Source: Calothrix sp. HK-06
GTDB taxonomy: Bacteria > Cyanobacteriota > Cyanobacteriia > Cyanobacteriales > Nostocaceae
Direction of reading: 5' to 3'
DNA length: 57,039 nt
NCBI RefSeq assembly: GCF_001904745.1
Contig: NZ_MRCD01000058.1
Location: 1 to 57,039 of the forward strand
Part shown: one piece after another, positions 1-57,039 of the stretch
Layout of the letters: every line of letters begins with the position of its first letter
Position numbering within the stretch: the stretch's first letter is position 1
Program-made: the position numbers and the translations under genes
Notes under the pieces: generated by a model
Seen by the model: only the letters and a program-made list of their open reading frames with translations
The model's database searches: none
What the model was told of the DNA's origin: nothing

Positions 1-40
1 ACAAATATAGCATGAAGTTTTTTTGGCTAATTTGCCATAA

Positions 41-1072
41 AGTCAACACCCTAGTATAAAACTGGTTTCATTCAAAGAGAATTATGGCATTGTTTATTTA
101 CCAGGCATTGGTAATGTAAAATTCCATAACAGTAGAGACTTGAATCTGATTAAAGAAATTAGGACTACTACGATTAAACGTGAAGGTGGGTACTGGTACA
201 TATCAATGTTGGTTGATATACCATCATTTGAACTACCACAAATTCAAGAAATATCAGATGTAAAATCAGTGGTAGGTATCGATGTTGGTGTGAATAAACT
301 AGTTGCTATTACAGATGGAAGTTTTATTGAAAATATTAGACCAGCAACTAATAATAAAACAGCACGTAGATTAGCAATACGTCAACGCGCGGCAAGTCGT
401 AAAGTAAAAGGGTCTAATAATAAAAGAAAAGTGATTGAAAAATTAGCACGTACTCACCATAAAATATCCCAACAACGCTCAGGGTATAATTGGCAGGCAG
501 CATCCAAGATAGTGAACACTGCTGATGCTGTTGTGCGTGAGGATTTGAATATCAAAAACATGGTCAAACGTGCCAAACCGAAGCATGATGGTAACGGTGG
601 GTACAAGAGAAATGGTGCCAGCAGTAAAACAGGTTTAAATAAAGTAATTCTTGATTGTGGTTGGGGTGATTTGTTTGATAAAATTACATGGTTAGCAGCA
701 AAATCTGGTAAACTAGTAATTGTAGTTGACCCAAAGTATTCCTCTCAAGAGTGTCCTGCTTGTGGACACACCGATAAAAGTAATCGTGACGGTGAAAAGT
801 TCGTATGTACTCAGTGTAATTATACCGAACATGCCGACACAAAAGCGTCTCGTGTAATAGCGAAGCGTAGCGGATTAGTCTTCCCTAAAAACAAGAAAAA
901 GACTCTACCCGTGGACGATGGGAAAGTTACGTCTAACAGTTATCAACACATAGTGGTTGAGGTTAGAAACCATGCCTACGACCAGAAAGGCATCCAATTA
1001 ACATTGTTTGATTTGGATCAATACCGTTCTGGTGACAAATGGAACGTTAGGAAATACGGCAGAAATTCCTAA
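41..1072 (+). pseudogene. tnpB: TnpB-type RNA-guided nuclease, 5' end lost
   Basis: This is the C-terminal two thirds or more of an IS200/IS605- or IS607-family TnpB. Counting from a TTG at 140, the RuvC-like triad is present: Asp in GIDVGVNK (residue 48), Glu in VVREDLN (134) and Asp in EHADTKAS (233). A zinc ribbon with CPAC and CTQC pairs lies at 205-226. The frame is open only from 41: in-frame stops at 8-10 and 38-40 fall where the family still has conserved sequence, and full-length TnpB is near 400 residues. The gene is therefore interrupted or frameshifted at its N-terminus, or its start lies outside the window. No convincing ribosome site precedes 140. Residues 286-290 read QLTLF, a beta-clamp-like pentapeptide. 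It contains one of the very few GATC sites and no GGCGCC, unlike the plasmid DNA beside it. Confidence 0.82.
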
Positions 1073-1074
1073 TG

Positions 1075-1100
1075 AGTCCCCTAACTTTAGTTATGGAACT
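1075..1100 (+). other. Hairpin at the 3' end of the tnpB element
   Basis: AGTCCCCTAACT and AGTTATGGAACT form an imperfect 12-bp stem (10 pairs) around a 2-base loop, starting 3 bases after the tnpB stop. Right ends of TnpB elements carry such subterminal hairpins, and the omega RNA overlaps them. It probably marks the right boundary of the insertion, since the plasmid-signature gene starts immediately beyond it. Confidence 0.5.
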
Positions 1101-1102
1101 AG

Positions 1103-1345
1103 TCAAATTGCGATACCGAATCCTTGTTTTTGTGCTTTTTCGGGGGATAGTCCATGCGACATCGAGTACCTCACCTCACCCGATGGTTGGACATAATATT
1201 TCGCCTCAAAGTTGGCGCCATTGATAACTATGAACCTTCCTTGCTTCGCTTCTTCGACTTCATATTGAATGTGCGCCACATTATAATCGCCTTCCACTGC
1301 GAGGATATCTTCTAAGATGTCGGGTGAATTAATATACCTTGCCAT
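1103..1345 (-). CDS. Small hypothetical protein (80 aa)
   Basis: An 80-residue protein starting with ATG at 1345. It contains a GGCGCC site, so its DNA belongs to the plasmid block. I do not recognise the family. It is mildly acidic and mixed alpha/beta in appearance, with no membrane segment or signal peptide. Its stop codon lies only a few bases from the hairpin that ends the neighbouring tnpB element, so the last residues may have been replaced by insertion of that element and the original protein may have been longer. It is separated from the replication genes by a terminator. Confidence 0.55.
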   Translation of the reverse strand: MARYINSPDILEDILAVEGDYNVAHIQYEVEEAKQGRFIVINGANFEAKYYVQPSGEVRYSMSHGLSPEKAQKQGFGIAI

Positions 1346-1382
1346 AAAATATACTGAGCATTAAGTATATTTATACTAGTAT

Positions 1383-1435
1383 ATTATACAAAAAAAGAAA
1401 ATAGTATCGGTGTGTCTCTCAAGAGACACACCGAT
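1383..1435 (-). terminator. Rho-independent terminator of the replication gene run
   Basis: ATCGGTGTGTCTC and its perfect complement form a 13-bp stem (1406-1418 with 1423-1435) around a TCAA loop. Read on the minus strand it is followed by ACTATTTTCTTTTTTT. It lies 8 bases beyond the holB stop, so it ends the minus-strand replication genes. Confidence 0.85.
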
Positions 1436-1442
1436 AGATGCG

Positions 1443-2261
1443 CTACATAGGAATAAGTAGGTTATCCCAAACAGCGTGCGCCGAAACTTTATCGATAAAC
1501 TGTACGGCAGCAGTGCATTTGCCAAGTAGGTGGGGGTCTTTAAGGCTGGTCCACCATGTTACACCGAGTAGTTGTAGTAGTAGTAGCTGTGATGAGTGGT
1601 CAAGTTTACTGATTTCATTGCTGTGGTTTAATGCCTCGCACGTTGTTTTGGGAGGGGTGGATAGGTTTTCGATAAATGGTGATAGCTCATCCCATACTTC
1701 GAGTATTTGTAGTGCCCTACCCGGACTACCATATGAAGCACTAATTATTGCCTCATGTACATTTGAATGACCGTTATTTTCCAGTACTGTAACTACTTCA
1801 TCATTGGATAACTGTTTAAAATCGATACGATGACACCTGCTATTGATGGTGGGTAGCATTTCATGATTCGATACAATTATTATCGTGATATATGATGGTG
1901 GTTCTTCGAGTGTTTTCAATATTGCATTGCTGCATTTTTCTGATAACCCACCTTCTGCATTAATGATTACTACCTTCCGAGTTCCAATAGCTGGTTTGGT
2001 GGCACACCATGCGGATGCTTCCCGCATTTGTTCAATTTTGATGGTAGGTTTATTAGTAGTGGCACCTTCTGGTAGGACTACCAATAATTCGTACTTCGAC
2101 TTGATTAGATATTGAGCGAATAGTAAGGTCGCTTTGAATTTACCGATACCCGATATCCCAGTAAATAGGTATGCGGGTGCAATATTACCAGCATTGATAA
2201 TATTTTGTAGCATTGTTATAGCTACTTCGTTCCCGATTATCTCATTAAATAATGTGTTCAT
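1443..2261 (-). CDS. holB: DNA polymerase III delta' subunit (clamp loader)
   Basis: Delta' is the stator subunit of the bacterial clamp loader that opens the beta ring onto primed DNA. At 272 aa it is shorter than most chromosomal HolB proteins (about 300-330). A P-loop-like GISGIGKF lies at residues 35-42, with Phe where Ser/Thr is usual, and the Walker B region reads IINAE, so ATP hydrolysis is unlikely, as in typical delta'. The SRC arginine-finger motif is intact at 141-143. Its start overlaps the end of holA by 17 bases, so the two are probably translationally coupled, and a terminator follows. Plasmid-borne holB beside holA, dnaX and dnaN points to a self-supplied clamp loader. Confidence 0.88.
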   Translation of the reverse strand: MNTLFNEIIGNEVAITMLQNIINAGNIAPAYLFTGISGIGKFKATLLFAQYLIKSKYELLVVLPEGATTNKPTIKIEQMREASAWCATKPAIGTRKVVIINAEGGLSEKCSNAILKTLEEPPSYITIIIVSNHEMLPTINSRCHRIDFKQLSNDEVVTVLENNGHSNVHEAIISASYGSPGRALQILEVWDELSPFIENLSTPPKTTCEALNHSNEISKLDHSSQLLLLQLLGVTWWTSLKDPHLLGKCTAAVQFIDKVSAHAVWDNLLIPM

Positions 2262-3204
2262 TGCTTAACTTAGTCATTTCTACTATACGGGTGATTAGTG
2301 AATTATTCGAGGCGCCTGTTTTTAACTCATATTCGAGTTTAACGAGTACCGCTAATATATTACGTAGTCGTAATAATGAACAACTGCGAACTTCCTGTTT
2401 GAGGAAATAAATCCTCGAAGGGTTATAAACATTCGCAATTGATGCTATTTCTGCATCACTTTTATTTTCGATGATTCCCGCTTTGACGGCAAACCATGTA
2501 CGGAAACATGTTTGTAATGCAGCGGTAATTTGCAGTGGGTGTGTATTTTCCAGTTGATTCAATTTACTATATGCGTCCTCTGTTTTACCATCAAGGCAGT
2601 ACTTAGCTAACTGAATAGAATTGCTGTAATTATTACTAACTAGTTCTTGCAAAGCCTCAATTTCTACATTATCTTTATCTCCTACGTATAATTTGATTTT
2701 AGTCAATTCTGAGTTGATGAGTTCGCTGTTGGTGCCGATATTTTCAACCAAATATTGAATTGCTTCATTTGAAAGGTTGAATCCTTTCATAATAGCAGCG
2801 TCTTTTATATAGGTCGATAATTCGCGTGTATTCCATTCAGAAATACGTAGGAACTCTTGCATTTTCCCATATTTGAGTAATTCCTTTACTACTACTGTGT
2901 TACTAGCAGGTTTTTTGCTAGTAGTAATGAGTAGTATGTTGCCAGAAGGTGCCATTTCTAATTTACCTTTGATAATCTTTTTAGTATTGTCAGCATCTTT
3001 GAATAAGCAGTCATTTGACACATGAATTATTTTACTGTTCCCCATGAGTGGGGGTGTCAGCAGTTCATTGACTATGAAGAGTGCGTTACTATCGTCGGGC
3101 ATATGATGATAGTTTAGTACTTCATAATCTAATGCGCTTTTAATTTCATCAACACGTTGTTTCATGTTGAATTGGTCATCACCGTATAATATGTATACTT
3201 GCAT
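2245..3204 (-). CDS. holA: DNA polymerase III delta subunit (clamp loader)
   Basis: Delta is the wrench that binds and opens the beta clamp. The 319-residue protein starts with the family hallmark YILYGDDQF. It continues with an alpha/beta region containing LLTPPLMGNSKIIHVSN and ILLITTSKKPASN, then the helical collar domain; this layout and length fit HolA. ATG at 3204 is the first Met, and the leader just before it is AC-rich rather than Shine-Dalgarno-like. It is followed directly by overlapping holB. Sequence divergence from chromosomal HolA appears large, which fits an old plasmid lineage rather than a recent copy of the host gene. Confidence 0.85.
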   Translation of the reverse strand: MQVYILYGDDQFNMKQRVDEIKSALDYEVLNYHHMPDDSNALFIVNELLTPPLMGNSKIIHVSNDCLFKDADNTKKIIKGKLEMAPSGNILLITTSKKPASNTVVVKELLKYGKMQEFLRISEWNTRELSTYIKDAAIMKGFNLSNEAIQYLVENIGTNSELINSELTKIKLYVGDKDNVEIEALQELVSNNYSNSIQLAKYCLDGKTEDAYSKLNQLENTHPLQITAALQTCFRTWFAVKAGIIENKSDAEIASIANVYNPSRIYFLKQEVRSCSLLRLRNILAVLVKLEYELKTGASNNSLITRIVEMTKLSNEHII

Positions 3205-3276
3205 GTTTTTGTGTTAAGCGTTAATTATGGGTGTGTAATACCAGCTATTAGCATTGAATTAATAGCTGATATATAA

Positions 3277-3954
3277 TTATTGATTTCTGAGTTTCTTTAA
3301 CTGTTCAATGGTATCGATGTAGTTAAGTGCTGCTTCGATACCATTATCTTTAAATGCGATACTCGTCAATATGAAATCTGATTCGGTGGCGCTTTTCTCG
3401 TTTAACATATTGACTAGTACTGCCGGTAATTCAATGTCCCCAACCTTTGAGATTTGAGATAGTTCCTGCTCGTTAATTCCTTTTTCTTGCAGTTTGCGAG
3501 ATGGAAACGTTAATTTCTGTTGGTTTGATACTTTGTTAGCATTAATTCGACATATCTTGTTCCTGTTTTTAGGGTGCCGAATTCGGTGTTTAACTATAAC
3601 AGGATTTTCGGGGAATTTTATTTCATAATGTTGGGGGATATCGAGTGCGAGTTGACCAGTTAAATCATAGTTAGTGTACCTTTGTGGTGGTAACACATCA
3701 CATTTATAATCACCACTTTTAATTGGATGTCCACTAAAACGTAATACTACTTTAATTTTATGTTGAATTTTAGTAGCAATATACTTGTCATCAGGTAGTA
3801 ATGTAATATTTGCTTCTTCTGTCCATTCAATTTCGATAGTGCGTGTGCCAGCAAGAATTGTGAATACTCGATAATGATGATGTGGACGTGTAGCAAGGAA
3901 ATTGTCGAGCCACTCACGCTGCTTTTTATTTAGCTGATTTTCTTTACCCATCAT
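3277..3954 (-). CDS. Hypothetical protein in the replication module
   Basis: A 225-residue soluble protein that I do not recognise. It is lysine-rich, starts with a basic helix (KENQLNKKQREWLDNFL) and has a beta-rich middle with several basic stretches such as VKHRIRHPKNRNK around residue 125. It lacks membrane segments and obvious metal sites. It lies between holA and polB on the same strand, downstream of a 300-base gap that holds a structured RNA-like element. A nucleic-acid-binding accessory role in replication would suit the position and charge, but that is inference only. Confidence 0.6.
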   Translation of the reverse strand: MMGKENQLNKKQREWLDNFLATRPHHHYRVFTILAGTRTIEIEWTEEANITLLPDDKYIATKIQHKIKVVLRFSGHPIKSGDYKCDVLPPQRYTNYDLTGQLALDIPQHYEIKFPENPVIVKHRIRHPKNRNKICRINANKVSNQQKLTFPSRKLQEKGINEQELSQISKVGDIELPAVLVNMLNEKSATESDFILTSIAFKDNGIEAALNYIDTIEQLKKLRNQ

Positions 3955-3960
3955 TAAAAC

Positions 3961-4256
3961 CCAAGGGTACTGCGTCCTTGACCACAGTCAAAACGTAGGG
4001 GAATTGGAGAAAAAGGAGACATAAAATTGTGTGTTTGTGTTAGGATGAACACGGGTAAAACCTACTAATGGTCAACCAGGAAGTCACGCGCAAAAATTGT
4101 AAGGAGTTATCACTATCAATGGATGGTGAACCTGTGAACCCAACTACATCACTCGCAGTATGCGATGTTCCGTGTAAGGGATGCTGTGAAAACGAATAGT
4201 TAAGTTTTCCAGAATCCGAGACTATATTCCAATGGGATTGGTCGCGGAGTTTCAAA
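3961..4256 (+). ncRNA. Structured RNA element, HEARO/omega-RNA-like (core 4049-4253)
   Basis: This 300-base gap has no credible gene but is full of stems. ACACGG (4049-4054) pairs with CCGTGT (4170-4175). TCACTATC (4110-4117) pairs with GATGGTGA (4122-4129). CTG-t-GAAAAC (4184-4193) pairs with GTTTTCCAG (4204-4212). CCG-GACTA-ATTCC (4216-4230) pairs with GGGAT-TGGTC-CGG (4234-4247) around an AAT loop. Several pairs are G-U only on the plus strand, so the RNA is probably plus-strand, antisense to the flanking genes. ATGA lies directly before the first arm, and I recall HEARO RNAs abutting ATGA or GTGA. A further hairpin TTGAC-CACA-GTCAA is at 3978-3991. No iscB is adjacent. A group II intron fragment is the main alternative. 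Confidence 0.55.
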
Positions 4257-6065
4257 TCAAAATAAACTTAATTGTTGTACTGAACCACCGAGTAATCGTT
4301 CTGGTGCAATTATTTGCAGCAATTCGACACGTTTTGTATTTATTAACTGACAGTAGTAAGACTTAGAGTAATTACCAGAGGTGCAGATACCATTGACCCC
4401 GGTGTAGTAGGTAACGAATTGTTTGGGTTTGCCGATTTTGAGTAACTCAATTTCCCCTTCTTTGATACGGCGCCGAATTACGAGTTGGTCAATAGGATAG
4501 TTACCTGATTGAATTTGTCGAATTTGTGCTTTATGGTATTCCTCGGCAGCTTCATAACTTTCGAGGAAATGAGTAATGTATTGAATGGGGTGTTCGTTCT
4601 CTATTTTTGACTTGGCACGACTACTCCATGAACCCCTCCTGATTACTTTGCCCTCTGGTGTCCAAAGTAAGTAATTTTTACACCCGTTTTCCGGTATAAA
4701 CATCGCCTTGGCAAAGTTTTCGAGTTTGATAGTGATACCCTGTGGCAGCTTTGCGATTAACTGTTGATGTACTGACTCTGGATTATCGTGCATGAAGTAG
4801 ATGCCGTCTGTATCGTATTCAATGATAGTTGCACCCATTTCTTTGATAATTTGGAGCATTAATTTGAGTAGGCACCGGGAGTAAGCACAAACGAGTGCAG
4901 CGGCCACCATGTCATTGAAGGCGAGTTTGCCAGTACCGAGTAGACCGTAGTAGTAATTGAGTATGCCTTTTAAAGCTTTTTGTCGATTACTAAGTTCGGG
5001 TATATTTATTATGCGTTCGCGTTCACTCCTGAAATATTCAATCATTGCGAGTGATATTTCTTCGACATCGTACTTTGAATGAAGTCCGTAGTTCCAAATT
5101 ATCCAGGGATGCATACCACTGATATCTACTTGGGCGATTCGCTTTTTGTGGTAAAGTCCAGTGAAGGCGCCTGCCAGTCCACCTTGGAATTGTAATTTTT
5201 GTTCAGGTTTTGGGTAACTATTACAGGCTAGCTGTAAACCGCTACTCCATTTACTACCTGCGCCGAGTAGTGTTAACATGCCCAATCCCGTGTTGGGTGC
5301 TATATACTTTTCGTAGTAAAAGTCGGGTACTATTTTATCGGCTACGAGGGCAGTATCTTCGAGGTCGAGTCGAAGGTATTTTTCAATTTGTGCCCACCCA
5401 TTTGACCCCTCACCTTCGTTCCAACACCGAAGTATTTCTTCATATTCGAGTTCTAATCTACGTTCGTGGCGTAACCCCATATCAATGGGTACTTGTTTGA
5501 GCGATTTACTGTCACTAAGCAGGCGCCTAGTATTATCCCATCGCAATACACATATATACACGTCTACATGTTGAATGTTGTGTTGTACGAATATGGGATA
5601 TACCTCTAATGGTTCGTATCCGTATGGTATTGCGGTGCTTACCCTGATTTTTCTACTACTGATTTTGAAAGGATGCTTGATTTTATTTATTTCGCATCGC
5701 TTTATAATAAAAGGTATGTCAAAACCGATTCCATTATAAGTGAATATTATTTCGGGTTTAGTGTCATTTATAAGCGATATTAAACCTTTTAATATTTTTC
5801 GCTCATCGAAATGCATGAATATGTTAACGTTTTTTGACTGGTCACGGGCACCAATCGCGTATATTCTATCAATGGTAGAATCAAGCCCACTTGTTTCGAT
5901 ATCAACTATCGCGGTACTTAATTCACTGTAGTCTTTGATATTATTACGGGGTTTCCACGGTTTATTTGATTTTCGTTCATGCTTCCAGAATATATCTAGT
6001 TTGTCTTCATTAACAACTAATTTATTTTTAACTCTTTTAACTAATAATCTATGATTGTATACCAT
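4257..6065 (-). CDS. polB: Family B DNA polymerase with 3'-5' exonuclease
   Basis: A compact B-family replicative polymerase. Residue numbers count from the farthest possible start, a TTG at 6128; I prefer the ATG at 6065 (residue 22). Exo I DIETSGLD is at 76-83, Exo II YNGIGFDIP at 131-139, and Exo III YLRLDLEDT at 251-259. Polymerase motif A VDISGMHP (Asp335) is divergent from the usual DxxSLYP. Motif B is KGILNYYYG at 387-395 and motif C YDTDGIY at 438-444, so all acidic catalytic residues are kept. About 600 aa is short for the family; the palm/thumb is reduced and there is no intein. The last residues are QQLSLF, matching the bacterial beta-clamp-binding consensus QLSLF. It lies just downstream of dnaX, suggesting it is the plasmid's replicase, working with the plasmid clamp. 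Confidence 0.9.
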   Translation of the reverse strand: MVYNHRLLVKRVKNKLVVNEDKLDIFWKHERKSNKPWKPRNNIKDYSELSTAIVDIETSGLDSTIDRIYAIGARDQSKNVNIFMHFDERKILKGLISLINDTKPEIIFTYNGIGFDIPFIIKRCEINKIKHPFKISSRKIRVSTAIPYGYEPLEVYPIFVQHNIQHVDVYICVLRWDNTRRLLSDSKSLKQVPIDMGLRHERRLELEYEEILRCWNEGEGSNGWAQIEKYLRLDLEDTALVADKIVPDFYYEKYIAPNTGLGMLTLLGAGSKWSSGLQLACNSYPKPEQKLQFQGGLAGAFTGLYHKKRIAQVDISGMHPWIIWNYGLHSKYDVEEISLAMIEYFRSERERIINIPELSNRQKALKGILNYYYGLLGTGKLAFNDMVAAALVCAYSRCLLKLMLQIIKEMGATIIEYDTDGIYFMHDNPESVHQQLIAKLPQGITIKLENFAKAMFIPENGCKNYLLWTPEGKVIRRGSWSSRAKSKIENEHPIQYITHFLESYEAAEEYHKAQIRQIQSGNYPIDQLVIRRRIKEGEIELLKIGKPKQFVTYYTGVNGICTSGNYSKSYYCQLINTKRVELLQIIAPERLLGGSVQQLSLF

Positions 6066-6153
6066 AATTTTATTGTTTGTGCTTTTTTTAATATGTATTT
6101 TATGCAATAATAAAATGGAATTAATCAAGCAATAAATACTTGATTAATAGTCG

Positions 6154-7362
6154 CTATATTAAATTGATTATTTGTTCGCGAATAACGTAATATATCCAAG
6201 CAGGTGCTTTTTTGCCGTTTATACATTCAATATTTTGCCACGCAGCATTGATGTCATGGTTTGGCAATTGTTGTTTACCCCAAGCAATTGCGTCTGCTTC
6301 AGATTCCCAAGCCCTGTAAATAGGTATGAACTTCTCATTCAAGTCCATACGGGCAACTTCCATTAAAATTGCCTGTATCCAAATATCCGAAAACTCACCT
6401 TTGGTAAGGTACTCTTTGTTGCTGAGTGTTGTAACAATATGTTGTAATTCTTTGTTACTCCATACTTGTTTTATCGGATGGTCGGTGTAGGTAACGTATT
6501 TAATACAGGTCTTTACTATTGTAGTAAGAATTTTGTGAGGACTCTTTCCACGTGTAAGTAATAAATCAACTATTAATTTTGCTTGGTTGTAATTAGCAGT
6601 TGCCAGATGAACTAGGATTTTGTAAGCAGTTGATTCGTTAACAATCCCACAAATTTCCTCGAGAACCTCTTTAGTAATTGGCTTATTTAATGTAAATAGC
6701 TGGTCAAGTAGTGTTTGTGAATCTCGCATATGACCATTTTTGGCTTCTGCTATTGCCACTGCTGCATCTAAATCCAAGTTAAACTGTTCAAGCTGCGCGA
6801 TGTTTAATAGTGCTGATGCAATAGTATCTGCCCTTATTAGTTTAAATTCAAATGTTTGTGCGCGCGATTTAATTGTTGGAGGAACTTCTGATTCATTAGT
6901 TGTGCAAAAGATAAATGTTACGTTGTGAGGTGGTTCCTCAGTTGTTTTGAGTAATGCTTGCCACGCCTGTCTAGATAAAGAGTGACATTCATCAATGATG
7001 ATTACTTTCCATGCTCCAGCAATAGGAGCAAACTGAGTACGTTCGATTATATCGCGCATCGGGTCTACCCCCGAATTAGATGCAGCATCAATTTCTATTA
7101 CATCAAGATGTGTACTTCTATTAATGTTAATGCATGAGCTACATTGATTACATGGTACTGTATCGTCTTGACAATTTATCATCTTGGCGAGTATTCTTGC
7201 AGTCGAGGTTTTACCTGTACCCTTAGCGCCCGTAAATAGGTAAACCGGCGCAATGCGTTGTTGAGTAACTGCATTTTGTAAAGTTTTAGTAGTGGTTTCT
7301 TGCCCGATTACATCTAATAGGGTTTGGGGACGATATTTGAGATGAATTGCTTCGTATGGCAT
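6154..7362 (-). CDS. dnaX: DNA polymerase III gamma/tau subunit (clamp-loader ATPase)
   Basis: This is the motor subunit of the clamp loader. Walker A GAKGTGKT is at residues 45-52, four zinc-binding Cys at 64, 71, 74 and 77, Walker B IIIDECH at 121-127, and the SRC finger appears as SRA at 166-168 with the Arg kept. At 402 aa it is gamma-length, without the long tau extension that contacts DnaB and the C-family polymerase; this fits a replisome that uses a B-family enzyme. I see no intein, although several cyanobacterial DnaX proteins carry one. It starts with ATG at 7362 and lies between dnaN and polB on the same strand. Confidence 0.92.
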   Translation of the reverse strand: MPYEAIHLKYRPQTLLDVIGQETTTKTLQNAVTQQRIAPVYLFTGAKGTGKTSTARILAKMINCQDDTVPCNQCSSCININRSTHLDVIEIDAASNSGVDPMRDIIERTQFAPIAGAWKVIIIDECHSLSRQAWQALLKTTEEPPHNVTFIFCTTNESEVPPTIKSRAQTFEFKLIRADTIASALLNIAQLEQFNLDLDAAVAIAEAKNGHMRDSQTLLDQLFTLNKPITKEVLEEICGIVNESTAYKILVHLATANYNQAKLIVDLLLTRGKSPHKILTTIVKTCIKYVTYTDHPIKQVWSNKELQHIVTTLSNKEYLTKGEFSDIWIQAILMEVARMDLNEKFIPIYRAWESEADAIAWGKQQLPNHDINAAWQNIECINGKKAPAWIYYVIREQIINLI

Positions 7363-7400
7363 ATGTTTTTTATTCCAATCATAATATGTAGTTATTTGTT

Positions 7401-7424
7401 TCCCCCTTTTTGATATAAGGGGGA
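7401..7424 (-). terminator. Intercistronic hairpin between dnaN and dnaX
   Basis: TCCCCCTT and AAGGGGGA form a perfect 8-bp stem around TTTGATAT, 10 bases past the dnaN stop. On the minus strand no U tract follows, so it is more likely a partial terminator or an RNA-stability element than a strong stop. Confidence 0.45.
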
Positions 7425-7433
7425 GAAGAGATA

Positions 7434-8753
7434 TCAGGCAGCGACTTTTAACTTGCGACCTTTTGTTGAAGTATTTTTCTTTGTGTTAGTCTTTGTTTTT
7501 GGTGCAGTATGTGTGTTAACTTCTGGCTGAGTGTTCTTGTTATTAGATTTTGGGGTGGTTTCTTTTTCTGTGGGTGTTTTAGTATCAGTATTAACACTAT
7601 TTCGCCTAATCTGTAATGGCATTACTAGCGCAGTTTGTTCTAGCAACCCACCAATTGGAGATATTACAATTGGTGTAGTATGAGTATTACATTTGATTAC
7701 AATTTCATCAGTATCAATAGAGTTTATAGCCTGCGTCAAATAATCTATATTGAATCCAATGCTGATGTCTTCTGATGTTTCTGTTTTCGGTTTAATGCTG
7801 ATTGAATCGTATGCTTCTCCATAGTCTGATGACTCGGTAGATACTATAGCATTACAATTATTAACACTAAAACTTACTAAAACAGATTTGTCTTTTTCAT
7901 GAGCAAGGTTTTCTACACGTTTGATTGTTGCTTGAAAAGCTTTTCTTTCAACTGTAAATTCATAGATGAATTTTTTAGTAATTATGCTTTCAATAGCTGG
8001 GTAGGTTCCATCTAATAATCGAGATATTATTTTGATTTCCGGCATATTAATCTCTACAATTTTGCTAAATACATTAATCAAGCAATCGTTATTTTCAGCA
8101 TTTTTTTGTAATACTTTTAGAATTGATGTAAGTATTTTTGCAGGTATTGTAAAGTTTAGTTGGTTTTCATCTTCATCATTATTTTTATCTAATGACATGC
8201 AAATGCGCCCAACTCTGTGACCATCAGTTGTTGTTGTGTATAGCTTATCCCCTGTAATATTGAAATTAGTACCAGTAAGTACCATCTTTGTTTCATCACT
8301 GGCGGCGCCGTATAGTACTTTACTAATAGCCTTTTCAAATTTTAAAGCTGATAGTTTTAGTGTACCAATAGGATCTGTGTCTTTGATAGAGTCTTCGATT
8401 TGAGGGAATTCATCTAGATTGTTGTTGACTGCTAGTCGGCAAAGTCCGCTTTCGTATGTGATTGTTAGGTATTGCTCATCAGAGGAAAGTGTTAGTTCGC
8501 CGTTGAGAGTCAGTACTGTATCCTTGAGCTTTTTACCAATTACGGCAACACAACCTGATTCTTCTACATCAGCCTCAATTATTTGATTAATACTGAAAGA
8601 TGCATCAGTACTTTTTAATGTTATTTTATTTTCTTCTTCGGATGCCTCTACGATTATACATCCAGTGATGGGGGTGCATGGTTTGCTAGAAATAGCTAAA
8701 ACTGCTGATTCTATGGCGCCGCTTAGTAAGGCTTGATTTATTTGTACCTTCAT
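7434..8753 (-). CDS. dnaN: DNA polymerase III beta sliding clamp with C-terminal extension
   Basis: The clamp tethers polymerase to DNA. I set the start at ATG 8753 (MKVQINQALL), which matches the normal beta N-terminus; the frame is open 27 codons further upstream, but that segment is Thr/Asn-rich and unlike the family. Three clamp domains follow, including LYTTTTDGHRVG and the domain-3 hallmark DGTYPAIESI. The fold should end at LVMPLQIRRN, near the end of a normal 370-390 aa clamp. Here about 55 more residues follow, rich in Lys, Thr, Asn and Pro and ending GRKLKVAA. That tail sits next to the partner-binding cleft and could contact DNA or regulate access. It is followed by dnaX and preceded closely by a possible SSB substitute. 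Confidence 0.9.
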   Translation of the reverse strand: MKVQINQALLSGAIESAVLAISSKPCTPITGCIIVEASEEENKITLKSTDASFSINQIIEADVEESGCVAVIGKKLKDTVLTLNGELTLSSDEQYLTITYESGLCRLAVNNNLDEFPQIEDSIKDTDPIGTLKLSALKFEKAISKVLYGAASDETKMVLTGTNFNITGDKLYTTTTDGHRVGRICMSLDKNNDEDENQLNFTIPAKILTSILKVLQKNAENNDCLINVFSKIVEINMPEIKIISRLLDGTYPAIESIITKKFIYEFTVERKAFQATIKRVENLAHEKDKSVLVSFSVNNCNAIVSTESSDYGEAYDSISIKPKTETSEDISIGFNIDYLTQAINSIDTDEIVIKCNTHTTPIVISPIGGLLEQTALVMPLQIRRNSVNTDTKTPTEKETTPKSNNKNTQPEVNTHTAPKTKTNTKKNTSTKGRKLKVAA

Positions 8754-8842
8754 ATTTGTGGTAGTGTTATAGGTGGTTAGAGGGTTTGCATTGTCAGTAA
8801 CTGTGTTTCGATGATGTCGCACAATTACTGACAAGTTAATTT

Positions 8843-9844
8843 TTAGTAGGGAGGGTTGTCGTTAACTTCGATGTCGTCATCTACTAAAGTTGCGGGTAGC
8901 AATAGCTTTCTTTCGACTCTGCCTTCTACTACAAGTCGATTATGTTCCTCCACAATGGGCGCCGCTTTTCCAATACTCATAGTGAGGTCAGGGTTTGTTG
9001 CGACAAGAGTGGCATACTCTTTACTCTTCCATTCGCAGAAGAAATCTAAGAAATTGCTGCCATCTTGTTTCGGTGTTTCATATTTTTCGACGATTGCCAC
9101 CCACGAACGGTTTGTAGCTTTCGGCTCGGTTTTAGGTTCGTGGGACGGGGCGAATGTGGGATTAAATACGCACATTCTATGAAACTCATCGTCTTTGGGG
9201 CACCTATCTTCGCCATAAAAGTTTGCAAATGCAGTATCAATATCCGAGTAGAAAGCTTCTAATGCTATGTCAAACTTCACTAGCTGTACACCTTTCATGG
9301 TTATCGCAATAGGAATGTCATGAAGGTTGTTATTGTTTTCATCTAGCACGAACGCGAAATAAAACCTTCTAAGAACATGCGTTGCCTTATTTTTGTTATA
9401 AAACTCTCTGCCATCATTTGTTTCAAGTATCATGTTGGCCAGAGTACCAGATGTTGTACCATCGTCCAGGTCTTTTCGTGCTTCAGGGAAAGTGTAACTT
9501 TTTTGTATAATGTTTAACCTTGGTGACTGGAGCAATATACCTGTTTCTTCTTCCCCATTAGAAAATGTGTGCTTATGCTTTGCTTCCTCACCTTTCCAAT
9601 TAATACGATTAAGCGCATTTTCCTTAATAAATAATCCCACTTTTGTTGGGTCTTGTATGTTTATGATTTGGGTTATCGGCGCCGAACTAATAGGTTTGTT
9701 ATGTTTCGGGTCTAGGTATTTACTTGCAGCTTTCCTTCTTTCTTCTTCAGAACGCTGTTTGCCTGTAATTGCTGGTATAGTATTAGTTACATCTGTTTGA
9801 GTTTCTTCAGTGTTTGATGAAACTTTACCGTTTTTGATAGCCAT
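8843..9844 (-). CDS. Unknown replication-module protein, possible ssDNA-binding protein
   Basis: A 333-residue soluble protein that I do not recognise with confidence. It has a disordered polar N-terminus to about residue 60 (including QRSEEERRKAASKY), a beta-rich core, and a C-terminus ending VDDDIEVNDNPPY. Bacterial SSB and T7 gp2.5-like proteins end in a short acidic tail with terminal aromatic residues, and the module otherwise lacks an SSB. This gene sits 90 bases upstream of the clamp. A role in coating single-stranded DNA and recruiting partners is therefore plausible, but I see no OB-fold signature by eye. It could also be a structural or recombination-mediator protein. ATG 9844 is the first Met. 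Confidence 0.6.
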   Translation of the reverse strand: MAIKNGKVSSNTEETQTDVTNTIPAITGKQRSEEERRKAASKYLDPKHNKPISSAPITQIINIQDPTKVGLFIKENALNRINWKGEEAKHKHTFSNGEEETGILLQSPRLNIIQKSYTFPEARKDLDDGTTSGTLANMILETNDGREFYNKNKATHVLRRFYFAFVLDENNNNLHDIPIAITMKGVQLVKFDIALEAFYSDIDTAFANFYGEDRCPKDDEFHRMCVFNPTFAPSHEPKTEPKATNRSWVAIVEKYETPKQDGSNFLDFFCEWKSKEYATLVATNPDLTMSIGKAAPIVEEHNRLVVEGRVERKLLLPATLVDDDIEVNDNPPY

Positions 9845-9911
9845 AATCTAGGCGTTTTTGTATTATGTTTACGCTTCAATTACGCATAGCGATTAAGTCA
9901 TAAATATTGAA

Positions 9912-9946
9912 AAATATAACGTTGTCAGAAGACAACAATTATATTT
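9912..9946 (-). terminator. Hairpin after the 78-aa gene
   Basis: AAATATAA pairs with TTATATTT (9939-9946), enclosing GTTGTC-AGAA-GACAAC (9921-9936), to give a nested stem just beyond the stop at 9949. The U tract is weak. It probably ends or attenuates the 9949-11223 gene group before the gene at 9844. Confidence 0.5.
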
Positions 9947-9948
9947 GA

Positions 9949-10185
9949 TTAGCTAGCTTTAATTTCAGTTAACATTTTTTGTAAGTTTTGGATGTAGTTT
10001 TCCAATAACTTAACTGTACGTTTTGAGAACTTTAGGCTAACTGATTTATCTCGACCATCGTATACTGCTATTGTTTTGAGGATATTGCTACCATAAACAG
10101 TTATCATGCAACCTGAATGTGGCTCAAATATATACGATATGTAACTATTCCAAGTCGGTTGTTTTTTATTTTTACTGCGTGCCAT
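9949..10185 (-). CDS. Small hypothetical protein (78 aa)
   Basis: Unrecognised. The protein starts basic (MARSKNKKQ), has a beta-rich middle and ends in an amphipathic helix (VKLLENYIQNLQKMLTEI) that could oligomerise. A clear Shine-Dalgarno AGGAG lies 8-9 bases before ATG 10185, unlike most genes in this left half. It overlaps the end of the upstream gene by 14 bases, so the pair is likely co-translated. Confidence 0.62.
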   Translation of the reverse strand: MARSKNKKQPTWNSYISYIFEPHSGCMITVYGSNILKTIAVYDGRDKSVSLKFSKRTVKLLENYIQNLQKMLTEIKAS

Positions 10186-10558
10186 TTTTATCTCCTATTT
10201 TTAAGTTTATGTAGACCATAAATTGATTAATATTCGTAATAAGCTTTTTGGTTTCAGCCGTTAATGAATCTTCTAGCAGCCAAGTTGGGCATTTCCATAC
10301 TTTTGCTTCCCAGCGTGTGTTTAATCTTTTGGATTTACGTACATCGCATTTTTCGCAGCATTTGTGTTCTAAAAGCCACTCTTCAAAATATAATGCTTTT
10401 TGCTTTGAGTTAAACCCAAAATATGTAGTAATTCGTTTCCCATTGGGGTTTGTAATGGTAGCAGCGCGCGTACCATACATGTTGATACTCCAACCATTCG
10501 CATCAATTTTTTCTTGATAAGTTGGTTTGATTTCTAATTTAGTTGCTGTGATATTCAT
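10172..10558 (-). CDS. Hypothetical protein with Cys cluster (128 aa)
   Basis: Unrecognised. A beta-rich first half (residues 1-60) is followed by CCEKCDVRKSKRLNTRW and a later Cys, a possible incomplete zinc site. The remainder is helical. It forms an ATGA stop/start overlap with the gene upstream (10555-11223) and a 14-base overlap with the one downstream, so it is the middle gene of a three-gene translationally coupled set. No function is inferred. Confidence 0.6.
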   Translation of the reverse strand: MNITATKLEIKPTYQEKIDANGWSINMYGTRAATITNPNGKRITTYFGFNSKQKALYFEEWLLEHKCCEKCDVRKSKRLNTRWEAKVWKCPTWLLEDSLTAETKKLITNINQFMVYINLKIGDKNGTQ

Positions 10559-11223
10559 AATGATATTTCTGGTATTGCTTCAAAATCTTCTTGCACTGAT
10601 TTACCTTGTAGCCATGCTGTGTAGTAAAATTGATTTTCTGCTACTGTTTCGTTAGTATTTAGTTGATGATTTGCAGAATTGATGATGGCACCAATGTCTT
10701 CTAAGTTTACTTGATGCTGTTTGGTGTTATAGCAAAATTGGCAAGTATCTTTGCTATCTGGGAATAGGTAAAGCAAAGATATGTTTTCACATTCTATGGT
10801 GAAATTTTTACGGAGCAAGTATAAGCTTAACCTAGTTTTCCAGCTATTTTCTAACCATTCAAGATTTTTAGCTTTTGGCACACTCCAATTAAAAGCTGTT
10901 ACACTGTTATTGTTGATGACGATGTAATCATAATTTTCAATTAGGTAGACATTATCATTAAACTGATATGAGAAATCAGTGTTGTAGTATTTAGTACCTT
11001 CAATACTAGTGTATGTTGAAACAAATTTTACCCACTCTTTAATTGGGTGATTGTATGCGAATTCATCAATTGACATTCCAAAAGATATTTGCCGCATTAC
11101 AGTATTGAATTGAAAATTTATATCGCTAATGTCGTTGTTATTAGACATTGCTTGACCAATATGTTTAGGTGCCTTTTGTTTAAGAGCATCACTGTTAAAA
11201 TACTGGTTAAATTGGTGATTCAT
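10555..11223 (-). CDS. PD-(D/E)XK nuclease-like protein, catalytic residues apparently lost
   Basis: Residues about 95-140 read YDYIVI, then TAFNWSVP, then EWLENSWKTRLSLYLLRK. I recognise this as the layout of a RecB/Cas4-like PD-(D/E)XK family common in cyanobacteria, where the second strand normally reads ILDWKT and is followed by EWL-NWQTRLY. Here DWKT has become NWSV, so the catalytic Asp and Lys are gone while the flanking scaffold is kept. The 222-residue protein may bind DNA without cutting it. It heads a three-gene overlapping set and lies beside the primase gene. Assignment is from pattern only. Confidence 0.5.
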   Translation of the reverse strand: MNHQFNQYFNSDALKQKAPKHIGQAMSNNNDISDINFQFNTVMRQISFGMSIDEFAYNHPIKEWVKFVSTYTSIEGTKYYNTDFSYQFNDNVYLIENYDYIVINNNSVTAFNWSVPKAKNLEWLENSWKTRLSLYLLRKNFTIECENISLLYLFPDSKDTCQFCYNTKQHQVNLEDIGAIINSANHQLNTNETVAENQFYYTAWLQGKSVQEDFEAIPEISL

Positions 11224-11245
11224 ACGCTCATACCTTTTGTTTTAG

Positions 11246-11269
11246 TATGAACGTATAACGTAGTTCATA
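11246..11269. promoter_or_regulatory. Inverted repeat upstream of the 222-aa gene
   Basis: TATGAAC and GTTCATA (7-bp perfect arms, 10-base spacer) lie in the 57-base gap between the primase stop and the next start. The position suits an operator or a short attenuator. Confidence 0.35.
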
Positions 11270-11280
11270 TAATTGATTAG

Positions 11281-12231
11281 CTACGAATTATTCGCTAAGT
11301 AATATAGACTACGGATTGTACACCTCAAGTTATTAAAAGTACTCCATTTATACGCACATAAACCAGGTGTGTATTTATGCGACATTTGACTCCACTCTTC
11401 CCATTGGGGAAGTAAACTAGTGCTAACAGATTTTAATGCCATACCTGTTTTTATCCAAGTATTGTAGTCATCCGCGTACTTGGGGTGGATTACGTCTAGG
11501 AGAATGGAAGCGATTTTGATTTCCTCTTGTGTTCCTTCATGAGATACACCTCCAAAATATGTATCTGAAATTCTGTAACTTTTTTGTGATGGCCGGAAGG
11601 TCATCTGTTTTATGACCCAATGTGGCGCCTCTTCCACGGGTATGATTTTTGGGCTACCTGCCACCCATTTATATTGTTTACCTCTTGGATGTAAGGAGGG
11701 TGGGAGTATGGAATTTAGGTTTGTACCACGTAATTCAAGATGGCTCCCATTCCCAGCGTCAATAACCCTTGACTTTAGGTAGGGATACATGGACAAGTCA
11801 GCTTTATAAATATACTGTTGCCGATTCTTTCTTCCACTGGTAAATGACACTGTTGGAGGTAAATACCTTTCTGCTAGTTTTTTAACCTCAAACTCATCTA
11901 TTTTGGCTAAAATATTTTGTTTTCCTTCGTTGATTTCGATAACTCGTCGATATGCTTCTATACCGTCGCAGTCGATTGCTAGCAGAAACTCTTTACTATT
12001 GGCGCCACATTTCAAGGCAAACCCTGTTGGTACAGCATCCTGCCATCCTTTTTTTGTTTCTATACGTAGTATTCCATTTTGGCGAATAAGTGTTTCTCCT
12101 AATTGATTAGCTGAGTAGGGTAGACCTTGCCACCCTTTACCCAGTGCCATTTTCATTCGTGTAGGTACAATCAACCAATGTGGAGGGATTTCGGATAATC
12201 CCTCGATTAGTGCTTTAACTTGTGCTGACAT
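11281..12231 (-). CDS. PrimPol-type primase/polymerase with PriCT-2 domain
   Basis: An archaeo-eukaryotic-type primase that would lay primers on plasmid DNA. The AEP domain occupies about residues 1-200, with motif I LLAIDCDG (Asp87, Asp89) and motif III LELRG followed by LPPSLHPRGKQYKW (166-189). Motif II reads TSGRKNRQQYIYK, with Gln where a His is usual. Residues 235-316 form a PriCT-2 domain (ADDYNTWIKTGMALKS, KWSTF). These domains are often fused to a D5-type helicase; here the protein stops at 316 aa and a separate helicase gene lies upstream. Start is ATG 12231. It replaces the missing DnaG in this module. Confidence 0.85.
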   Translation of the reverse strand: MSAQVKALIEGLSEIPPHWLIVPTRMKMALGKGWQGLPYSANQLGETLIRQNGILRIETKKGWQDAVPTGFALKCGANSKEFLLAIDCDGIEAYRRVIEINEGKQNILAKIDEFEVKKLAERYLPPTVSFTSGRKNRQQYIYKADLSMYPYLKSRVIDAGNGSHLELRGTNLNSILPPSLHPRGKQYKWVAGSPKIIPVEEAPHWVIKQMTFRPSQKSYRISDTYFGGVSHEGTQEEIKIASILLDVIHPKYADDYNTWIKTGMALKSVSTSLLPQWEEWSQMSHKYTPGLCAYKWSTFNNLRCTIRSLYYLANNS

Positions 12232-12238
12232 AAAATGT

Positions 12239-12278
12239 AAACTACATTCACAACCTCCGAATGCGGTAAATGTAGTTT
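12239..12278. promoter_or_regulatory. Inverted repeat between helicase and primase genes
   Basis: AAACTACATT and AATGTAGTTT form 10-bp perfect arms around a 20-base spacer, entirely inside the 64-base gap. It may be an operator of the primase or a weak terminator of the helicase; no U tract follows. Confidence 0.45.
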
Positions 12279-12295
12279 GAGTGATTATTATTCAA

Positions 12296-15004
12296 TTACT
12301 GCAATAGTTTCACTCCCAAATCTTTAAACAGATGTTCGTTATCATCTGGGCATCGATGTATTGTAGTGCATCTGTGACAACCATGCTTACAGTCACAGTT
12401 GTTTACTAGCGTTCGGGCTTTTTGGACAACTTGCTGCCAATAATCTATAAGTGTATTACAGGCGCCTGTGCCATTTTGAGTAGTATCAAAGAAATACCCA
12501 ACTATCGAATTTTGGTTTTGTTTTTGATTTTGGGTTAAACCGAATTCAATATCTTTGCTGTTTGTTTCGTGCTTAACTAGAGGCAGTGCTAGCATTAGTT
12601 GATGAGCTAGCGTATGGATAACAATCAGCATTGGTTCTGAAGTAAACAACATGGCTAATTCTCTATTCATTGTGCAGTTCCCTAAATGAATACTTTCTTG
12701 AATAGTTTGTTTTGCCTCTAATACAACACTATTGAAATAGCTTGTATTACCTGTCACCGATACTTCGATTGTGGGTGTTTCATACTCTACAGTAATTGGG
12801 TTTTGGTAGTTTATATCCTCAATTAGTTCATCAACCTCAATGCTCCTTAGCAAATTACTACATGCAGGACATATTTTATACTCTGTATGAATGGCTTTGT
12901 GGTGGTTGCGACATTTTTTGCGGTTACAAGTCCAACGTAATTCTTTATTACGTAGTTCATAACCACTCACCGATTCTTTGATTAACCCCCAAATAGGATT
13001 GAGAATGAAAGATGAATCCTCAGTTAATTTTACATGTATTCTTTCACCTTTTCCTACCTTAATATTACTAATTTTTAGTTCTGATTTACAAACTGTGTAA
13101 AAGGTTGTATTTTTGTTGATAGGCTTTAATATACAATTACCTTCCTCTAAATCTAGACTGATTGCACGATATTTTACAGGATGCCCGTCAAAGTCTTGTG
13201 CCGGATAAATGGCGCCTTGATATACTTCTCTGATTGCAATACTTTTTGAGCTTGACTCAAATTCTTCGCCAGTTTCTTGATTTATGTACTCAATATTACC
13301 CCCTTCACCACGCATCTTAATATTGGCGTGGTAGTAACCAAGATTTGGGTTAGCTTCAATGCGGTTGTTGAATGATGGAAGAAGTTTTTCTTCATCTAGT
13401 AACTTTTGCATGATTTCTAGCCCAAATGCACCGAAATATTCTTCAATTAATTCAACTGTTGGTTTGCTTTCAACAGCCGCAGCAATTAGGTGGTTGGTAA
13501 TTATAGATTCATAGTTTTGATTGAAGCTGATAATTTCAGCTTTATCTGTAAATAGCTTATCAGGATTATCGGCATAGTATCCATCAATCACACTTTGCTG
13601 GGATGGGATAAATACTATTAATCCTTTTCCGTGTCTTCCTGCACGTCCCATTTGCTGGCGAGTACTAAGTATTGTTCCTGGGTATTTACAGATGATGGTA
13701 GCAGAAATGTTACTAATATCTACACCAGCCTCTAGGGCACTGGTTGACACAATACCTTTGATTTTTCCCTTTAACAAATCGCTAATTATTTCAGAGCGTT
13801 GTATTGGCTTCATGCTTCCATAAAAGCAAGAGCATTTGTTTATTAAATCACTTCTACCTCTATCAATTAGTATTTGACGAGTTTTTGCCGCAATAGCTTT
13901 ACTTTGCGCGCGGCTAATAGCAAAACAAATTGTTGTTACATCAAGCTCAATCAATTTTGCTAAACACATAGCCGCATCTTGAGTAGATGTTTTACTATTA
14001 CGTAAGCATATAAATTGCTTTTCAAATGATTTAGCTCCACTCGATTCGATAATTGCTAAATTATCTTGCGAACGGTTTGAAATCAATGAAGCAATTATTT
14101 TAGGATTTCCAATAGTAGCAGAAGCAAAGATATATCTAATATTGTTTGGTTTACCTCCTAGCATATTTATTTTTAGTTGTGTCCTTTTGTTCAACCATGC
14201 AAAATGGGCGCCAAAAGTTCCGTTATAGAGATGCATCTCGTCAATAATTATTAACCTGATATTCAATAGCGTTTGAATTAATTGATAATTTTTTCCTTTA
14301 CTTGCTTCTAAATCATGATTCCACGCATCAGGTGTCGCCAATATTATTGTGGGAGTATTGACATACTGCTGTAATCTTTCCTTACGAGGTATATCGCCGT
14401 TAATATTTAATACTTTTGGGCGAATATTTGTCGGAATATGCTTGACTATACCCTCAATTTTGCGCGATTGGTCTAATGCTAGCCCTTTTAAATTAAAGAA
14501 AATTAGTACTGATTTATTTTCTAAACACTCTTGCAATGCAGGAATTAGAAACGCTAATGATTTACCACTACTAGTCTGTGTTAGTAGTGCAATATCCTTA
14601 TTCTGTCTATATGCCTCCCATGCTTCAACTTGGTGTGAGTATAGTTGACTAATTCCTGTTTTAATAAGTGCATTTTTAATGATAGGATTAATATTGCTAG
14701 GTATTGAACTAAACATACCTCCTGCTCCATCAATTCTAGATATGTATGAGAGTAAGTTGTACTTATTTAGAAATGCCGCAAAAAATCCATACTTTACCTC
14801 GCTAGTTAAAGGCGCCTCATTAATTGGCATTAAATCGCCGTTTTCAATAAGCTTCTGCCAATTTTCAATTACTTCTTCGGATATACCAATTTTAACTATT
14901 AACTTATTTCCTATAATAGCTTTGATTAAGACAACTCCTAGTTTCTTACTATACACTGCTTGTGAGGGTTCTAACCATTTTGGAATGTTTAAATTAGTTT
15001 GCAT
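12296..15004 (-). CDS. DEAD-box helicase with DUF1998 (MrfA/Hrq1-like)
   Basis: A 902-residue superfamily 2 helicase. After a variable N-terminus come the Q-like region YSHQVEAW (123-130), Walker A TQTSSGKS (143-150), motif II IDEMH (254-258), SATIG, and C-lobe motifs GIVSTSALEAGVDI and QQMGRAGR. A zinc-ribbon-like CNRKKC-CPAC lies in the mid part. The C-terminal MZB/DUF1998 domain has four Cys in CDCKHGCHRCTTIHRC. This order matches MrfA/Hrq1-type repair helicases (MrfA acts on mitomycin C lesions in Bacillus), not the much larger DruE of Druantia. In this module it could be the replicative or repair helicase. It is the first gene of the left minus-strand run. Confidence 0.85.
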   Translation of the reverse strand: MQTNLNIPKWLEPSQAVYSKKLGVVLIKAIIGNKLIVKIGISEEVIENWQKLIENGDLMPINEAPLTSEVKYGFFAAFLNKYNLLSYISRIDGAGGMFSSIPSNINPIIKNALIKTGISQLYSHQVEAWEAYRQNKDIALLTQTSSGKSLAFLIPALQECLENKSVLIFFNLKGLALDQSRKIEGIVKHIPTNIRPKVLNINGDIPRKERLQQYVNTPTIILATPDAWNHDLEASKGKNYQLIQTLLNIRLIIIDEMHLYNGTFGAHFAWLNKRTQLKINMLGGKPNNIRYIFASATIGNPKIIASLISNRSQDNLAIIESSGAKSFEKQFICLRNSKTSTQDAAMCLAKLIELDVTTICFAISRAQSKAIAAKTRQILIDRGRSDLINKCSCFYGSMKPIQRSEIISDLLKGKIKGIVSTSALEAGVDISNISATIICKYPGTILSTRQQMGRAGRHGKGLIVFIPSQQSVIDGYYADNPDKLFTDKAEIISFNQNYESIITNHLIAAAVESKPTVELIEEYFGAFGLEIMQKLLDEEKLLPSFNNRIEANPNLGYYHANIKMRGEGGNIEYINQETGEEFESSSKSIAIREVYQGAIYPAQDFDGHPVKYRAISLDLEEGNCILKPINKNTTFYTVCKSELKISNIKVGKGERIHVKLTEDSSFILNPIWGLIKESVSGYELRNKELRWTCNRKKCRNHHKAIHTEYKICPACSNLLRSIEVDELIEDINYQNPITVEYETPTIEVSVTGNTSYFNSVVLEAKQTIQESIHLGNCTMNRELAMLFTSEPMLIVIHTLAHQLMLALPLVKHETNSKDIEFGLTQNQKQNQNSIVGYFFDTTQNGTGACNTLIDYWQQVVQKARTLVNNCDCKHGCHRCTTIHRCPDDNEHLFKDLGVKLLQ

Positions 15005-15145
15005 GATTTTGTTTATGCTTTAAATCAACGCTCCCATATGCATAGCACTAGTTATTGTATTGAAAAATATTAACTTTAGATTTTTATTACGCGATTATGA
15101 ACTAATATTTGAAGAGTGTGATAATTTATTTCATAATTTAGGTAT
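15005..15145. promoter_or_regulatory. Divergent intergenic region
   Basis: AT-rich 141-base region between the helicase (minus) and the 137-aa gene (plus); it must hold both promoters. ATTATGAA and TTCATAAT form 8-bp perfect arms near the plus-strand start, possibly an operator. The minus-strand leader shows ATAAACAA just before ATG and no Shine-Dalgarno. Confidence 0.4.
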
Positions 15146-15559
15146 ATGAATACAACTGAAAAATTTGATTCCAACCAGGTAGCTCGTGTGCGTGATTCTT
15201 TAAAACAACTATTAGCACATGAAGATAAAGACTTTTATCTAAATAGTATAGCAGATTCTGGCATTAACGAAACAAATGTGAATAAGCTACACACGGAAGA
15301 TATAGATAATTTACTTTTATACTTGGATTCGATAGAGGCTAGTCCTGAGTATTGCGCGAAAGTCTTTGCCGCAATCGAGTCACACTTGCCCGATTATTTA
15401 GTTAGCCATTTTGCGAATTCTGATAAAGATAATGATGGTGTTACACTTGCTGAAGAATTACGATTAGGAACTAACCCAAATGTCCCGGATAACCCTAATC
15501 CTTATCGCTCATATTCAATGCAGCGTTCACAACAAGTTGATAATGGCATAGATTTATAG
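15146..15559 (+). CDS. Protein with a single Ca-binding (TSP3/EF-hand-like) loop
   Basis: A 137-residue acidic, mostly helical protein. Near residues 90-117 it reads NSDKDNDGVTLAEELRLGTNPNVPDNP, which matches the DxDxDG...E loop of bacterial thrombospondin type 3 / EF-hand-like repeats. Only one loop is present and there is no signal peptide, so a cytoplasmic calcium-responsive or structural role is possible. It is the only plus-strand gene between 1.1 and 18.7 kb and ends just before a terminator shared with the convergent gene. Confidence 0.65.
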   Translation: MNTTEKFDSNQVARVRDSLKQLLAHEDKDFYLNSIADSGINETNVNKLHTEDIDNLLLYLDSIEASPEYCAKVFAAIESHLPDYLVSHFANSDKDNDGVTLAEELRLGTNPNVPDNPNPYRSYSMQRSQQVDNGIDL

Positions 15560-15592
15560 AAAAAAGGCTACTATTCCAAAGTCTAGTAGCCT
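15557..15592 (-). terminator. Rho-independent terminator between convergent genes
   Basis: AGGCTACTA and TAGTAGCCT (15565-15573 with 15584-15592) form a perfect 9-bp stem around a 10-base loop. On the minus strand it is followed by TTTTTTC, ending the gene at 15662-16531; on the plus strand the stem alone follows the 15559 stop. Confidence 0.75.
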
Positions 15593-15661
15593 ATTAGTAA
15601 CATGATGTATTCCACGTTCAAGCTATGCATAGACATAAGTAATTATATTGAATAAATGGGA

Positions 15662-16531
15662 CTATTCGTAGACTAATATATTAATTATTTCATTAGGTGT
15701 TAGTCCATATTTTTGGGAAAGAACAGAAATATTTGACTCTCCTTTAGTATGTTCTTTACGAATAGCTGTTATTGTACTCTTAGAAATAGTGTTTTTTGAT
15801 TTAAGTATAGTTTTTTGCACCTTTGGCTGGATTAATATTTTGGGATTAATCCCACATTTTAGCAAACTATTCATTTTCTTAAATTCTTCTCGCGTAACCC
15901 AGCAACAATTGTTTGGAAAAAAACCCTTGGTAGGGTCAATACGCGCAATTACAGTATCTTTGGGTGATGGACCCATTTGGTCATAAAAAAGCTGGAAACT
16001 GTTGACCCACTCTGGATGCATTTCAATACCAGCTTCTTTATTCTGTCTATATGATGTATTGTTTTCATTAAAACAAATAGTTTTTAATCGCTGCCAAGTT
16101 TTATATTCTTTTGACTTATATAATCCATGAATAATTCTATTTTCTTTAACGCGCGTTTTTTGGACGCAGCCACAACTTGTAGTCATTCCGCTAACTAGGT
16201 TACGTTTTCTAACGTATTTTTCATTACCACATTCGCATTTTACCTTAATCAATATTTCACTATTACTATCACGCTTGATTTCATCACTAATGACTGTCAA
16301 TTTATTTACTTTTTCTCCAACTTCCGGTATATTCGCTTTCCGAATATTACCCTTACTTTTCAAGATATTACTTGCCTTTAATTCTAGTTTATCAATATCG
16401 ACTACTTTATAAGTTTTTTTGCATATACATTTGACTTTAACTTCTTCCTCGCTTGGCTCATCAATTACAATTAAATCCCCAAAAATCTTTCCTATCTTAA
16501 AAAACTGTTTTTCTTTTTTAGTCTTATCCAT
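15662..16531 (-). CDS. Phage-type HNH/AP2-like DNA-binding protein
   Basis: A 289-residue protein with the layout of phage proteins often annotated as HNH-like or AP2-like. It has repeated Cys elements (CICKK; later KCECGNEKYVRKRNL, TSCGC), then GLYKSKEYKTWQRLK, HPEW--SFQLFYDQMGPSP, and RIDPTKGFFPNNCCWVT. That last block matches the family's IDR-G-Y-P-NCRW-T signature. The C-terminal 50 residues look like a helix-turn-helix (SVLSQKYGLTPNEIINIL). It may be a homing endonuclease-like gene. The 2.3 kb around it contain no GGCGCC, unlike most of the window, so it may be a later arrival. A terminator follows. Confidence 0.6.
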   Translation of the reverse strand: MDKTKKEKQFFKIGKIFGDLIVIDEPSEEEVKVKCICKKTYKVVDIDKLELKASNILKSKGNIRKANIPEVGEKVNKLTVISDEIKRDSNSEILIKVKCECGNEKYVRKRNLVSGMTTSCGCVQKTRVKENRIIHGLYKSKEYKTWQRLKTICFNENNTSYRQNKEAGIEMHPEWVNSFQLFYDQMGPSPKDTVIARIDPTKGFFPNNCCWVTREEFKKMNSLLKCGINPKILIQPKVQKTILKSKNTISKSTITAIRKEHTKGESNISVLSQKYGLTPNEIINILVYE

Positions 16532-16626
16532 GATTTAAACAGCTATCAACTCTTAATGACTATATTAGCATAAACGTTTGACTTGCATGAAAATGTGCCA
16601 TCAGCATTATTGCTTTCATTATCAGC

Positions 16627-16644
16627 GTGGCTCTTGAGAGCCAC
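16627..16644 (-). terminator. Hairpin after the 301-aa gene
   Basis: GTGGCTCT-TG-AGAGCCAC, a perfect 8-bp stem 11 bases beyond the stop at 16655. No U tract follows on the minus strand, so termination may be inefficient. Confidence 0.45.
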
Positions 16645-16654
16645 ACCTAAACTA

Positions 16655-17560
16655 CTAGAGTTGGATTAATGAGTTTTGGTTTTGTAGTATGTGCTTTTTA
16701 ATTCGATTCTCGTGATAGTTGGTGGCAATCATCTCCTTAAAATCAGCACGTGTCGCTTCTAAGTTTTTAAATAGCTGGTCAATTTGATACGAAAATGCTA
16801 CTTGCTGGCGAGTATATACCCAGGCTAGTTGATTAATCTTGTACACATTTTCAGTATCATAGAGCAGATACGCAATTTGCTGATAAAAGTTGTTGAGTGT
16901 AAATGGTTGCCTTTTAGCGGTTGTCCGAATATCTATAATAGTGCTATCAATAACCATCTGGCAATCAGCGTGCAGTATACTACTTAATCCAAAAGTAGCG
17001 TTTGAGACTACTGACTTCTCAATATTTATGAGATGTTCGATTGAACACCATACTTTTGGTAAGGCTGCGCTAATGTTTGATACATCATCTATGCTAGGGC
17101 GCCATTGAGCAATGTATTCTTCTGAAACTTTAAAATTTCTTCCATCGCCTTTAAAAAAAGGTTGGATGATAGTGTCTGGTTTGTAGCTTCTATAGTATCC
17201 TTCAAAGGCGCCGAGAAGTAACATTTTAAAAGCTTCCTCTTCGCTTGATTTGCTATTTACACAACAGAGTTTATTAAGATTGGCTAAATTTAATCTTGTG
17301 AGTGTTTTCCCAGCTAATGTGTTATCTAGCCAATACTTATTTTGTTGCTTAGAAGCAATAAACTTATGGAATGCGTAAGTTATCGCGTTACCTACCAATG
17401 AAAAATTTGTACCTTCTACTGGTGTTATTGTAGATGACTGCGACATTACTTTATTGTGATTATAAATAATGTATTCTACACCTTTATGATACTTTTTAGC
17501 AAACCATTTGCTAACAGGTGATGAGGGGTTGCTTAGTTCTTTAGTTAAGCTCATGTGCAT
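16655..17560 (-). CDS. PD-(D/E)XK nuclease-like protein
   Basis: Residues about 198-250 read HADCQMVIDSTIIDIRTT followed by LNNFYQQIAYLLYD and LAWVYTRQ. This matches a PD-(D/E)XK family whose core reads ADADLII-TLIDIKTT, then a Gln-containing helix and a strand ending in RQ. The first Asp (ADC) and the second Asp (IDIR) are present, but the catalytic Lys is Arg. The enzyme may be inactive or altered. At 301 aa it has a helical N-terminal region. The start (MHM) is uncertain between ATG 17560 and 17554. A nested inverted repeat lies directly upstream. Confidence 0.55.
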   Translation of the reverse strand: MHMSLTKELSNPSSPVSKWFAKKYHKGVEYIIYNHNKVMSQSSTITPVEGTNFSLVGNAITYAFHKFIASKQQNKYWLDNTLAGKTLTRLNLANLNKLCCVNSKSSEEEAFKMLLLGAFEGYYRSYKPDTIIQPFFKGDGRNFKVSEEYIAQWRPSIDDVSNISAALPKVWCSIEHLINIEKSVVSNATFGLSSILHADCQMVIDSTIIDIRTTAKRQPFTLNNFYQQIAYLLYDTENVYKINQLAWVYTRQQVAFSYQIDQLFKNLEATRADFKEMIATNYHENRIKKHILQNQNSLIQL

Positions 17561-17563
17561 GAA

Positions 17564-17594
17564 ATATGGTTATTTCAGATATCATGCGTAGCAA
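17564..17594. promoter_or_regulatory. Nested inverted repeat before the 301-aa gene
   Basis: TGAAATA-TGGT-TATTTCA forms a 7-bp hairpin just upstream of the start, nested inside GCATGA/TCATGC. It occupies most of the 54-base gap and could be an operator or a translational control hairpin. Confidence 0.35.
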
Positions 17595-17614
17595 TTAACG
17601 TTTTAATTGAAAAT

Positions 17615-18751
17615 TTATTTATCTATTACTATAACTGTCCAGTCACCATCTAGACTGTTAGCGGCTATTTGCAACTGTTTCTGAATCAGGCGAGTGCGTT
17701 CGTTAAAATCTATAAAACTTTTACGTTGACGGCAAGTTACTATAAAACTTGGTACTTCTGGCATCCATTGAAGTTTTCTTTTCGCTACTCCAACTACATC
17801 TACATGTAGACAGTTTTCTGTGATGTGATTATATATTCGTGTACGTTGAGCGTCATCTAATTCGATTAATTGGGTTTTATATGAACTAGATTCTAGCCTT
17901 TCATTCAAACCGTTAATCACTTTTTGTGGTGACAAGTCAATTATACCTAAGCTTGCTAATTGACACACATCTCGGTATTTCGGTAAATTTAATTCATCAA
18001 TAGTTAATGCAGTATTTGTGAGCAAAGCGTAAGCTGCTAGCCACATACTAGCGCAAATCTTATCTAACTCTCTAGCACTATTACTTGCAAATTCTTTGTT
18101 TTTTGAAAAAATATAATTTTCAAAAATATTAAATTCTTTGTTTTTGATTTTGTTTACAATGTAATGATTAAACACATAGTTTGCAGAAGAATAATCACTA
18201 TCGTCTACTAATTTTGCTAAATATTTTATATACCATTGTGTAAACGGCTTCCATAGTTGAAAACTATTTGATGTAACACTTTCGATTCCTTGCCAAAATG
18301 TAAGTTCACTTTTAAGTATATTTGCTGGTTGTGCTTTTATAGCATTTGTGATAGTGTCTTCTAAAATACATTGATTTGCAGTTAAAAAAACTATTCCTAT
18401 GTAAACAATTTTTTGGCGCCAAATCAGTTTTGGAATTTCATATATTTCGATTTTGTTGTTAGGCGCAATTCTATATTTTAATTTTTTGCCTACGGTTTCA
18501 TCCAAATATTTCTGTGTAAGGGTGTCGGGTACAATTCCTATTTTATGTGGAACTTGGGTTGGTAAAATCAAACTAAACAGACCAGTCGTTATTGCTAATG
18601 GCAAAACTATTTTTAGTAATATTGAATCGCTGAATAGTTTACTGTTATAGCATTGATAAATAATTAATATTGAAATAATTGTTGCACAAATTGTACAACA
18701 TAATATATATAACCGACCGATAAATGGAGCTATGCTGAATTTCATATACAT
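17615..18751 (-). CDS. Membrane protein of unknown function
   Basis: A protein of about 378 residues with two N-terminal membrane segments (roughly residues 10-30 and 45-62) and a long, mostly helical soluble C-terminal domain ending in a beta-rich patch (GDWTVIVID). I do not recognise the family. Starts at GTG 18754, ATG 18751 or ATG 18745 are all possible, and all lie inside the first codons of the divergent spermidine-synthase-like gene, so the two genes overlap head to head. Control of one is likely tied to the other. Confidence 0.6.
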   Translation of the reverse strand: MYMKFSIAPFIGRLYILCCTICATIISILIIYQCYNSKLFSDSILLKIVLPLAITTGLFSLILPTQVPHKIGIVPDTLTQKYLDETVGKKLKYRIAPNNKIEIYEIPKLIWRQKIVYIGIVFLTANQCILEDTITNAIKAQPANILKSELTFWQGIESVTSNSFQLWKPFTQWYIKYLAKLVDDSDYSSANYVFNHYIVNKIKNKEFNIFENYIFSKNKEFASNSARELDKICASMWLAAYALLTNTALTIDELNLPKYRDVCQLASLGIIDLSPQKVINGLNERLESSSYKTQLIELDDAQRTRIYNHITENCLHVDVVGVAKRKLQWMPEVPSFIVTCRQRKSFIDFNERTRLIQKQLQIAANSLDGDWTVIVIDK

Positions 18752-21011
18752 CACGACGCTATCAGTTTCTGCTTTTTTGTTATTTTCAATACAATTATTG
18801 GTAGCTAAGATAATGCTACCTGTACTTGGAGGTTCACCAAATGTTTGGATAAGCGTGAACTTATTTTTCCAAGTCCTACTTTTAAGTGGGTATTATGTAT
18901 CAACTATACTATCACGCATTCATTCGAGCCGTTACATATACTTAGTATTTATTTTAGTCATAGCCTTTATTCTACCGTTGCAATTAAAGGCAGGTATTAG
19001 TTCCCCAATAGATGAACCAATAGCTTGGGTATTCAAGTATTTATTGACTAGTGTAGGGCTACCTGTGTTGTTGCTATGTACTGTGGCGCCGTTGTTACAG
19101 TTTTGGTATGGTAAGGTAATGCCCGGTAGTAATCCATATTTATTATATGCGGCATCAAATGTTGGAAGTTTCTTAGGTATTTTGGTTTACCCTTTATTAA
19201 TTGAGCCTCGTTTAGAGTTAGATATACAGTTTGAATTATGGCGCAGTATTTATTTAATATTGCTAGCTACAATTGTAACTATTATATTTACTACATTTCA
19301 ATCAGCAAATTGGGATATAAACTTTCAGACTGGAAATAGCGAAGATAATGATTATATAATGCTAGAGCCAAGTTTATTGGACAGGTTACGTTGGGTATTT
19401 CTTGCTGCTATACCTGTGAGTTTATCGTTGTCTCTTACATCTTATATTACACAAGATATTGGTTCTTTCCCTTTGCTTTGGATTTTACCTTTAGGGTTAT
19501 ATTTGTTATCGTATATACGTGGATTTAAACCATTAAATAAACCAACTTTTCTTGCAAGCCCATGTAAATATGTACTAATTGCATTAGTGTTTTTAGGCTT
19601 TAATTCTTATTTACCAATACCATCACAGCTAAAATTTTTACTATCAACAATTCTCTTTTATCAAATATCATTAAGCGTTCATAATTACTTGTATCAATCC
19701 CGACCAGATGTTTTATATTTACCACAATTTTATTTGTTCACCTCACTTGGTGGTGTTGTTGGAGGATTGATTAATGCGGTTGTGGCGCCTGCGTCATATA
19801 AATTTACTATAGAATATGCTATTTGCTTAGTATTGTGTTTATTAATTAATCCAGTAACTCAAGTTAGTGTTACGACACATGAGGTTCGTGACAAATTATT
19901 ATTAGGTAGTGGTTTTTCAATGAAACACTACAATATACAACCAACTTTTGTGGATAAAAATACTATATATATTGTTTTATTAGCGATTGGTGTAATTGAG
20001 TATATTTTATTTTGGGGAGATTGGCACCAGCCTAACTTTAAAACTTTGTTTGGTGTCCTAGTACCTCTGGTTTTGTTTGCAGTTGGCATATTAAAGTTAG
20101 ATTCAACCAAGCTTCAAAAAGCTTTTGTGCTAACCTCATTAATTGGAATATTGTTTGTGTTTAAACCTTTTGGCAACTATTTGTTTGCGGATAGGTCGTA
20201 CTTTGGGAATTTGCAAGTAATAAAATCTGATAGTAACGGCGGTTCAAGAATAATGCTTCACGGGATAACGATGCATGGTTTTCAGAGTGATAGTATAATG
20301 GCATCTCCACCATCAGGACTCGTGGCGCCAGGGCTAGCTTACTATACTGCTGTTAAAGAGGTAGTAAAGAATATAAGTAATAATTATAACCACCCTATCA
20401 AAATAGGCATGGTAGGTATGGGTGCTGGAATAAGTGCTATGTATACGGGTGATGACGATGTGCTTGATTTTTATGAGATTGACCCATTGGTAATTAAAGT
20501 AGCAACTGACACTAGATATTTTAGTTATATAGATAAATCACCTGCGAAGATAAACATTATTCAGGGTGATGCACGGCTATCGCTTTCAACTTCAACTCAG
20601 AAATATGACTTACTCGTTCTCGATGCTTTTAGCTCTGATGCAATTCCCACACACCTACTAACTAGAGAAGCATTTGAAATATACAGTCGTCGAATGAATC
20701 CGGATGGTGTAATACTTGTGCATATCAGCAATAGGTATTTTGACTTGTCGCAGGCGGTTGCTGCAACAGTACATGGATTAGGGAAAGACATCTTAAGAAA
20801 AGATTATAACCCTACACCAGAAAATGGGATTCTTGGTGAAGCGCAAGCTAAGTGGCTAGCAGTAGGCGCCTATGAGACATTGAATAAGTATGTTAATAGA
20901 TGGAGTGAAGTAGCCATAGATAGTGACATTAAAGCTTGGACTGACGATTATTCTAATCTACTTGGCGCCTTAGATTTTTTGCGTACTAACACGCATATCA
21001 AAAAACAATGA
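18732..21011 (+). CDS. Membrane-anchored spermidine-synthase-like protein
   Basis: 759 residues in two parts. The first 480 or so contain about ten membrane segments (opening FLLFSIQLLVAKIMLPVLGGSP) of the type seen in fused MFS/spermidine-synthase-like proteins. The C-terminal part is a SpeE-like Rossmann domain with MVGMGAGISAMY, DFYEIDPLVIKVA, GDARLSL and DLLVLDAFSSDAIPTHLLT. These match the nucleotide-binding and active-site regions of spermidine synthases and related aminopropyl- or methyltransferases. The true substrate is unknown. It starts inside the divergent gene's 5' end and converges with the conjugation operon at its 3' end with only an 11-base gap. A link to envelope or polyamine physiology during conjugation is speculative. 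Confidence 0.8.
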   Translation: MLNFIYITTLSVSAFLLFSIQLLVAKIMLPVLGGSPNVWISVNLFFQVLLLSGYYVSTILSRIHSSRYIYLVFILVIAFILPLQLKAGISSPIDEPIAWVFKYLLTSVGLPVLLLCTVAPLLQFWYGKVMPGSNPYLLYAASNVGSFLGILVYPLLIEPRLELDIQFELWRSIYLILLATIVTIIFTTFQSANWDINFQTGNSEDNDYIMLEPSLLDRLRWVFLAAIPVSLSLSLTSYITQDIGSFPLLWILPLGLYLLSYIRGFKPLNKPTFLASPCKYVLIALVFLGFNSYLPIPSQLKFLLSTILFYQISLSVHNYLYQSRPDVLYLPQFYLFTSLGGVVGGLINAVVAPASYKFTIEYAICLVLCLLINPVTQVSVTTHEVRDKLLLGSGFSMKHYNIQPTFVDKNTIYIVLLAIGVIEYILFWGDWHQPNFKTLFGVLVPLVLFAVGILKLDSTKLQKAFVLTSLIGILFVFKPFGNYLFADRSYFGNLQVIKSDSNGGSRIMLHGITMHGFQSDSIMASPPSGLVAPGLAYYTAVKEVVKNISNNYNHPIKIGMVGMGAGISAMYTGDDDVLDFYEIDPLVIKVATDTRYFSYIDKSPAKINIIQGDARLSLSTSTQKYDLLVLDAFSSDAIPTHLLTREAFEIYSRRMNPDGVILVHISNRYFDLSQAVAATVHGLGKDILRKDYNPTPENGILGEAQAKWLAVGAYETLNKYVNRWSEVAIDSDIKAWTDDYSNLLGALDFLRTNTHIKKQ

Positions 21012-21022
21012 GATAACCTATT

Positions 21023-23971
21023 TTACACTTCAAGCTGTTTTTTGGTACGTGGTATAGGTCGAGACGTTTCTTTATTTTGTCGTACTTGCTCCTGCTTTTG
21101 AGTTAAATTTTGAGTAGGAGTAAATTCTTGATTAATTTGTTTTAAACGTAACTCTTTCAAATCTTGAATAATATCGTTCTTATTCATGAAACTAACTGTA
21201 GCGTTTGGGTCATCACTTTCTTGTGCTACTGCGGTTTTATGCGTAGTGATTTTGTCATACATTATACATTGGTCGGATATTGTTGCTTTACCTGGAGTTT
21301 TGTCCATTCTGTCTTTTATTTCTTGAAGACCCTCTTCAATTTCAGGAGTATGTGGCGGATTTTCTTGTAAATCATCTACCATTTGTACCCATTCTTTCTG
21401 TACCCAAGGATGAATATCAACAGCAACTTGCCCCAGATTTCGGGTATCAGCTTCGATTTCTGTTTTGGTTGATGCCTGTTGATTTGTTGTACCAAAGTTC
21501 ATTTCTAAATTTTGATTACGCTTGTATATGTTTTGAGAAATTTCTTTAATTTGATTAATATCATAGTCAGATATATTCATTTTTGTAACACTACTTTCTA
21601 CACCATTTTCTGTTTTTTCTAAATCTAATTGTACCAATGTTTGTTGCCCTCTTCCATCGTTACTATCCTTAGTTAGTATAAGAGATGCACGATTTTCATT
21701 ATCTGGGTCGCGCTCTCTTTTGATGGTAAAATCGCCAACAGTGACTGTCTCTTTTTTTGCTTGGTTTAAGGTATTATTGAGTATACCCAATACTTCAGTT
21801 TCTTTAAATGATTGAAGCGTGCGTAATGTACCTGCTGGCGCCAAACTGCCCAGAGCGTTACCCATTTCACGTATATCGGTCTTTTGTAAATCGGGTAAAC
21901 CCTTTTTTTCATTAATTAGTTCGGCGACAATTAAAAATTCTTGTTTTTCAACGGGTGACAAATTATGTTTTGTTGTCTTTCCTCGTAAATTATTTATTAT
22001 ATTACCTTCTTTGATATCGGGTGTACCATCTTTATTTAACTTGAATTCCATCAATGGTTCTTTGAATCCCCTTGCCTCATCTCCACGGCGATGAATACTA
22101 ACTATACCATCTTGTTTGCGAATGGTAAAAGCATCACTACGGTAAATCCTACTGCCATCGGTTTCAATTGTACCATATTTTTTAAGCATTTCAGTAGCAG
22201 ATAAAGCGATATTTTTATTATTTTCGTACTCAACTTTAGTTTTTTCACCTCTATGTTTGATTTCGTACACGGGTATAACTGACTGCCTAGCCCATTGTTG
22301 CGCGCGTGGTTCGACTTCAGGATTTGATGCAATTGTTTGGTAAGTATAATTAGCTGATGGTTCTTCTTGCGGATTGGCAGCAGTTTTTTTAGGTAGTGGC
22401 GCCTCCTCTTGTATTTCAGTATTTGGTTTTTTGATTGTAAGTGATGTTTCCTCTTGTATTTCAACATTTGGGTTTTTGGTAGGTATTATGACTTCTTCTT
22501 GAATTTCAGTATTAATCGGCTGATTAATTTTTTCTTGGCTTACTTCATTTATACTTATATCATTGGCTGTTAGACCAGCTATAAATGTAGCGGGATTGCT
22601 TTGATTTGAATTGTTGATTTCTGAAGTCTCTATTCTTAGATTGTTATTACTATCACTATTATCGATATTATTTTGATTATCGTTTAATTTTTCTTCAACC
22701 TTTGCTTCAACTGTTTCAGTGATAGTGCTTTTTTCAGCATCAATTTGTTCTTTATTGATGGCTGTATCAACCATAACTTCATTTGCAACGGTGCCTGTTA
22801 CTACATTTCCTACTTGTTCTGCTATACTTTCTGGTACTGCACCGACAGATTCAGTCGTAGCAGTATTTATTCCTTGCGTCACTGAGACAGCAGTAACTAC
22901 TTTGGTGCCGACTATGGGTGTCTTTTCTATTATTTCGTTATTATTTGTTATGGTTATATTTTCTTCTAATACCAAGCCATCTGCATCATATTGAGGTAAT
23001 TGGTTAACCTCAATTTCTTCATTAGTATTAGGCATTTCATCTACTTGCGTAAATTCATCAATTTCCGCACTAATCTCATCATTTAATCCTTTTTGAGTTT
23101 CTTTTGTATCAGTTTCAATAATCAAACCATCTGTATCGTATTGTAAAGGTTGGTTTATTTCAACTGAGCTTTGACCGATGCTGTTTTCAGAATAGTCTAT
23201 ATTAGTTATGTCACTAGAATTTGATACTTCAAATACTTCGCCTTGTAATATTTTAGATAACATGTCATCAGCAGTTATAGTAATGTTTTCTTCATCACTA
23301 CTTTGTGCTATAGTTTCAATATTATCTTTACCTGGTGATAACAATAAAGGAGAATCAGGTGGTAGTAACTTGCTTAAAGGTTCGTATGCCGTGTTAATTA
23401 TCTCTTCTTGACTTAATCCTTCAGTAAAAGCATTTTTTACGACTTCACCGTTTTCTAGTTGCGCGTACAATACTTTAGTTTCGCTACTTTCTGTGGTAGC
23501 GGTTATTTGAATTGTTGGTTGCTCATCTGAAAAATCGTAATTATATTCTGTACTATTTTCAGGTGAAAATGATGAGATTAATCTAGTTACAATGGTTTGT
23601 GCTTGGTACTCGGTAAACGGCTGTTCTATTTCTGCACTGTATTGTATTGGTTCTGAGTTCCACGGGTTAGAATCAATTTCTGTAAATTCATCAACTATAG
23701 TTGATTGGGCTTTGGGATTAGTAGAATCTTTATTTAAGTCAACTTTTTCCCATTTGTAGGCGCCAGGTGTATGTGGGTCTTCGACTAAATTGTATGTTTC
23801 TTCATCAACTTTAACAGCGACTTTTTTATTTTCTTGATGTTCTTGCCATTTTTCGTTTAGCTTTTTAAGTAACTCCATTAACAACTTTGCAAATTCGTAA
23901 GCAGTTGTAGCTGTATGTTCGTGTATTTCAATGTAAGATTGGTCAATTCGATTATCTTTTTGGTCAAACAT
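21023..23971 (-). CDS. Large acidic plasmid protein of unknown function (982 aa)
   Basis: It is the last gene of the conjugation operon. The N-terminus (1-60) is helical and charged. Residues about 80-560 are low-complexity and acidic with diverged repeats: QYDTDGLIIE and QYDADGLVLE, and four copies of an EIQEE-type motif near 490-540. The C-terminal 400 residues are folded, beginning around the stretch VIPVYEIKHRGEK and containing YGTIETDGSRIYRSDAFTI and REMGNALGSLAPAGTL. I recall similar C-termini in other cyanobacterial plasmid proteins but no function. No HUH relaxase motif (clustered His with a Tyr) is visible. It could be a relaxosome or T4SS substrate protein, since long acidic disordered regions are seen in such proteins; that is inference. 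Confidence 0.7.
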   Translation of the reverse strand: MFDQKDNRIDQSYIEIHEHTATTAYEFAKLLMELLKKLNEKWQEHQENKKVAVKVDEETYNLVEDPHTPGAYKWEKVDLNKDSTNPKAQSTIVDEFTEIDSNPWNSEPIQYSAEIEQPFTEYQAQTIVTRLISSFSPENSTEYNYDFSDEQPTIQITATTESSETKVLYAQLENGEVVKNAFTEGLSQEEIINTAYEPLSKLLPPDSPLLLSPGKDNIETIAQSSDEENITITADDMLSKILQGEVFEVSNSSDITNIDYSENSIGQSSVEINQPLQYDTDGLIIETDTKETQKGLNDEISAEIDEFTQVDEMPNTNEEIEVNQLPQYDADGLVLEENITITNNNEIIEKTPIVGTKVVTAVSVTQGINTATTESVGAVPESIAEQVGNVVTGTVANEVMVDTAINKEQIDAEKSTITETVEAKVEEKLNDNQNNIDNSDSNNNLRIETSEINNSNQSNPATFIAGLTANDISINEVSQEKINQPINTEIQEEVIIPTKNPNVEIQEETSLTIKKPNTEIQEEAPLPKKTAANPQEEPSANYTYQTIASNPEVEPRAQQWARQSVIPVYEIKHRGEKTKVEYENNKNIALSATEMLKKYGTIETDGSRIYRSDAFTIRKQDGIVSIHRRGDEARGFKEPLMEFKLNKDGTPDIKEGNIINNLRGKTTKHNLSPVEKQEFLIVAELINEKKGLPDLQKTDIREMGNALGSLAPAGTLRTLQSFKETEVLGILNNTLNQAKKETVTVGDFTIKRERDPDNENRASLILTKDSNDGRGQQTLVQLDLEKTENGVESSVTKMNISDYDINQIKEISQNIYKRNQNLEMNFGTTNQQASTKTEIEADTRNLGQVAVDIHPWVQKEWVQMVDDLQENPPHTPEIEEGLQEIKDRMDKTPGKATISDQCIMYDKITTHKTAVAQESDDPNATVSFMNKNDIIQDLKELRLKQINQEFTPTQNLTQKQEQVRQNKETSRPIPRTKKQLEV

Positions 23972-23975
23972 AAGT

Positions 23976-24248
23976 TTATTGTGCTAGCGGTAATCTATCA
24001 ATCAAAACGGAGTTATTAAAGGAAGCAAATACTATTTGGCTGTCAAACTTTACTACTATCAATCTAGGTTTGGTGCCATTGACAGGCATCATTTCGCAAT
24101 ATACTTTATCAGGATGATTTTTATCTTTGTGGTAAACAATAATAGAATCAAAAAAATGTTGTTCAACATATGGTGGAAACTTACTACTCCAACGTGGTAG
24201 TTTTTTATATTTATCAATTTGTGCTTGTAGCTTTATTGATATCATCAC
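23976..24248 (-). CDS. Small hypothetical protein (90 aa)
   Basis: Unrecognised basic protein of mixed alpha/beta type, starting MMISIKLQAQIDKYKKLP and with FDSIIVYHKD and PRLIVVKFDSQIV strands. It sits between virD4 (14 bases upstream) and the 982-residue gene (5 bases downstream) on the same strand, so it belongs to the conjugation operon. An accessory role for the coupling protein or relaxosome is possible but unsupported. Confidence 0.6.
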   Translation of the reverse strand: MMISIKLQAQIDKYKKLPRWSSKFPPYVEQHFFDSIIVYHKDKNHPDKVYCEMMPVNGTKPRLIVVKFDSQIVFASFNNSVLIDRLPLAQ

Positions 24249-24261
24249 GATTAAGTATTAG

Positions 24262-26025
24262 TTAGAAAAAACCTTCGTAGGCATCTACTGGGAGTGGAGC
24301 GTTGCCAGCTTGTACGGGCTGTTGTGGTATTGGAAACCGTTTATCAACTTCTGCAACGCGCGCGTCTAAATCCTCCCTAGTAGGACGTTTTTGTGTGGAG
24401 GTGCGAGCTAATTCCTTAGTTAATTTATCCCACTCCGCATCATTCGCGTCCTTCATATCGATGATGGCTTTTGGCACTTTGATTATTTTTTGAATAGGTA
24501 TTGAACCTTCTTTTTTATTAGCATATGCAGGGTTGAATAGTATACATTTTCCAGGTGGGAGCTTGAGGAATTGAGCAGGTTCAAACATTTTGCGAGTTTT
24601 TTCTTGAGGCGTAGTAGATGTGCTAGTTTTGCCACTACTATTGCTTTTTGATTTTTGGATATGCTTTATTTCCTCATCACCCAAGTACGCACTAAATAAT
24701 CGTGCTGATTCTTCTTCACCTGGATTGAACACGAACTTTGTACCGCAGGCGCCGAGGATTGCCTTAGATATTTCTTTACCGTATATTTTTTCAAGCTGAC
24801 CCATATTTTGCCACCCCAATAACCCACAAAATCCTTCACTTCGTGATTCATTGAGCCACTTAAATAAATCGGGTAAAAATATTGATGGTAGCTCGTCCAG
24901 TGATACGACGAGTGGACCTTCCTCTTTGCGCTTTTTGGCAATAGAACGAGCGACGGTCATGTGAAGGATGGAACATAAAAGGGGTGATACGGCATCGCGT
25001 CGTTCACGGTCTAACCCAAATACGATTAGTTGCTTGCGCCCAACACTGAGGGGTAGTGTAGTTTTACCAACAAAGCACCCTAATGTATTCTTGGCCATAA
25101 AGCGCGTAAACATGAGTGATGCAGTACCAGCGATACCTGACACTGTTTTTTCACTACCAGCTGAACTGAATAATTGACCGAATGCGATTTTAACCCAAGG
25201 ATTGAGTGGCGCCGCCATTAATCTTTCCACCATTTTTTCACTACTAAGCAGTGCGGCAGCGGTCATGATGTCAGCGAATTCATCAAATTCTTTGGTGAGC
25301 ATTAATATAGCTTGTGTTAACTGGTCACCGGCTGGGCCGAAGAATGCATCCTCATTACCGCCACCAAGCATACGAAAGTTCTTATTTATTACAGTAGCTA
25401 GTTGACGTGCGGTTTCTGCATCTCCACTGTCACGTAAAAAATCAATGGGATTACATACTTCACTTTCTGGAAAACCAGGTGCGAAAATGTGTACACTATA
25501 TCCCATTCTTTTTGCGTATGCTGCAATACGTGATTGTGAAGGATATTTAAAGTCGTATAAAACAACACCATGCCCTTGTTCAATTGCTGAGTAGAGCATG
25601 GGGTCGATGGCACTGAAAGATTTACCACTACCAGGGGCGCCGATAACTGCTGTGCCTCGTTGCACATCGGGTATATATAGTGGTGTGCCTCCACTGCCTT
25701 TGGGCAATTTTTGATTTTTGTATTTGTGTTTACCGATATACAGTGCAGCGCTATCGCATTTAGGAGAATTAATTTGACTAATACCCTTTTTTTTGGCAGC
25801 AGCTATTTCTTTTGCTCCACCCCAGTATCCAGAAGCAATTTTATTTTTATTATTACCACCACTGAGTTTGCTTAAAATAACCAATGCTGCTATACCTACA
25901 GCCATTGCACCATATTGAGGTGTCATGAATGGTTCAGTATATTTACTAAAATCAAAGTTTTGTGCTGGTTTTGTGGCAGTAACTTTAGTAGTTTGTGCAA
26001 ATAGTGTGTTGTATTGTTGATTCAT
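24262..26025 (-). CDS. virD4: Type IV coupling protein (VirD4/TraD/TraG-like)
   Basis: This inner-membrane ATPase delivers the relaxase-DNA complex to the secretion channel. One membrane segment is visible near residues 36-53, Walker A GAPGSGKS at 129-136, and Walker B VVSLDELPSIF about 240 residues later, followed by SRSEGFCGLLGWQNMGQLEKIYG. That last stretch is the typical VirD4 Gln-containing region. The last 100 residues are variable and Pro/Ser-rich. At 587 aa the length is normal. It follows the VirB9/B10 genes and a 506-aa envelope protein. Presence of a coupling protein indicates real conjugative transfer rather than protein secretion only. Confidence 0.92.
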   Translation of the reverse strand: MNQQYNTLFAQTTKVTATKPAQNFDFSKYTEPFMTPQYGAMAVGIAALVILSKLSGGNNKNKIASGYWGGAKEIAAAKKKGISQINSPKCDSAALYIGKHKYKNQKLPKGSGGTPLYIPDVQRGTAVIGAPGSGKSFSAIDPMLYSAIEQGHGVVLYDFKYPSQSRIAAYAKRMGYSVHIFAPGFPESEVCNPIDFLRDSGDAETARQLATVINKNFRMLGGGNEDAFFGPAGDQLTQAILMLTKEFDEFADIMTAAALLSSEKMVERLMAAPLNPWVKIAFGQLFSSAGSEKTVSGIAGTASLMFTRFMAKNTLGCFVGKTTLPLSVGRKQLIVFGLDRERRDAVSPLLCSILHMTVARSIAKKRKEEGPLVVSLDELPSIFLPDLFKWLNESRSEGFCGLLGWQNMGQLEKIYGKEISKAILGACGTKFVFNPGEEESARLFSAYLGDEEIKHIQKSKSNSSGKTSTSTTPQEKTRKMFEPAQFLKLPPGKCILFNPAYANKKEGSIPIQKIIKVPKAIIDMKDANDAEWDKLTKELARTSTQKRPTREDLDARVAEVDKRFPIPQQPVQAGNAPLPVDAYEGFF

Positions 26026-26046
26026 AATTTTAAGACATGAAGAAAT

Positions 26047-26073
26047 AGAAGAAGCCGTAGTTTGACTTCTTCT
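26047..26073 (-). terminator. Weak intercistronic hairpin upstream of virD4
   Basis: AGAAGAAG and CTTCTTCT form an 8-bp stem around an 11-base loop in the 102-base gap between the 506-aa gene and virD4, which is the widest gap in this part of the operon. The following run on the minus strand is only ATTTCTTC. It may attenuate expression. Confidence 0.35.
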
Positions 26074-26127
26074 TTTGTGGGTGATTTGAGGGAGGGGAAA
26101 CTTTGTTTTAGAGACAGTATCTATGTT

Positions 26128-27648
26128 TTATGGCTGACCCTGTATTGGTTTTGTTGGTACAGTTAGTGGTGTACCTAAAATGATTGGGTCTTTTTCTCTG
26201 TATTCAAAAAAGGGCACCGGACCAATAAAGTATGGTGAACAACCCAAGTCGATAAAACCACCACGTTTACAAATACGGAAGTACATATTACTTGTGATTG
26301 AGCCGTTTGCTTCGTTTGGCTCCCATAACACCTGCTTGAAAGCTTTGCCGAATGGGTGGCGCCCTGTTGGTTCTTTACCACCATTAAGCGCTCCTAATAT
26401 ACCGAATCCACCTTTTACTTGCTGGTACTTTCCGCTCATCCATGCGGCACCAGTAAGATTATCACTACCTGCTACTTCGATATGAGCGCATTGTTTGTTG
26501 TAGCAGGGAACGTTAAAGCCTTCTTGATAACTACCAGATATTGATTTCCAACGCCCGTTCTCAACTTCTCTAAGCACAATGTCAACTTTACCAACCAAGG
26601 TCATATCGGGTACAGGTATTCCAGGAAATTGATTAAATGGAACTGATGATAATCCTGGAACTTTGGCAATAGTCGTATTTTGCCAATTTGCAAATTGATT
26701 AAGCTGTGCTGTATCAATACCTGGTATCGAAGTAATTTTGTACTGTTTTAAATCAATGTATTCACCTAATTCAATATCTTTAAGTTGGGGATTGTTTTGT
26801 ATCAATTCTCCAATTGTGCTGCCGTTGTTTGGAATTGATGATTTGTTCAAAAAATCAGCGATGGGTGTTACTGCGTCAACGGTTAGATTGGATAGACCTG
26901 GAATTGCTGCGACTAGTTCGGGTAGCGTTTGCCAATCGAGCAATTGTAAATCACTAAGGTTATAATCATCAAGATTAATGCCAGTAATTTTACTTATACT
27001 GTTGAGGTTAAGATTTTCTATTTTGAAACCAGTATCTTGGAAGTCACCTAATTCCATTACATCTCCAAGCGATTGCCCACTAGACCATACTCGTTTTTTC
27101 TTCATGCCGGGATTAGAATCTTTGACATTAGGAAATTCAACACTTCCACCCTCTGAGAATTTCATGTTATCAAAAGTCATGCGACTCCAGTCAGGTGTGG
27201 GGGCTTGGTTTGTGTTCTTTGCAACTGATGGAATTTGGGCATTAGCTTTTTGAATTAGCAAATTACTAATATTATATCCGGTGCTATAACGAATCATGCC
27301 GTGTATCACAATACTAATTAATAAGCCAGTAAAAATTAAATAACGGTATACATTCATTTTTTGTTGCCTCCAGATATCTCCTTTGTTTGGAGTGTTAGGT
27401 GTGGGTCGTGTTGCATGACTGGCGTTAATAAATGGGACTATTGCTACTATATTGTCATTAACTTTTACTACATTGATATCACCTTCATTGTTTGTATTGA
27501 GTACATTATTGGCTATATGAATAACATTAAATGTTTCGTTTACTTTTAGTTTATCCTCTGGCGTGGGTTTAATTTCAGGTAAAACTTTTAATTTTTTTTT
27601 ATTAATTGGTTCATTAAAATTCCAATTAGTGTCTAATTTTTGATTCAT
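26128..27648 (-). CDS. Conjugation-operon envelope protein with helical-hairpin-like repeats
   Basis: 506 residues. A cytoplasmic N-terminus of about 95 residues is followed by one membrane segment (101-117), so the rest is periplasmic. Residues about 205-360 contain spaced IPGLSNL, IPGIDTA and VPGLSSV elements separated by LNLNSISKITGINLDDYNLSDL-type leucine-rich segments, reminiscent of helix-hairpin-helix-like repeats. The C-terminal domain (about 370-490) has paired Cys and reads SGSYQEGFNVPC, GAAWMSGKYQQVKGGFG and PTGRHPFGKAF. I believe related proteins occur in cyanobacterial T4SS operons, but no VirB equivalent is clear. A periplasmic channel or pilus-base part is a reasonable guess. 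Confidence 0.7.
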   Translation of the reverse strand: MNQKLDTNWNFNEPINKKKLKVLPEIKPTPEDKLKVNETFNVIHIANNVLNTNNEGDINVVKVNDNIVAIVPFINASHATRPTPNTPNKGDIWRQQKMNVYRYLIFTGLLISIVIHGMIRYSTGYNISNLLIQKANAQIPSVAKNTNQAPTPDWSRMTFDNMKFSEGGSVEFPNVKDSNPGMKKKRVWSSGQSLGDVMELGDFQDTGFKIENLNLNSISKITGINLDDYNLSDLQLLDWQTLPELVAAIPGLSNLTVDAVTPIADFLNKSSIPNNGSTIGELIQNNPQLKDIELGEYIDLKQYKITSIPGIDTAQLNQFANWQNTTIAKVPGLSSVPFNQFPGIPVPDMTLVGKVDIVLREVENGRWKSISGSYQEGFNVPCYNKQCAHIEVAGSDNLTGAAWMSGKYQQVKGGFGILGALNGGKEPTGRHPFGKAFKQVLWEPNEANGSITSNMYFRICKRGGFIDLGCSPYFIGPVPFFEYREKDPIILGTPLTVPTKPIQGQP

Positions 27649-27650
27649 AT

Positions 27651-28487
27651 TTACCTCGATTTCAGTTTTTCAAAAACAACATTTTCTGCTTCAGTTGTAG
27701 AATTTGGGTTGTTAGGACTTTGGTTATTATTTGGATTAGGAATATTCCTTGGCGGCATTTCTAGATAGCTTTTACCACCTATTCTCATAAGTTTTTCTAT
27801 TACTTGCATTGAGACACCAGCACTTGAAGCTGCTAGTCTTAAATCTGTGCCTTTTGAGCGTTCTGTCACTACTCGGTTTAACTTTTGCCACAATTGTCCA
27901 TTAGCTGCTAGCCACTGATTATCTTGTGCGATTTTCATTCCTTGGGCAATAAATCTACTATCACTTAAAGCTGTGTAATCAGGAGTTCTTTGTGTAGGCT
28001 GATTTGATGCGACGGAAGAGGGAATAATTTCAATTTGACTGTATTCTGGTCTACCAGTTCCCGGTACAATACTAAAGTGGTAAACTTTTTTACCAGTGAT
28101 TGAGACAGTGATTACGGTAAGATGTGAGCCGTAGTAGGATGCTTTAAGTAAGCCGGGTATATTAACTTTATTGATTCTGCGTATATGGATTAAACCGGCG
28201 CCGACGTTTTCAGTAGAGCAATTGGGCATACCTTCGAGGCAACCATCGACATCAACGATAAATTGAGATGGGTCGTCAAACCATATTTTTTGAATCACTT
28301 CACCACTGCTGTAAAAAGATATTGATACACCGTGTCCTGCCCAGACTTCGATAGTTTTTCCTGTAGCATTTTCTCCGGTCACTTGTGAAGCTTTTACTGT
28401 ACGAACAATGCTTGCATTAGAGACTGATGGTAAAGATAAAAGTGAAAAAAATGATAATAGTAAAGTTATGAATAATTTATTTTTCAT
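27651..28487 (-). CDS. VirB9/TraK-like outer-membrane core protein
   Basis: 278 residues with an Sec signal peptide (FITLLLSFFSLLSLPSVSNA). A beta-rich region follows (ASQVTGENATGKTIEVWAGHGVSISF, KIWFDDPSQFIVDVDG, KVYHFSIVPG) that resembles the VirB9/TraK N-terminal domain. The C-terminal third is helical and Pro/Asn-rich. It lies between the VirB10-like gene and the 506-aa gene with gaps of only 10 and 2 bases. The assignment rests on signal peptide, beta pattern and operon position; direct similarity is weak. Confidence 0.6.
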   Translation of the reverse strand: MKNKLFITLLLSFFSLLSLPSVSNASIVRTVKASQVTGENATGKTIEVWAGHGVSISFYSSGEVIQKIWFDDPSQFIVDVDGCLEGMPNCSTENVGAGLIHIRRINKVNIPGLLKASYYGSHLTVITVSITGKKVYHFSIVPGTGRPEYSQIEIIPSSVASNQPTQRTPDYTALSDSRFIAQGMKIAQDNQWLAANGQLWQKLNRVVTERSKGTDLRLAASSAGVSMQVIEKLMRIGGKSYLEMPPRNIPNPNNNQSPNNPNSTTEAENVVFEKLKSR

Positions 28488-28497
28488 TTCATTTGCA

Positions 28498-30285
28498 CTA
28501 TAACTGAACTGAGCGATTTATACGTAAGGTAATTTGTGAGTTGTTAGGGATATACCAAACGTTTGGTCTATTAATAATTTCTGTTGTTGCGGTTCGAGTA
28601 CGTGCGCCAACAGTTGAAGATAATGAACCAAAGGCACCTTCAAGAAATGCACCTGTAATGTTACGGTTGCCCCCACTTTTACGTGTGCGTTGTCCACCAA
28701 GTGGGAGGTCGTCGATAGTTTCGTCTTGTCTGTTGATAACTTCGCCAATTTTTGCAAGTCCAGCGATAGAACCAAGAGTGACATCGTAACCAGCAATTTC
28801 TCCACCTTTACCTTTATATGGACGAGCGATTAATGGGTTTCCACCTTTTGCCAAAACTGTGATAGTTCCTGGTGTTATGGGATATTCAGTACCATCTTTA
28901 AGAATAGCGGCGACTTCAGCATCAATACCAAATCCACCATCAATACCATTTACGGTAATTGCCATTTGGGTATTAGCAGGTATTGCAATGGCGCCAGTGT
29001 TGCTTTTGATTGGTTCATTTAGCTGTGCAATAAATCGGAGGTTTTTGTTAGGTTTATCACCAGCTAGCAGTAAAGGTGTAACAAGCGTAGCCTTTGTGGT
29101 TGAGCCGACTACTAAGTATTGTGGCGCTCGTTCATCAAGGATTTGCGATTCTTCTGGTTCATAGTTAACTTGTTGTACTAGACTTTTTTGTCTAGCTTGA
29201 GGACTAAATTCAACAGTTCTGTTAGTTGGTTCCCATTTTGGGGTCAACTTTTGAATACCATTAGCTTCAATTAAACCTTGGCTTTGATTAAGATTTGAGG
29301 ATATATTAGTATTACTACTACCTCGTCTACGTGTTGATGTCGATGTTGATGTATCGTTGGAAGATGTAGAAGTGTTGGTAGAATCAACTGTATTGCTAGC
29401 AAGTATTGTGGTAGGTGTGGGAGAGGAAGTTTTAAGAGCATAGTTTATTCTGCCCATGCTGCTCAAATTGCGTAAGCGTTCAATATCAGCCAGTGGGTCT
29501 GATTGCCTGCTGATATTGTTGTCATTTCTAGCAATTGTCCTTTGATTATTACCACCGTTACCCGATGATGGAATGAAGAGTCTTGGGATTGTTGGAGTAA
29601 TAGGGCGTGATGCTAAAGTTTTCGGTGCGCGCGGCTGAAATGCATTCCTATTTACTGGTGGTGCTGGCACGGTTGAAATATTAGTACCAGTATTTCTCTG
29701 AACAGGGCGCCGATAAAATGAATCGTCTGGGGGTACAGTTGACGTTTTCCTTGGGGTTGGTGTGGGTGCCACCTGATTTGTTGATGTAGTATTTGTTTTC
29801 TGGCTCGTAGTAGTTGAATTAGTATTAACTGCTGTAGTTTTATTTTTCTCTTCAGCTAGTTTATTTTTTTCTGTCGAAGTTTCTTCTTTTCCATTAAGAT
29901 TTTTTAAATCACTTTCCTGTTTTTGAAGAGCAAGTTTAGCATACGCTTCACCATCTTGTTCTGCCACAAATGGTGTTAGTGTTGGTGTCGGTATCGCTTC
30001 TGGAGTTTTTTTAGAAACATTACTGCCACCCATTAAACTATTTAATGATAAATAAATAGCCCCAAATCCTAGCAAGAAAAAACCACCAACAAAGGCACCT
30101 TTTACGTAAGGCGATGTGACAAAATTATGTCTTGTAGTTATTTTTGCGGGGTCTGTTTTGTCATTTTCATTTTCTTCTAAATCAACTGATAAATCAGTTT
30201 CGGTTTGAACTACCTTATCGTCATCAAGTGGTAATAATTCATTAACCGTCGAGTTGTTGGAATTGTTATCATTAAACTCTAACAT
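28498..30285 (-). CDS. virB10: VirB10/TraB/TrbI-like channel protein
   Basis: 595 residues spanning both membranes of the secretion channel. There is a cytoplasmic acidic N-terminus, a membrane segment at about 65-87, and a long Thr/Ser/Asn/Pro-rich linker to about residue 330. The beta-barrel domain contains VVGSTTKATLVTPLLLA, IAIPANTQMAITVNGIDG and the C-terminal NNSQITLRINRSVQ. This order and the closing strand are characteristic of TrbI/VirB10. The gene precedes the VirB9-like gene rather than following it, an order different from the Agrobacterium operon. Confidence 0.88.
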   Translation of the reverse strand: MLEFNDNNSNNSTVNELLPLDDDKVVQTETDLSVDLEENENDKTDPAKITTRHNFVTSPYVKGAFVGGFFLLGFGAIYLSLNSLMGGSNVSKKTPEAIPTPTLTPFVAEQDGEAYAKLALQKQESDLKNLNGKEETSTEKNKLAEEKNKTTAVNTNSTTTSQKTNTTSTNQVAPTPTPRKTSTVPPDDSFYRRPVQRNTGTNISTVPAPPVNRNAFQPRAPKTLASRPITPTIPRLFIPSSGNGGNNQRTIARNDNNISRQSDPLADIERLRNLSSMGRINYALKTSSPTPTTILASNTVDSTNTSTSSNDTSTSTSTRRRGSSNTNISSNLNQSQGLIEANGIQKLTPKWEPTNRTVEFSPQARQKSLVQQVNYEPEESQILDERAPQYLVVGSTTKATLVTPLLLAGDKPNKNLRFIAQLNEPIKSNTGAIAIPANTQMAITVNGIDGGFGIDAEVAAILKDGTEYPITPGTITVLAKGGNPLIARPYKGKGGEIAGYDVTLGSIAGLAKIGEVINRQDETIDDLPLGGQRTRKSGGNRNITGAFLEGAFGSLSSTVGARTRTATTEIINRPNVWYIPNNSQITLRINRSVQL

Positions 30286-30320
30286 ATATTTCTTTCAAAT
30301 ATAATATTGTTTGTATCGTT

Positions 30321-31145
30321 TTATTTTTTCTTTCTACCTAAATCTAAATCAACAATTTGTACAATTTCTAGTCCTTGAGCTTTAGCTTTATAAATGTCTT
30401 GTGTAATATCATTAATTTTAGGCAGGTTTTGTGGGACATCGATAGCGCGTACTGTAACTGTTTTATTAAATTCAACTCCTCTACTTTGGCTGCGTTCAGC
30501 ATCGAAAGTAACAAGATTAGCAACCATGTCAACTTCCCATTTACCATCTTCTAGTTTGCGAGGTGCTGACAGATGGTTGGTAATTAAGGTAACTGTACCT
30601 TTACCATTTAAAATTCCATCGGGTATAGTTTCTGCAAGTTTTTGGAGAAAGCTTGCTCGAAAGTCTTTTTCTTCAGATAGAGCGAATGTCGCTTTCCATA
30701 CACTTGTTGGAATCAATTTTTTGCCAGCATTGTCAGACTTAATTGGAGTACCTTTATCAATAGTTTCAATGATTCTGCCATTTTCTTCAGAACGAATAAG
30801 TCCGTTCCAAGTAAATATTTTAATCATGCTATTTGCAACAAAGTTTTTGATTACTTCGTTGCTTCTTTCGTTTGGATTGGCAAATGAACCAACTGCTGTG
30901 CTGCCATCCTGAAGCTGTATAAGTGACATACCTTGTGTATATCGTGCTATTGAGCTAGTGGCGCCGTAGTTCGCAAGCATTATTAAGAAGCAAAGAGATG
31001 CAGCGGTAGCACTTACTAAAGAAGATATGGCTACGGGGATACTAGTTGCCTGACCATAGCTTAATAAACGCATTGGTTGCACTTTAGCTTTTTTAGTTAC
31101 AGATTGCGTTGGATTGTCTGATTTTTTCTTTGCTAAATTTAACAT
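30321..31145 (-). CDS. VirB8/TraE-like inner-membrane protein
   Basis: 274 residues with a basic cytoplasmic N-terminus, one membrane segment (about 33-60, ending MLANYG), and a periplasmic NTF2-like domain with alternating helices and strands (KATFALSEEKDFRASFLQKL, GTVTLITNHLSAPRKLEDGKWEVDMVANLV). This topology and the position between VirB6- and VirB10-like genes fit VirB8/TraE, which nucleates the channel. Sequence similarity is too weak to choose between the two subfamilies. Confidence 0.7.
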   Translation of the reverse strand: MLNLAKKKSDNPTQSVTKKAKVQPMRLLSYGQATSIPVAISSLVSATAASLCFLIMLANYGATSSIARYTQGMSLIQLQDGSTAVGSFANPNERSNEVIKNFVANSMIKIFTWNGLIRSEENGRIIETIDKGTPIKSDNAGKKLIPTSVWKATFALSEEKDFRASFLQKLAETIPDGILNGKGTVTLITNHLSAPRKLEDGKWEVDMVANLVTFDAERSQSRGVEFNKTVTVRAIDVPQNLPKINDITQDIYKAKAQGLEIVQIVDLDLGRKKK

Positions 31146-31174
31146 TACTTTTTGATGGTATTGATAAGTGTTGT

Positions 31175-32326
31175 TTAAGATTTGGTGGCGGTTTTTGCAG
31201 CTTTTGCAGCAGCAGCCCTTACCATTCCGGCTTTGATTTCAGATGCACCACTTGTAGCTACTGCCGCACCAGCCCTTGCTGCTAATCCAGCACCTTGAGT
31301 GACGGCGCCCATTGTTGCCATACCACCACCTGCACCTAAAGCAGTTGCAAGAAGTGGTGATAGTAGCCCTACAAATAAGAGGAAAATCATGGGTTGATTT
31401 GCTTGGGCGTTTGACACTAGTTGCCCACAAAGCCCACATATAATGTTGAAACTAAGCTTTGCTATGCCGACGCCCATTATTGATGAAAGCCAAGCGAATA
31501 TAGCTTTATTTCCAAATGGGAGTAGCGAGGCACCAACAGCCATTGGACCGAGTAAAGCTGTTAGGAGCAATGCAAATTCAATACACCATTGATAGGCATT
31601 ATTTAGTGCGAGCAGTAATACTGTTACGAGACTAGTAACAACTTCACCAACACCACCCATTGCTGCATCCCAGACCGAACCGATACCACTACCAACGGCG
31701 CCAACTGGGTCATTTATTACGCTCATAATACCGTTGGCGACATTATCAAGAACGCTAAGTGCATCTTGCCCACCTTGTGATATTTGTTGATTTCGGTAAA
31801 ATTCAGCAGCTTTCGCTTGCAATTTTTGTTTTTGTTCTGTCAAACAATCCGCAGCATCTTTTGATGTGCCTAGTGAGCGGCAGCGTTCTAATGCAGACCC
31901 TATTTCTTTTTTAAGGGTGGTTTCACCAATAGCGCTATTATATGCAGTTTCAAGACTTGCCCCTGCCGCCGTTTCTTGCAGTATGTCGTTGTTGATTACA
32001 TTAATATAGTTTCTTGCTGATAATGTGGCTGTTTTTATTAATGCGCCATCATTCACCATCAATGAAATAACTATAATTGGCCATATCCAGCTTGATAAAG
32101 CTTTCTGGTCTTCTTGATTCATCCAGTTCTTTGCTAATTCCACCATATAAAAAAGTAGTGTAGCTAAAGCAAATAGCCGAGCAACTTTTATTAATGCTGA
32201 GTATAAATTTCCATTAAGTGTTTGTTGCCACAATTGGTCAAACCCTTGCGCTATTTGTTGTGAACCGTTAGCAGCATTTTGAAGAATATCTGTTGATGAA
32301 GCAGCAAGAAAGGTAATATCTAACAT
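31175..32326 (-). CDS. VirB6/TrbL-like polytopic channel protein
   Basis: 383 residues with a first pair of membrane segments (about 47-62 and 85-95), a soluble loop, then at least four segments between about 235 and 345 rich in Gly, Ala and Leu. The C-terminus is Ala/Lys-rich. This fits VirB6/TrbL-type inner-membrane proteins. Start ATG 32326 is preceded by ATAAACA rather than a Shine-Dalgarno. It lies between VirB5- and VirB8-like genes, the expected place. Confidence 0.75.
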   Translation of the reverse strand: MLDITFLAASSTDILQNAANGSQQIAQGFDQLWQQTLNGNLYSALIKVARLFALATLLFYMVELAKNWMNQEDQKALSSWIWPIIVISLMVNDGALIKTATLSARNYINVINNDILQETAAGASLETAYNSAIGETTLKKEIGSALERCRSLGTSKDAADCLTEQKQKLQAKAAEFYRNQQISQGGQDALSVLDNVANGIMSVINDPVGAVGSGIGSVWDAAMGGVGEVVTSLVTVLLLALNNAYQWCIEFALLLTALLGPMAVGASLLPFGNKAIFAWLSSIMGVGIAKLSFNIICGLCGQLVSNAQANQPMIFLLFVGLLSPLLATALGAGGGMATMGAVTQGAGLAARAGAAVATSGASEIKAGMVRAAAAKAAKTATKS

Positions 32327-32411
32327 TGTTTATATTATTAATAAAGCTATCTTTATATCAAAAATATAAAGATAGAGATATATCGTTTTTTATTTTTGAA
32401 AATTTAGATTT

Positions 32412-33221
32412 TTAGGGAGGACAGCTTGTCATTGTCGTGCCCCCTGATGTTCCTGGTACTGCTGTTGTACATCCAGCAGTGGTGGTAAGCGTTGTATATC
32501 CCGCTATTTCCATATGTTGAGCAGTTAAGCCATCAATTTGCAAATTTTCGCGAAGACGTTTGCTATCTCCTTGTTTAGCTATTTGAGATAGCATTAAATT
32601 TGTTTGTTGTGCGTCCTGACGTGCCTGTAAACCGTCTGTGCGGGACTGAGCAATCATCGACACAACCTGAGCATTTTGAGCTGCTATTACCTTTAATATG
32701 TCTTGTGAAGCATCCATCTGCTGCGCTCCATCTGCAAGTGCTTGGGCATCACTTACGGTTTGTGCAGTAGCATTTATTTCATTTCTGGTTCGTTGTTGCC
32801 CTTCGCTACCTAAGACGCTTTCAACACTAGCACGAGTAATTCCTTGCTCTAGCGCATTTTGCTCAAATACGGCGCCTTGAATAATGTTGTTATCTTTTTG
32901 AGAAACCCCATTTTCAGCGATTATTCCTCTAATGTTTTCACCTGCCGCTATTGGGTTAGGGGCTTGCATTATCCCTAATGATTGATTTACGGCATTTTGA
33001 GCATCTTGCTTTAACCCAGCCCATTTTTGGTTAATAGTATTATTTGCATTGCTTTGTATTTGTTGAAAGTAGCTATTAACGCCTCCTAAAATACCATTAA
33101 AAAAATCATTAATATTGAGTGAAAACCCGTAACTTGGTGCCGCCATAAATAGCGATGCTATTCCTACAGCGCCAATGATTATGCCCTTTTTTGTTTTATT
33201 TTTCACATTTTTGTTATTCAT
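32412..33221 (-). CDS. VirB5/TrbJ-like periplasmic protein
   Basis: 269 residues with a signal peptide (GAVGIASLFMAAPSYG), then a long Gln/Asn/Ala-rich helical region that looks like a coiled coil (for example DASQDILKVIAAQNAQVVSMIAQ). The C-terminal segment has Cys and is Thr/Ser/Gly-rich. VirB5/TrbJ proteins share this composition and act as minor pilus or adhesin components. Position between VirB4 and VirB6 supports the call; sequence alone would not. The ATG is preceded by CATAAACAA. Confidence 0.62.
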   Translation of the reverse strand: MNNKNVKNKTKKGIIIGAVGIASLFMAAPSYGFSLNINDFFNGILGGVNSYFQQIQSNANNTINQKWAGLKQDAQNAVNQSLGIMQAPNPIAAGENIRGIIAENGVSQKDNNIIQGAVFEQNALEQGITRASVESVLGSEGQQRTRNEINATAQTVSDAQALADGAQQMDASQDILKVIAAQNAQVVSMIAQSRTDGLQARQDAQQTNLMLSQIAKQGDSKRLRENLQIDGLTAQHMEIAGYTTLTTTAGCTTAVPGTSGGTTMTSCPP

Positions 33222-33264
33222 ACAATTGTTTATGAGATATGGTAGGACAGTTAAAAAAATTGAG

Positions 33265-36075
33265 TTATGCGACTTTTAGTGTTTTTAACTCTTTACTCAA
33301 AAGTTCTTTTGTTTCTTCGTCTTGTTCATCATCACGAAGCATACGTACAAAAGCATCAGAGAATTTGACCATGCCGAGCATTGGATTGTGCTTATATTTG
33401 GTGAGATACATTGTGCGTAATGCTTGCTCATTAGGATTGTTTGCAACTGCTGCAAGCAAACAAAATGCGGGGTAATAACGACAAAAAGTAAGCTTGCCGT
33501 TATCGTCAAGTAACCACTGAGAGTAGATATTTTCCTTTTTTGGAAAGAAGGCTTCAGTGCTGTTACGAGAAATTATCTCTTGAGGATAACCAAAGCGATT
33601 AATAAATGGTTCAACTGCTGATGTTTGAATACGTCCAATTAAGCGAGTTCCAATGTTAGCAAATATTTTAGGCGCCGCTTTTGATTGAAATATGCTTTCT
33701 GGCTCCTGCGCCGACAGAATTACTCGTATACCAGCTTTGGCGCCGTTTGCACATAACCGACCAATCAATTCAGCAATTGATTCAAAGTTAAATAAAATTG
33801 GCGCCTCGTCAAGGAAAAATATTGATGCTTTACTCGATAGCGCGCGTCGCAGTGCTGCGGAATAAGCGGATAATGCAAGAACTGCTGCATCAGATTCGCT
33901 ACCAAGTGAGCGTAATGCGAATACTAATAATAAAGCATCAGTACGAAAACTCGACGGTTTGGAGATAGATTGCCCGACTCTACTACTTAACCAAAATTTA
34001 AGACGTAATCTAATTTGGTTTAGTGCCTCAAGGATATCTTTACTGTTATTGGCAATTGAATCAAGTTTAATATATCCTGGTGAACACATATTATAAAAAT
34101 CTTGCAACGTGGGAATATCATTCCATTCTGTTGTGCCGAAACCTTTATCTAGTGCAAGTTTATAACGCAGTTTGATATCATCATCATTAAAAAAGGTTTC
34201 AATTGCTAATGTAATTATGCTTTCAATGTTTGAGATTGTAGTAGGCATAACTCCAATTGGATTTGTACCTAGCACCATAACCATTAATGTTGATTTTAAT
34301 AATTCTTTAAAATCCGTCATTCTCTCTTTGATAATTTCTTGTTCATACCCCCTTAAATCTGGCAATTCAAATAAATTATTTGATTCTTTGGTTATGTCAA
34401 AGTAGGCACCTTCACTACCCATAAATTCTGTGTAGTCAGTAAATGTACTGCTGCCATCAGGTTTTGGAAAATCAAGTGCAATTACTGGTATGCTTTGTGC
34501 TAGTGCTGGTGTGAGTATTCCAGCTACTATTACTGATTTACCAGCCCGTGTGGTACCGAATATTGCCAGGTTTTTGTGTTGAATGTATAAATCAAGATGT
34601 ATAGGTGTGCCCCCTTCTTCAGCGATAAGCTCAAAACCTTGTTTGTCGCCAGTAGAAGTACAAACTAATGGTGTGATACCGGGCGCTTCGGAAGAAAAGT
34701 AAGGTAGGCGCCGATTGAATGGTTTGGTTAGTAAATTTTCCCAGACGATTGGAGAGCATTGTAGCCATGTTTTCCAGGCATATTCCAGTTCTCGGTCAAT
34801 TCGAGCAGGACGAAGGAAACAGCTTTGCAGGTATTTACACGCTTCGTCAAGTTTTTGAGGTGTGTCGCGATGGACGAGAAAGACGACAGCACTATGAATA
34901 GGAATACTACCGCGAAGAATTGTTTCTTGTGCAGCAACTGCTTCTTCGATGTTCATATTGGCTTTTACATCTATACTTCCCTTGTCTGTAGACATCGCAC
35001 TGGAAGTAATCGATTGTTTTGTAATACGTTGTAGTGCTACTTTTGCCAATGCTTGATTTGCCTTTGATAATTGGCATATAATTTCGGTATCAGATATTTT
35101 TTCTTTGCTTAGTACTCGCCACAAATAGCGTAGTTGGTCGTATTCATCAACCCAGCCTTGTGGTTTTTCGCTGAATTGTAGTACACCAATATATTTATCT
35201 TGTAATTGCACCCAATTTCTATCAAGAAAAGGAACTGAATCTTCGTTTTCTAATATAAGATGACGAATATGAAAATCGCTATTTTGTTCTTCGTGAAGTC
35301 CTTCTTCATTAAGAAGAAGAGGGTTAGCTATTGATGGGGGATTACTCTTATTAAACTGATTCCATATTATTTCCCAAATATTTTCTGGAGATAAGGCTTT
35401 AGCACTAAATCCCATTGTGTTAGAAATAATTTGTTCCCACATTTGAAAACCAGATGCAAAGCTATCATTTAATATTGTTTCAATTCTTAGTTTACGTGTT
35501 TCGTGTATTTCTCCTGTAAATGTTTGCCATTGCGTTTTTATATTTTTAAGTAATTTTTCAATTGGGTCATTACTTTTTACATCTTGCGAAGATTTTACAG
35601 TGTAGGTACACCAGAAGCGAAGGAATTTGTTTTTACGAATGCCGTTGTTTGTTAGTTCACGCGCACGTAATCGTTCAGAGCGAATTAATAAATTAAGTTG
35701 TTCAAGTTTACAATTGGACTCAATTTTTCTTAATTCTTGCTGGCGCCATGAGTCATCTGTAAACGAGCCAAGGTGTACGGTAAGTGTTTCACCTTCGGGT
35801 AGTTCCTTTAATCCACCTTCAATATTTTCAAAGATTGGTAAGATTTGTTCTTCTGGTAGGGATGGATGTATACCTCGAATATCGAAGCAAAATTTTATTT
35901 GAATATCTTCTTTGTTTGTAAGAATCAATGCGCCAATATTTCTACGCCCACCGAGTGAAATACTGGTAATACCTGCGAGGTGAGTAATGTCTTCAAATGG
36001 GGTTAATCCCCTGACTACCCCAAGTTGGTCGGTTTCAAGGGATTGTTTACCGATTTTTGGTTTAGTTGAAGTCAT
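33265..36075 (-). CDS. virB4: VirB4/TraC/TrbE-like conjugation ATPase
   Basis: 936 residues, the main energy source of the secretion machine. Walker A FGTTRAGKS lies near residue 505-512 and Walker B IFFLDEAP near 750, followed by LSAQEPESIF (motif with Gln) and GRIQTSAVEPFINRFGYPQE. The N-terminal half is the usual divergent VirB4 domain. No VirB11 ATPase is encoded nearby, so VirB4 and VirD4 are the only T4SS ATPases here. The VirB3-like gene is 10 bases upstream. Confidence 0.92.
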   Translation of the reverse strand: MTSTKPKIGKQSLETDQLGVVRGLTPFEDITHLAGITSISLGGRRNIGALILTNKEDIQIKFCFDIRGIHPSLPEEQILPIFENIEGGLKELPEGETLTVHLGSFTDDSWRQQELRKIESNCKLEQLNLLIRSERLRARELTNNGIRKNKFLRFWCTYTVKSSQDVKSNDPIEKLLKNIKTQWQTFTGEIHETRKLRIETILNDSFASGFQMWEQIISNTMGFSAKALSPENIWEIIWNQFNKSNPPSIANPLLLNEEGLHEEQNSDFHIRHLILENEDSVPFLDRNWVQLQDKYIGVLQFSEKPQGWVDEYDQLRYLWRVLSKEKISDTEIICQLSKANQALAKVALQRITKQSITSSAMSTDKGSIDVKANMNIEEAVAAQETILRGSIPIHSAVVFLVHRDTPQKLDEACKYLQSCFLRPARIDRELEYAWKTWLQCSPIVWENLLTKPFNRRLPYFSSEAPGITPLVCTSTGDKQGFELIAEEGGTPIHLDLYIQHKNLAIFGTTRAGKSVIVAGILTPALAQSIPVIALDFPKPDGSSTFTDYTEFMGSEGAYFDITKESNNLFELPDLRGYEQEIIKERMTDFKELLKSTLMVMVLGTNPIGVMPTTISNIESIITLAIETFFNDDDIKLRYKLALDKGFGTTEWNDIPTLQDFYNMCSPGYIKLDSIANNSKDILEALNQIRLRLKFWLSSRVGQSISKPSSFRTDALLLVFALRSLGSESDAAVLALSAYSAALRRALSSKASIFFLDEAPILFNFESIAELIGRLCANGAKAGIRVILSAQEPESIFQSKAAPKIFANIGTRLIGRIQTSAVEPFINRFGYPQEIISRNSTEAFFPKKENIYSQWLLDDNGKLTFCRYYPAFCLLAAVANNPNEQALRTMYLTKYKHNPMLGMVKFSDAFVRMLRDDEQDEETKELLSKELKTLKVA

Positions 36076-36085
36076 GATAGTTTAC

Positions 36086-36403
36086 TTAATTTTTTACCTT
36101 TTTGCTTTTAATTGGTAGTGGAGGATTTACGATTGATACGTACTGTTTATAGCCTCGTACTATTCTGGGTGTTCCAACAAATTTACCCAGATATGCTTTA
36201 TTCGAGGATAAAGTCCACCATGTCGCCCATCCCCAAGCAATGAATAATCCAGTTACGAACCAACTTGCTTGAAAGGCTCCGTTTACTACTATTAATCCAA
36301 ATAATAGTATGAGTGTCCAGGGTACTATTTGGTCGGCAGGAAAAGGACCAAGCCTGGGTTGATCTCCCAGGACTCGATTGACGGTACGAAAATCTCTAGG
36401 CAT
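36086..36403 (-). CDS. VirB3/TraL-like small membrane protein
   Basis: 105 residues with two adjacent membrane segments (about 27-45 and 47-65) and a basic C-terminus. It contains FRTVNRVLG near the N-terminus. Size, topology and tight position directly upstream of virB4 are typical of VirB3/TraL. Confidence 0.75.
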   Translation of the reverse strand: MPRDFRTVNRVLGDQPRLGPFPADQIVPWTLILLFGLIVVNGAFQASWFVTGLFIAWGWATWWTLSSNKAYLGKFVGTPRIVRGYKQYVSIVNPPLPIKSKKVKN

Positions 36404-36459
36404 TTTATAAATAAATAAGCAGGAGCGTTAATTAGCAATCACCCCAAGTCTTGTATTGA

Positions 36460-37074
36460 TTAGCCAACCACTAGTCCAGCAAGAGTATCACCAACCACAA
36501 CGGTGATAGCTACTATAATGGGCGTTCTAGCTATTGTTTGCCAGTCTTCATCTTGCCGTGCTTTTTGCACAACTTGTACAAGTGAAATACCAAGATATAG
36601 CAAAAATAAACCTCTTAATACTGCAAATATGAATCCGATAATAGTTGGGTCAATATCAGGAAAATACGCTGTATTTTTGAAAAACTCTTCTGCTTTATTC
36701 AAAAATTGTGCGTTAGCTGGCGCAGTTGCCATATCTAATAAGAAAACCGTGCCAACCAAGCAAAACAGTACAGTATATACGTTTATACCGTATTTACGCT
36801 GCCATTTTTCAAAATTACAAAGTAGTGAATTAGCTTCTTTGGGCATTAGGGCTACGCCAGCACTCAGAAAAGCAAGTGACGCTATTATCATATTGTGAAT
36901 TGAAATGTCGGCAATCATCAGCCCTGTGCCAACTACCATCAATCCAACAATCGCACTATCTTCCTTCAAACTACGGCGCCGATTAACATTCGTAGTTGCT
37001 GGGTAAGCGTACTTAGCCCCATAATCATCATCTTTTTGCTGGTTGTCGTAATCTTGGTAATAATTTTTTGTCAT
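36460..37074 (-). CDS. VirB2-like pilin candidate with N-terminal extension
   Basis: 204 residues, first gene of the conjugation operon. The C-terminal 85 residues look like a VirB2/TrbC pilin: a hydrophobic stretch ending APANAQ (about 118-122, a signal-peptidase-like site), then two membrane segments separated by a short polar loop (KARQDEDWQ). Ahead of it lie about 95 extra residues with a polar Asn/Tyr-rich start and two more hydrophobic segments. Most VirB2 precursors are about 100-120 aa, so the extension is unusual. It may be a fused membrane anchor or processing domain. Confidence 0.6.
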   Translation of the reverse strand: MTKNYYQDYDNQQKDDDYGAKYAYPATTNVNRRRSLKEDSAIVGLMVVGTGLMIADISIHNMIIASLAFLSAGVALMPKEANSLLCNFEKWQRKYGINVYTVLFCLVGTVFLLDMATAPANAQFLNKAEEFFKNTAYFPDIDPTIIGFIFAVLRGLFLLYLGISLVQVVQKARQDEDWQTIARTPIIVAITVVVGDTLAGLVVG

Positions 37075-37535
37075 ACGATTTGAGATGTGTTTTTTGTCTT
37101 GGCTATTTATTCGTTGCCTTGCACTTAAGCTTTGCTACTGGTATTCTCATGTCCGAGTACAACCAAACACATCTAATAAAATTTATATCTTGCAACTACT
37201 TGCGTTTATAATCCACTTTCAATACATATATTTTTTGCTCAGAGTTTATTTCACGTGTATTTTACATAATTTTTTTATATGTCGTGTATGTCGTATATTT
37301 GGGTATTCAGGGCAGTAAGTACTACTATCTTGGGGTAGAAACTTGATTAAGTACAATTATTAGCTTAGGTATATTTATTTAATGTATTTCAATATAATTT
37401 CAGCTAAAATATGTATTTTAGCTGAAGTGTTATTTCTATAAACCCTTGTGTTGTAATATTTATGGACTTTTATTTTGTTAGCTTATTATTCATAAATTGT
37501 GTTGAGTAGGTGATAGTGGTTGCCGTGAAAGCAAA
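37075..37535. other. 461-base AT-rich gap upstream of the conjugation operon
   Basis: No credible gene. It must contain the promoter of the VirB2-first operon on the minus strand, but I could not single out a convincing -35/-10 pair. A 12-bp perfect inverted repeat (TTCAGCTAAAAT with loop ATGT) lies at 37399-37426 and probably terminates the genes upstream. A T-rich stretch lies around 37265. Confidence 0.5.
37399..37426 (-). terminator. Hairpin after the DUF192 gene
   Basis: TTCAGCTAAAAT-ATGT-ATTTTAGCTGAA, a perfect 12-bp stem about 110 bases past the stop at 37536. The run after it on the minus strand is ATTATATTG, so termination may be partial. Confidence 0.5.
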
Positions 37536-38063
37536 TCATTTTAGTGGTTTGATGAGATAGTTTATGAAAAGTTTATCGCCTACTTCGATTCCAAGTTTTT
37601 GAGCTTTTCCTGACGAGATTTCAATGATTTGGTTTGCGGGTAGTTTGCCACCATATGCGGGGCATGGTTTTTCTTTGCATGGTGTTGCATTTTTGACAAT
37701 ATCTTTTACTACGCCGTCGCGCATAAAAATCATATCAAGTGGTACATAGGTGTCTTTCATCCAAAGGCGAATAGGTTCCGCGTTATCAACAACAAAAAGC
37801 ATCCCAGTATTTTCGGAGATTGATTTACGGAATTTTAGTCCTAGTGCTAGTTCTCTACGAGTTCTTGCGACTTCGAGTTTAATTGTTTGATTATTTTTTG
37901 TGAAAGTGGCGCCTATTGGTAATTGTTGAGGTTGCCGATTATAAATACTCAGTGCAATAGGTACTATAGCAAGTAATATTGCAGCAATGGGTCCTACAAT
38001 ATTAATGAATTCGAGAACTAATTTCTCAATATTGATTGCTTTTTTGGTTTGGTTAAAACTCAT
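37536..38063 (-). CDS. DUF192 family protein with N-terminal membrane anchor
   Basis: 175 residues. A membrane segment lies at about 20-42, and the rest is a DUF192 domain: RTRRELALGLKFRKSISENTGMLFVVDN, RLWMKDTYVPLDMIFMRDGVV, PCPAYGGKLPANQIIEISSGKAQKLGIEVGD. These match the family's conserved GLM-R, W-MK-T-PLDM-F and G---G---GD positions. DUF192 has a small beta-barrel fold and unknown function, often exported. It is 12 bases downstream of the AAA+ gene and likely co-transcribed with it. Confidence 0.85.
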   Translation of the reverse strand: MSFNQTKKAINIEKLVLEFINIVGPIAAILLAIVPIALSIYNRQPQQLPIGATFTKNNQTIKLEVARTRRELALGLKFRKSISENTGMLFVVDNAEPIRLWMKDTYVPLDMIFMRDGVVKDIVKNATPCKEKPCPAYGGKLPANQIIEISSGKAQKLGIEVGDKLFINYLIKPLK

Positions 38064-38074
38064 TTGTATCGTAT

Positions 38075-39715
38075 TTATCCAAAAATGTTAATATTACCGT
38101 TTGCGTAGATAGAGTCATCAATAGGGCTGCTGGGTAAACCTTGTGCATCTGCTTTGTCGCGCATTGATTCAACTCTGTCAGCTTCACGAATAGCGAGTGG
38201 ATTCATTTGGCGCCTTTCTTCAAGAATTGCTTCGATAGTTAGTTCGAGTGGGGGGCAGTCAAATTCATCCCACTTTTCACCTAAAATGTTGTTATAGAAT
38301 ATAGTGCTAGCAGCACGCTCAATCATTGTTTGAATTTCGGCACCAACACAACGATAAGTAGCTTTGATAATACGGCGCCATTCTTCCTCGCTCCAGGGGT
38401 CGTTACCGTTACGAAAACGTTTATCAAATCTTGCCGCATTTATTTTGAAAATTGCGTGACGTTCACCATTATTGGGCAAATCAACTTTAAATATGTAGTC
38501 GAATCTTCCAGCGCGCGTTAACTCTGGAGGCAACCATTCCATGCGGTTAACGGACGCGATAACAAATACATCACTGGTACGTTCTTGCATCCAGGTTAGT
38601 AATTTACCAGCAAGTCGTTTAGATAAATCGTCATCACCTGCGAAACCTTTATCAAAATCATCGAAATATACAATTACTTGGTTTAATGTATCAGCCAGCT
38701 TTAAAAGTTTGGTTAGTTTTGCTTCTGCCTGATTACCAAAAGAGCGGAAGTTGCCCCAATCTACCATGATAAGCGGGATTCCCATGTTTTGGGAGCAAGC
38801 CTTTGCTGAGTGCGACTTACCTGTTCCTGGTGGACCAACAAGCATCATACCTTTTGGTACTTTTAAGTTATATTGTTTAGCGCGCGGAGTCAGCAATCTT
38901 TTAAATTTTTTGAATGATTCTTGCATTAGTTCTAAACCACCAATCTCCATTTTAGGTGGTTGTACAAACTCAATATCATAAAGTTTGTTAAGTAAATCTA
39001 CTTTATATGTTAAAAATGACTTTGTTGCAGCGTCAATATCATTTAAATCAATACTCTTCTTTATTTCTTTAATGCCATTATTGATATCTGATAAATACAG
39101 ACCAATTCCAGCAGTAGCTATTTTTATGTAATCTGTATCTGTATATGAATTAGGCAGTAAATTATTGATTTGTAATTCGTTAATTATTTCTCCAATATTA
39201 GGCAACTCGTTGTACCATGTTGGAATTTCGGCTGCGATGTCGTTTGATATTTGTAGCGATGAACCGAGAACCAAGACTGTTTTATCCTGGTTATGATTAT
39301 GCAGTTTAATATTTAGTAGCGATGATTTTACCCATTCAGATACTATAAAAAATTCGGTTTCTCGCATATCGACACTTTGAATCCAAGGAAATAGATTTTC
39401 AATAATCAAAACCCCTTTGCCTTTATAAGTTTTCCAGAAATTTAATACTTGAAAATAGTCTTCTCTATTATGTTTATTTTTATGCGGCTTATATTCGTCA
39501 TAATCAAACATTAATAATTTATCGCCTACACAATTTAGTTGCAACAATTTATCTTCATTTAAATTCCACAGATAACATGGTGCATTTGTGCTTTCACACA
39601 ATTTTGCTGTATTGAGTAAAAATCGATATCTTTCTTGTAGAGGGTTTTCGCAAGCAATAATGGAATGCTTGTCTTGAATCATTGATACAAGTGAGTCGAA
39701 GCTTGTTTTTATCAT
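38075..39715 (-). CDS. AAA+ ATPase, Ycf46-like
   Basis: 546 residues. The N-terminal half (1-260) resembles the alpha/beta region of cyanobacterial Ycf46-type ATPases (GKGVLIIENLFPWIQS). The AAA core follows: GMMLVGPPGTGKSHSAK near residue 285-300, Walker B VIVYFDDFDKG near 350 with Asp in place of the usual Glu, then VIASVNRMEWLPPELTRAGRFDYIF carrying sensor 1 and arginine fingers. The last 40 residues are acidic and polar. Ycf46-like proteins have been linked to inorganic-carbon and photosynthesis regulation in cyanobacteria; the role on a plasmid is unknown. It is divergent from the 457-aa gene. Confidence 0.85.
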   Translation of the reverse strand: MIKTSFDSLVSMIQDKHSIIACENPLQERYRFLLNTAKLCESTNAPCYLWNLNEDKLLQLNCVGDKLLMFDYDEYKPHKNKHNREDYFQVLNFWKTYKGKGVLIIENLFPWIQSVDMRETEFFIVSEWVKSSLLNIKLHNHNQDKTVLVLGSSLQISNDIAAEIPTWYNELPNIGEIINELQINNLLPNSYTDTDYIKIATAGIGLYLSDINNGIKEIKKSIDLNDIDAATKSFLTYKVDLLNKLYDIEFVQPPKMEIGGLELMQESFKKFKRLLTPRAKQYNLKVPKGMMLVGPPGTGKSHSAKACSQNMGIPLIMVDWGNFRSFGNQAEAKLTKLLKLADTLNQVIVYFDDFDKGFAGDDDLSKRLAGKLLTWMQERTSDVFVIASVNRMEWLPPELTRAGRFDYIFKVDLPNNGERHAIFKINAARFDKRFRNGNDPWSEEEWRRIIKATYRCVGAEIQTMIERAASTIFYNNILGEKWDEFDCPPLELTIEAILEERRQMNPLAIREADRVESMRDKADAQGLPSSPIDDSIYANGNINIFG

Positions 39716-39916
39716 TTGCGTGGTAATTAAGACGAATTGTTGGAATGCATATGCTTTAAAAGGTACTAAGATTGCAGCGTTGTTAGCATCTAATATTATT
39801 CGTATTTTTTTGCTGAAGTACGAGTTTTGATTTTACAGTTTAAAATAAACATTTGTTAGATTTATATTTTGAAAGTTTGATGCAAATTTGTATATAGTTG
39901 GTTAATTCATGGATTT

Positions 39917-41290
39917 ATGGATACCGTTTTGAAGGATACAACTGCTAATTCCTTTATCGAAGCGATGGAATTGGCTTATAATTTCAGTAGTGTAGAACAT
40001 CCTGCCGAGCGACTGAGTATTCGTTTAGGAGATAATTTAATTTATGGGAAAGATGGTAGTGGCGCCATCATAAATAATCTTAGTCCAAATTTAGTGGCGT
40101 TGCTAAGTGCTGTCGTAGTTGATGAGAAGCCACCATTGGAGCTTGCGCTTGAAGATGAGGTCTTAAATCAACCTGTAAGCATTCAAATAGACGGTTTTAC
40201 AGTACTGAGTTACTGTGATGGCGTGTACAAAGAAAAGTTATTTCTTGAGCAAGTATATGAAGATGAGAAGTTAAAAGAAGCTTTTATCGCTGTAAAAGAT
40301 AAAGCGAGTCTTTCTGTTTCTTCATTAAGTATAAATGCTCTAGTTGATGGAGAGGTGGTTAATCCATCTGATGTTTTGATTTATGAGGAGCGGGCAGGAG
40401 TAACAGTTTCTCCTGTTATTTCTGAAGTTGAGGAGGTGGCGCCGCAAGAAATAGTGGTTAATAATACCTATCTTGTTGCATCTACTTTAGAACAAACTTG
40501 TTGGGAAATTGAGGTAACTCCTGAAACGTTACGGATACTAGAAGAAGATTTGAAGCAATCGCGTAATGTTTTTGTTGTGCCGGATACTCAATCAGGAGTG
40601 CAAGCAGGAGCAACGCTTGAAGTTGAAGTTCAACCATTATCTAAAATACAACAGCAACTACCAACCCAAAAAGCTATTTTAGATGATGCTTTACAATTAG
40701 ACTCGAATAATATTGTTGATACTGATGAATTCAAGCATGATGAGCAACCAGTAGTATCTGAGGTTAGTGAGCATGAAGTTGCATCACAACTAGAGACATC
40801 AGTCGTATCAGTAAGTTTGGCTGACAACATAAGCATAAATTCAGGCGCCTCGCGGATGTTTGTTGCGACAGCGGAAAATAATTTAATAACCGCGATAGCA
40901 GAAACTGGGGATGCCGATAATAATGATGCGGTTGATGCAGCTAGTATAAATTTATTGCAAGCGAAAGATGTAAATTTGCAGGTTGATGCTTCTCTACGCG
41001 ACCAGCAAGCGCACAAACTTATGACGACTATTGTTGCTATTGGCATGGCAAGTGGGAAAAACGAAATTAAGACTAAGGGGGGAGAGTACGTTGTTCAGTT
41101 GGGTAGTGATGGTAGTGCTTTGCTAAGAAGTGCAGCAGGTGTTATTTATGATGGACTACCTAATATCAAACAAGCTTCTATCAATTTGATGAGCGACTTG
41201 GATATCAACTGCTTGTCCAAATCAGTTGAAAATACTGCTGCCTATATGCGCGAAGCAGAAAAAGAAAAAGAAAAGCAACTTGAAATCTAG
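39917..41290 (+). CDS. Acidic plasmid protein of unknown function (457 aa)
   Basis: Unrecognised. The N-terminal 150 residues are folded (AERLSIRLGDNLIYGKDG, SIQIDGFTVLSYCDGVY). The middle (about 150-330) is acidic with low-complexity stretches resembling those of the 982-residue protein. The C-terminal 110 residues (LMTTIVAIGMASGKNEIKTKGGEYVVQLGSDG) are folded again, and the extreme C-terminus is Glu/Lys-rich. The general plan of folded end, acidic linker, folded end suggests related plasmid function. It starts a plus-strand group of three genes. Confidence 0.65.
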   Translation: MDTVLKDTTANSFIEAMELAYNFSSVEHPAERLSIRLGDNLIYGKDGSGAIINNLSPNLVALLSAVVVDEKPPLELALEDEVLNQPVSIQIDGFTVLSYCDGVYKEKLFLEQVYEDEKLKEAFIAVKDKASLSVSSLSINALVDGEVVNPSDVLIYEERAGVTVSPVISEVEEVAPQEIVVNNTYLVASTLEQTCWEIEVTPETLRILEEDLKQSRNVFVVPDTQSGVQAGATLEVEVQPLSKIQQQLPTQKAILDDALQLDSNNIVDTDEFKHDEQPVVSEVSEHEVASQLETSVVSVSLADNISINSGASRMFVATAENNLITAIAETGDADNNDAVDAASINLLQAKDVNLQVDASLRDQQAHKLMTTIVAIGMASGKNEIKTKGGEYVVQLGSDGSALLRSAAGVIYDGLPNIKQASINLMSDLDINCLSKSVENTAAYMREAEKEKEKQLEI

Positions 41291-41336
41291 TAGCACCTGT
41301 ATAAATATTTTTCCTTCATCATTCAATAGTACGCAT

Positions 41337-41909
41337 ATGAGTGAAAAGCCAATATTTCCTATACTTTTGATTCCCCCTAATGTTGATAGTCGTGAGTACA
41401 CGCCAGTTATTTTGCCTATGGGCACTGGTACGGCGCCGATTGGTGCATCAGAGAAATTATTCGGTGATGCATTAGTCCGTAGCTTTGGTGATTGGGTCAA
41501 ACCACAGCAAATGATGTTGCCACCAGGCCACGATTTACACTATACTGCGGACTTTTTAATAGTCGAACCGACTACAGGTTTACATTTCGATATTGAAGTT
41601 GATGAGCCTATCAGTTTTTCGACAGGTGGCGCCACCCATTTTATTGGCGATGATGATTATAGAAATAAATGTTTTATTGATGCGGGTTGGGTGGTGGTTC
41701 GATTTGCAGAGGAGCAGGTTTTGAGTCAGCCTTTGCGCTGCTGTAGATTTATTGCGAATGTTATCGAGAAATATACGGGCAATGACATTGTGGCAACTAA
41801 ACTTAGTTCTGTAGCACGACTTGATAAAGTTCAGCAATGGACAAAATCTCAAGCAGTAAAACTTAAAAAAAGTAAATATCGTCAATCTTATTTAGATGTT
41901 CGCAAATGA
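41337..41909 (+). CDS. PD-(D/E)XK endonuclease-like protein (DUF559/Vsr-like)
   Basis: 190 residues from ATG 41337; an upstream ATG at 41226 would add a Lys/Ser-rich segment overlapping the previous gene and is unlikely. The core reads LHYTADFLIVEPTTGLHFDIEVDEP, then DDDYRNKCFIDAGWVVVRFAEEQVLSQPLRCCRFIANVI. This matches a cyanobacterial family whose nuclease core has PDF, then IEIDEPY, then RN--F---GW-VIRFSE-QV--P--C. Vsr/DUF559 relatives nick or cleave DNA. Ala replaces Pro in the first motif, but the Asp and the E-x-D are kept. The gene overlaps the next by ATGA. Confidence 0.65.
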   Translation: MSEKPIFPILLIPPNVDSREYTPVILPMGTGTAPIGASEKLFGDALVRSFGDWVKPQQMMLPPGHDLHYTADFLIVEPTTGLHFDIEVDEPISFSTGGATHFIGDDDYRNKCFIDAGWVVVRFAEEQVLSQPLRCCRFIANVIEKYTGNDIVATKLSSVARLDKVQQWTKSQAVKLKKSKYRQSYLDVRK

Positions 41910-42535
41910 TATCAACCCTAAATTATTTTTATTTTATGCCGTTCCAGTTTAATGACAGCTTTTTAAAGATTGGTGAGGCAGCTTTTCAAACAGTTTGTTC
42001 TCAATACATGTTTTTCCATAGATTGCGCCCCACTTTTACAAGCGTTTATGGGTTATTATCGCGCGTAACGATTCGACTACATAAATTGTGTTTTTGTCTT
42101 AAACAGGTTGTTGCTTATTTTAATAGTGAAGGTATTAGTTGTGATTTTTCTTTTATCTTTAAGCAGGATTTACCTACAGTTAACAATCTTTCTTTCGCAG
42201 AACATCAAATTATTGGAGAAAAAATACGCTTATTTATGATGGAAGTTATTGTAGTGTCAGCAGGCATTAAGGAAAAATATGGAGTAAATCCAAGATTATA
42301 TAAGCTGTTGAAAAATCTTTATCTGTGTCTTTTTGAATTACGTAATTCAATAGTAGAAAAATTAAATAATTTAACTATTGACTGTAGTAAATCATATTAC
42401 ATATGTCAAATGAGTAACATTCCAAATTCTTTTGCTTATCAATGTTTAATAGTCAAAGCACTGTCGCTAGAAGTTGATTTACCATTTTATAATAATTATC
42501 TCACCAATGCGAGCTGCTTAAACGATTTTCCTTAA
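41906..42535 (+). CDS. Hypothetical helical protein (209 aa)
   Basis: Unrecognised. It starts at ATG 41906 in an ATGA overlap with the previous gene (a second Met at 41936 is possible). The protein is mostly helical and rich in Leu, Phe and Cys, with no clear membrane segment or motif. Translational coupling to the endonuclease-like gene suggests a shared function. Its stop overlaps the stop of the convergent gene at 42532. Confidence 0.55.
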   Translation: MISTLNYFYFMPFQFNDSFLKIGEAAFQTVCSQYMFFHRLRPTFTSVYGLLSRVTIRLHKLCFCLKQVVAYFNSEGISCDFSFIFKQDLPTVNNLSFAEHQIIGEKIRLFMMEVIVVSAGIKEKYGVNPRLYKLLKNLYLCLFELRNSIVEKLNNLTIDCSKSYYICQMSNIPNSFAYQCLIVKALSLEVDLPFYNNYLTNASCLNDFP

Positions 42536-42825
42536 ATTAGTTTTAGCTCTAAAAATTTTGGCACTAAATCTTCAAGCTTTAACCCAGACGATAGTATGAT
42601 TTTCATTTTCTCATATAATATTTTAAATTGCTGGGGATTGTTGTTTAACATTTTCTCTAGCTTTTGTTTTATTATTGTGTCGTTTACTTCAAATTTTTCG
42701 TTAAGCCCATCAAAAAATATACCTGTCCATATTTCCATAATAAAATTTTCAGCATCAGGAGGGTAGGCGATATCACTTAGAGTGACAGCGATTGCTTTTA
42801 ATTCATTTGCTGTAAGTGTTTCCAT
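42532..42825 (-). CDS. Small hypothetical protein (97 aa)
   Basis: Unrecognised helical protein. I choose ATG 42825 (METLTANELKAIAV); the frame is open further upstream, but that part runs through a strong terminator hairpin and is Ile/Tyr-rich junk-like sequence. It contains NNPQQFKILYEKMKIILSSG and an acidic N-terminal region. It is convergent with the 209-aa gene. Confidence 0.5.
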   Translation of the reverse strand: METLTANELKAIAVTLSDIAYPPDAENFIMEIWTGIFFDGLNEKFEVNDTIIKQKLEKMLNNNPQQFKILYEKMKIILSSGLKLEDLVPKFLELKLI

Positions 42826-42896
42826 TTTATATAAATTTATCTGTTGTATATTGTATTTATATATTGACATAACTTGAGGTATATTTGTATAGTTTG

Positions 42897-42936
42897 ATAA
42901 AAAAGAAAGGCTCTGTTGTATTAGAGTCTTTCTTTT
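42897..42936 (-). terminator. Rho-independent terminator of the SLOG-fusion gene
   Basis: AAAAGAAAGGCTCT and AGAGTCTTTCTTTT pair over 14 bp (one G-U type position) around GTTGTATT. On the minus strand it ends in TTTCTTTTTT and follows the stop at 42939 by 2 bases. Confidence 0.8.
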
Positions 42937-42938
42937 GA

Positions 42939-43931
42939 TTACCAATTGCCTAATTTAATAAACTGATTTGAGCGATAATTATATATTACTGTCCTTTTGC
43001 CAGCAGCACTCAAATCATTGATGCAGTTTTGTGTACCTCCACTGCCGCCGTGATGAATTGCAATAGCCATGTCGTGTGTACCCACTAATTTTGAAAGCAT
43101 CCACTTATTGCGGTTGTCGAGACACTTGGCGCCACCAGCGCCACTATAATCACAATTTGAGACATATTTGATGTAATCGCATTGCTCCCGTAGTAAGTGA
43201 TATTTTTCTTTATCATGGTGGCGCCATTTGGCATCTTGATTAAGGCAAGGCACGGCAGCAGTAAGCAATATATTAATTGAATGCCCTTTTGATTTTTGGG
43301 CAAGCACAAACTCACATGCAGCAGTATCTACACCTAACGCCATACCACTAATAAAGTGGATAGTATCATGACCCCACTCAATTGCACGTTTAATTGCACG
43401 ATTTATAAGTTTACTGAGATGGGAGTATGCATCGTCGCGTTCTGCGGCTGAATCAAAACTTTTAATACGATTGCCAGTGAACATAACATGCATAGTATTT
43501 TTTGAGATATACCGATATGCAAATTGTTCGGGTATCCAAACGTTGCTGGGAAATGTATCGGGCAGTATATCAATAATCTCTTGCATTGAGTAGCCTGCAT
43601 TTGATGTACCAATTGGAGTTAACAAGTATTTAATATCAGGCGTACTGTTTGCGTGATAACACAAATCCTGTATTTGGGATTCGATTTGTGATAATGGAAT
43701 TGAGCAAACACCCTTACTCAAATCTTTAGTAACAATCCCATATGAACTACCCTGCAAACCAGACGACTGTCCGTATATGGCGCCAAATTTATTCAGTGCA
43801 TCAAGAGCGGCGCCCTTGCCGTGCCTACCCTCGACATTTGAACCGAATACAAATATTTGATTGGATTCTAATTTTTTTATTAGACTAGGAGCAATATTAA
43901 TAGGCATATTTTTAATTCTCATGCTACACAA
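42939..43931 (-). CDS. Fusion of a phage A1S_2505-like (macro-type) domain and a SLOG domain
   Basis: 330 residues. Residues about 20-140 read IFVFGSNVEGRHGKGAALDALNKFGAIYGQ, then GLQGSSYGIVTKD and LLTPIGTSNAGY. This matches the A1S_2505-type phage domain, which looks like a macro-domain relative. Residues about 148-330 form a Rossmann-like SLOG/DUF1273-type domain: HVMFTGNR, HFISGMALGVDTAACEFV, IAIHHGGSGGTQNCIN. SLOG and macro-type domains are proposed sensors or processors of nucleotide derivatives in conflict systems. The fusion therefore suggests nucleotide-signal handling. Start is uncertain among the Met codons at 43931, 43922 and 43907. Confidence 0.75.
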   Translation of the reverse strand: MCSMRIKNMPINIAPSLIKKLESNQIFVFGSNVEGRHGKGAALDALNKFGAIYGQSSGLQGSSYGIVTKDLSKGVCSIPLSQIESQIQDLCYHANSTPDIKYLLTPIGTSNAGYSMQEIIDILPDTFPSNVWIPEQFAYRYISKNTMHVMFTGNRIKSFDSAAERDDAYSHLSKLINRAIKRAIEWGHDTIHFISGMALGVDTAACEFVLAQKSKGHSINILLTAAVPCLNQDAKWRHHDKEKYHLLREQCDYIKYVSNCDYSGAGGAKCLDNRNKWMLSKLVGTHDMAIAIHHGGSGGTQNCINDLSAAGKRTVIYNYRSNQFIKLGNW

Positions 43932-44007
43932 ATTAACTGCGTAGCAGCAGTACTATTTAGCAGCTTTCTTTTTATGACAAACTATTAACTCAGTTTAATA
44001 ATTACTA

Positions 44008-44454
44008 TTAATACCAAATTCTTTGAATTTGCTTAATATTCTCAATAAAATTGTAAATTAGTCCAAAGAAGTATTTCCACCCTAATGCAATTCCAAATAC
44101 ACCATTGACGTAGATATCGAATATTAATAGCACGAATCTAACAATTAATGAGCGAGGTCTACTAAACGTAATCCAAAATATGACATTTTCCTTCTCCATT
44201 TGTTTTTGGCGACTTTCTTCTACAAATTCTTGCCTCATTGGACTACCCCAAGGGCAGAAGAACAACATTACTGCTGTTAGATATACAACCCATTGGTAAG
44301 GCGAACCAGCAGCTTGCCTTATAGCGAAACCACATGCTAGGATTGACATGATTACGCTAGCGAGTAGGCGCCAAGTCAGGTTTAATATAATTAGACCGCA
44401 ATCGAATATGTTGGTTCTAATGAGTTTGTTACGGTTTCTCCTATAATCGGTCAT
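44008..44454 (-). CDS. Small membrane protein (148 aa)
   Basis: Four likely membrane segments (about 28-45, 52-68, 100-115 and 118-132) separated by a charged loop, EESRQKQMEKENV. There is no recognised family. The start ATG 44454 is preceded by CATAAACAA with no Shine-Dalgarno. It stands alone between the SLOG-fusion and the Gp157-like genes. Confidence 0.6.
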   Translation of the reverse strand: MTDYRRNRNKLIRTNIFDCGLIILNLTWRLLASVIMSILACGFAIRQAAGSPYQWVVYLTAVMLFFCPWGSPMRQEFVEESRQKQMEKENVIFWITFSRPRSLIVRFVLLIFDIYVNGVFGIALGWKYFFGLIYNFIENIKQIQRIWY

Positions 44455-44643
44455 AAGTTTGTTTATGATTTTTACTAGTGTCTGTAATTATATTACTAAA
44501 GGCATATGCCTAAATATTAATTTAATGTATAATGAAATACTAATGCTATATTTAGACTTAGATTTAGATTTAGGTTAAATATAAAAAGCTGCTCTATTAA
44601 TAAGATATTTTGTATGACTAGTGTTGATTGTTAAGAAAAAAGA
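44455..44643. other. AT-rich gap with palindrome
   Basis: No gene seen. AGGCATATGCCT (about 44499-44510) is a perfect 12-base palindrome, a possible operator for the membrane-protein gene. Short TTAGAT-type direct repeats lie near 44555-44575. Confidence 0.3.
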
Positions 44644-44669
44644 TAACTGTACTATATAAAGTACAGTTA
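44630..44669 (-). terminator. Rho-independent terminator of the Gp157-like gene
   Basis: TAACTGTACT and AGTACAGTTA form a perfect 10-bp stem (44644-44653 with 44660-44669) around ATATAA. On the minus strand it is followed by TCTTTTTTCTT. Its position right after 44684 supports that stop as the original end of the Gp157-like gene. Confidence 0.85.
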
Positions 44670-44683
44670 ATTTTGGTCGCTAG

Positions 44684-45303
44684 TTATTTCCTTTTTTTCG
44701 ACTTTTTGTTTTTAAATCTAACGTGTTTACCAGTCGTAACTTCAGCATAATTGCTAACATCAATACCTAATTTATAGGCATCAATGATAGCTTTATTGTC
44801 AACAGTTGTGATGACTCTCTTGAACTGCGGAGGAAAATCTTCGCTTTCAATATCCATACAGAGGCAACTTTAGGGGGATTGTCGCGAATCTCTATTTCGC
44901 ATTCATTACCCATGTTCTTTTCGGATATTAACCCAACATTGTAAAGATGTAGAAGTGTAGATACCATTTTATCTATGGCGTTTTCACGCACTTCAATAGC
45001 ACTTTGGTATAATTGAAGTGCATGTTCCTTTCGTGCTTCCCACCCCTTTAGTTCGGCTTTAAGTTTTCCTATAACCCAAACTATAGCATCTATTTTATCT
45101 GCCATAGCATCTTGGTTTTGCATTAATTTCTGGATTACCAAACCAATTGTGTCGGGTTTTTCGTTTGTATCTTGAGTCGTATTATCTTGAGTTGGCTCCA
45201 AAGCACTTAATTGTGCTTCTTCAATATCTTGCCACAACTGCACTGCTTGGATACTTAGCTCACGTAGCGATAACTCGCTAATCTTTTTTTCTTCAGATAG
45301 CAT
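44684..45303 (-). pseudogene. Gp157-like phage/plasmid protein, frameshifted
   Basis: From ATG 45303 the protein is a helical Gp157-like product: an acidic N-terminus, a long coiled-coil region (KLKAELKGWEARKEHALQLYQSAIE) and the conserved EIRDNPPKVASV. At about 44853-44857 the frame is lost, one base short; the ATG-initiated frame runs on to a stop at 44767 with unrelated residues. The next frame supplies the expected ending, DIESEDFPPQFKRVITTVDNKAIIDAYKLG, and stops at 44684 right before the terminator. Gp157 proteins close with this P-x-Y/F-K----D--A---A---G pattern. It is therefore a recent one-base deletion, a sequencing error, or much less likely a programmed frameshift. Phage Gp157 has been linked to resistance against other phages. 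Confidence 0.72.
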
Positions 45304-45355
45304 AAATATAGTTAATAGAGAGATACGCTACCATTGCTAGGCAGCGCTTATTTTC

Positions 45356-45577
45356 TCAATACTGGCTATACGCCAAGTGATAATATTGATTTTTCTCTTG
45401 TCTTAAAAGAAATTCCTTTTCTAAGTGTTCTGCTTCCTCTTCGCTGATTTCTATAGTCGGCTCGACAAGCTTAATATTGGTTGGTACGTCAACTTCGCAT
45501 CCAGTATCGCTAACTGGCGCCATTGCATCAGTACTTAAAGTTTGAGTTACTGTTGCTGCTTCTTTTATAGGTTTCAT
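45356..45577 (-). CDS. Small acidic hypothetical protein (73 aa)
   Basis: I choose ATG 45577 (MKPIKEAATV); the frame is open 13 codons further upstream. The middle is acidic (ISEEEAEHLEKEFLLRQEKN), probably one long helix. It has no recognised family. It lies between the AIPR-like gene and the Gp157-like gene on the same strand. Confidence 0.5.
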   Translation of the reverse strand: MKPIKEAATVTQTLSTDAMAPVSDTGCEVDVPTNIKLVEPTIEISEEEAEHLEKEFLLRQEKNQYYHLAYSQY

Positions 45578-45634
45578 AATTTTAGTAATGTTGGTTAACC
45601 TATAAAAGAAGCGCATTAGCGCCAGTTGTATTAA

Positions 45635-46861
45635 TTATCTTAAAACTAGTTGTGGTACGTTAACAAGATTTGGAGTACCTTCTATCAACTGTGTTTTATA
45701 ATTTATTGCTAATTCGCATAAATTATTCCACAATTTGTCGTTACGCTGTATAGCAGCGCTTGAAGTGTTACCCGCTATTTTTAATTCTTTTAATTCTTTT
45801 TGATAACGGCGCCACAGTATTATAAATAGAGGTTCTCGCAATTCCTTAAATGGTATAATCCACTCGTAATTACCTTGTAGCATTACTCTGTATGTTGCAA
45901 TAATTGGAGTTGATAGCGCTTCTATAGCTTTAAAGCCATAAATTGAACCGTCTATTAACTTTGTGATATCATTTTTTCTTCCTATGTTTATACCTGCAAA
46001 TGATGATATACCACTTATTTGCTGATTTTTCAAGGATTTATTGATTTCCTCGAATAAACGCTTCTCAATCCAAAATGCATCTGCTAGCAATGGCATTAGT
46101 TTTTCCATTCTTTTCAGTTCTTTATTAGTTAGCGTAGGTAACGATTTTGGATGCGGTTTACCAGGAATATTGTAATTGTATTTAACGTAGTCAAGTGGGT
46201 TTAGCAATTTAAATGTGTGATTGATAGAGCAATGCCTATATTTATCACCTTCAACCTCACCTTGATTTTGGTAATATGCTATATGACTAAATGGCTTATT
46301 TTCGTGAGTTTTGAGATTGTTTATAATCGATTTTATTTCATCAAACCCGCCAGCAGCATTTATTTTAGATCTTTTGTCAATCGGCGTGACTGTATTTATT
46401 TTTAAGGCTATTTCTTTCGCTGTATTTATATCATTAAAATTTGAATATATTGTTATACTTACAAAAGCAATCTGGGGTCTAACACCTCGATTATGTGCTA
46501 ATTCAATTCCTTTTAACGTGTGGGCGCCATTACATATTCCGTAACAGTCATAACCTTCGCTCGGTTCAAGTACCTCAATATCTATCTTGTGTTGACCCTT
46601 TTCTTTGTATACCCTTACTGACTTTGCAGTAATCACAATACCACCATTATACTGGAGGAATTTTTCGGGTGTTGTGATGAGAGTGTAAACTATATCCTTA
46701 CAAACATCAGCTTTTGGGTTGGGTTCCCGTATATTTGGATAGCTTGGCAAGTTTGTAGGCATTGTAGCAACTGGCGCCACAAGCGAGTAGTAGTCGTACT
46801 GTCCAAGCATCTTTGTAGCCGATGCCTGTTCGACCAGCGGGATTGTAAAAATTTTTGGCAT
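45635..46861 (-). CDS. AIPR-like (abortive-infection type) protein
   Basis: 408 residues. Near 70-135 it reads KFLQYNGGIVITAKSVRVYKEK, then IDIEVLEPSEGYDCYGICNGAHTLKGIELA. This matches the AIPR/DGQHR-type pattern of NNGI-I-A, then a strand with P-------NG-QT/HTL. Later segments (EIALKINTVTPIDKRSKIN) fit the same family. AIPR proteins were named from abortive phage infection loci, and the mechanism is unclear. A Shine-Dalgarno AGGTGG precedes ATG 46861, and a cluster of inverted repeats lies directly upstream. The complete length suggests a working protein. Confidence 0.65.
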   Translation of the reverse strand: MPKIFTIPLVEQASATKMLGQYDYYSLVAPVATMPTNLPSYPNIREPNPKADVCKDIVYTLITTPEKFLQYNGGIVITAKSVRVYKEKGQHKIDIEVLEPSEGYDCYGICNGAHTLKGIELAHNRGVRPQIAFVSITIYSNFNDINTAKEIALKINTVTPIDKRSKINAAGGFDEIKSIINNLKTHENKPFSHIAYYQNQGEVEGDKYRHCSINHTFKLLNPLDYVKYNYNIPGKPHPKSLPTLTNKELKRMEKLMPLLADAFWIEKRLFEEINKSLKNQQISGISSFAGINIGRKNDITKLIDGSIYGFKAIEALSTPIIATYRVMLQGNYEWIIPFKELREPLFIILWRRYQKELKELKIAGNTSSAAIQRNDKLWNNLCELAINYKTQLIEGTPNLVNVPQLVLR

Positions 46862-46871
46862 GATAAATCCA

Positions 46872-47041
46872 CCTTGATTAATGACTTTTTACGATTACAT
46901 CACATATCAAGGCTAATTGTTACCAGCCTACCCAAAATCAATCTTAATTCAGAATTTATGTACTATTTAGTACTAATTAAGATTGATTTTGGGTTGCTGG
47001 TACTTGTGTGGTGTTGAGGCAAGTTTTACAGTCACTTGCCT
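46872..47041. repeat. Cluster of nested inverted repeats
   Basis: There are three independent repeats in 170 bases. CCTTGAT/ATCAAGG is at 46872-46912. CCCAAAATCAATCTTAATT and its exact complement are at 46931-46949 and 46975-46993, flanked outside by TACCAGC/GCTGGTA (46921-46927, 46996-47002) and holding GTACT-ATTT-AGTAC inside. AGGCAAG/CTTGCCT is at 47017-47041. No U tract follows on either strand, so simple termination is unlikely. A cruciform, a regulatory region for the AIPR-like gene, or a replication/transfer site are options. Confidence 0.7.
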
Positions 47042-47048
47042 TTATGTT

Positions 47049-47390
47049 TTATTTTGCATTTAGCATTTCGTTATACTGCTTGATATGCTCGTTAAGTTCT
47101 GGAAACCCAGTATAATTGGCGGCAACATGCTCTAGCGAATATAAACCGGCTTTCGACCAGAAGAATTTATCAGTTTTCTTCTTGCCAGTTACTTCGATTA
47201 CTGCGCTAGGTATTATCTTTTCTTCAGATATAAATTTACGTGCGCGCGTGACAGCCTTGGATTTTGAGTCTGCATTATCCACTCGATAATGAGGAATAGT
47301 GTTTAAAATTCGATAACCAACTCTTTTTCTCTTGACACTTTTCCTTTTACGGGGGCTGCTGCTGATAGTTGATATTGATTCTGATTTCAT
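47049..47390 (-). CDS. Basic hypothetical protein (113 aa)
   Basis: Unrecognised. The N-terminal 25 residues are Ser/Arg/Lys-rich (SSPRKRKSVKRKRVG), suggesting nucleic-acid binding. The rest is mixed alpha/beta. A good Shine-Dalgarno (AGGAG) precedes ATG 47390. The start overlaps the stop of the GIY-YIG gene by 4 bases, so the two are coupled. Confidence 0.6.
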   Translation of the reverse strand: MKSESISTISSSPRKRKSVKRKRVGYRILNTIPHYRVDNADSKSKAVTRARKFISEEKIIPSAVIEVTGKKKTDKFFWSKAGLYSLEHVAANYTGFPELNEHIKQYNEMLNAK

Positions 47391-47692
47391 GGTTTCTCCT
47401 TTTGTATTTGTTCGTATAATTTGCGGTTATTTTTTTGGCGCCTTAGCTTACGTTCTAAGTGGTATGCGTCTTTAGCTGTACGTGTGTACCAGACATGTAC
47501 GATTTCTAATTTTATGCCTCGTTCAACTGCGGCTTGTGTAAACCTTGCGCCTACCCCACTACAATGTTCTTTGAAACGTTGTGAGAGGTTTTTGGTTGCG
47601 CCAAGGTAGTACTGCGCTTTGTGTTTATTGCTGCCTAATGGCTCGGATAGCTTGATAAGGTAGCAACAACTAGTTGACTTAATTTCACACAT
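47387..47692 (-). CDS. GIY-YIG nuclease domain protein
   Basis: 101 residues consisting only of a GIY-YIG domain. CCYLIKLSEPL and YYLGATKNLSQRFKEH stand in for the GIY and YIG strands and the conserved Arg (in SQRF), followed by ARFTQAAVERGIKLE and the conserved Glu in YHLERKLRRQKNNRKL. The family includes repair and homing nucleases; stand-alone small ones are common on mobile elements. It is translationally coupled to a small basic protein. Confidence 0.8.
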   Translation of the reverse strand: MCEIKSTSCCYLIKLSEPLGSNKHKAQYYLGATKNLSQRFKEHCSGVGARFTQAAVERGIKLEIVHVWYTRTAKDAYHLERKLRRQKNNRKLYEQIQKEKP

Positions 47693-47738
47693 CGTCCAGT
47701 GGAATTAATGTTCTGGATTTATTGCGTAGCTATTGTGA

Positions 47739-48278
47739 TTAATATTGAAAAATACTTATTTCCTTTGTTTCTTTGATTTCTTTTTCTACTAATATTTTGG
47801 AATGATATTCAGAAATTGCATTCTTTAGTACTTCTTCAATGCTAAAGCTGGTAATATTTGTTATTTCTTGTAAATAAACTTGTGACCTTCTGTCTAGCGA
47901 AGGTAGTTTTTTACTTTCTCTCTTACCCTGCTTTCTAGCATCTCTCATTAATTTTAGTACCAAGTCTTGATTGATTTTGTTGACTGGGTATTCTGATAAA
48001 GCGTCGATTACTGCTTCATATCGGCTTTGTGCGAGTGAATACAATACTTTGGGTTCGATACTCCCAAGCGCTTGTGGGCAATAACTAAAATGATTATATA
48101 ATGCCTTTGCTACACGGATTGCACGCCTTTCTTTTGCGCTACCTTTAACCCACCCTCTTAATTCTAATAATATTCGATATTCACTACAGGAATGACTTTT
48201 TTTGTATTCGTATAATTGAAAAGATTGCTTTAGAATCGTGAGTGTAACACTATTAAAGTTCAAATCAATTTCTTCCAT
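47739..48278 (-). CDS. Plasmid protein, shorter paralogue of the 352-aa protein
   Basis: 179 residues, helical. It aligns by eye with residues about 25-140 of the protein at 50332-51390: EYRILLELRGW matches EYLVLLKANGW, then KERRAIRVAKALYNHF-YCPQ matches EKRLLAVATAFNPFMHCIQ, and SIEPKVLYSLAQSRYEAVIDAL matches KIEPKTIYQLADEKLAPVIARL, with INQDLVLKLMRDARKQGKR against ITQDLVVKFIRHQQNLMRK. The function is unknown. The C-terminus (TSFSIEEVLKNAISEY) resembles a short RHH-like helix pair. It is a single transcription unit after a 216-base AT-rich gap. Confidence 0.6.
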   Translation of the reverse strand: MEEIDLNFNSVTLTILKQSFQLYEYKKSHSCSEYRILLELRGWVKGSAKERRAIRVAKALYNHFSYCPQALGSIEPKVLYSLAQSRYEAVIDALSEYPVNKINQDLVLKLMRDARKQGKRESKKLPSLDRRSQVYLQEITNITSFSIEEVLKNAISEYHSKILVEKEIKETKEISIFQY

Positions 48279-48494
48279 ATATCCATGTTTAGTTTACAAA
48301 TAACTATTTAATATATTACTATTAATCTATTTATATTGTTAGGGATTATCAGCAAATTTTGTTTTTACAATCAAAATATTTATTTGTAATTTTAGATTAA
48401 TTATCCTATCTTTAATAATAAAGAGTGGGGATATAAATTCAACCGTATTTACTTGTATTAACCTTAACTTTAATCGTGATTGATGACTGCTGAG

Positions 48495-49004
48495 TTATTT
48501 AGCGCAAATATCTATCGCAATTTGCTCAAAAGTTTTATGTGTTTTCGTTATTTCTCCGCTAATTTCAACCAACTTCATACTAACAGCAGCTATAGATGCC
48601 ATTGTTGCGCTATCTTGTTGTGCAAGGTAATTTAGTAGAGCGATTAAGGTTTTGGAGGCACCTTGTAATTGTCGGTAAATAACTCCGTAATCCCAACTTT
48701 GATTATGTTCAGTTTTCGTTAATGTACCTAAAGTATCTACAATTTTTTCTTGTAGTAATTCCTCCGCTCGTCTTTCAATTGACTCATCAATAGCGTCAAT
48801 TATGTGTTCAGGTTTGGTAAACGGCGCCGACACATTACAAATGTTGTCATAAACAAGTGATGTGCAATCTATCAACAGACTGTAATCACGTAGCTCACGA
48901 GCTACTTTATCTAAGTCAAGGGTGCCGTTTTTATCGCAAACTACATCTTTCCAGTCTGATGCAAATACTTCCATATAGTCGCCATCAGTGTAATTTCTTT
49001 CCAT
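48495..49004 (-). CDS. Hypothetical helical protein (169 aa)
   Basis: Unrecognised acidic protein. The N-terminal half has several Cys and Asp (DWKDVVCDKNGTLDLDKVARELRDY), and the C-terminal half is helical (TMASIAAVSMKLVEISGEITKTHKTFEQIAIDI). A Shine-Dalgarno TTAGGAG lies 8 bases before ATG 49004, overlapping the stop of a possible 24-codon ORF. It is the last gene of a run of small genes beginning at 49882. Confidence 0.6.
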   Translation of the reverse strand: MERNYTDGDYMEVFASDWKDVVCDKNGTLDLDKVARELRDYSLLIDCTSLVYDNICNVSAPFTKPEHIIDAIDESIERRAEELLQEKIVDTLGTLTKTEHNQSWDYGVIYRQLQGASKTLIALLNYLAQQDSATMASIAAVSMKLVEISGEITKTHKTFEQIAIDICAK

Positions 49005-49014
49005 TTAAATTCTC

Positions 49015-49089
49015 CTAATCATCAAAGTCTGATATGTGGTTATCGTTGGTTTGTTGAAAGCGTGGAATAGTGGCGCCAGTACAGTACAT
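49015..49089 (-). CDS. Possible 24-aa micro-ORF (leader peptide)
   Basis: ATG 49089 to TAG 49015, with a GGCGCC site inside. Its stop codon overlaps the Shine-Dalgarno of the downstream 169-aa gene, so it could act as a coupling leader. It has no Shine-Dalgarno of its own, so support is limited. Confidence 0.25.
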   Translation of the reverse strand: MYCTGATIPRFQQTNDNHISDFDD

Positions 49090-49129
49090 AGGTTAAATTA
49101 AATACTCTTTAATATTTGCCGCCGAATAT

Positions 49130-49306
49130 TCAACTATCAGACCATTCTTTATAACCCCATGCATTACTTCTTATCGTTTCTCCTTGTTGATGAGTCAATG
49201 GTAAATTAGAGGTACTTTCATTATTTTGAACTTCAACTTCAGTTTTAACTAGTTCAATTACCTGTTGATTAGTTGGACTTGTTTGACTTATATTGTTGTT
49301 AGCCAT
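49130..49306 (-). CDS. Very small protein (58 aa), first-frame gene of a mini-gene run
   Basis: ATG 49306 to TGA 49130. It is preceded at good distance by AAGGAG, which lies across the stop codon of the gene upstream, so translation is probably coupled. The protein is polar (Asn, Gln, Glu, Thr-rich), starts MANNNISQTSPTNQQ and ends GYKEWSDS. It is likely disordered; the function is unknown. Confidence 0.6.
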   Translation of the reverse strand: MANNNISQTSPTNQQVIELVKTEVEVQNNESTSNLPLTHQQGETIRSNAWGYKEWSDS

Positions 49307-49312
49307 TTGTGT

Positions 49313-49444
49313 TTACTCCTTTTTATTTGAATCAGTTGTATCAATCGGAGCCTGCCCCGCTAGTTGTTGGGCAGCAAGAAGAAATTCCTCATCTGTCATA
49401 TCCTGTGATTGGTTTTGGTTGTTGATAGGCGCGTCTAATGTCAT
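49313..49444 (-). CDS. Very small protein (43 aa)
   Basis: ATG 49444 to TAA 49313. A GAGGA Shine-Dalgarno sits at the end of the preceding gene, whose TGA is 3 bases before this ATG. The product starts MTLDAPINNQNQSQDM and contains DEEFLLAAQQLAGQAP. It is acidic, probably one helix. Its own stop overlaps the next gene's Shine-Dalgarno. Confidence 0.6.
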   Translation of the reverse strand: MTLDAPINNQNQSQDMTDEEFLLAAQQLAGQAPIDTTDSNKKE

Positions 49445-49447
49445 TAC

Positions 49448-49618
49448 TCATTCCTCAGTTGTAGTATTTGAAGCTTGACTGTTTGAAGGTTGACCGTAGT
49501 TTGGCAAACCTACAATTGCTGGTAGCCCGTCATCGGCTGGCATAGGAGGTTTTCCATCGTCGTAGTTTGCCAAAAGTATGGCGCTCGTTCCGTCTGCCAG
49601 TGCTACATAAAAACTCAT
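49448..49618 (-). CDS. Very small protein (56 aa)
   Basis: ATG 49618 to TGA 49448, preceded by AAGGGA. The product starts MSFYVALADGTSAILLANYDDGKPP and is Pro/Asp/Ser-rich after that. It is the upstream partner of two further mini-genes with overlapping signals, and all three look like one translationally coupled set. Confidence 0.6.
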   Translation of the reverse strand: MSFYVALADGTSAILLANYDDGKPPMPADDGLPAIVGLPNYGQPSNSQASNTTTEE

Positions 49619-49645
49619 GGTGTTGTCCCTTGTTCTAGTTGATTA

Positions 49646-49882
49646 CTAAAGTCGTACATATGTGACTAATTGTGCTTCTTCTAATGAGGGCTTATTTCTA
49701 GGTTTTAATCCTGTAATACTTCCCACTTTGAAAAGATTTGTAGGTGCATAGCCACATGTTCCTTTACCTTTGTTACAGCCCATTTGCACAATTTTATATG
49801 CTGGAGGAGATGCTGCTTCCAACTTTAATGGCACCATCACAGTGATATATATAGGTAAAATCACAATCAGAAACTTTCGCAT
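49646..49882 (-). CDS. Small exported protein (78 aa)
   Basis: An N-terminal signal peptide (KFLIVILPIYITVMVPLKLEA, cleavage near residue 24) is followed by a short mature part with two Cys (MGCNKGKGTCGYAP) that could form a disulphide. A GGGAG Shine-Dalgarno precedes ATG 49882. It has no recognised family. It heads the run of small genes that continues to 48495. Confidence 0.6.
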   Translation of the reverse strand: MRKFLIVILPIYITVMVPLKLEAASPPAYKIVQMGCNKGKGTCGYAPTNLFKVGSITGLKPRNKPSLEEAQLVTYVRL

Positions 49883-50035
49883 AATTTAAAATCTCCCTCA
49901 CTCATTTATTGAACTTTTTACTTATTAATCAATTGAGCTATTGGTTTGGCTATTCTGCATCCGTCTTATCACTTACCAAAAGTTTGTATAACGTGGCGCC
50001 TCACCATCCTGCCAAACAATACGTTGTAATACCGA

Positions 50036-50122
50036 TTTAATATGAAGCTGCAACTAATTAGATCCCCCCAACCCCCCTTAAAAAGGGGGGCTAAGAATAA
50101 TAATATGCATCTTCATATAAAA
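50036..50122. mobile_element. MITE with G-run hairpin core
   Basis: The terminal inverted repeats ATATGAAGCTGCA (50040-50052) and TGCATCTTCATAT (50106-50118) match at 12 of 13 positions and extend with weaker pairing to about 50036 and 50122. The core holds the hairpin CCCCCCTT-AAA-AAGGGGGG (50072-50090), a motif I recall as widely dispersed in Nostocales genomes. It carries one of the window's rare GATC sites. It overlaps the 3' end of the neighbouring gene. Confidence 0.7.
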
Positions 50123-50308
50123 ATGATATAAGATTATGCGATTTGGGTCTTGTGCGTCTCCAGCCGCTGACCCGTCATAGTTTCGTGCGGATGTTGCTGG
50201 GATATAACTCCATTCAACTGTCTGTTCAGATAATGTCCAAGACACAGTTTGCTTGTTTCTTGCCCGCATCCTTTTTACAGCTTCGTTTCTATCAAAACAA
50301 ACACTCAT
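50078..50308 (-). CDS. Small protein whose C-terminus is supplied by the MITE
   Basis: The start is ATG 50308 with Shine-Dalgarno AGGAGA (five in-frame codons upstream are unlikely to be used). The 76-residue product begins MSVCFDRNEAVKRMRARNKQ and continues to about AQDPNRIILYH. The last 14 codons lie inside the MITE, whose G-run core provides the TAA stop. The original C-terminus is therefore probably lost. The family is unknown. Confidence 0.55.
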   Translation of the reverse strand: MSVCFDRNEAVKRMRARNKQTVSWTLSEQTVEWSYIPATSARNYDGSAAGDAQDPNRIILYHFYMKMHIIILSPPF

Positions 50309-50331
50309 AATTATCTCCTGCAATTAGATTT

Positions 50332-51390
50332 TTAATTATGACGCTCAACCAATGATTGATACCCATTACAACTATTTTTGATATCCACTAGTGTGCGCTC
50401 AACCATAGGAACATTCACTACAAACGGGGCATCATCATCCCAAGTGTAAATTTCATATTTCTTACCGCACAGTTGTTCCCTGTAGTCGCGTACCACACCT
50501 TCTTTCTTCGCAAGCGCTAGCTTTTTCGTTGCCCCTGGCATTTCTGCCCAAACTTTCTTTCTCTCACTTTCACTCAGTTCATTCCACGCACTGCTGCGAG
50601 TAACTGCATTGCAGCAGTACAATACGTTGCGTATGTCTGTCCATGATTTGCATGACTTGAATTCTACAAGAAGCTCATTGAATAGTTTTTCTTCAATATC
50701 TTCTTGAATGGGTTGAAAGCAAGTAGGTACGGCGCCTGGTGTTACTTTTACCGCTTCAAGTACACTTTCTTGGTCAACTGAGGCAGGTGTTTCTTGATTA
50801 TCTGCTTTAATTTCTACTTCCCACCCTTCTTGTTGAATGAGAAGCTGCATTGCTTCACGGACTATTTCTGTTACGGCGTGCCCTTTTTGGCGCAATGCTT
50901 CAATTGCTCTACCAGTCCAGTCACCTTCTTCGATTAGCTCTACTCGATAGAATCGACCATTTTTACGGTATTTCCATCCTTCGCGCGCCATTCCGTTCTT
51001 TTGCTTACGCATCAGGTTCTGTTGATGGCGAATGAATTTAACTACCAGGTCTTGGGTAATTCCTGATGCCATGCCTTGTAATCGGGCGATGACTGGCGCC
51101 AACTTTTCGTCAGCTAGCTGATATATAGTCTTGGGTTCGATTTTTGACAATTTTTGAATGCAGTGCATAAAGGGATTGAATGCAGTTGCAACTGCAAGTA
51201 GTCTTTTTTCTTCTGTACCTCCATACTTCCAACCATTCGCTTTAAGTAGGACTAAGTATTCTTCGTGGTCGTAGTACTCCTTGTGTTCTTTAAGCTTGAA
51301 TGCCGCATCTAGTAACGCTACTGTGCTTTTTTCTAACTGAGAAAATGCCGTTATTGTTGGAGCTACGGTTGAAACTGTTGCTGAAGTCAT
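50332..51390 (-). CDS. Plasmid protein (352 aa), paralogue of the 179-aa protein
   Basis: Residues about 25-140 are a helical domain shared with the gene at 47739-48278 (EEYLVLLKANGW, KIEPKTIYQLADEKLAPVIARL). Around 145-200 there is a wHTH-like or RHH-like region (GWKYRKNGRFYRVELIEE, GRAIEALRQKGHAVTEIVREAMQLL). The rest is helical with Trp/Lys-rich SWTDIRNVLYCCNAVTRSSAWNEL. A strong Shine-Dalgarno AGGAGA precedes ATG 51390. A DNA-binding or partition/replication role is possible on a plasmid but not shown by any motif I can name. Confidence 0.6.
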   Translation of the reverse strand: MTSATVSTVAPTITAFSQLEKSTVALLDAAFKLKEHKEYYDHEEYLVLLKANGWKYGGTEEKRLLAVATAFNPFMHCIQKLSKIEPKTIYQLADEKLAPVIARLQGMASGITQDLVVKFIRHQQNLMRKQKNGMAREGWKYRKNGRFYRVELIEEGDWTGRAIEALRQKGHAVTEIVREAMQLLIQQEGWEVEIKADNQETPASVDQESVLEAVKVTPGAVPTCFQPIQEDIEEKLFNELLVEFKSCKSWTDIRNVLYCCNAVTRSSAWNELSESERKKVWAEMPGATKKLALAKKEGVVRDYREQLCGKKYEIYTWDDDAPFVVNVPMVERTLVDIKNSCNGYQSLVERHN

Positions 51391-51474
51391 GGTATTAATA
51401 TCTCCTGATTTTTTTGAAAGGGGTGGGTTGGGTTTACCTCAATCCACTCTATTTTTTTTGTTTTTGGGCTTTGC

Positions 51475-52065
51475 CTATGCGGCAATCAATTGCTGTGTAG
51501 TTTGATTTAATACTTTCATTGCCGCTTGGGCGTAGTACAAGGTTCGCTCATGTTCAGATGGCATTCTATGGAAACGAATATCATTACCCCATAGCGCTAC
51601 TGTTGTTGGCTCAAAACCTGTTACTGTCGCAAGTACGCGAACGCACTCATTAAAAAAACCATGCCTTGACAACCTTATATCTCTTTCGCTGCTGCTGAGG
51701 CTTGAAAGCGCCAGTGCATATTCAAGGAATTCTTGGGCGCTTATTGTTTGTGGTATGTAAGTTCCTTTGATTATCTGATGAGCGTGTGTTGAGTTTATAC
51801 CAGCAGCACATATGTAGCCTAGTGTTTGCTTGTAATATTCGGGCATTTCCTCAAATTCGAGCGTGCCCCAACGATTTAAGATAGTTGACTTTTTTGTTCC
51901 AAGTAGGCAAGACAGTATTTTTGTGCATTGTGTTTTGTATCCTCTTTGCATTTCCGCTTTGAGGTATTCAATTTCCTCTAATTTGTTTCCAATTAGTAGG
52001 CTGCGTAGAAATTCGCGCGGCGCCACTTGCTTAGTTTTAAATTTATATATAGGTGGAGGATTCAT
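51475..52065 (-). CDS. Protein with an internal tandem duplication (196 aa)
   Basis: Two copies of a helical unit of about 75 residues are visible: residues about 17-92 (EFLRSLL, TKKSTILNRWGTLEFEEMPEYYKQTLGYI) and about 111-186 (EFLEYAL, EPTTVALWGNDIRFHRMPSEHERTLYY). Both have the pattern T-x-LWG---F--MP-----TL-Y. The family is unknown; the shape suggests a two-domain helical regulator. No Shine-Dalgarno is obvious before ATG 52065. It is divergent from the candidate control region at 52.1-52.6 kb. Confidence 0.6.
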   Translation of the reverse strand: MNPPPIYKFKTKQVAPREFLRSLLIGNKLEEIEYLKAEMQRGYKTQCTKILSCLLGTKKSTILNRWGTLEFEEMPEYYKQTLGYICAAGINSTHAHQIIKGTYIPQTISAQEFLEYALALSSLSSSERDIRLSRHGFFNECVRVLATVTGFEPTTVALWGNDIRFHRMPSEHERTLYYAQAAMKVLNQTTQQLIAA

Positions 52066-52126
52066 CTATTTTTGCTGTAACTACATTTTGCAAGATTATT
52101 CATACAGTATCTCTTCTTACACACTT

Positions 52127-52186
52127 AGAAGCATTATTGTTACATTTTTTTACAATTTAGAAGCTAATTGTTAATTTATAGAAGCA
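52127..52186. repeat. Three phased direct repeats TAGAAGC (iteron-like)
   Basis: TAGAAGC occurs at 52127, 52159 and 52180, spaced 32 and 21 bases, close to three and two helical turns, in a very AT-rich stretch. The phasing is what a protein bound on one DNA face would need, as at iteron origins or activator sites. Confidence 0.45.
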
Positions 52187-52239
52187 TTCACTGATTCTTT
52201 TTACTGATGTCAGCCTGTGTCGGTGCTCTTACCCCGATT

Positions 52240-52512
52240 AGCGATTTCGACCGTAAACTGGCGTAATGGCTAACGGTAGCCAGCCAGTTTTCTAAGTTGG
52301 GATTTTCGACTGTCATGGTTCAAATGTTTTGTAACAATTCTTTAAATAATTGCTTTGACCAGCGTAAAACTGGCTGCAACGCGGTTGCAGTCTGCAATGT
52401 GGTAAAGAATGAAAACTCCTGGTCAACAGGAACTTTCACCTTCAAAGACTGTAATTGGGTGCCGAAGCGCCACTTTCCGGCTTCGATTGCCTTTGTTGCG
52501 TGACTTTTTTTG
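52240..52512 (+). ncRNA. Multi-stem RNA-like element upstream of the RHH gene
   Basis: ACTGGC/GCCAGT encloses TGGCTA-ACGG-TAGCCA (about 52257-52290). CTGCAAC-GCG-GTTGCAG lies near 52374-52390. CAGTCT/AGACTG encloses GAAAAC-TCCTG-GTCAA-CAGGA-AC-TTTC (about 52386-52451). CGAAGC/GCTTCG closes 52464-52486, and TTTTTTT follows at 52504-52510. A 68-codon frame crosses it but looks non-coding. The T-run places the RNA 3' end on the plus strand. It could be a copy-control or regulatory RNA, or part of an origin. Confidence 0.5.
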
Positions 52513-52601
52513 GCTGTTAATAATATGGTAACAACAGGTGCGTCACCTAGTCAACTAGTGACCAGTTAGTTACGGCAAAGGCGACTAGAGGCGATAATTT
52601 C

Positions 52602-52635
52602 AAACAAGTGAAATATTATTTATAGACACTTGTTT
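52602..52635. promoter_or_regulatory. Candidate operator of the RHH gene
   Basis: AAACAAGTG and CACTTGTTT are perfect 9-bp arms 16 bases apart, ending one base before the ATG of the ribbon-helix-helix gene. RHH proteins commonly repress their own genes through such sites, and this position would block translation start or the promoter. Confidence 0.55.
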
Positions 52636-52636
52636 A

Positions 52637-52810
52637 ATGCCATCCCAAAAGCCTCGTATAACACTGCGACTAGACCAAGAAGATATTGACCGCTTGGAGA
52701 AGTGGGCTAAAAAGGAGTTTTTGACAGTCCCCCAACTAACACGGGTGATAGTCAAAAAAGCTATAGCCGACTACTTCAAGCTAAAAAATGAAGAAGACTC
52801 AGAAGTTTGA
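52637..52810 (+). CDS. CopG-like ribbon-helix-helix regulator (57 aa)
   Basis: ATG 52637 to TGA 52810. The start MPSQKPRITLRLDQEDIDRL is the beta strand and first helix of an RHH domain, followed by EFLTVPQLTRVIVKKAIADYF, the turn and second helix. At 57 residues it matches CopG/Arc-type regulators such as plasmid copy-number repressors or antitoxins. No toxin gene is adjacent. A perfect inverted repeat directly upstream and tandem hairpins directly downstream support a plasmid control function. Confidence 0.75.
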   Translation: MPSQKPRITLRLDQEDIDRLEKWAKKEFLTVPQLTRVIVKKAIADYFKLKNEEDSEV

Positions 52811-52812
52811 TA

Positions 52813-52910
52813 TTTTCCTAGGGGATAAGTCAGATACAAATATATCCCCTAGGAAAAGTTAGGTGCCGCAATCCTTAGAGGATAAGTTAGACATAAACAT
52901 ATCCTCTAGG
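52813..52910. repeat. Two tandem hairpins with compensatory change
   Basis: The first is TTTTCCTAGGGGATA paired with TATCCCCTAGGAAAA (52813-52827 with 52843-52857), a perfect 15-bp stem. The second, about 57 bases on, is TAGAGGATA paired with TATCCTCTA (52876-52884 with 52900-52908). The loops are also alike (AGTCAGATACAAATA and AGTTAGACATAAACA). A G-to-A change in one arm is matched by C-to-T in the other, so pairing is conserved. A third partial CCTAG copy and a CGCCAA/TTGGCG repeat follow to 52949. Confidence 0.75.
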
Positions 52911-53260
52911 AAAAGTCAGCGCCAAAATTCCTAGCAGAAAACATTGGCGTCAAGTTAAGAGAAATGCAGCCAAGTCAAGCGTGGCACCAGATATGGTTAA
53001 ACTCAACACAGGTTGCCTTTAAAGCTATGAGTAAACCACTTAAAAAACCAGGAAATCCAGATTTTCGGCACCGTGTGACGGTGCCGGCGCCACCAAGCGC
53101 AGAAATTGAGTCACGTTTGTTTCAACTATTTAGTCCAGGTACATTCGCCAATCTGAAAGGGGTCAAAGACAAAGAGCGTGACTTACGTGAACGAGTACTA
53201 ACTCTGCCAAGAGGCATAACCCTTGATTTGTCCTTAAGAGATTGCTTGGCGATTTATTGA
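52910..53260 (+). pseudogene. IS4-family transposase N-terminal remnant
   Basis: From ATG 52964 (frame open from 52910) the product contains AWHQIWLNSTQVAFKAMSKP, PAPPSAEIESRLFQLFSPGTFANLKG and KDKERDLRERVLTLP. This is the N-terminal region of cyanobacterial IS4-family transposases. The usual continuation after TLP (a hydrophobic VMVAIVLSLVYRQ-type segment) is replaced by an unrelated 15 residues and a stop, so the catalytic DDE part is missing. It is either a decayed insertion or a captured N-terminal domain. It contains GGCGCC, so it has been in this plasmid lineage for some time. Confidence 0.65.
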
Positions 53261-53442
53261 GTGTAGCCATCACACTTCCCAATCAAATCCTTATATAATA
53301 AGACTTTTAAGCCTAACCCGGTTTTCTATTCCAATAATGCTCTTACCCAGTTAACAGTGAGTTGCGGCTTTTGCCTTATATTTATCTTTGATAGGCGTGC
53401 ATTTTTGGGATTAAAGGGCAAAGGTATGAGTAATATTGGTAT

Positions 53443-54282
53443 ATGGCAGCAAACAAAAAGTCGCAAAATTCAGAAAAGTCGAAAGATGACAGACCTTTGG
53501 AGAGGCAGAAAAATAGGCTATCTTTTGACTTTGTGAAAACCAGCCGTGAACGTATTGAGTCCTTAGTACCTGTTTGGGGTAGTACTCCCACTGGTGTGCT
53601 GCAAAATCTAGTGGCTTTTGCGATTGAAGTTATTGACTATGCGATTAGGCGCCATTTAAGTCCATTTGTACCAGATAAGCTATTTGAATCCTTAGATTAT
53701 TATCAGCGTCTGGGTGAAGAGTTTGTTTATACAGCTTACACAATGAATTTGCCTGAGCCGCGTGTTGGGGATACTCCGACTTGGATTATGGATGTTGCTC
53801 AGGCGGCATTGCAGCATGATTCGTTTGAATCAACTTTACCTCAATCTAATTTTAAGAATGTTTTGGACAAAGTAATTATTGGGAACGCTTTAATTGAATA
53901 TTGTCAACATCGTTCTATTGATTTAGATGTGAACCCAGAAAACGTACAAGCTTGGTTAGCTGACGTGATTTCAAGGGACAGATTTGCTGTTGTGGGCAGG
54001 GAGTTAATCAAATATTGTGAATCAATAGCTATTGAGCCACCTACAGTTGATGATTTACAAGATTGGTACAGAAAAAATATAAACGACCCTAACCATAGTG
54101 ATTGTCATGAACTACTAGAAATGCTTCTAAGCATGGAGAATATACCCGATGATGATGAATTAGTTCTTTTAGCCAATAAGTTTCGGGTACGAACAAAGCA
54201 GTTAAGGACAGTTTTTCAAAGATTGAAGGGGCATACTGAAGAAAATAAAATTATTGATACACAATCTATAAATGATAAATAA
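53443..54282 (+). CDS. Plasmid protein of unknown function (279 aa)
   Basis: Unrecognised. It has a Lys/Ser-rich disordered N-terminus (MAANKKSQNSEKSKDDRPLERQKN), then LSFDFVKTSRERIESLVPVWGSTPTGVLQNLVAFAIEVIDYAI, which could be an RHH- or HTH-like DNA-binding region, followed by an acidic helical body. ATG 53443 is the first Met in frame. It contains GGCGCC. It is the nearest large gene downstream of the RHH/hairpin region, so a replication or partition role is possible, though no initiator motif is visible. Confidence 0.6.
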   Translation: MAANKKSQNSEKSKDDRPLERQKNRLSFDFVKTSRERIESLVPVWGSTPTGVLQNLVAFAIEVIDYAIRRHLSPFVPDKLFESLDYYQRLGEEFVYTAYTMNLPEPRVGDTPTWIMDVAQAALQHDSFESTLPQSNFKNVLDKVIIGNALIEYCQHRSIDLDVNPENVQAWLADVISRDRFAVVGRELIKYCESIAIEPPTVDDLQDWYRKNINDPNHSDCHELLEMLLSMENIPDDDELVLLANKFRVRTKQLRTVFQRLKGHTEENKIIDTQSINDK

Positions 54283-54298
54283 AACTATAATTTCAATG

Positions 54299-54322
54299 TT
54301 GATGGATAAATAAATCCATCAA
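54299..54322. terminator. Bidirectional terminator between convergent genes
   Basis: TTGATGGAT-AAATAA-ATCCATCAA, a perfect 9-bp stem in the 48-base gap between the stops at 54282 (plus) and 54331 (minus). There are T/A-rich flanks on both sides but no long U tract. Confidence 0.6.
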
Positions 54323-54330
54323 TCATTTAG

Positions 54331-54918
54331 TTATATTATTTTAATTTTATCTAATTCGGTCAATTCCTCTCCTGACTTGAGTTTGTTAATTTTCTTATCA
54401 ATAGCAACTTTTTTACTTTCTCCTTTGAAAGCTTCAACAATAATTGATTCTTCAACGTTAAATTCTGCTTTAAGTTGCTCTAGCCTTTTGCGGTATGCCC
54501 TTTCGCTCTTGCTAACAAAGCAACTAATGACAATGGTGGCAGTATCTTCAGGATAATACCCTTTTTCGCAAAGTATTGCGGTTAGTGATTCATATAAGCC
54601 TGCTGGGACATACCCTCGGAATAATGTGTATGATCCATCATATTTTACCGTGGATAATTTTATAAAATCTTGCGCACGTTCGTGATTTGTTATTTGACTG
54701 ATTGCTTCCCATGCGCCAAACTGAGCGGCTTCGGCTTTTCCTATTGAAAAAGCACTGGTTACGCAAAGCATTTGCTCGTATAGAGGTTTAGGAATGGTGC
54801 CACGTAGTTCAACTGAACCACTTCTTACTACAGACTTCCCTTTGATTTTCCCTCGGTTTGGGTGTGAGTCCCGGTTTGCTTCAAGTTCTTCTAATGTTTC
54901 AGGTTTTTTATAGTTCAT
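54331..54918 (-). CDS. Hypothetical protein (195 aa), possible DNA-binding regulator
   Basis: Unrecognised. Residues about 33-80 read SVELRGTIPKPLYEQMLCVTSAFSIGKAEAAQFGAWEAI, which has the strand-helix-helix look of an RHH-type domain. A second similar unit may follow near 95-135 (YTLFRGYVPAGLYESLTAILCEKGYYPEDTATIVISCFV), so it may be a two-RHH protein. The C-terminus is Lys/Glu-rich and helical. It carries one of the rare GATC sites. Confidence 0.55.
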   Translation of the reverse strand: MNYKKPETLEELEANRDSHPNRGKIKGKSVVRSGSVELRGTIPKPLYEQMLCVTSAFSIGKAEAAQFGAWEAISQITNHERAQDFIKLSTVKYDGSYTLFRGYVPAGLYESLTAILCEKGYYPEDTATIVISCFVSKSERAYRKRLEQLKAEFNVEESIIVEAFKGESKKVAIDKKINKLKSGEELTELDKIKII

Positions 54919-55044
54919 GTCTGATTTTCCGTTTTTCTGTATTATTATCTTGGTAACTAAACTTGTAAATACAAGATAAAGTGCGCTTTACATAATTTAA
55001 TAAAAACTGAAAATCTGTACTTATGTTATTTGGGGAATCTGGAA

Positions 55045-55815
55045 ATGAATATCTCGGACTTGTCTCAGTTGCTGTGGCATAACCTCAGCCAAAATGGCTG
55101 GGAGTTAAGCCCAGACAAAAAAAATGATGCTTTGGTTGTTCGAGTAAGCGACTATAACTCTGCCCGGTATATATTTAGTAAGTTTCGCCATGTGTTGTGC
55201 GCTTGGGCTTCTCGGTTTGAATTGGACTCGGTGGTTATCAGGTATGGTAGGAACAGGTGGGATTTTCTCGATGTAGATTTAAATGCCTCCTCGTGCGGCT
55301 GTATAATGAAACATTCATCTCAAACCTGTTCTAATAACGCATCTACGCTGTGGAGTGATTCAGATATGAATACTGATGTACCTTTAATATATTTTAGTAA
55401 CAAAGAAATTATTACGCCTGTTATGTATCGGAAGGGAGAGAAGATACTCGGCTCAAATCAAGACATTTGTATTGTCCGTGACCACGACAACTTGCATGTT
55501 ATGACATCTAAATCAACAGCATTGGCACTAAATGAGCTAAATATTGATGGTAGTGTGACTGTTGGGCGTAACAATGCGGATTACTGGCAAGGAAGTGATT
55601 TAGCTATGCTTAAACAAAATCATAGGTTGAATGGTGAAGCGGCATTTACTATGACTTATTTGGCTACTACAGATAAACCTAAGTATGATTTAAATGCTAT
55701 TTGGTTTGAACTGACGGCAACTTATACTTATTTTCAAAATGAATTTGGAATTTGGTTTAGGGAATCGATATTACAAGATATGAAGCCTGCGCGGCGCCCA
55801 GAATTGGTTTTTTAA
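55045..55815 (+). CDS. Hypothetical protein (256 aa)
   Basis: I place the start at ATG 55045 (MNISDLSQLLW); a TTG 15 bases upstream is possible. It contains NDALVVRVSDYNSARYIFSKFRHVLCAW, a Cys pair region (SSCGCIMKHSSQTC), and ends IWFELTATYTYFQNEFGIWFRESILQDMKPARRPELVF. The last part resembles the end of a cyanobacterial family of small sensor-like proteins, but I cannot name it. Its final codons hold the last GGCGCC of the window, so it is the right-hand limit of the plasmid-signature DNA. Confidence 0.55.
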   Translation: MNISDLSQLLWHNLSQNGWELSPDKKNDALVVRVSDYNSARYIFSKFRHVLCAWASRFELDSVVIRYGRNRWDFLDVDLNASSCGCIMKHSSQTCSNNASTLWSDSDMNTDVPLIYFSNKEIITPVMYRKGEKILGSNQDICIVRDHDNLHVMTSKSTALALNELNIDGSVTVGRNNADYWQGSDLAMLKQNHRLNGEAAFTMTYLATTDKPKYDLNAIWFELTATYTYFQNEFGIWFRESILQDMKPARRPELVF

Positions 55816-56019
55816 CGGGTTGGTACTATGACAATAAAATCATGGACATTGGTTGCAACAATTAAGTATTGTAATTCTGGTCGATTTGAGGTTGATCCGA
55901 GATACGGACGAGAACGGAAATAGAGGCTTGAAATGCTTGATTTTTCGTTACTGGAAATCATGTTACGTACAATCAAGTAGCAAATTATCAAAAGAAGGTA
56001 GGGTAAACGTTTCAACCCT
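55816..56019. other. Junction region before the IS607 remnant
   Basis: No gene seen. Unlike the DNA to its left, it has a GATC site (55893) and no GGCGCC, so the left boundary of the IS607-type insertion probably lies within or near this stretch. Confidence 0.4.
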
Positions 56020-56519
56020 GAATTTCCGAAAATATAGTTATCTCGGCTCAACCTCAACTTTGGTAGATTGGGCTTCCGGATGGAATGCAGAGAATGTATT
56101 AAGTCTCCAGGTGGTTATAGACGTTACTCAGTATCGAGTCTGGAGCAAATAAAATCTGGCTCAATAGCCACAATTCTTTATGCGCGCGTCTCAACAAGTT
56201 AAGAGAAAGATGATTTAAAAACACAGATTGAATATGAGCGCAAACCATTATCCAGGCTTCGGAGTGTCGGAGCGGATATCGGTTCAGGTTTAAATTTTAA
56301 ACGCAAAAAATTTATAGAGCTTATGGAACGTGTCGCAAAGGGTGAAGTTACCAATATCGTAGTTGCACACAAGGACAAATTAGCAAGGTTCGGATTTGAT
56401 TTTATTGAATGGTTTTGTAACCTCCAATAACATCATTGTTCTAAATAATACTTACAAGCCTCCGCATACCTGTAATGATGGAGGATTTCATGAGCATAAG
56501 GCATTGATGCGCGCTCGCT
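56020..56519 (+). pseudogene. tnpA: Decayed IS607-family serine recombinase (TnpA)
   Basis: Pieces of TnpA appear in order but in different frames. YSYLGSTSTLVDWASGW (HTH region) comes first, then IKSPGGYRRYSVSSLEQI and SIATILYARVSTS (catalytic Ser region), then DLKTQIEYER, GADIGSGLNFKRKKFIELMERVAKGEV, TNIVVAHKDKLARFGFDFIEWFCNL and NNIIVLNNT. At least three frameshifts or stops (near 56090, 56195 and 56430) separate them, and the C-terminal part is scrambled. The enzyme cannot work, so the linked tnpB is immobile without help. Confidence 0.85.
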
Positions 56520-56629
56520 TGCTTTACTGACTGCTAAGGAGCAAAAAAAAGATTCGTGGAGGAGGTTGACATGCGCGGAGTAATTCCGTAAGAATCGTTT
56601 TAGGGAAATAAAACAGGGTACACGAGGCA

Positions 56630-57039
56630 ATGCTACAGAAAAAGAAAGGTTACAACATTGGAACCAAGTCTCTGCAATGTAAATTAATCCGTAATGGAAT
56701 TGATTTAGCTGAGACGAAGCTGGCTTATAACGAAGTTGTAACCTTCTATTTTGCATTGATTAATACCTACCCTGAACACGTTTTATCAGATGACTCTGAG
56801 CACTCAGGATGGAGAGCTTACGAATTATTAAGTAATCCTGGTAGCCAATTTCCACTTCCTTATGACATTCCTGCTCAGTTAAAACGTTCTGCAATCCGCA
56901 AGGCAATTGGCGCTTGGGAATCGTGGAATAGTTCATACCAGAAATGGAGGGAGCGACCAAATAAAAAGAAACATCACCGACCACCAGTACAACCAAGAAA
57001 ATTTAATTTTTCTCCTTCGTTTGATGCTGGAGTTTGGAA
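56630..57039 (+). CDS. tnpB: TnpB (IS607-type) N-terminal part, cut by the window end
   Basis: Open from ATG 56630 (GAGG just upstream) to the last base. The start MLQKKKGYNIGTKSLQCKL and NEVVTFYFALINTYPE, DIPAQLKRSAIRKAIGAW and YQKWRERPNKKK match the N-terminal domain of cyanobacterial TnpB proteins. The catalytic part lies beyond the window. Unlike the adjoining tnpA, these 136 codons are intact, as often seen where TnpB is kept as a guide-RNA nuclease after tnpA decays. Confidence 0.82.
   Translation, partial: MLQKKKGYNIGTKSLQCKLIRNGIDLAETKLAYNEVVTFYFALINTYPEHVLSDDSEHSGWRAYELLSNPGSQFPLPYDIPAQLKRSAIRKAIGAWESWNSSYQKWRERPNKKKHHRPPVQPRKFNFSPSFDAGVW

Follow-up and report, generated by a model that had tools for sequence, protein, structure and literature searches.

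A family B DNA polymerase linked to a bacterial-type clamp and clamp loader on cyanobacterial plasmids: a candidate holoenzyme of mixed ancestry

Background

Bacterial replication normally relies on a C-family DnaE polymerase held by a beta clamp, and family B replicases work on PCNA-type clamps. A minus-strand gene run from Calothrix sp. HK-06 (1443-9844 of the window, by which we mean the whole 57,039-nucleotide stretch analysed) encodes delta', delta, a 225-aa protein, a family B polymerase (PolB), DnaX, DnaN and a DUF5895 protein. The contig is similar to a 395-kb Calothrix plasmid. We consider it probable, from sequence comparison, that the operon specifies the plasmid's own DNA polymerase holoenzyme, with parts of mixed ancestry, in which PolB would work on a bacterial clamp and clamp loader without DnaE. 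The original prediction had started from the premise that plasmids normally borrow the host replisome, which is too simple, because other plasmids carry dnaN or dnaX, and small cyanobacterial plasmids combine PolA with a DnaB-like helicase.

Gene content of the operon

Profile searches recovered every gene that had been named from the sequence, on the minus strand and at its predicted coordinates, with one correction to the polymerase: homologues place its start at 6065, giving 602 aa rather than 623 aa. At the low-coordinate end of the run is a HolB-like delta' clamp-loader subunit of 272 aa (1443..2261; PF13177, 4e-28), which matches the NCBIfam delta' model at 1.6e-58, under that model's cut-off, and retains the SRC motif together with a degenerate P-loop (GIGKF). 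Delta (HolA, 319 aa, 2245..3204) matches PF06144 and PF21694, and TIGR01128 above cut-off. Between delta and PolB lies the 225-aa protein (3277..3954), to which no function is assigned; it has no match in Pfam or PHROG, occupies a conserved position in many, not all, members (10 of 13 plasmid loci), and has dN/dS values of 0.10-0.19.

The exonuclease domain of PolB (4257..6065) is recognised by PF03104 (1.3e-11), and its polymerase domain is seen weakly from the single sequence (PF00136, E=0.056) and went unseen in a family search of the window's own genome. A profile built from 18 PolB sequences, however, matches archaeal family B polymerases in the PDB at 7e-38, and an AlphaFold model (pLDDT 88) aligns to these enzymes with TM scores of up to 0.70 by query length. 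In two alignments, the DEDD exonuclease motifs I-III (D55/E57, N111-F115-D116, Y230/D234) and the polymerase motifs A (D314), B (K366-N370-G374) and C (D418-T-D420) are invariant, in agreement with the prediction of a B-family enzyme with both active sites intact.

DnaX (402 aa, 6154..7362) and the beta sliding clamp DnaN (439 aa, 7434..8753, its start placed by homologues) score above the cut-offs of TIGR02397 and TIGR00663, respectively. DnaX keeps Walker A, the zinc cysteines and the DECH box, has SRA in place of SRC (the cysteine is replaced by alanine in the window and in loci L001 and L005), and has no tau extension. This gamma length, correctly foreseen, recurs in plasmid DnaX proteins of 400-470 aa in 12 members, as against a host DnaX frame of 868 aa with an intein-like insert. 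The components of a gamma-delta-delta' loader are consequently all present: DnaX with its ATPase motifs, delta and delta'. DnaN contains all three clamp domains and an extra 60-aa C-terminal tail, which is basic in the window. The segments LL[ED]Gx[YF]P and MP occur in 14/14 clamps, as does T[DN][GS][HY][RK], in the exact form TDGHR in 8; we take these conserved segments to be those lining the peptide cleft.

Upstream of dnaN follow, on the same strand, the DUF5895 gene (8843..9844; PF19247, 3.6e-25), two genes of unassigned function kept in homologous loci, encoding conserved proteins of 128 aa (10172..10558) and 222 aa (10555..11223), a Prim-Pol and PriCT_2 protein of 316 aa (11281..12231; PF09250, 6.5e-17; PF08707, 8.5e-19), and an accessory SF2 helicase with DEAD, Helicase_C and MZB matches, the last an MrfA-type Zn-binding domain (12296..15004). 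Homologues of the 222-aa protein in loci L003 and L011 are annotated as PD-(D/E)XK nuclease family.

Conservation and linkage

The gene set is inherited together. The order DnaN-DnaX-PolB-delta-delta' is found on 13/13 fetched cyanobacterial plasmids, with PolB broken by an IS in one, and at 25 of the 28 GTDB loci with both flanks, two sets that overlap in some plasmids; dnaN lies downstream of delta' at locus L149. Scattering of the homologues, a finding that would have spoken against the original prediction, is thus not what these loci display. Ten genes compared gave dN/dS of 0.09-0.25 wherever dN was non-zero and dS estimable (for delta', dN=0 against NIES-4105), and because of these values the run is, as judged from its sequence, a conserved module under purifying selection, and chance is rejected. 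Among 12 members, the distance matrices of the five proteins are correlated with r of 0.89-0.99 (PolB versus DnaN, r=0.89), and 0 of 2000 permutations were as high; the comparison covers the five module proteins only, without an unrelated plasmid gene for control, and the correlation may reflect plasmid ancestry alone. The trait is uncommon, with matches in 18 of 386 cyanobacterial genomes, 5 of these at full length.

On the complete plasmids tested, the bacterial replication genes are missing as predicted: DnaE from all 13 PolB plasmids, DnaB from the same 13 (with no match above cut-off on 18 plasmids), and DnaG from all 18, and none of the three matches the window's contig. Host DnaE in the window's genome was found only on another contig (C170), and host DnaE, DnaN, DnaB, DnaX and DnaG are all found in that genome. 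The core of the original prediction, that PolB takes the place of DnaE and bacterial processivity is kept, is supported by this absence and by the conserved gene order; its claims for an active primase, for the role of the SF2 helicase and for a "replisome" are less well supported.

A putative clamp-binding motif at the PolB C-terminus

Beyond the original prediction, PolB offers a putative physical link to the clamp. It ends in QLSLF (codons at 4260..4274), of which Q598, L599, L601 and F602 are invariant in 13/13 rows. Among full-length GTDB loci, 33 of 42 have strict QLSLF at the C-terminal end, and 41 of 42 end in QL[ST][LI][FL] when T, I and a terminal L are allowed. Motif positions 0, 1, 3 and 4 show 94-100% identity, and the 20 residues before them 24-59% (17 rows); in the PolB model, QLSLF sits in a low-confidence tail. 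The clamp-motif consensus is given as QL[S/D]LF, and E. coli Pol II has QLGLF at its extreme C-terminus (PMC3716654). The putative beta-clamp-binding motif of plasmid PolB, which closes a tail that otherwise varies, is new in the present analysis.

Two related polymerases speak for a link between motif and clamp: the PolB of Nostoc phage N1 and that of D. grandis contain no Q[LMIV]xL[FLM], and no clamp gene was found in the stretches read. The motif and the clamp genes do not coincide everywhere. Locus L164 has a PolB without the motif and lacks delta and delta'. Loci L135, L144 and L159 carry an intact PolB whose last residues are QLTLF or QLTLL and no dnaN or dnaX in the tested flank, and the motif could therefore also serve the host clamp.

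Accessory proteins and origin

The Prim-Pol protein retains DxD and has E at the motif-III position. Its TSGRxxRxQ segment, presumably where the motif-II His is expected, contains no His in 11/11 aligned members. By its PF09250 and PriCT_2 domains it is a putative primase, and an active primase is less well supported. The SF2 helicase gene is likewise present as predicted; among the four PolB plasmids that were searched over their entire length it occurs on 3 and is missing from W11, for which reason a fork-helicase role is rejected.

The DUF5895 protein ends in NPPY or ELPY, a tip that we take to resemble the acidic tip of SSB. It has no sequence match in the PDB, and its model (pLDDT 50.5) gave no fold match under E 0.001, and for now we reject it as a proven SSB. 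It is missing near the operon in an A. cylindrica-like clade. Several plasmids have an ssb gene of its own kind annotated a short way downstream of the operon (PF00436 was checked on one), and the homologues in W01 and W05 are far from it. Neither a replicative helicase nor an initiator was found, the three stretches searched contain no iteron-like array, and repeat (three stretches), Rfam and tRNA scans revealed no origin.

Phage relatives and the ancestry of the clamp

A PolB group of Nostoc phages A-1 and N-1 and cyanobacterial plasmids was described by Chenard et al. (2016; PMC4916379), who name Cyanothece PCC 7424 pP742402 (our L006), Nostoc PCC 7120 pCC7120beta and A. variabilis plasmid C (our L008). 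PolB on such plasmids is thus already known from that paper, which treats the same polymerase family as a transferred gene, and "dnaN" and "clamp" have 0 occurrences in its main text. Our tblastn searches against phages found PolB relatives in 20 records: 7 from Nostoc, Anabaena or Dolichospermum phages (~35% identity), 10 Salinibacter records and 3 others. The PolB of phage N1 differs from plasmid PolB in lacking the clamp motif. In the part of N1 that was read (50 of 65 kb), DnaN and DnaX are unannotated and no ORF matches the DnaN or DnaX of the window. A scan of viral contigs, which reaches only relatives sharing the chosen peptides, gave 40 pattern matches and 0 confirmed relatives. A viral origin of the whole module is rejected, with no confirmed viral relative and no DnaN or DnaX in the N1 stretch. 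A phage source of the clamp and loader may nevertheless be possible, because DnaX (3.5e-74) and DnaN (5.8e-48) have matches among the PHROG families of phage proteins.

In the clamp tree, clamps of PolB plasmids cluster together and are separate from cyanobacterial clamps presumed to be chromosomal (97/90). Clamps of PolA plasmids form no single group with those of PolB plasmids, and branches are long; we therefore do not claim that the two plasmid types share one origin.

Related plasmids with a PolA-family polymerase

Five related plasmids have dnaN, dnaX and holA and no PolB, and a PolA-family polymerase is found on four of them. PolA is absent from all 13 PolB plasmids, which rules it out as their second polymerase, and the two enzymes are mutually exclusive across the 18 plasmids tested. 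The same cell may hold both types, PolB on one plasmid and PolA on another, as in A. cylindrica PCC 7122, Aulosira laxa NIES-50 and Nostoc carneum NIES-2107. A QLSLF-like motif lies in a thumb insert in 7/12 plasmid PolA rows; host PolA has neither the insert nor the motif. At L207, dnaX and holA accompany a PolA without a motif match, and at L208 the PolA motif is present with no dnaN or dnaX in the fetched stretch. On pNPM2 (L016/W14), Pfam detected no polymerase, and a PolA profile matches a frame of ~320 aa, which we read as a probable partial or decayed gene.

The C-terminal motif of PolB, the PolA enzymes on four of five PolB-less plasmids and the thumb-insert motif lead us to read the clamp and loader as a platform, with A- and B-family polymerases as apparent alternatives. 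That this amounts to a swappable-polymerase replisome on cyanobacterial megaplasmids, with a fixed plasmid clamp and loader, the unrelated B and A families having independently gained clamp motifs and acting as replicase instead of DnaE, and the clamp as plasmid-specific hub, we put at about an even chance.

Proposed mechanism and alternative explanations

Under the holoenzyme reading, DnaX (gamma), delta and delta' would act as the loader that closes the plasmid DnaN ring on primed DNA, and the flexible C-terminal QLSLF tail of PolB would dock in the clamp's peptide cleft, making the enzyme processive. PolB, with its proofreading and polymerase sites, would then synthesise plasmid DNA without DnaE, presumably as the main replicase, and a loader without the tau extension would not be coupled to DnaE or DnaB as it is in E. 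coli. PrimPol and an SSB probably act at the same fork, where DUF5895 may be a further ssDNA-binding protein or an adaptor. The helicase probably comes from the host, in which DnaB is present. On the related plasmids, this role may fall to an enzyme of the PolA family, which often has a clamp-like motif of its own.

Several alternative hypotheses may explain the operon. The module could serve conjugation rather than vegetative replication, with PrimPol, SSB, clamp, loader and PolB making duplex DNA from the single strand that enters a new host, so that establishment would be independent of the recipient's Pol III. Of 25 matching records (including 7 from Deinococcus), 15 are typed as conjugative and 3 as mobilizable, and in the window the operon adjoins a type IV secretion cluster (VirD4-like, 24262-26025; TrbI-like, 28498-30285); however, the neighbours on several plasmids are ParA/ParB and ssb, which are typical of maintenance, and an own clamp loader would be costly if used once, and we regard this role as improbable. 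We hold it equally doubtful that PolB is a repair or lesion-bypass polymerase with a spare plasmid clamp system, host Pol III copying the plasmid. The model for such an enzyme, E. coli Pol II, is an accessory family B repair polymerase that uses the host clamp, and to our knowledge it requires no dedicated clamp and loader, which counts against the comparison. Its QLGLF clamp motif (PMC3716654) and the complete set of host replication proteins in the genome agree with a repair role, yet the 602-aa PolB is much shorter than Pol II (models of 783-795 positions), and the strict linkage, the correlated divergence with a full loader and the alternation of PolB and PolA fit a replicase slot better.

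Least likely of all, and in our judgement very improbable, is that PolB uses the host clamp and loader too or instead, the plasmid dnaN, dnaX and holA mainly titrating or replacing host functions. The motif is generic, the clamp segments are conserved, and the three loci with a motif-bearing PolB and no flanking dnaN or dnaX would accord with such use; tight synteny and the correlated divergence of PolB and DnaN argue against it, as does the N1 polymerase, which presumably has only a host clamp to use (on the 50 of 65 kb read) and lacks the motif.

Comparison with known systems

The holoenzyme reading shares with the bacterial Pol III holoenzyme its bacterial-type beta clamp and gamma-delta-delta' loader, and differs from it in that the tested plasmids lack DnaE, DnaX lacks tau, and the polymerase belongs to another family. 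Like the T4-type replisome, which combines PolB with a PCNA-type clamp and an RFC-family loader (PMC7824862), the operon would give a mobile element a family B replicase together with a clamp and loader of its own, although here these are a DnaN clamp and a DnaX/HolA/HolB loader rather than PCNA/gp45 and RFC. From E. coli Pol II, which ends in QLGLF (PMC3716654), the plasmid enzyme is set apart by its shorter length, its operon linkage to its own clamp and loader, and its location on a plasmid without DnaE. The related PolA plasmids invite a further comparison. T7 DNA polymerase, of the PolA family, has a thioredoxin-binding processivity insert in its thumb, and the insert of the plasmid PolAs, with its beta-clamp-like motif, is comparable. 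A partnership of PolB, clamp and loader on cyanobacterial plasmids was not found among the matches listed in the open-licence literature (titles and starts of abstracts).

If the holoenzyme reading is true, it would suggest that the clamp platform, not the polymerase, is the conserved core, with polymerases exchangeable via a five-residue motif. This bears on an open evolutionary question, the replacement of one replicase by another that is not homologous to it, and would make the operon a compact, possibly orthogonal five-protein replication system.

The C-terminal motif may extend to further plasmid proteins. It is enriched on these plasmids, at 9/778 ORFs versus 0.10 in shuffles (N-terminal control, 2/778), with the qualifications that the motif was picked after PolB had been seen, that 5 of the 9 matches are PolB, and that the window and W01 are closely related. 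Among the other proteins that appear to end in it are a methyltransferase-helicase and a small protein encoded beside PrimPol.

Gene content and plasmid context

The window is the entire contig C198 (57,039 bases) of a 10-Mb genome assembly, and we read it as most likely a piece of a plasmid similar to plasmid1 of Calothrix sp. NIES-4105 (circular, 394,733 bp), because nine collinear blocks match between the two at 74-94% nucleotide identity, occupying plasmid1 positions 267,798-346,524 with two larger jumps. On the minus strand, from 15004 downward, lie genes for an SF2 helicase with an MrfA-type zinc domain, a Prim-Pol/PriCT_2 protein, two conserved unknown proteins, a DUF5895 protein, DnaN, DnaX, PolB, a 225-aa unknown protein, delta and delta'. 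Pfam and NCBIfam searches recovered every component named in the original prediction (delta', delta, DnaX, clamp, PolB, PrimPol and SF2 helicase); DnaX (TIGR02397), delta (TIGR01128) and DnaN (TIGR00663) pass the NCBIfam equivalog cut-offs, while delta' matches its models with scores under theirs. Comparison with homologues places the start codons of PolB at 6065 and of DnaN at about 8753. Ten genes are under purifying selection relative to NIES-4105 and PCC 7716 (dN/dS 0.09-0.25, over comparisons with non-zero dN and estimable dS), and delta' has dN=0 against NIES-4105.

Elsewhere in the window, a pair of 44-bp direct repeats, with an inverted repeat inside each copy, sits between ORFs at 52813-52919 and is a candidate parS-like or origin element; 45635-46861 encodes an AIPR-family protein (PF10592), a family often tied to phage defence.

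Conservation of the module

A tblastn search of PLSDB with PolB matched 25 records, comprising 18 cyanobacterial plasmids (178-395 kb; identity at least 36%, protein coverage at least 91%) and 7 from Deinococcus (identity about 25%, coverage 61-65%). Regions from 13 of these 18 cyanobacterial plasmids were examined, and all 13 show the order dnaN, dnaX, PolB, delta, delta', with PolB split by an IS5-type element in T. variabilis plasmid C; in the one Deinococcus region examined, no dnaN or dnaX near PolB was annotated or matched by an ORF. A scan of GTDB yielded 50 PolB loci, partly from the same plasmids, of which 8 were left out as fragments or cut-off genes and 42 with full-length PolB were kept. 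Where the flank was long enough, DnaN and DnaX were each present at 35/38 loci and delta and delta' each at 27/30; all four accompany PolB at 25 of the 28 loci with both flanks, in the exact order every time (25/25). The genes are therefore found together on other plasmids and not scattered, in keeping with the original prediction. Exceptions are L135 (no dnaN/dnaX in the flank), L144 and L159 (all four partners missing) and the Trichodesmium MAG locus L164 (no delta/delta', upstream flank too short for dnaN/dnaX). At L149, whose upstream flank is too short to score, dnaN is downstream of delta'. For the five proteins, pairwise distances are correlated with r of 0.89-0.99 (12 members; 0/2000 permutations as high), in a comparison of module proteins only that may reflect no more than plasmid ancestry. 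Judged from these sequences, the module is conserved as one unit.

PolB matches turn up in 18 of 386 cyanobacterial genomes, 5 of them full-length and the remainder partial or weak. Other Nostocales genomes (G022, G103, G245, G048, G155 and others, and loci L158 and L165-L169) carry PolB fragments, some of the C-terminal part only, which are probably leftovers of integrated or decayed plasmids. Four Nostocales PolB plasmids (L008, L009, L012, L013) have E1/E2/JAB ubiquitin-like genes (ThiF family, prokaryotic E2 family D, Mov34/MPN) between PrimPol and dnaN, where the window has none.

PolB and its predicted attachment to the clamp

Pfam detects the exonuclease domain of PolB clearly and the polymerase domain weakly, and a family search of its own genome missed the protein. 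Run against the PDB, a profile built from 18 relatives picks up archaeal family B polymerases (7e-38), and the AlphaFold model (pLDDT 88.4) reaches a TM of up to 0.70 (by query length) to the 9N, KOD and Tgo polymerases. Neither alignment shows any variation at the exonuclease residues D55, E57, D116 and D234 or at the polymerase residues D314, K366, N370, G374, D418 and D420, which upholds the claim of intact motifs; sequence and model together indicate that PolB is a genuine family B polymerase, and probably an active one.

At 41 of the 42 full-length GTDB loci, PolB ends in a clamp motif (QLSLF 33, QLTLF 5, QLSIF 2, QLTLL 1), the sole exception being L164. Its four key positions are 94-100% identical over 17 rows, against at most 59% at each of the preceding 20 positions, and the tail (594-602) has pLDDT below 50. 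The motif falls in the published beta-clamp consensus class QL[S/D]LF, to which the QLGLF of E. coli Pol II also belongs (PMC3716654). Two related PolBs, from Nostoc phage N1 and from D. grandis, gave no clamp-motif match, and no clamp gene was found in the stretches examined.

On the clamp side, the segments LL[ED]Gx[YF]P and MP occur in 14/14 plasmid clamps, and TDGHR is exact in 8, with the variant T[DN][GS][HY][RK] in the remaining 6; we take these segments to line the peptide cleft. Beyond the final MP segment, thirteen of the 14 clamps, with L149 the exception, continue into an additional C-terminal tail, 58-98 residues long, its last 25 residues basic (window 7437-7616). A tree with long branches, which includes 31 clamp rows from cyanobacterial genomes (30 of them distinct, and presumably chromosomal), unites the PolB-plasmid clamps (97/90) separately from the genomic clamps and places PolA-plasmid clamps outside this group.

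Other proteins may share this attachment. Of the 778 six-frame ORFs (150 aa or longer) that five plasmids and the window contain, 9 carry the motif in their final ten residues; 2000 shuffles gave 0.10 on average and never more than 2, the internal rate predicts 0.21, and 2/778 ORFs carry it in the first ten residues. Five of the nine are PolB, those of the window and of plasmid W01 being closely related. Two others, 1720 and 1733 aa long and ending in QLSLF(DL), combine methyltransferase and helicase domains (L001:18736-23937; L068:4869-10031) and possibly perform clamp-tethered modification of plasmid DNA; the W01 gene lies one small gene beyond delta'. The last two are 155- to 160-aa proteins adjoining PrimPol. 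The enrichment is only suggestive of the plasmid clamp being a hub, because the motif class was picked after PolB had been seen. A TnpB-type (OrfB_IS605/Cas12f1-like) protein at 140-1072 on the plus strand has QLTLFD close to its C-terminus, a possible further clamp-binding motif.

A proposed plasmid polymerase system

The predicted absence of DnaE, DnaG and DnaB bears out on the window contig, and more widely: DnaE (PF07733) was found on 0/13 PolB plasmids and 0/5 related plasmids, DnaB_C on 0/13 PolB plasmids (with weak sub-threshold matches on two related ones), and DnaG on 0/18. Outside the window contig, the host genome has DnaE, DnaB, DnaG, DnaN and DnaX; the host DnaX frame spans 868 aa, including what by eye resembles an intein and an extended C-terminal part, compared with 400-470 aa in 12 plasmid members, consistent with the proposed gamma length.

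We conclude from this gene set, its motifs, linkage and absences, which are the observed steps, that loader, clamp and tail-tethered PolB constitute a plasmid polymerase system, and we infer binding, processivity and a role in vivo. DnaX-delta-delta' would load the plasmid's own DnaN, to which PolB would be tethered through its C-terminal tail and so serve as the plasmid's DNA polymerase, with host DnaB probably the fork helicase. PrimPol may prime; the proposed primase is present as a Prim-Pol/PriCT_2 protein, but its motif II is without the usual His. That the module serves conjugation establishment rather than vegetative replication seems to us unlikely, and that PolB is a repair polymerase similarly improbable.

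The ingredients of this PolB-clamp-loader system are known. Chenard et al. 2016 described the same PolB on three cyanobacterial plasmids and phages A-1/N-1, in a main text where neither 'dnaN' nor 'clamp' occurs (PMC4916379), and the text of Kazlauskas et al. 2020 mentions 'cyanobacteria' a single time, in connection with another group, one with a substituted motif C (PMC7544198). At the level of titles and abstract openings, we found no description of the PolB clamp partnership, nor any earlier account of a plasmid replisome with this combination or of PolB/PolA alternation, and hence take the combination as apparently new.

PolA counterpart plasmids

Searches by tblastn with DnaX (best 60 of 127 records) and DnaN (best 60 of 292) revealed further cyanobacterial plasmids with dnaX/dnaN and no PolB. 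Five were examined; all have dnaN, dnaX and holA, not constantly adjacent, and four have a PolA-family polymerase. With one such PolA as query, 23 cyanobacterial plasmids top the matches (best 50 of 107 records). A QLSLF/QLSLL/QISLL/QLPLF motif lies in 7 of 12 plasmid PolA rows (11 plasmids), inside an insert, presumably of the thumb domain, that is missing from host PolA. Of the five rows lacking the motif, three belong to plasmids of 12 and 27 kb (PolA plus a DnaB-like helicase, no dnaN/dnaX in the part examined), one to Chondrocystis, and one to Stanieria pSTA7437.01, which has dnaX and holA; Leptolyngbya BL0902 has the motif and no dnaN/dnaX in the stretch examined. With Stanieria and Leptolyngbya breaking the pattern, we regard the association of motif with plasmid dnaN/dnaX as suggestive and imperfect.

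The small Cyanobacterium plasmids L209 (entire, 12.2 kb) and L211, with a PolA-family exonuclease/polymerase and DnaB-like helicase, represent another kind of minimal kit for self-replication. Three strains carry a PolB-type plasmid together with a separate PolA-type one: A. cylindrica PCC 7122, Aulosira laxa NIES-50 and Nostoc carneum NIES-2107. On Oscillatoria pOSC7112.01 (L017:19504-34510), DISARM-annotated DrmA and DrmD, a DUF1998 protein and a DNA methyltransferase directly adjoin dnaN-dnaX-holA.
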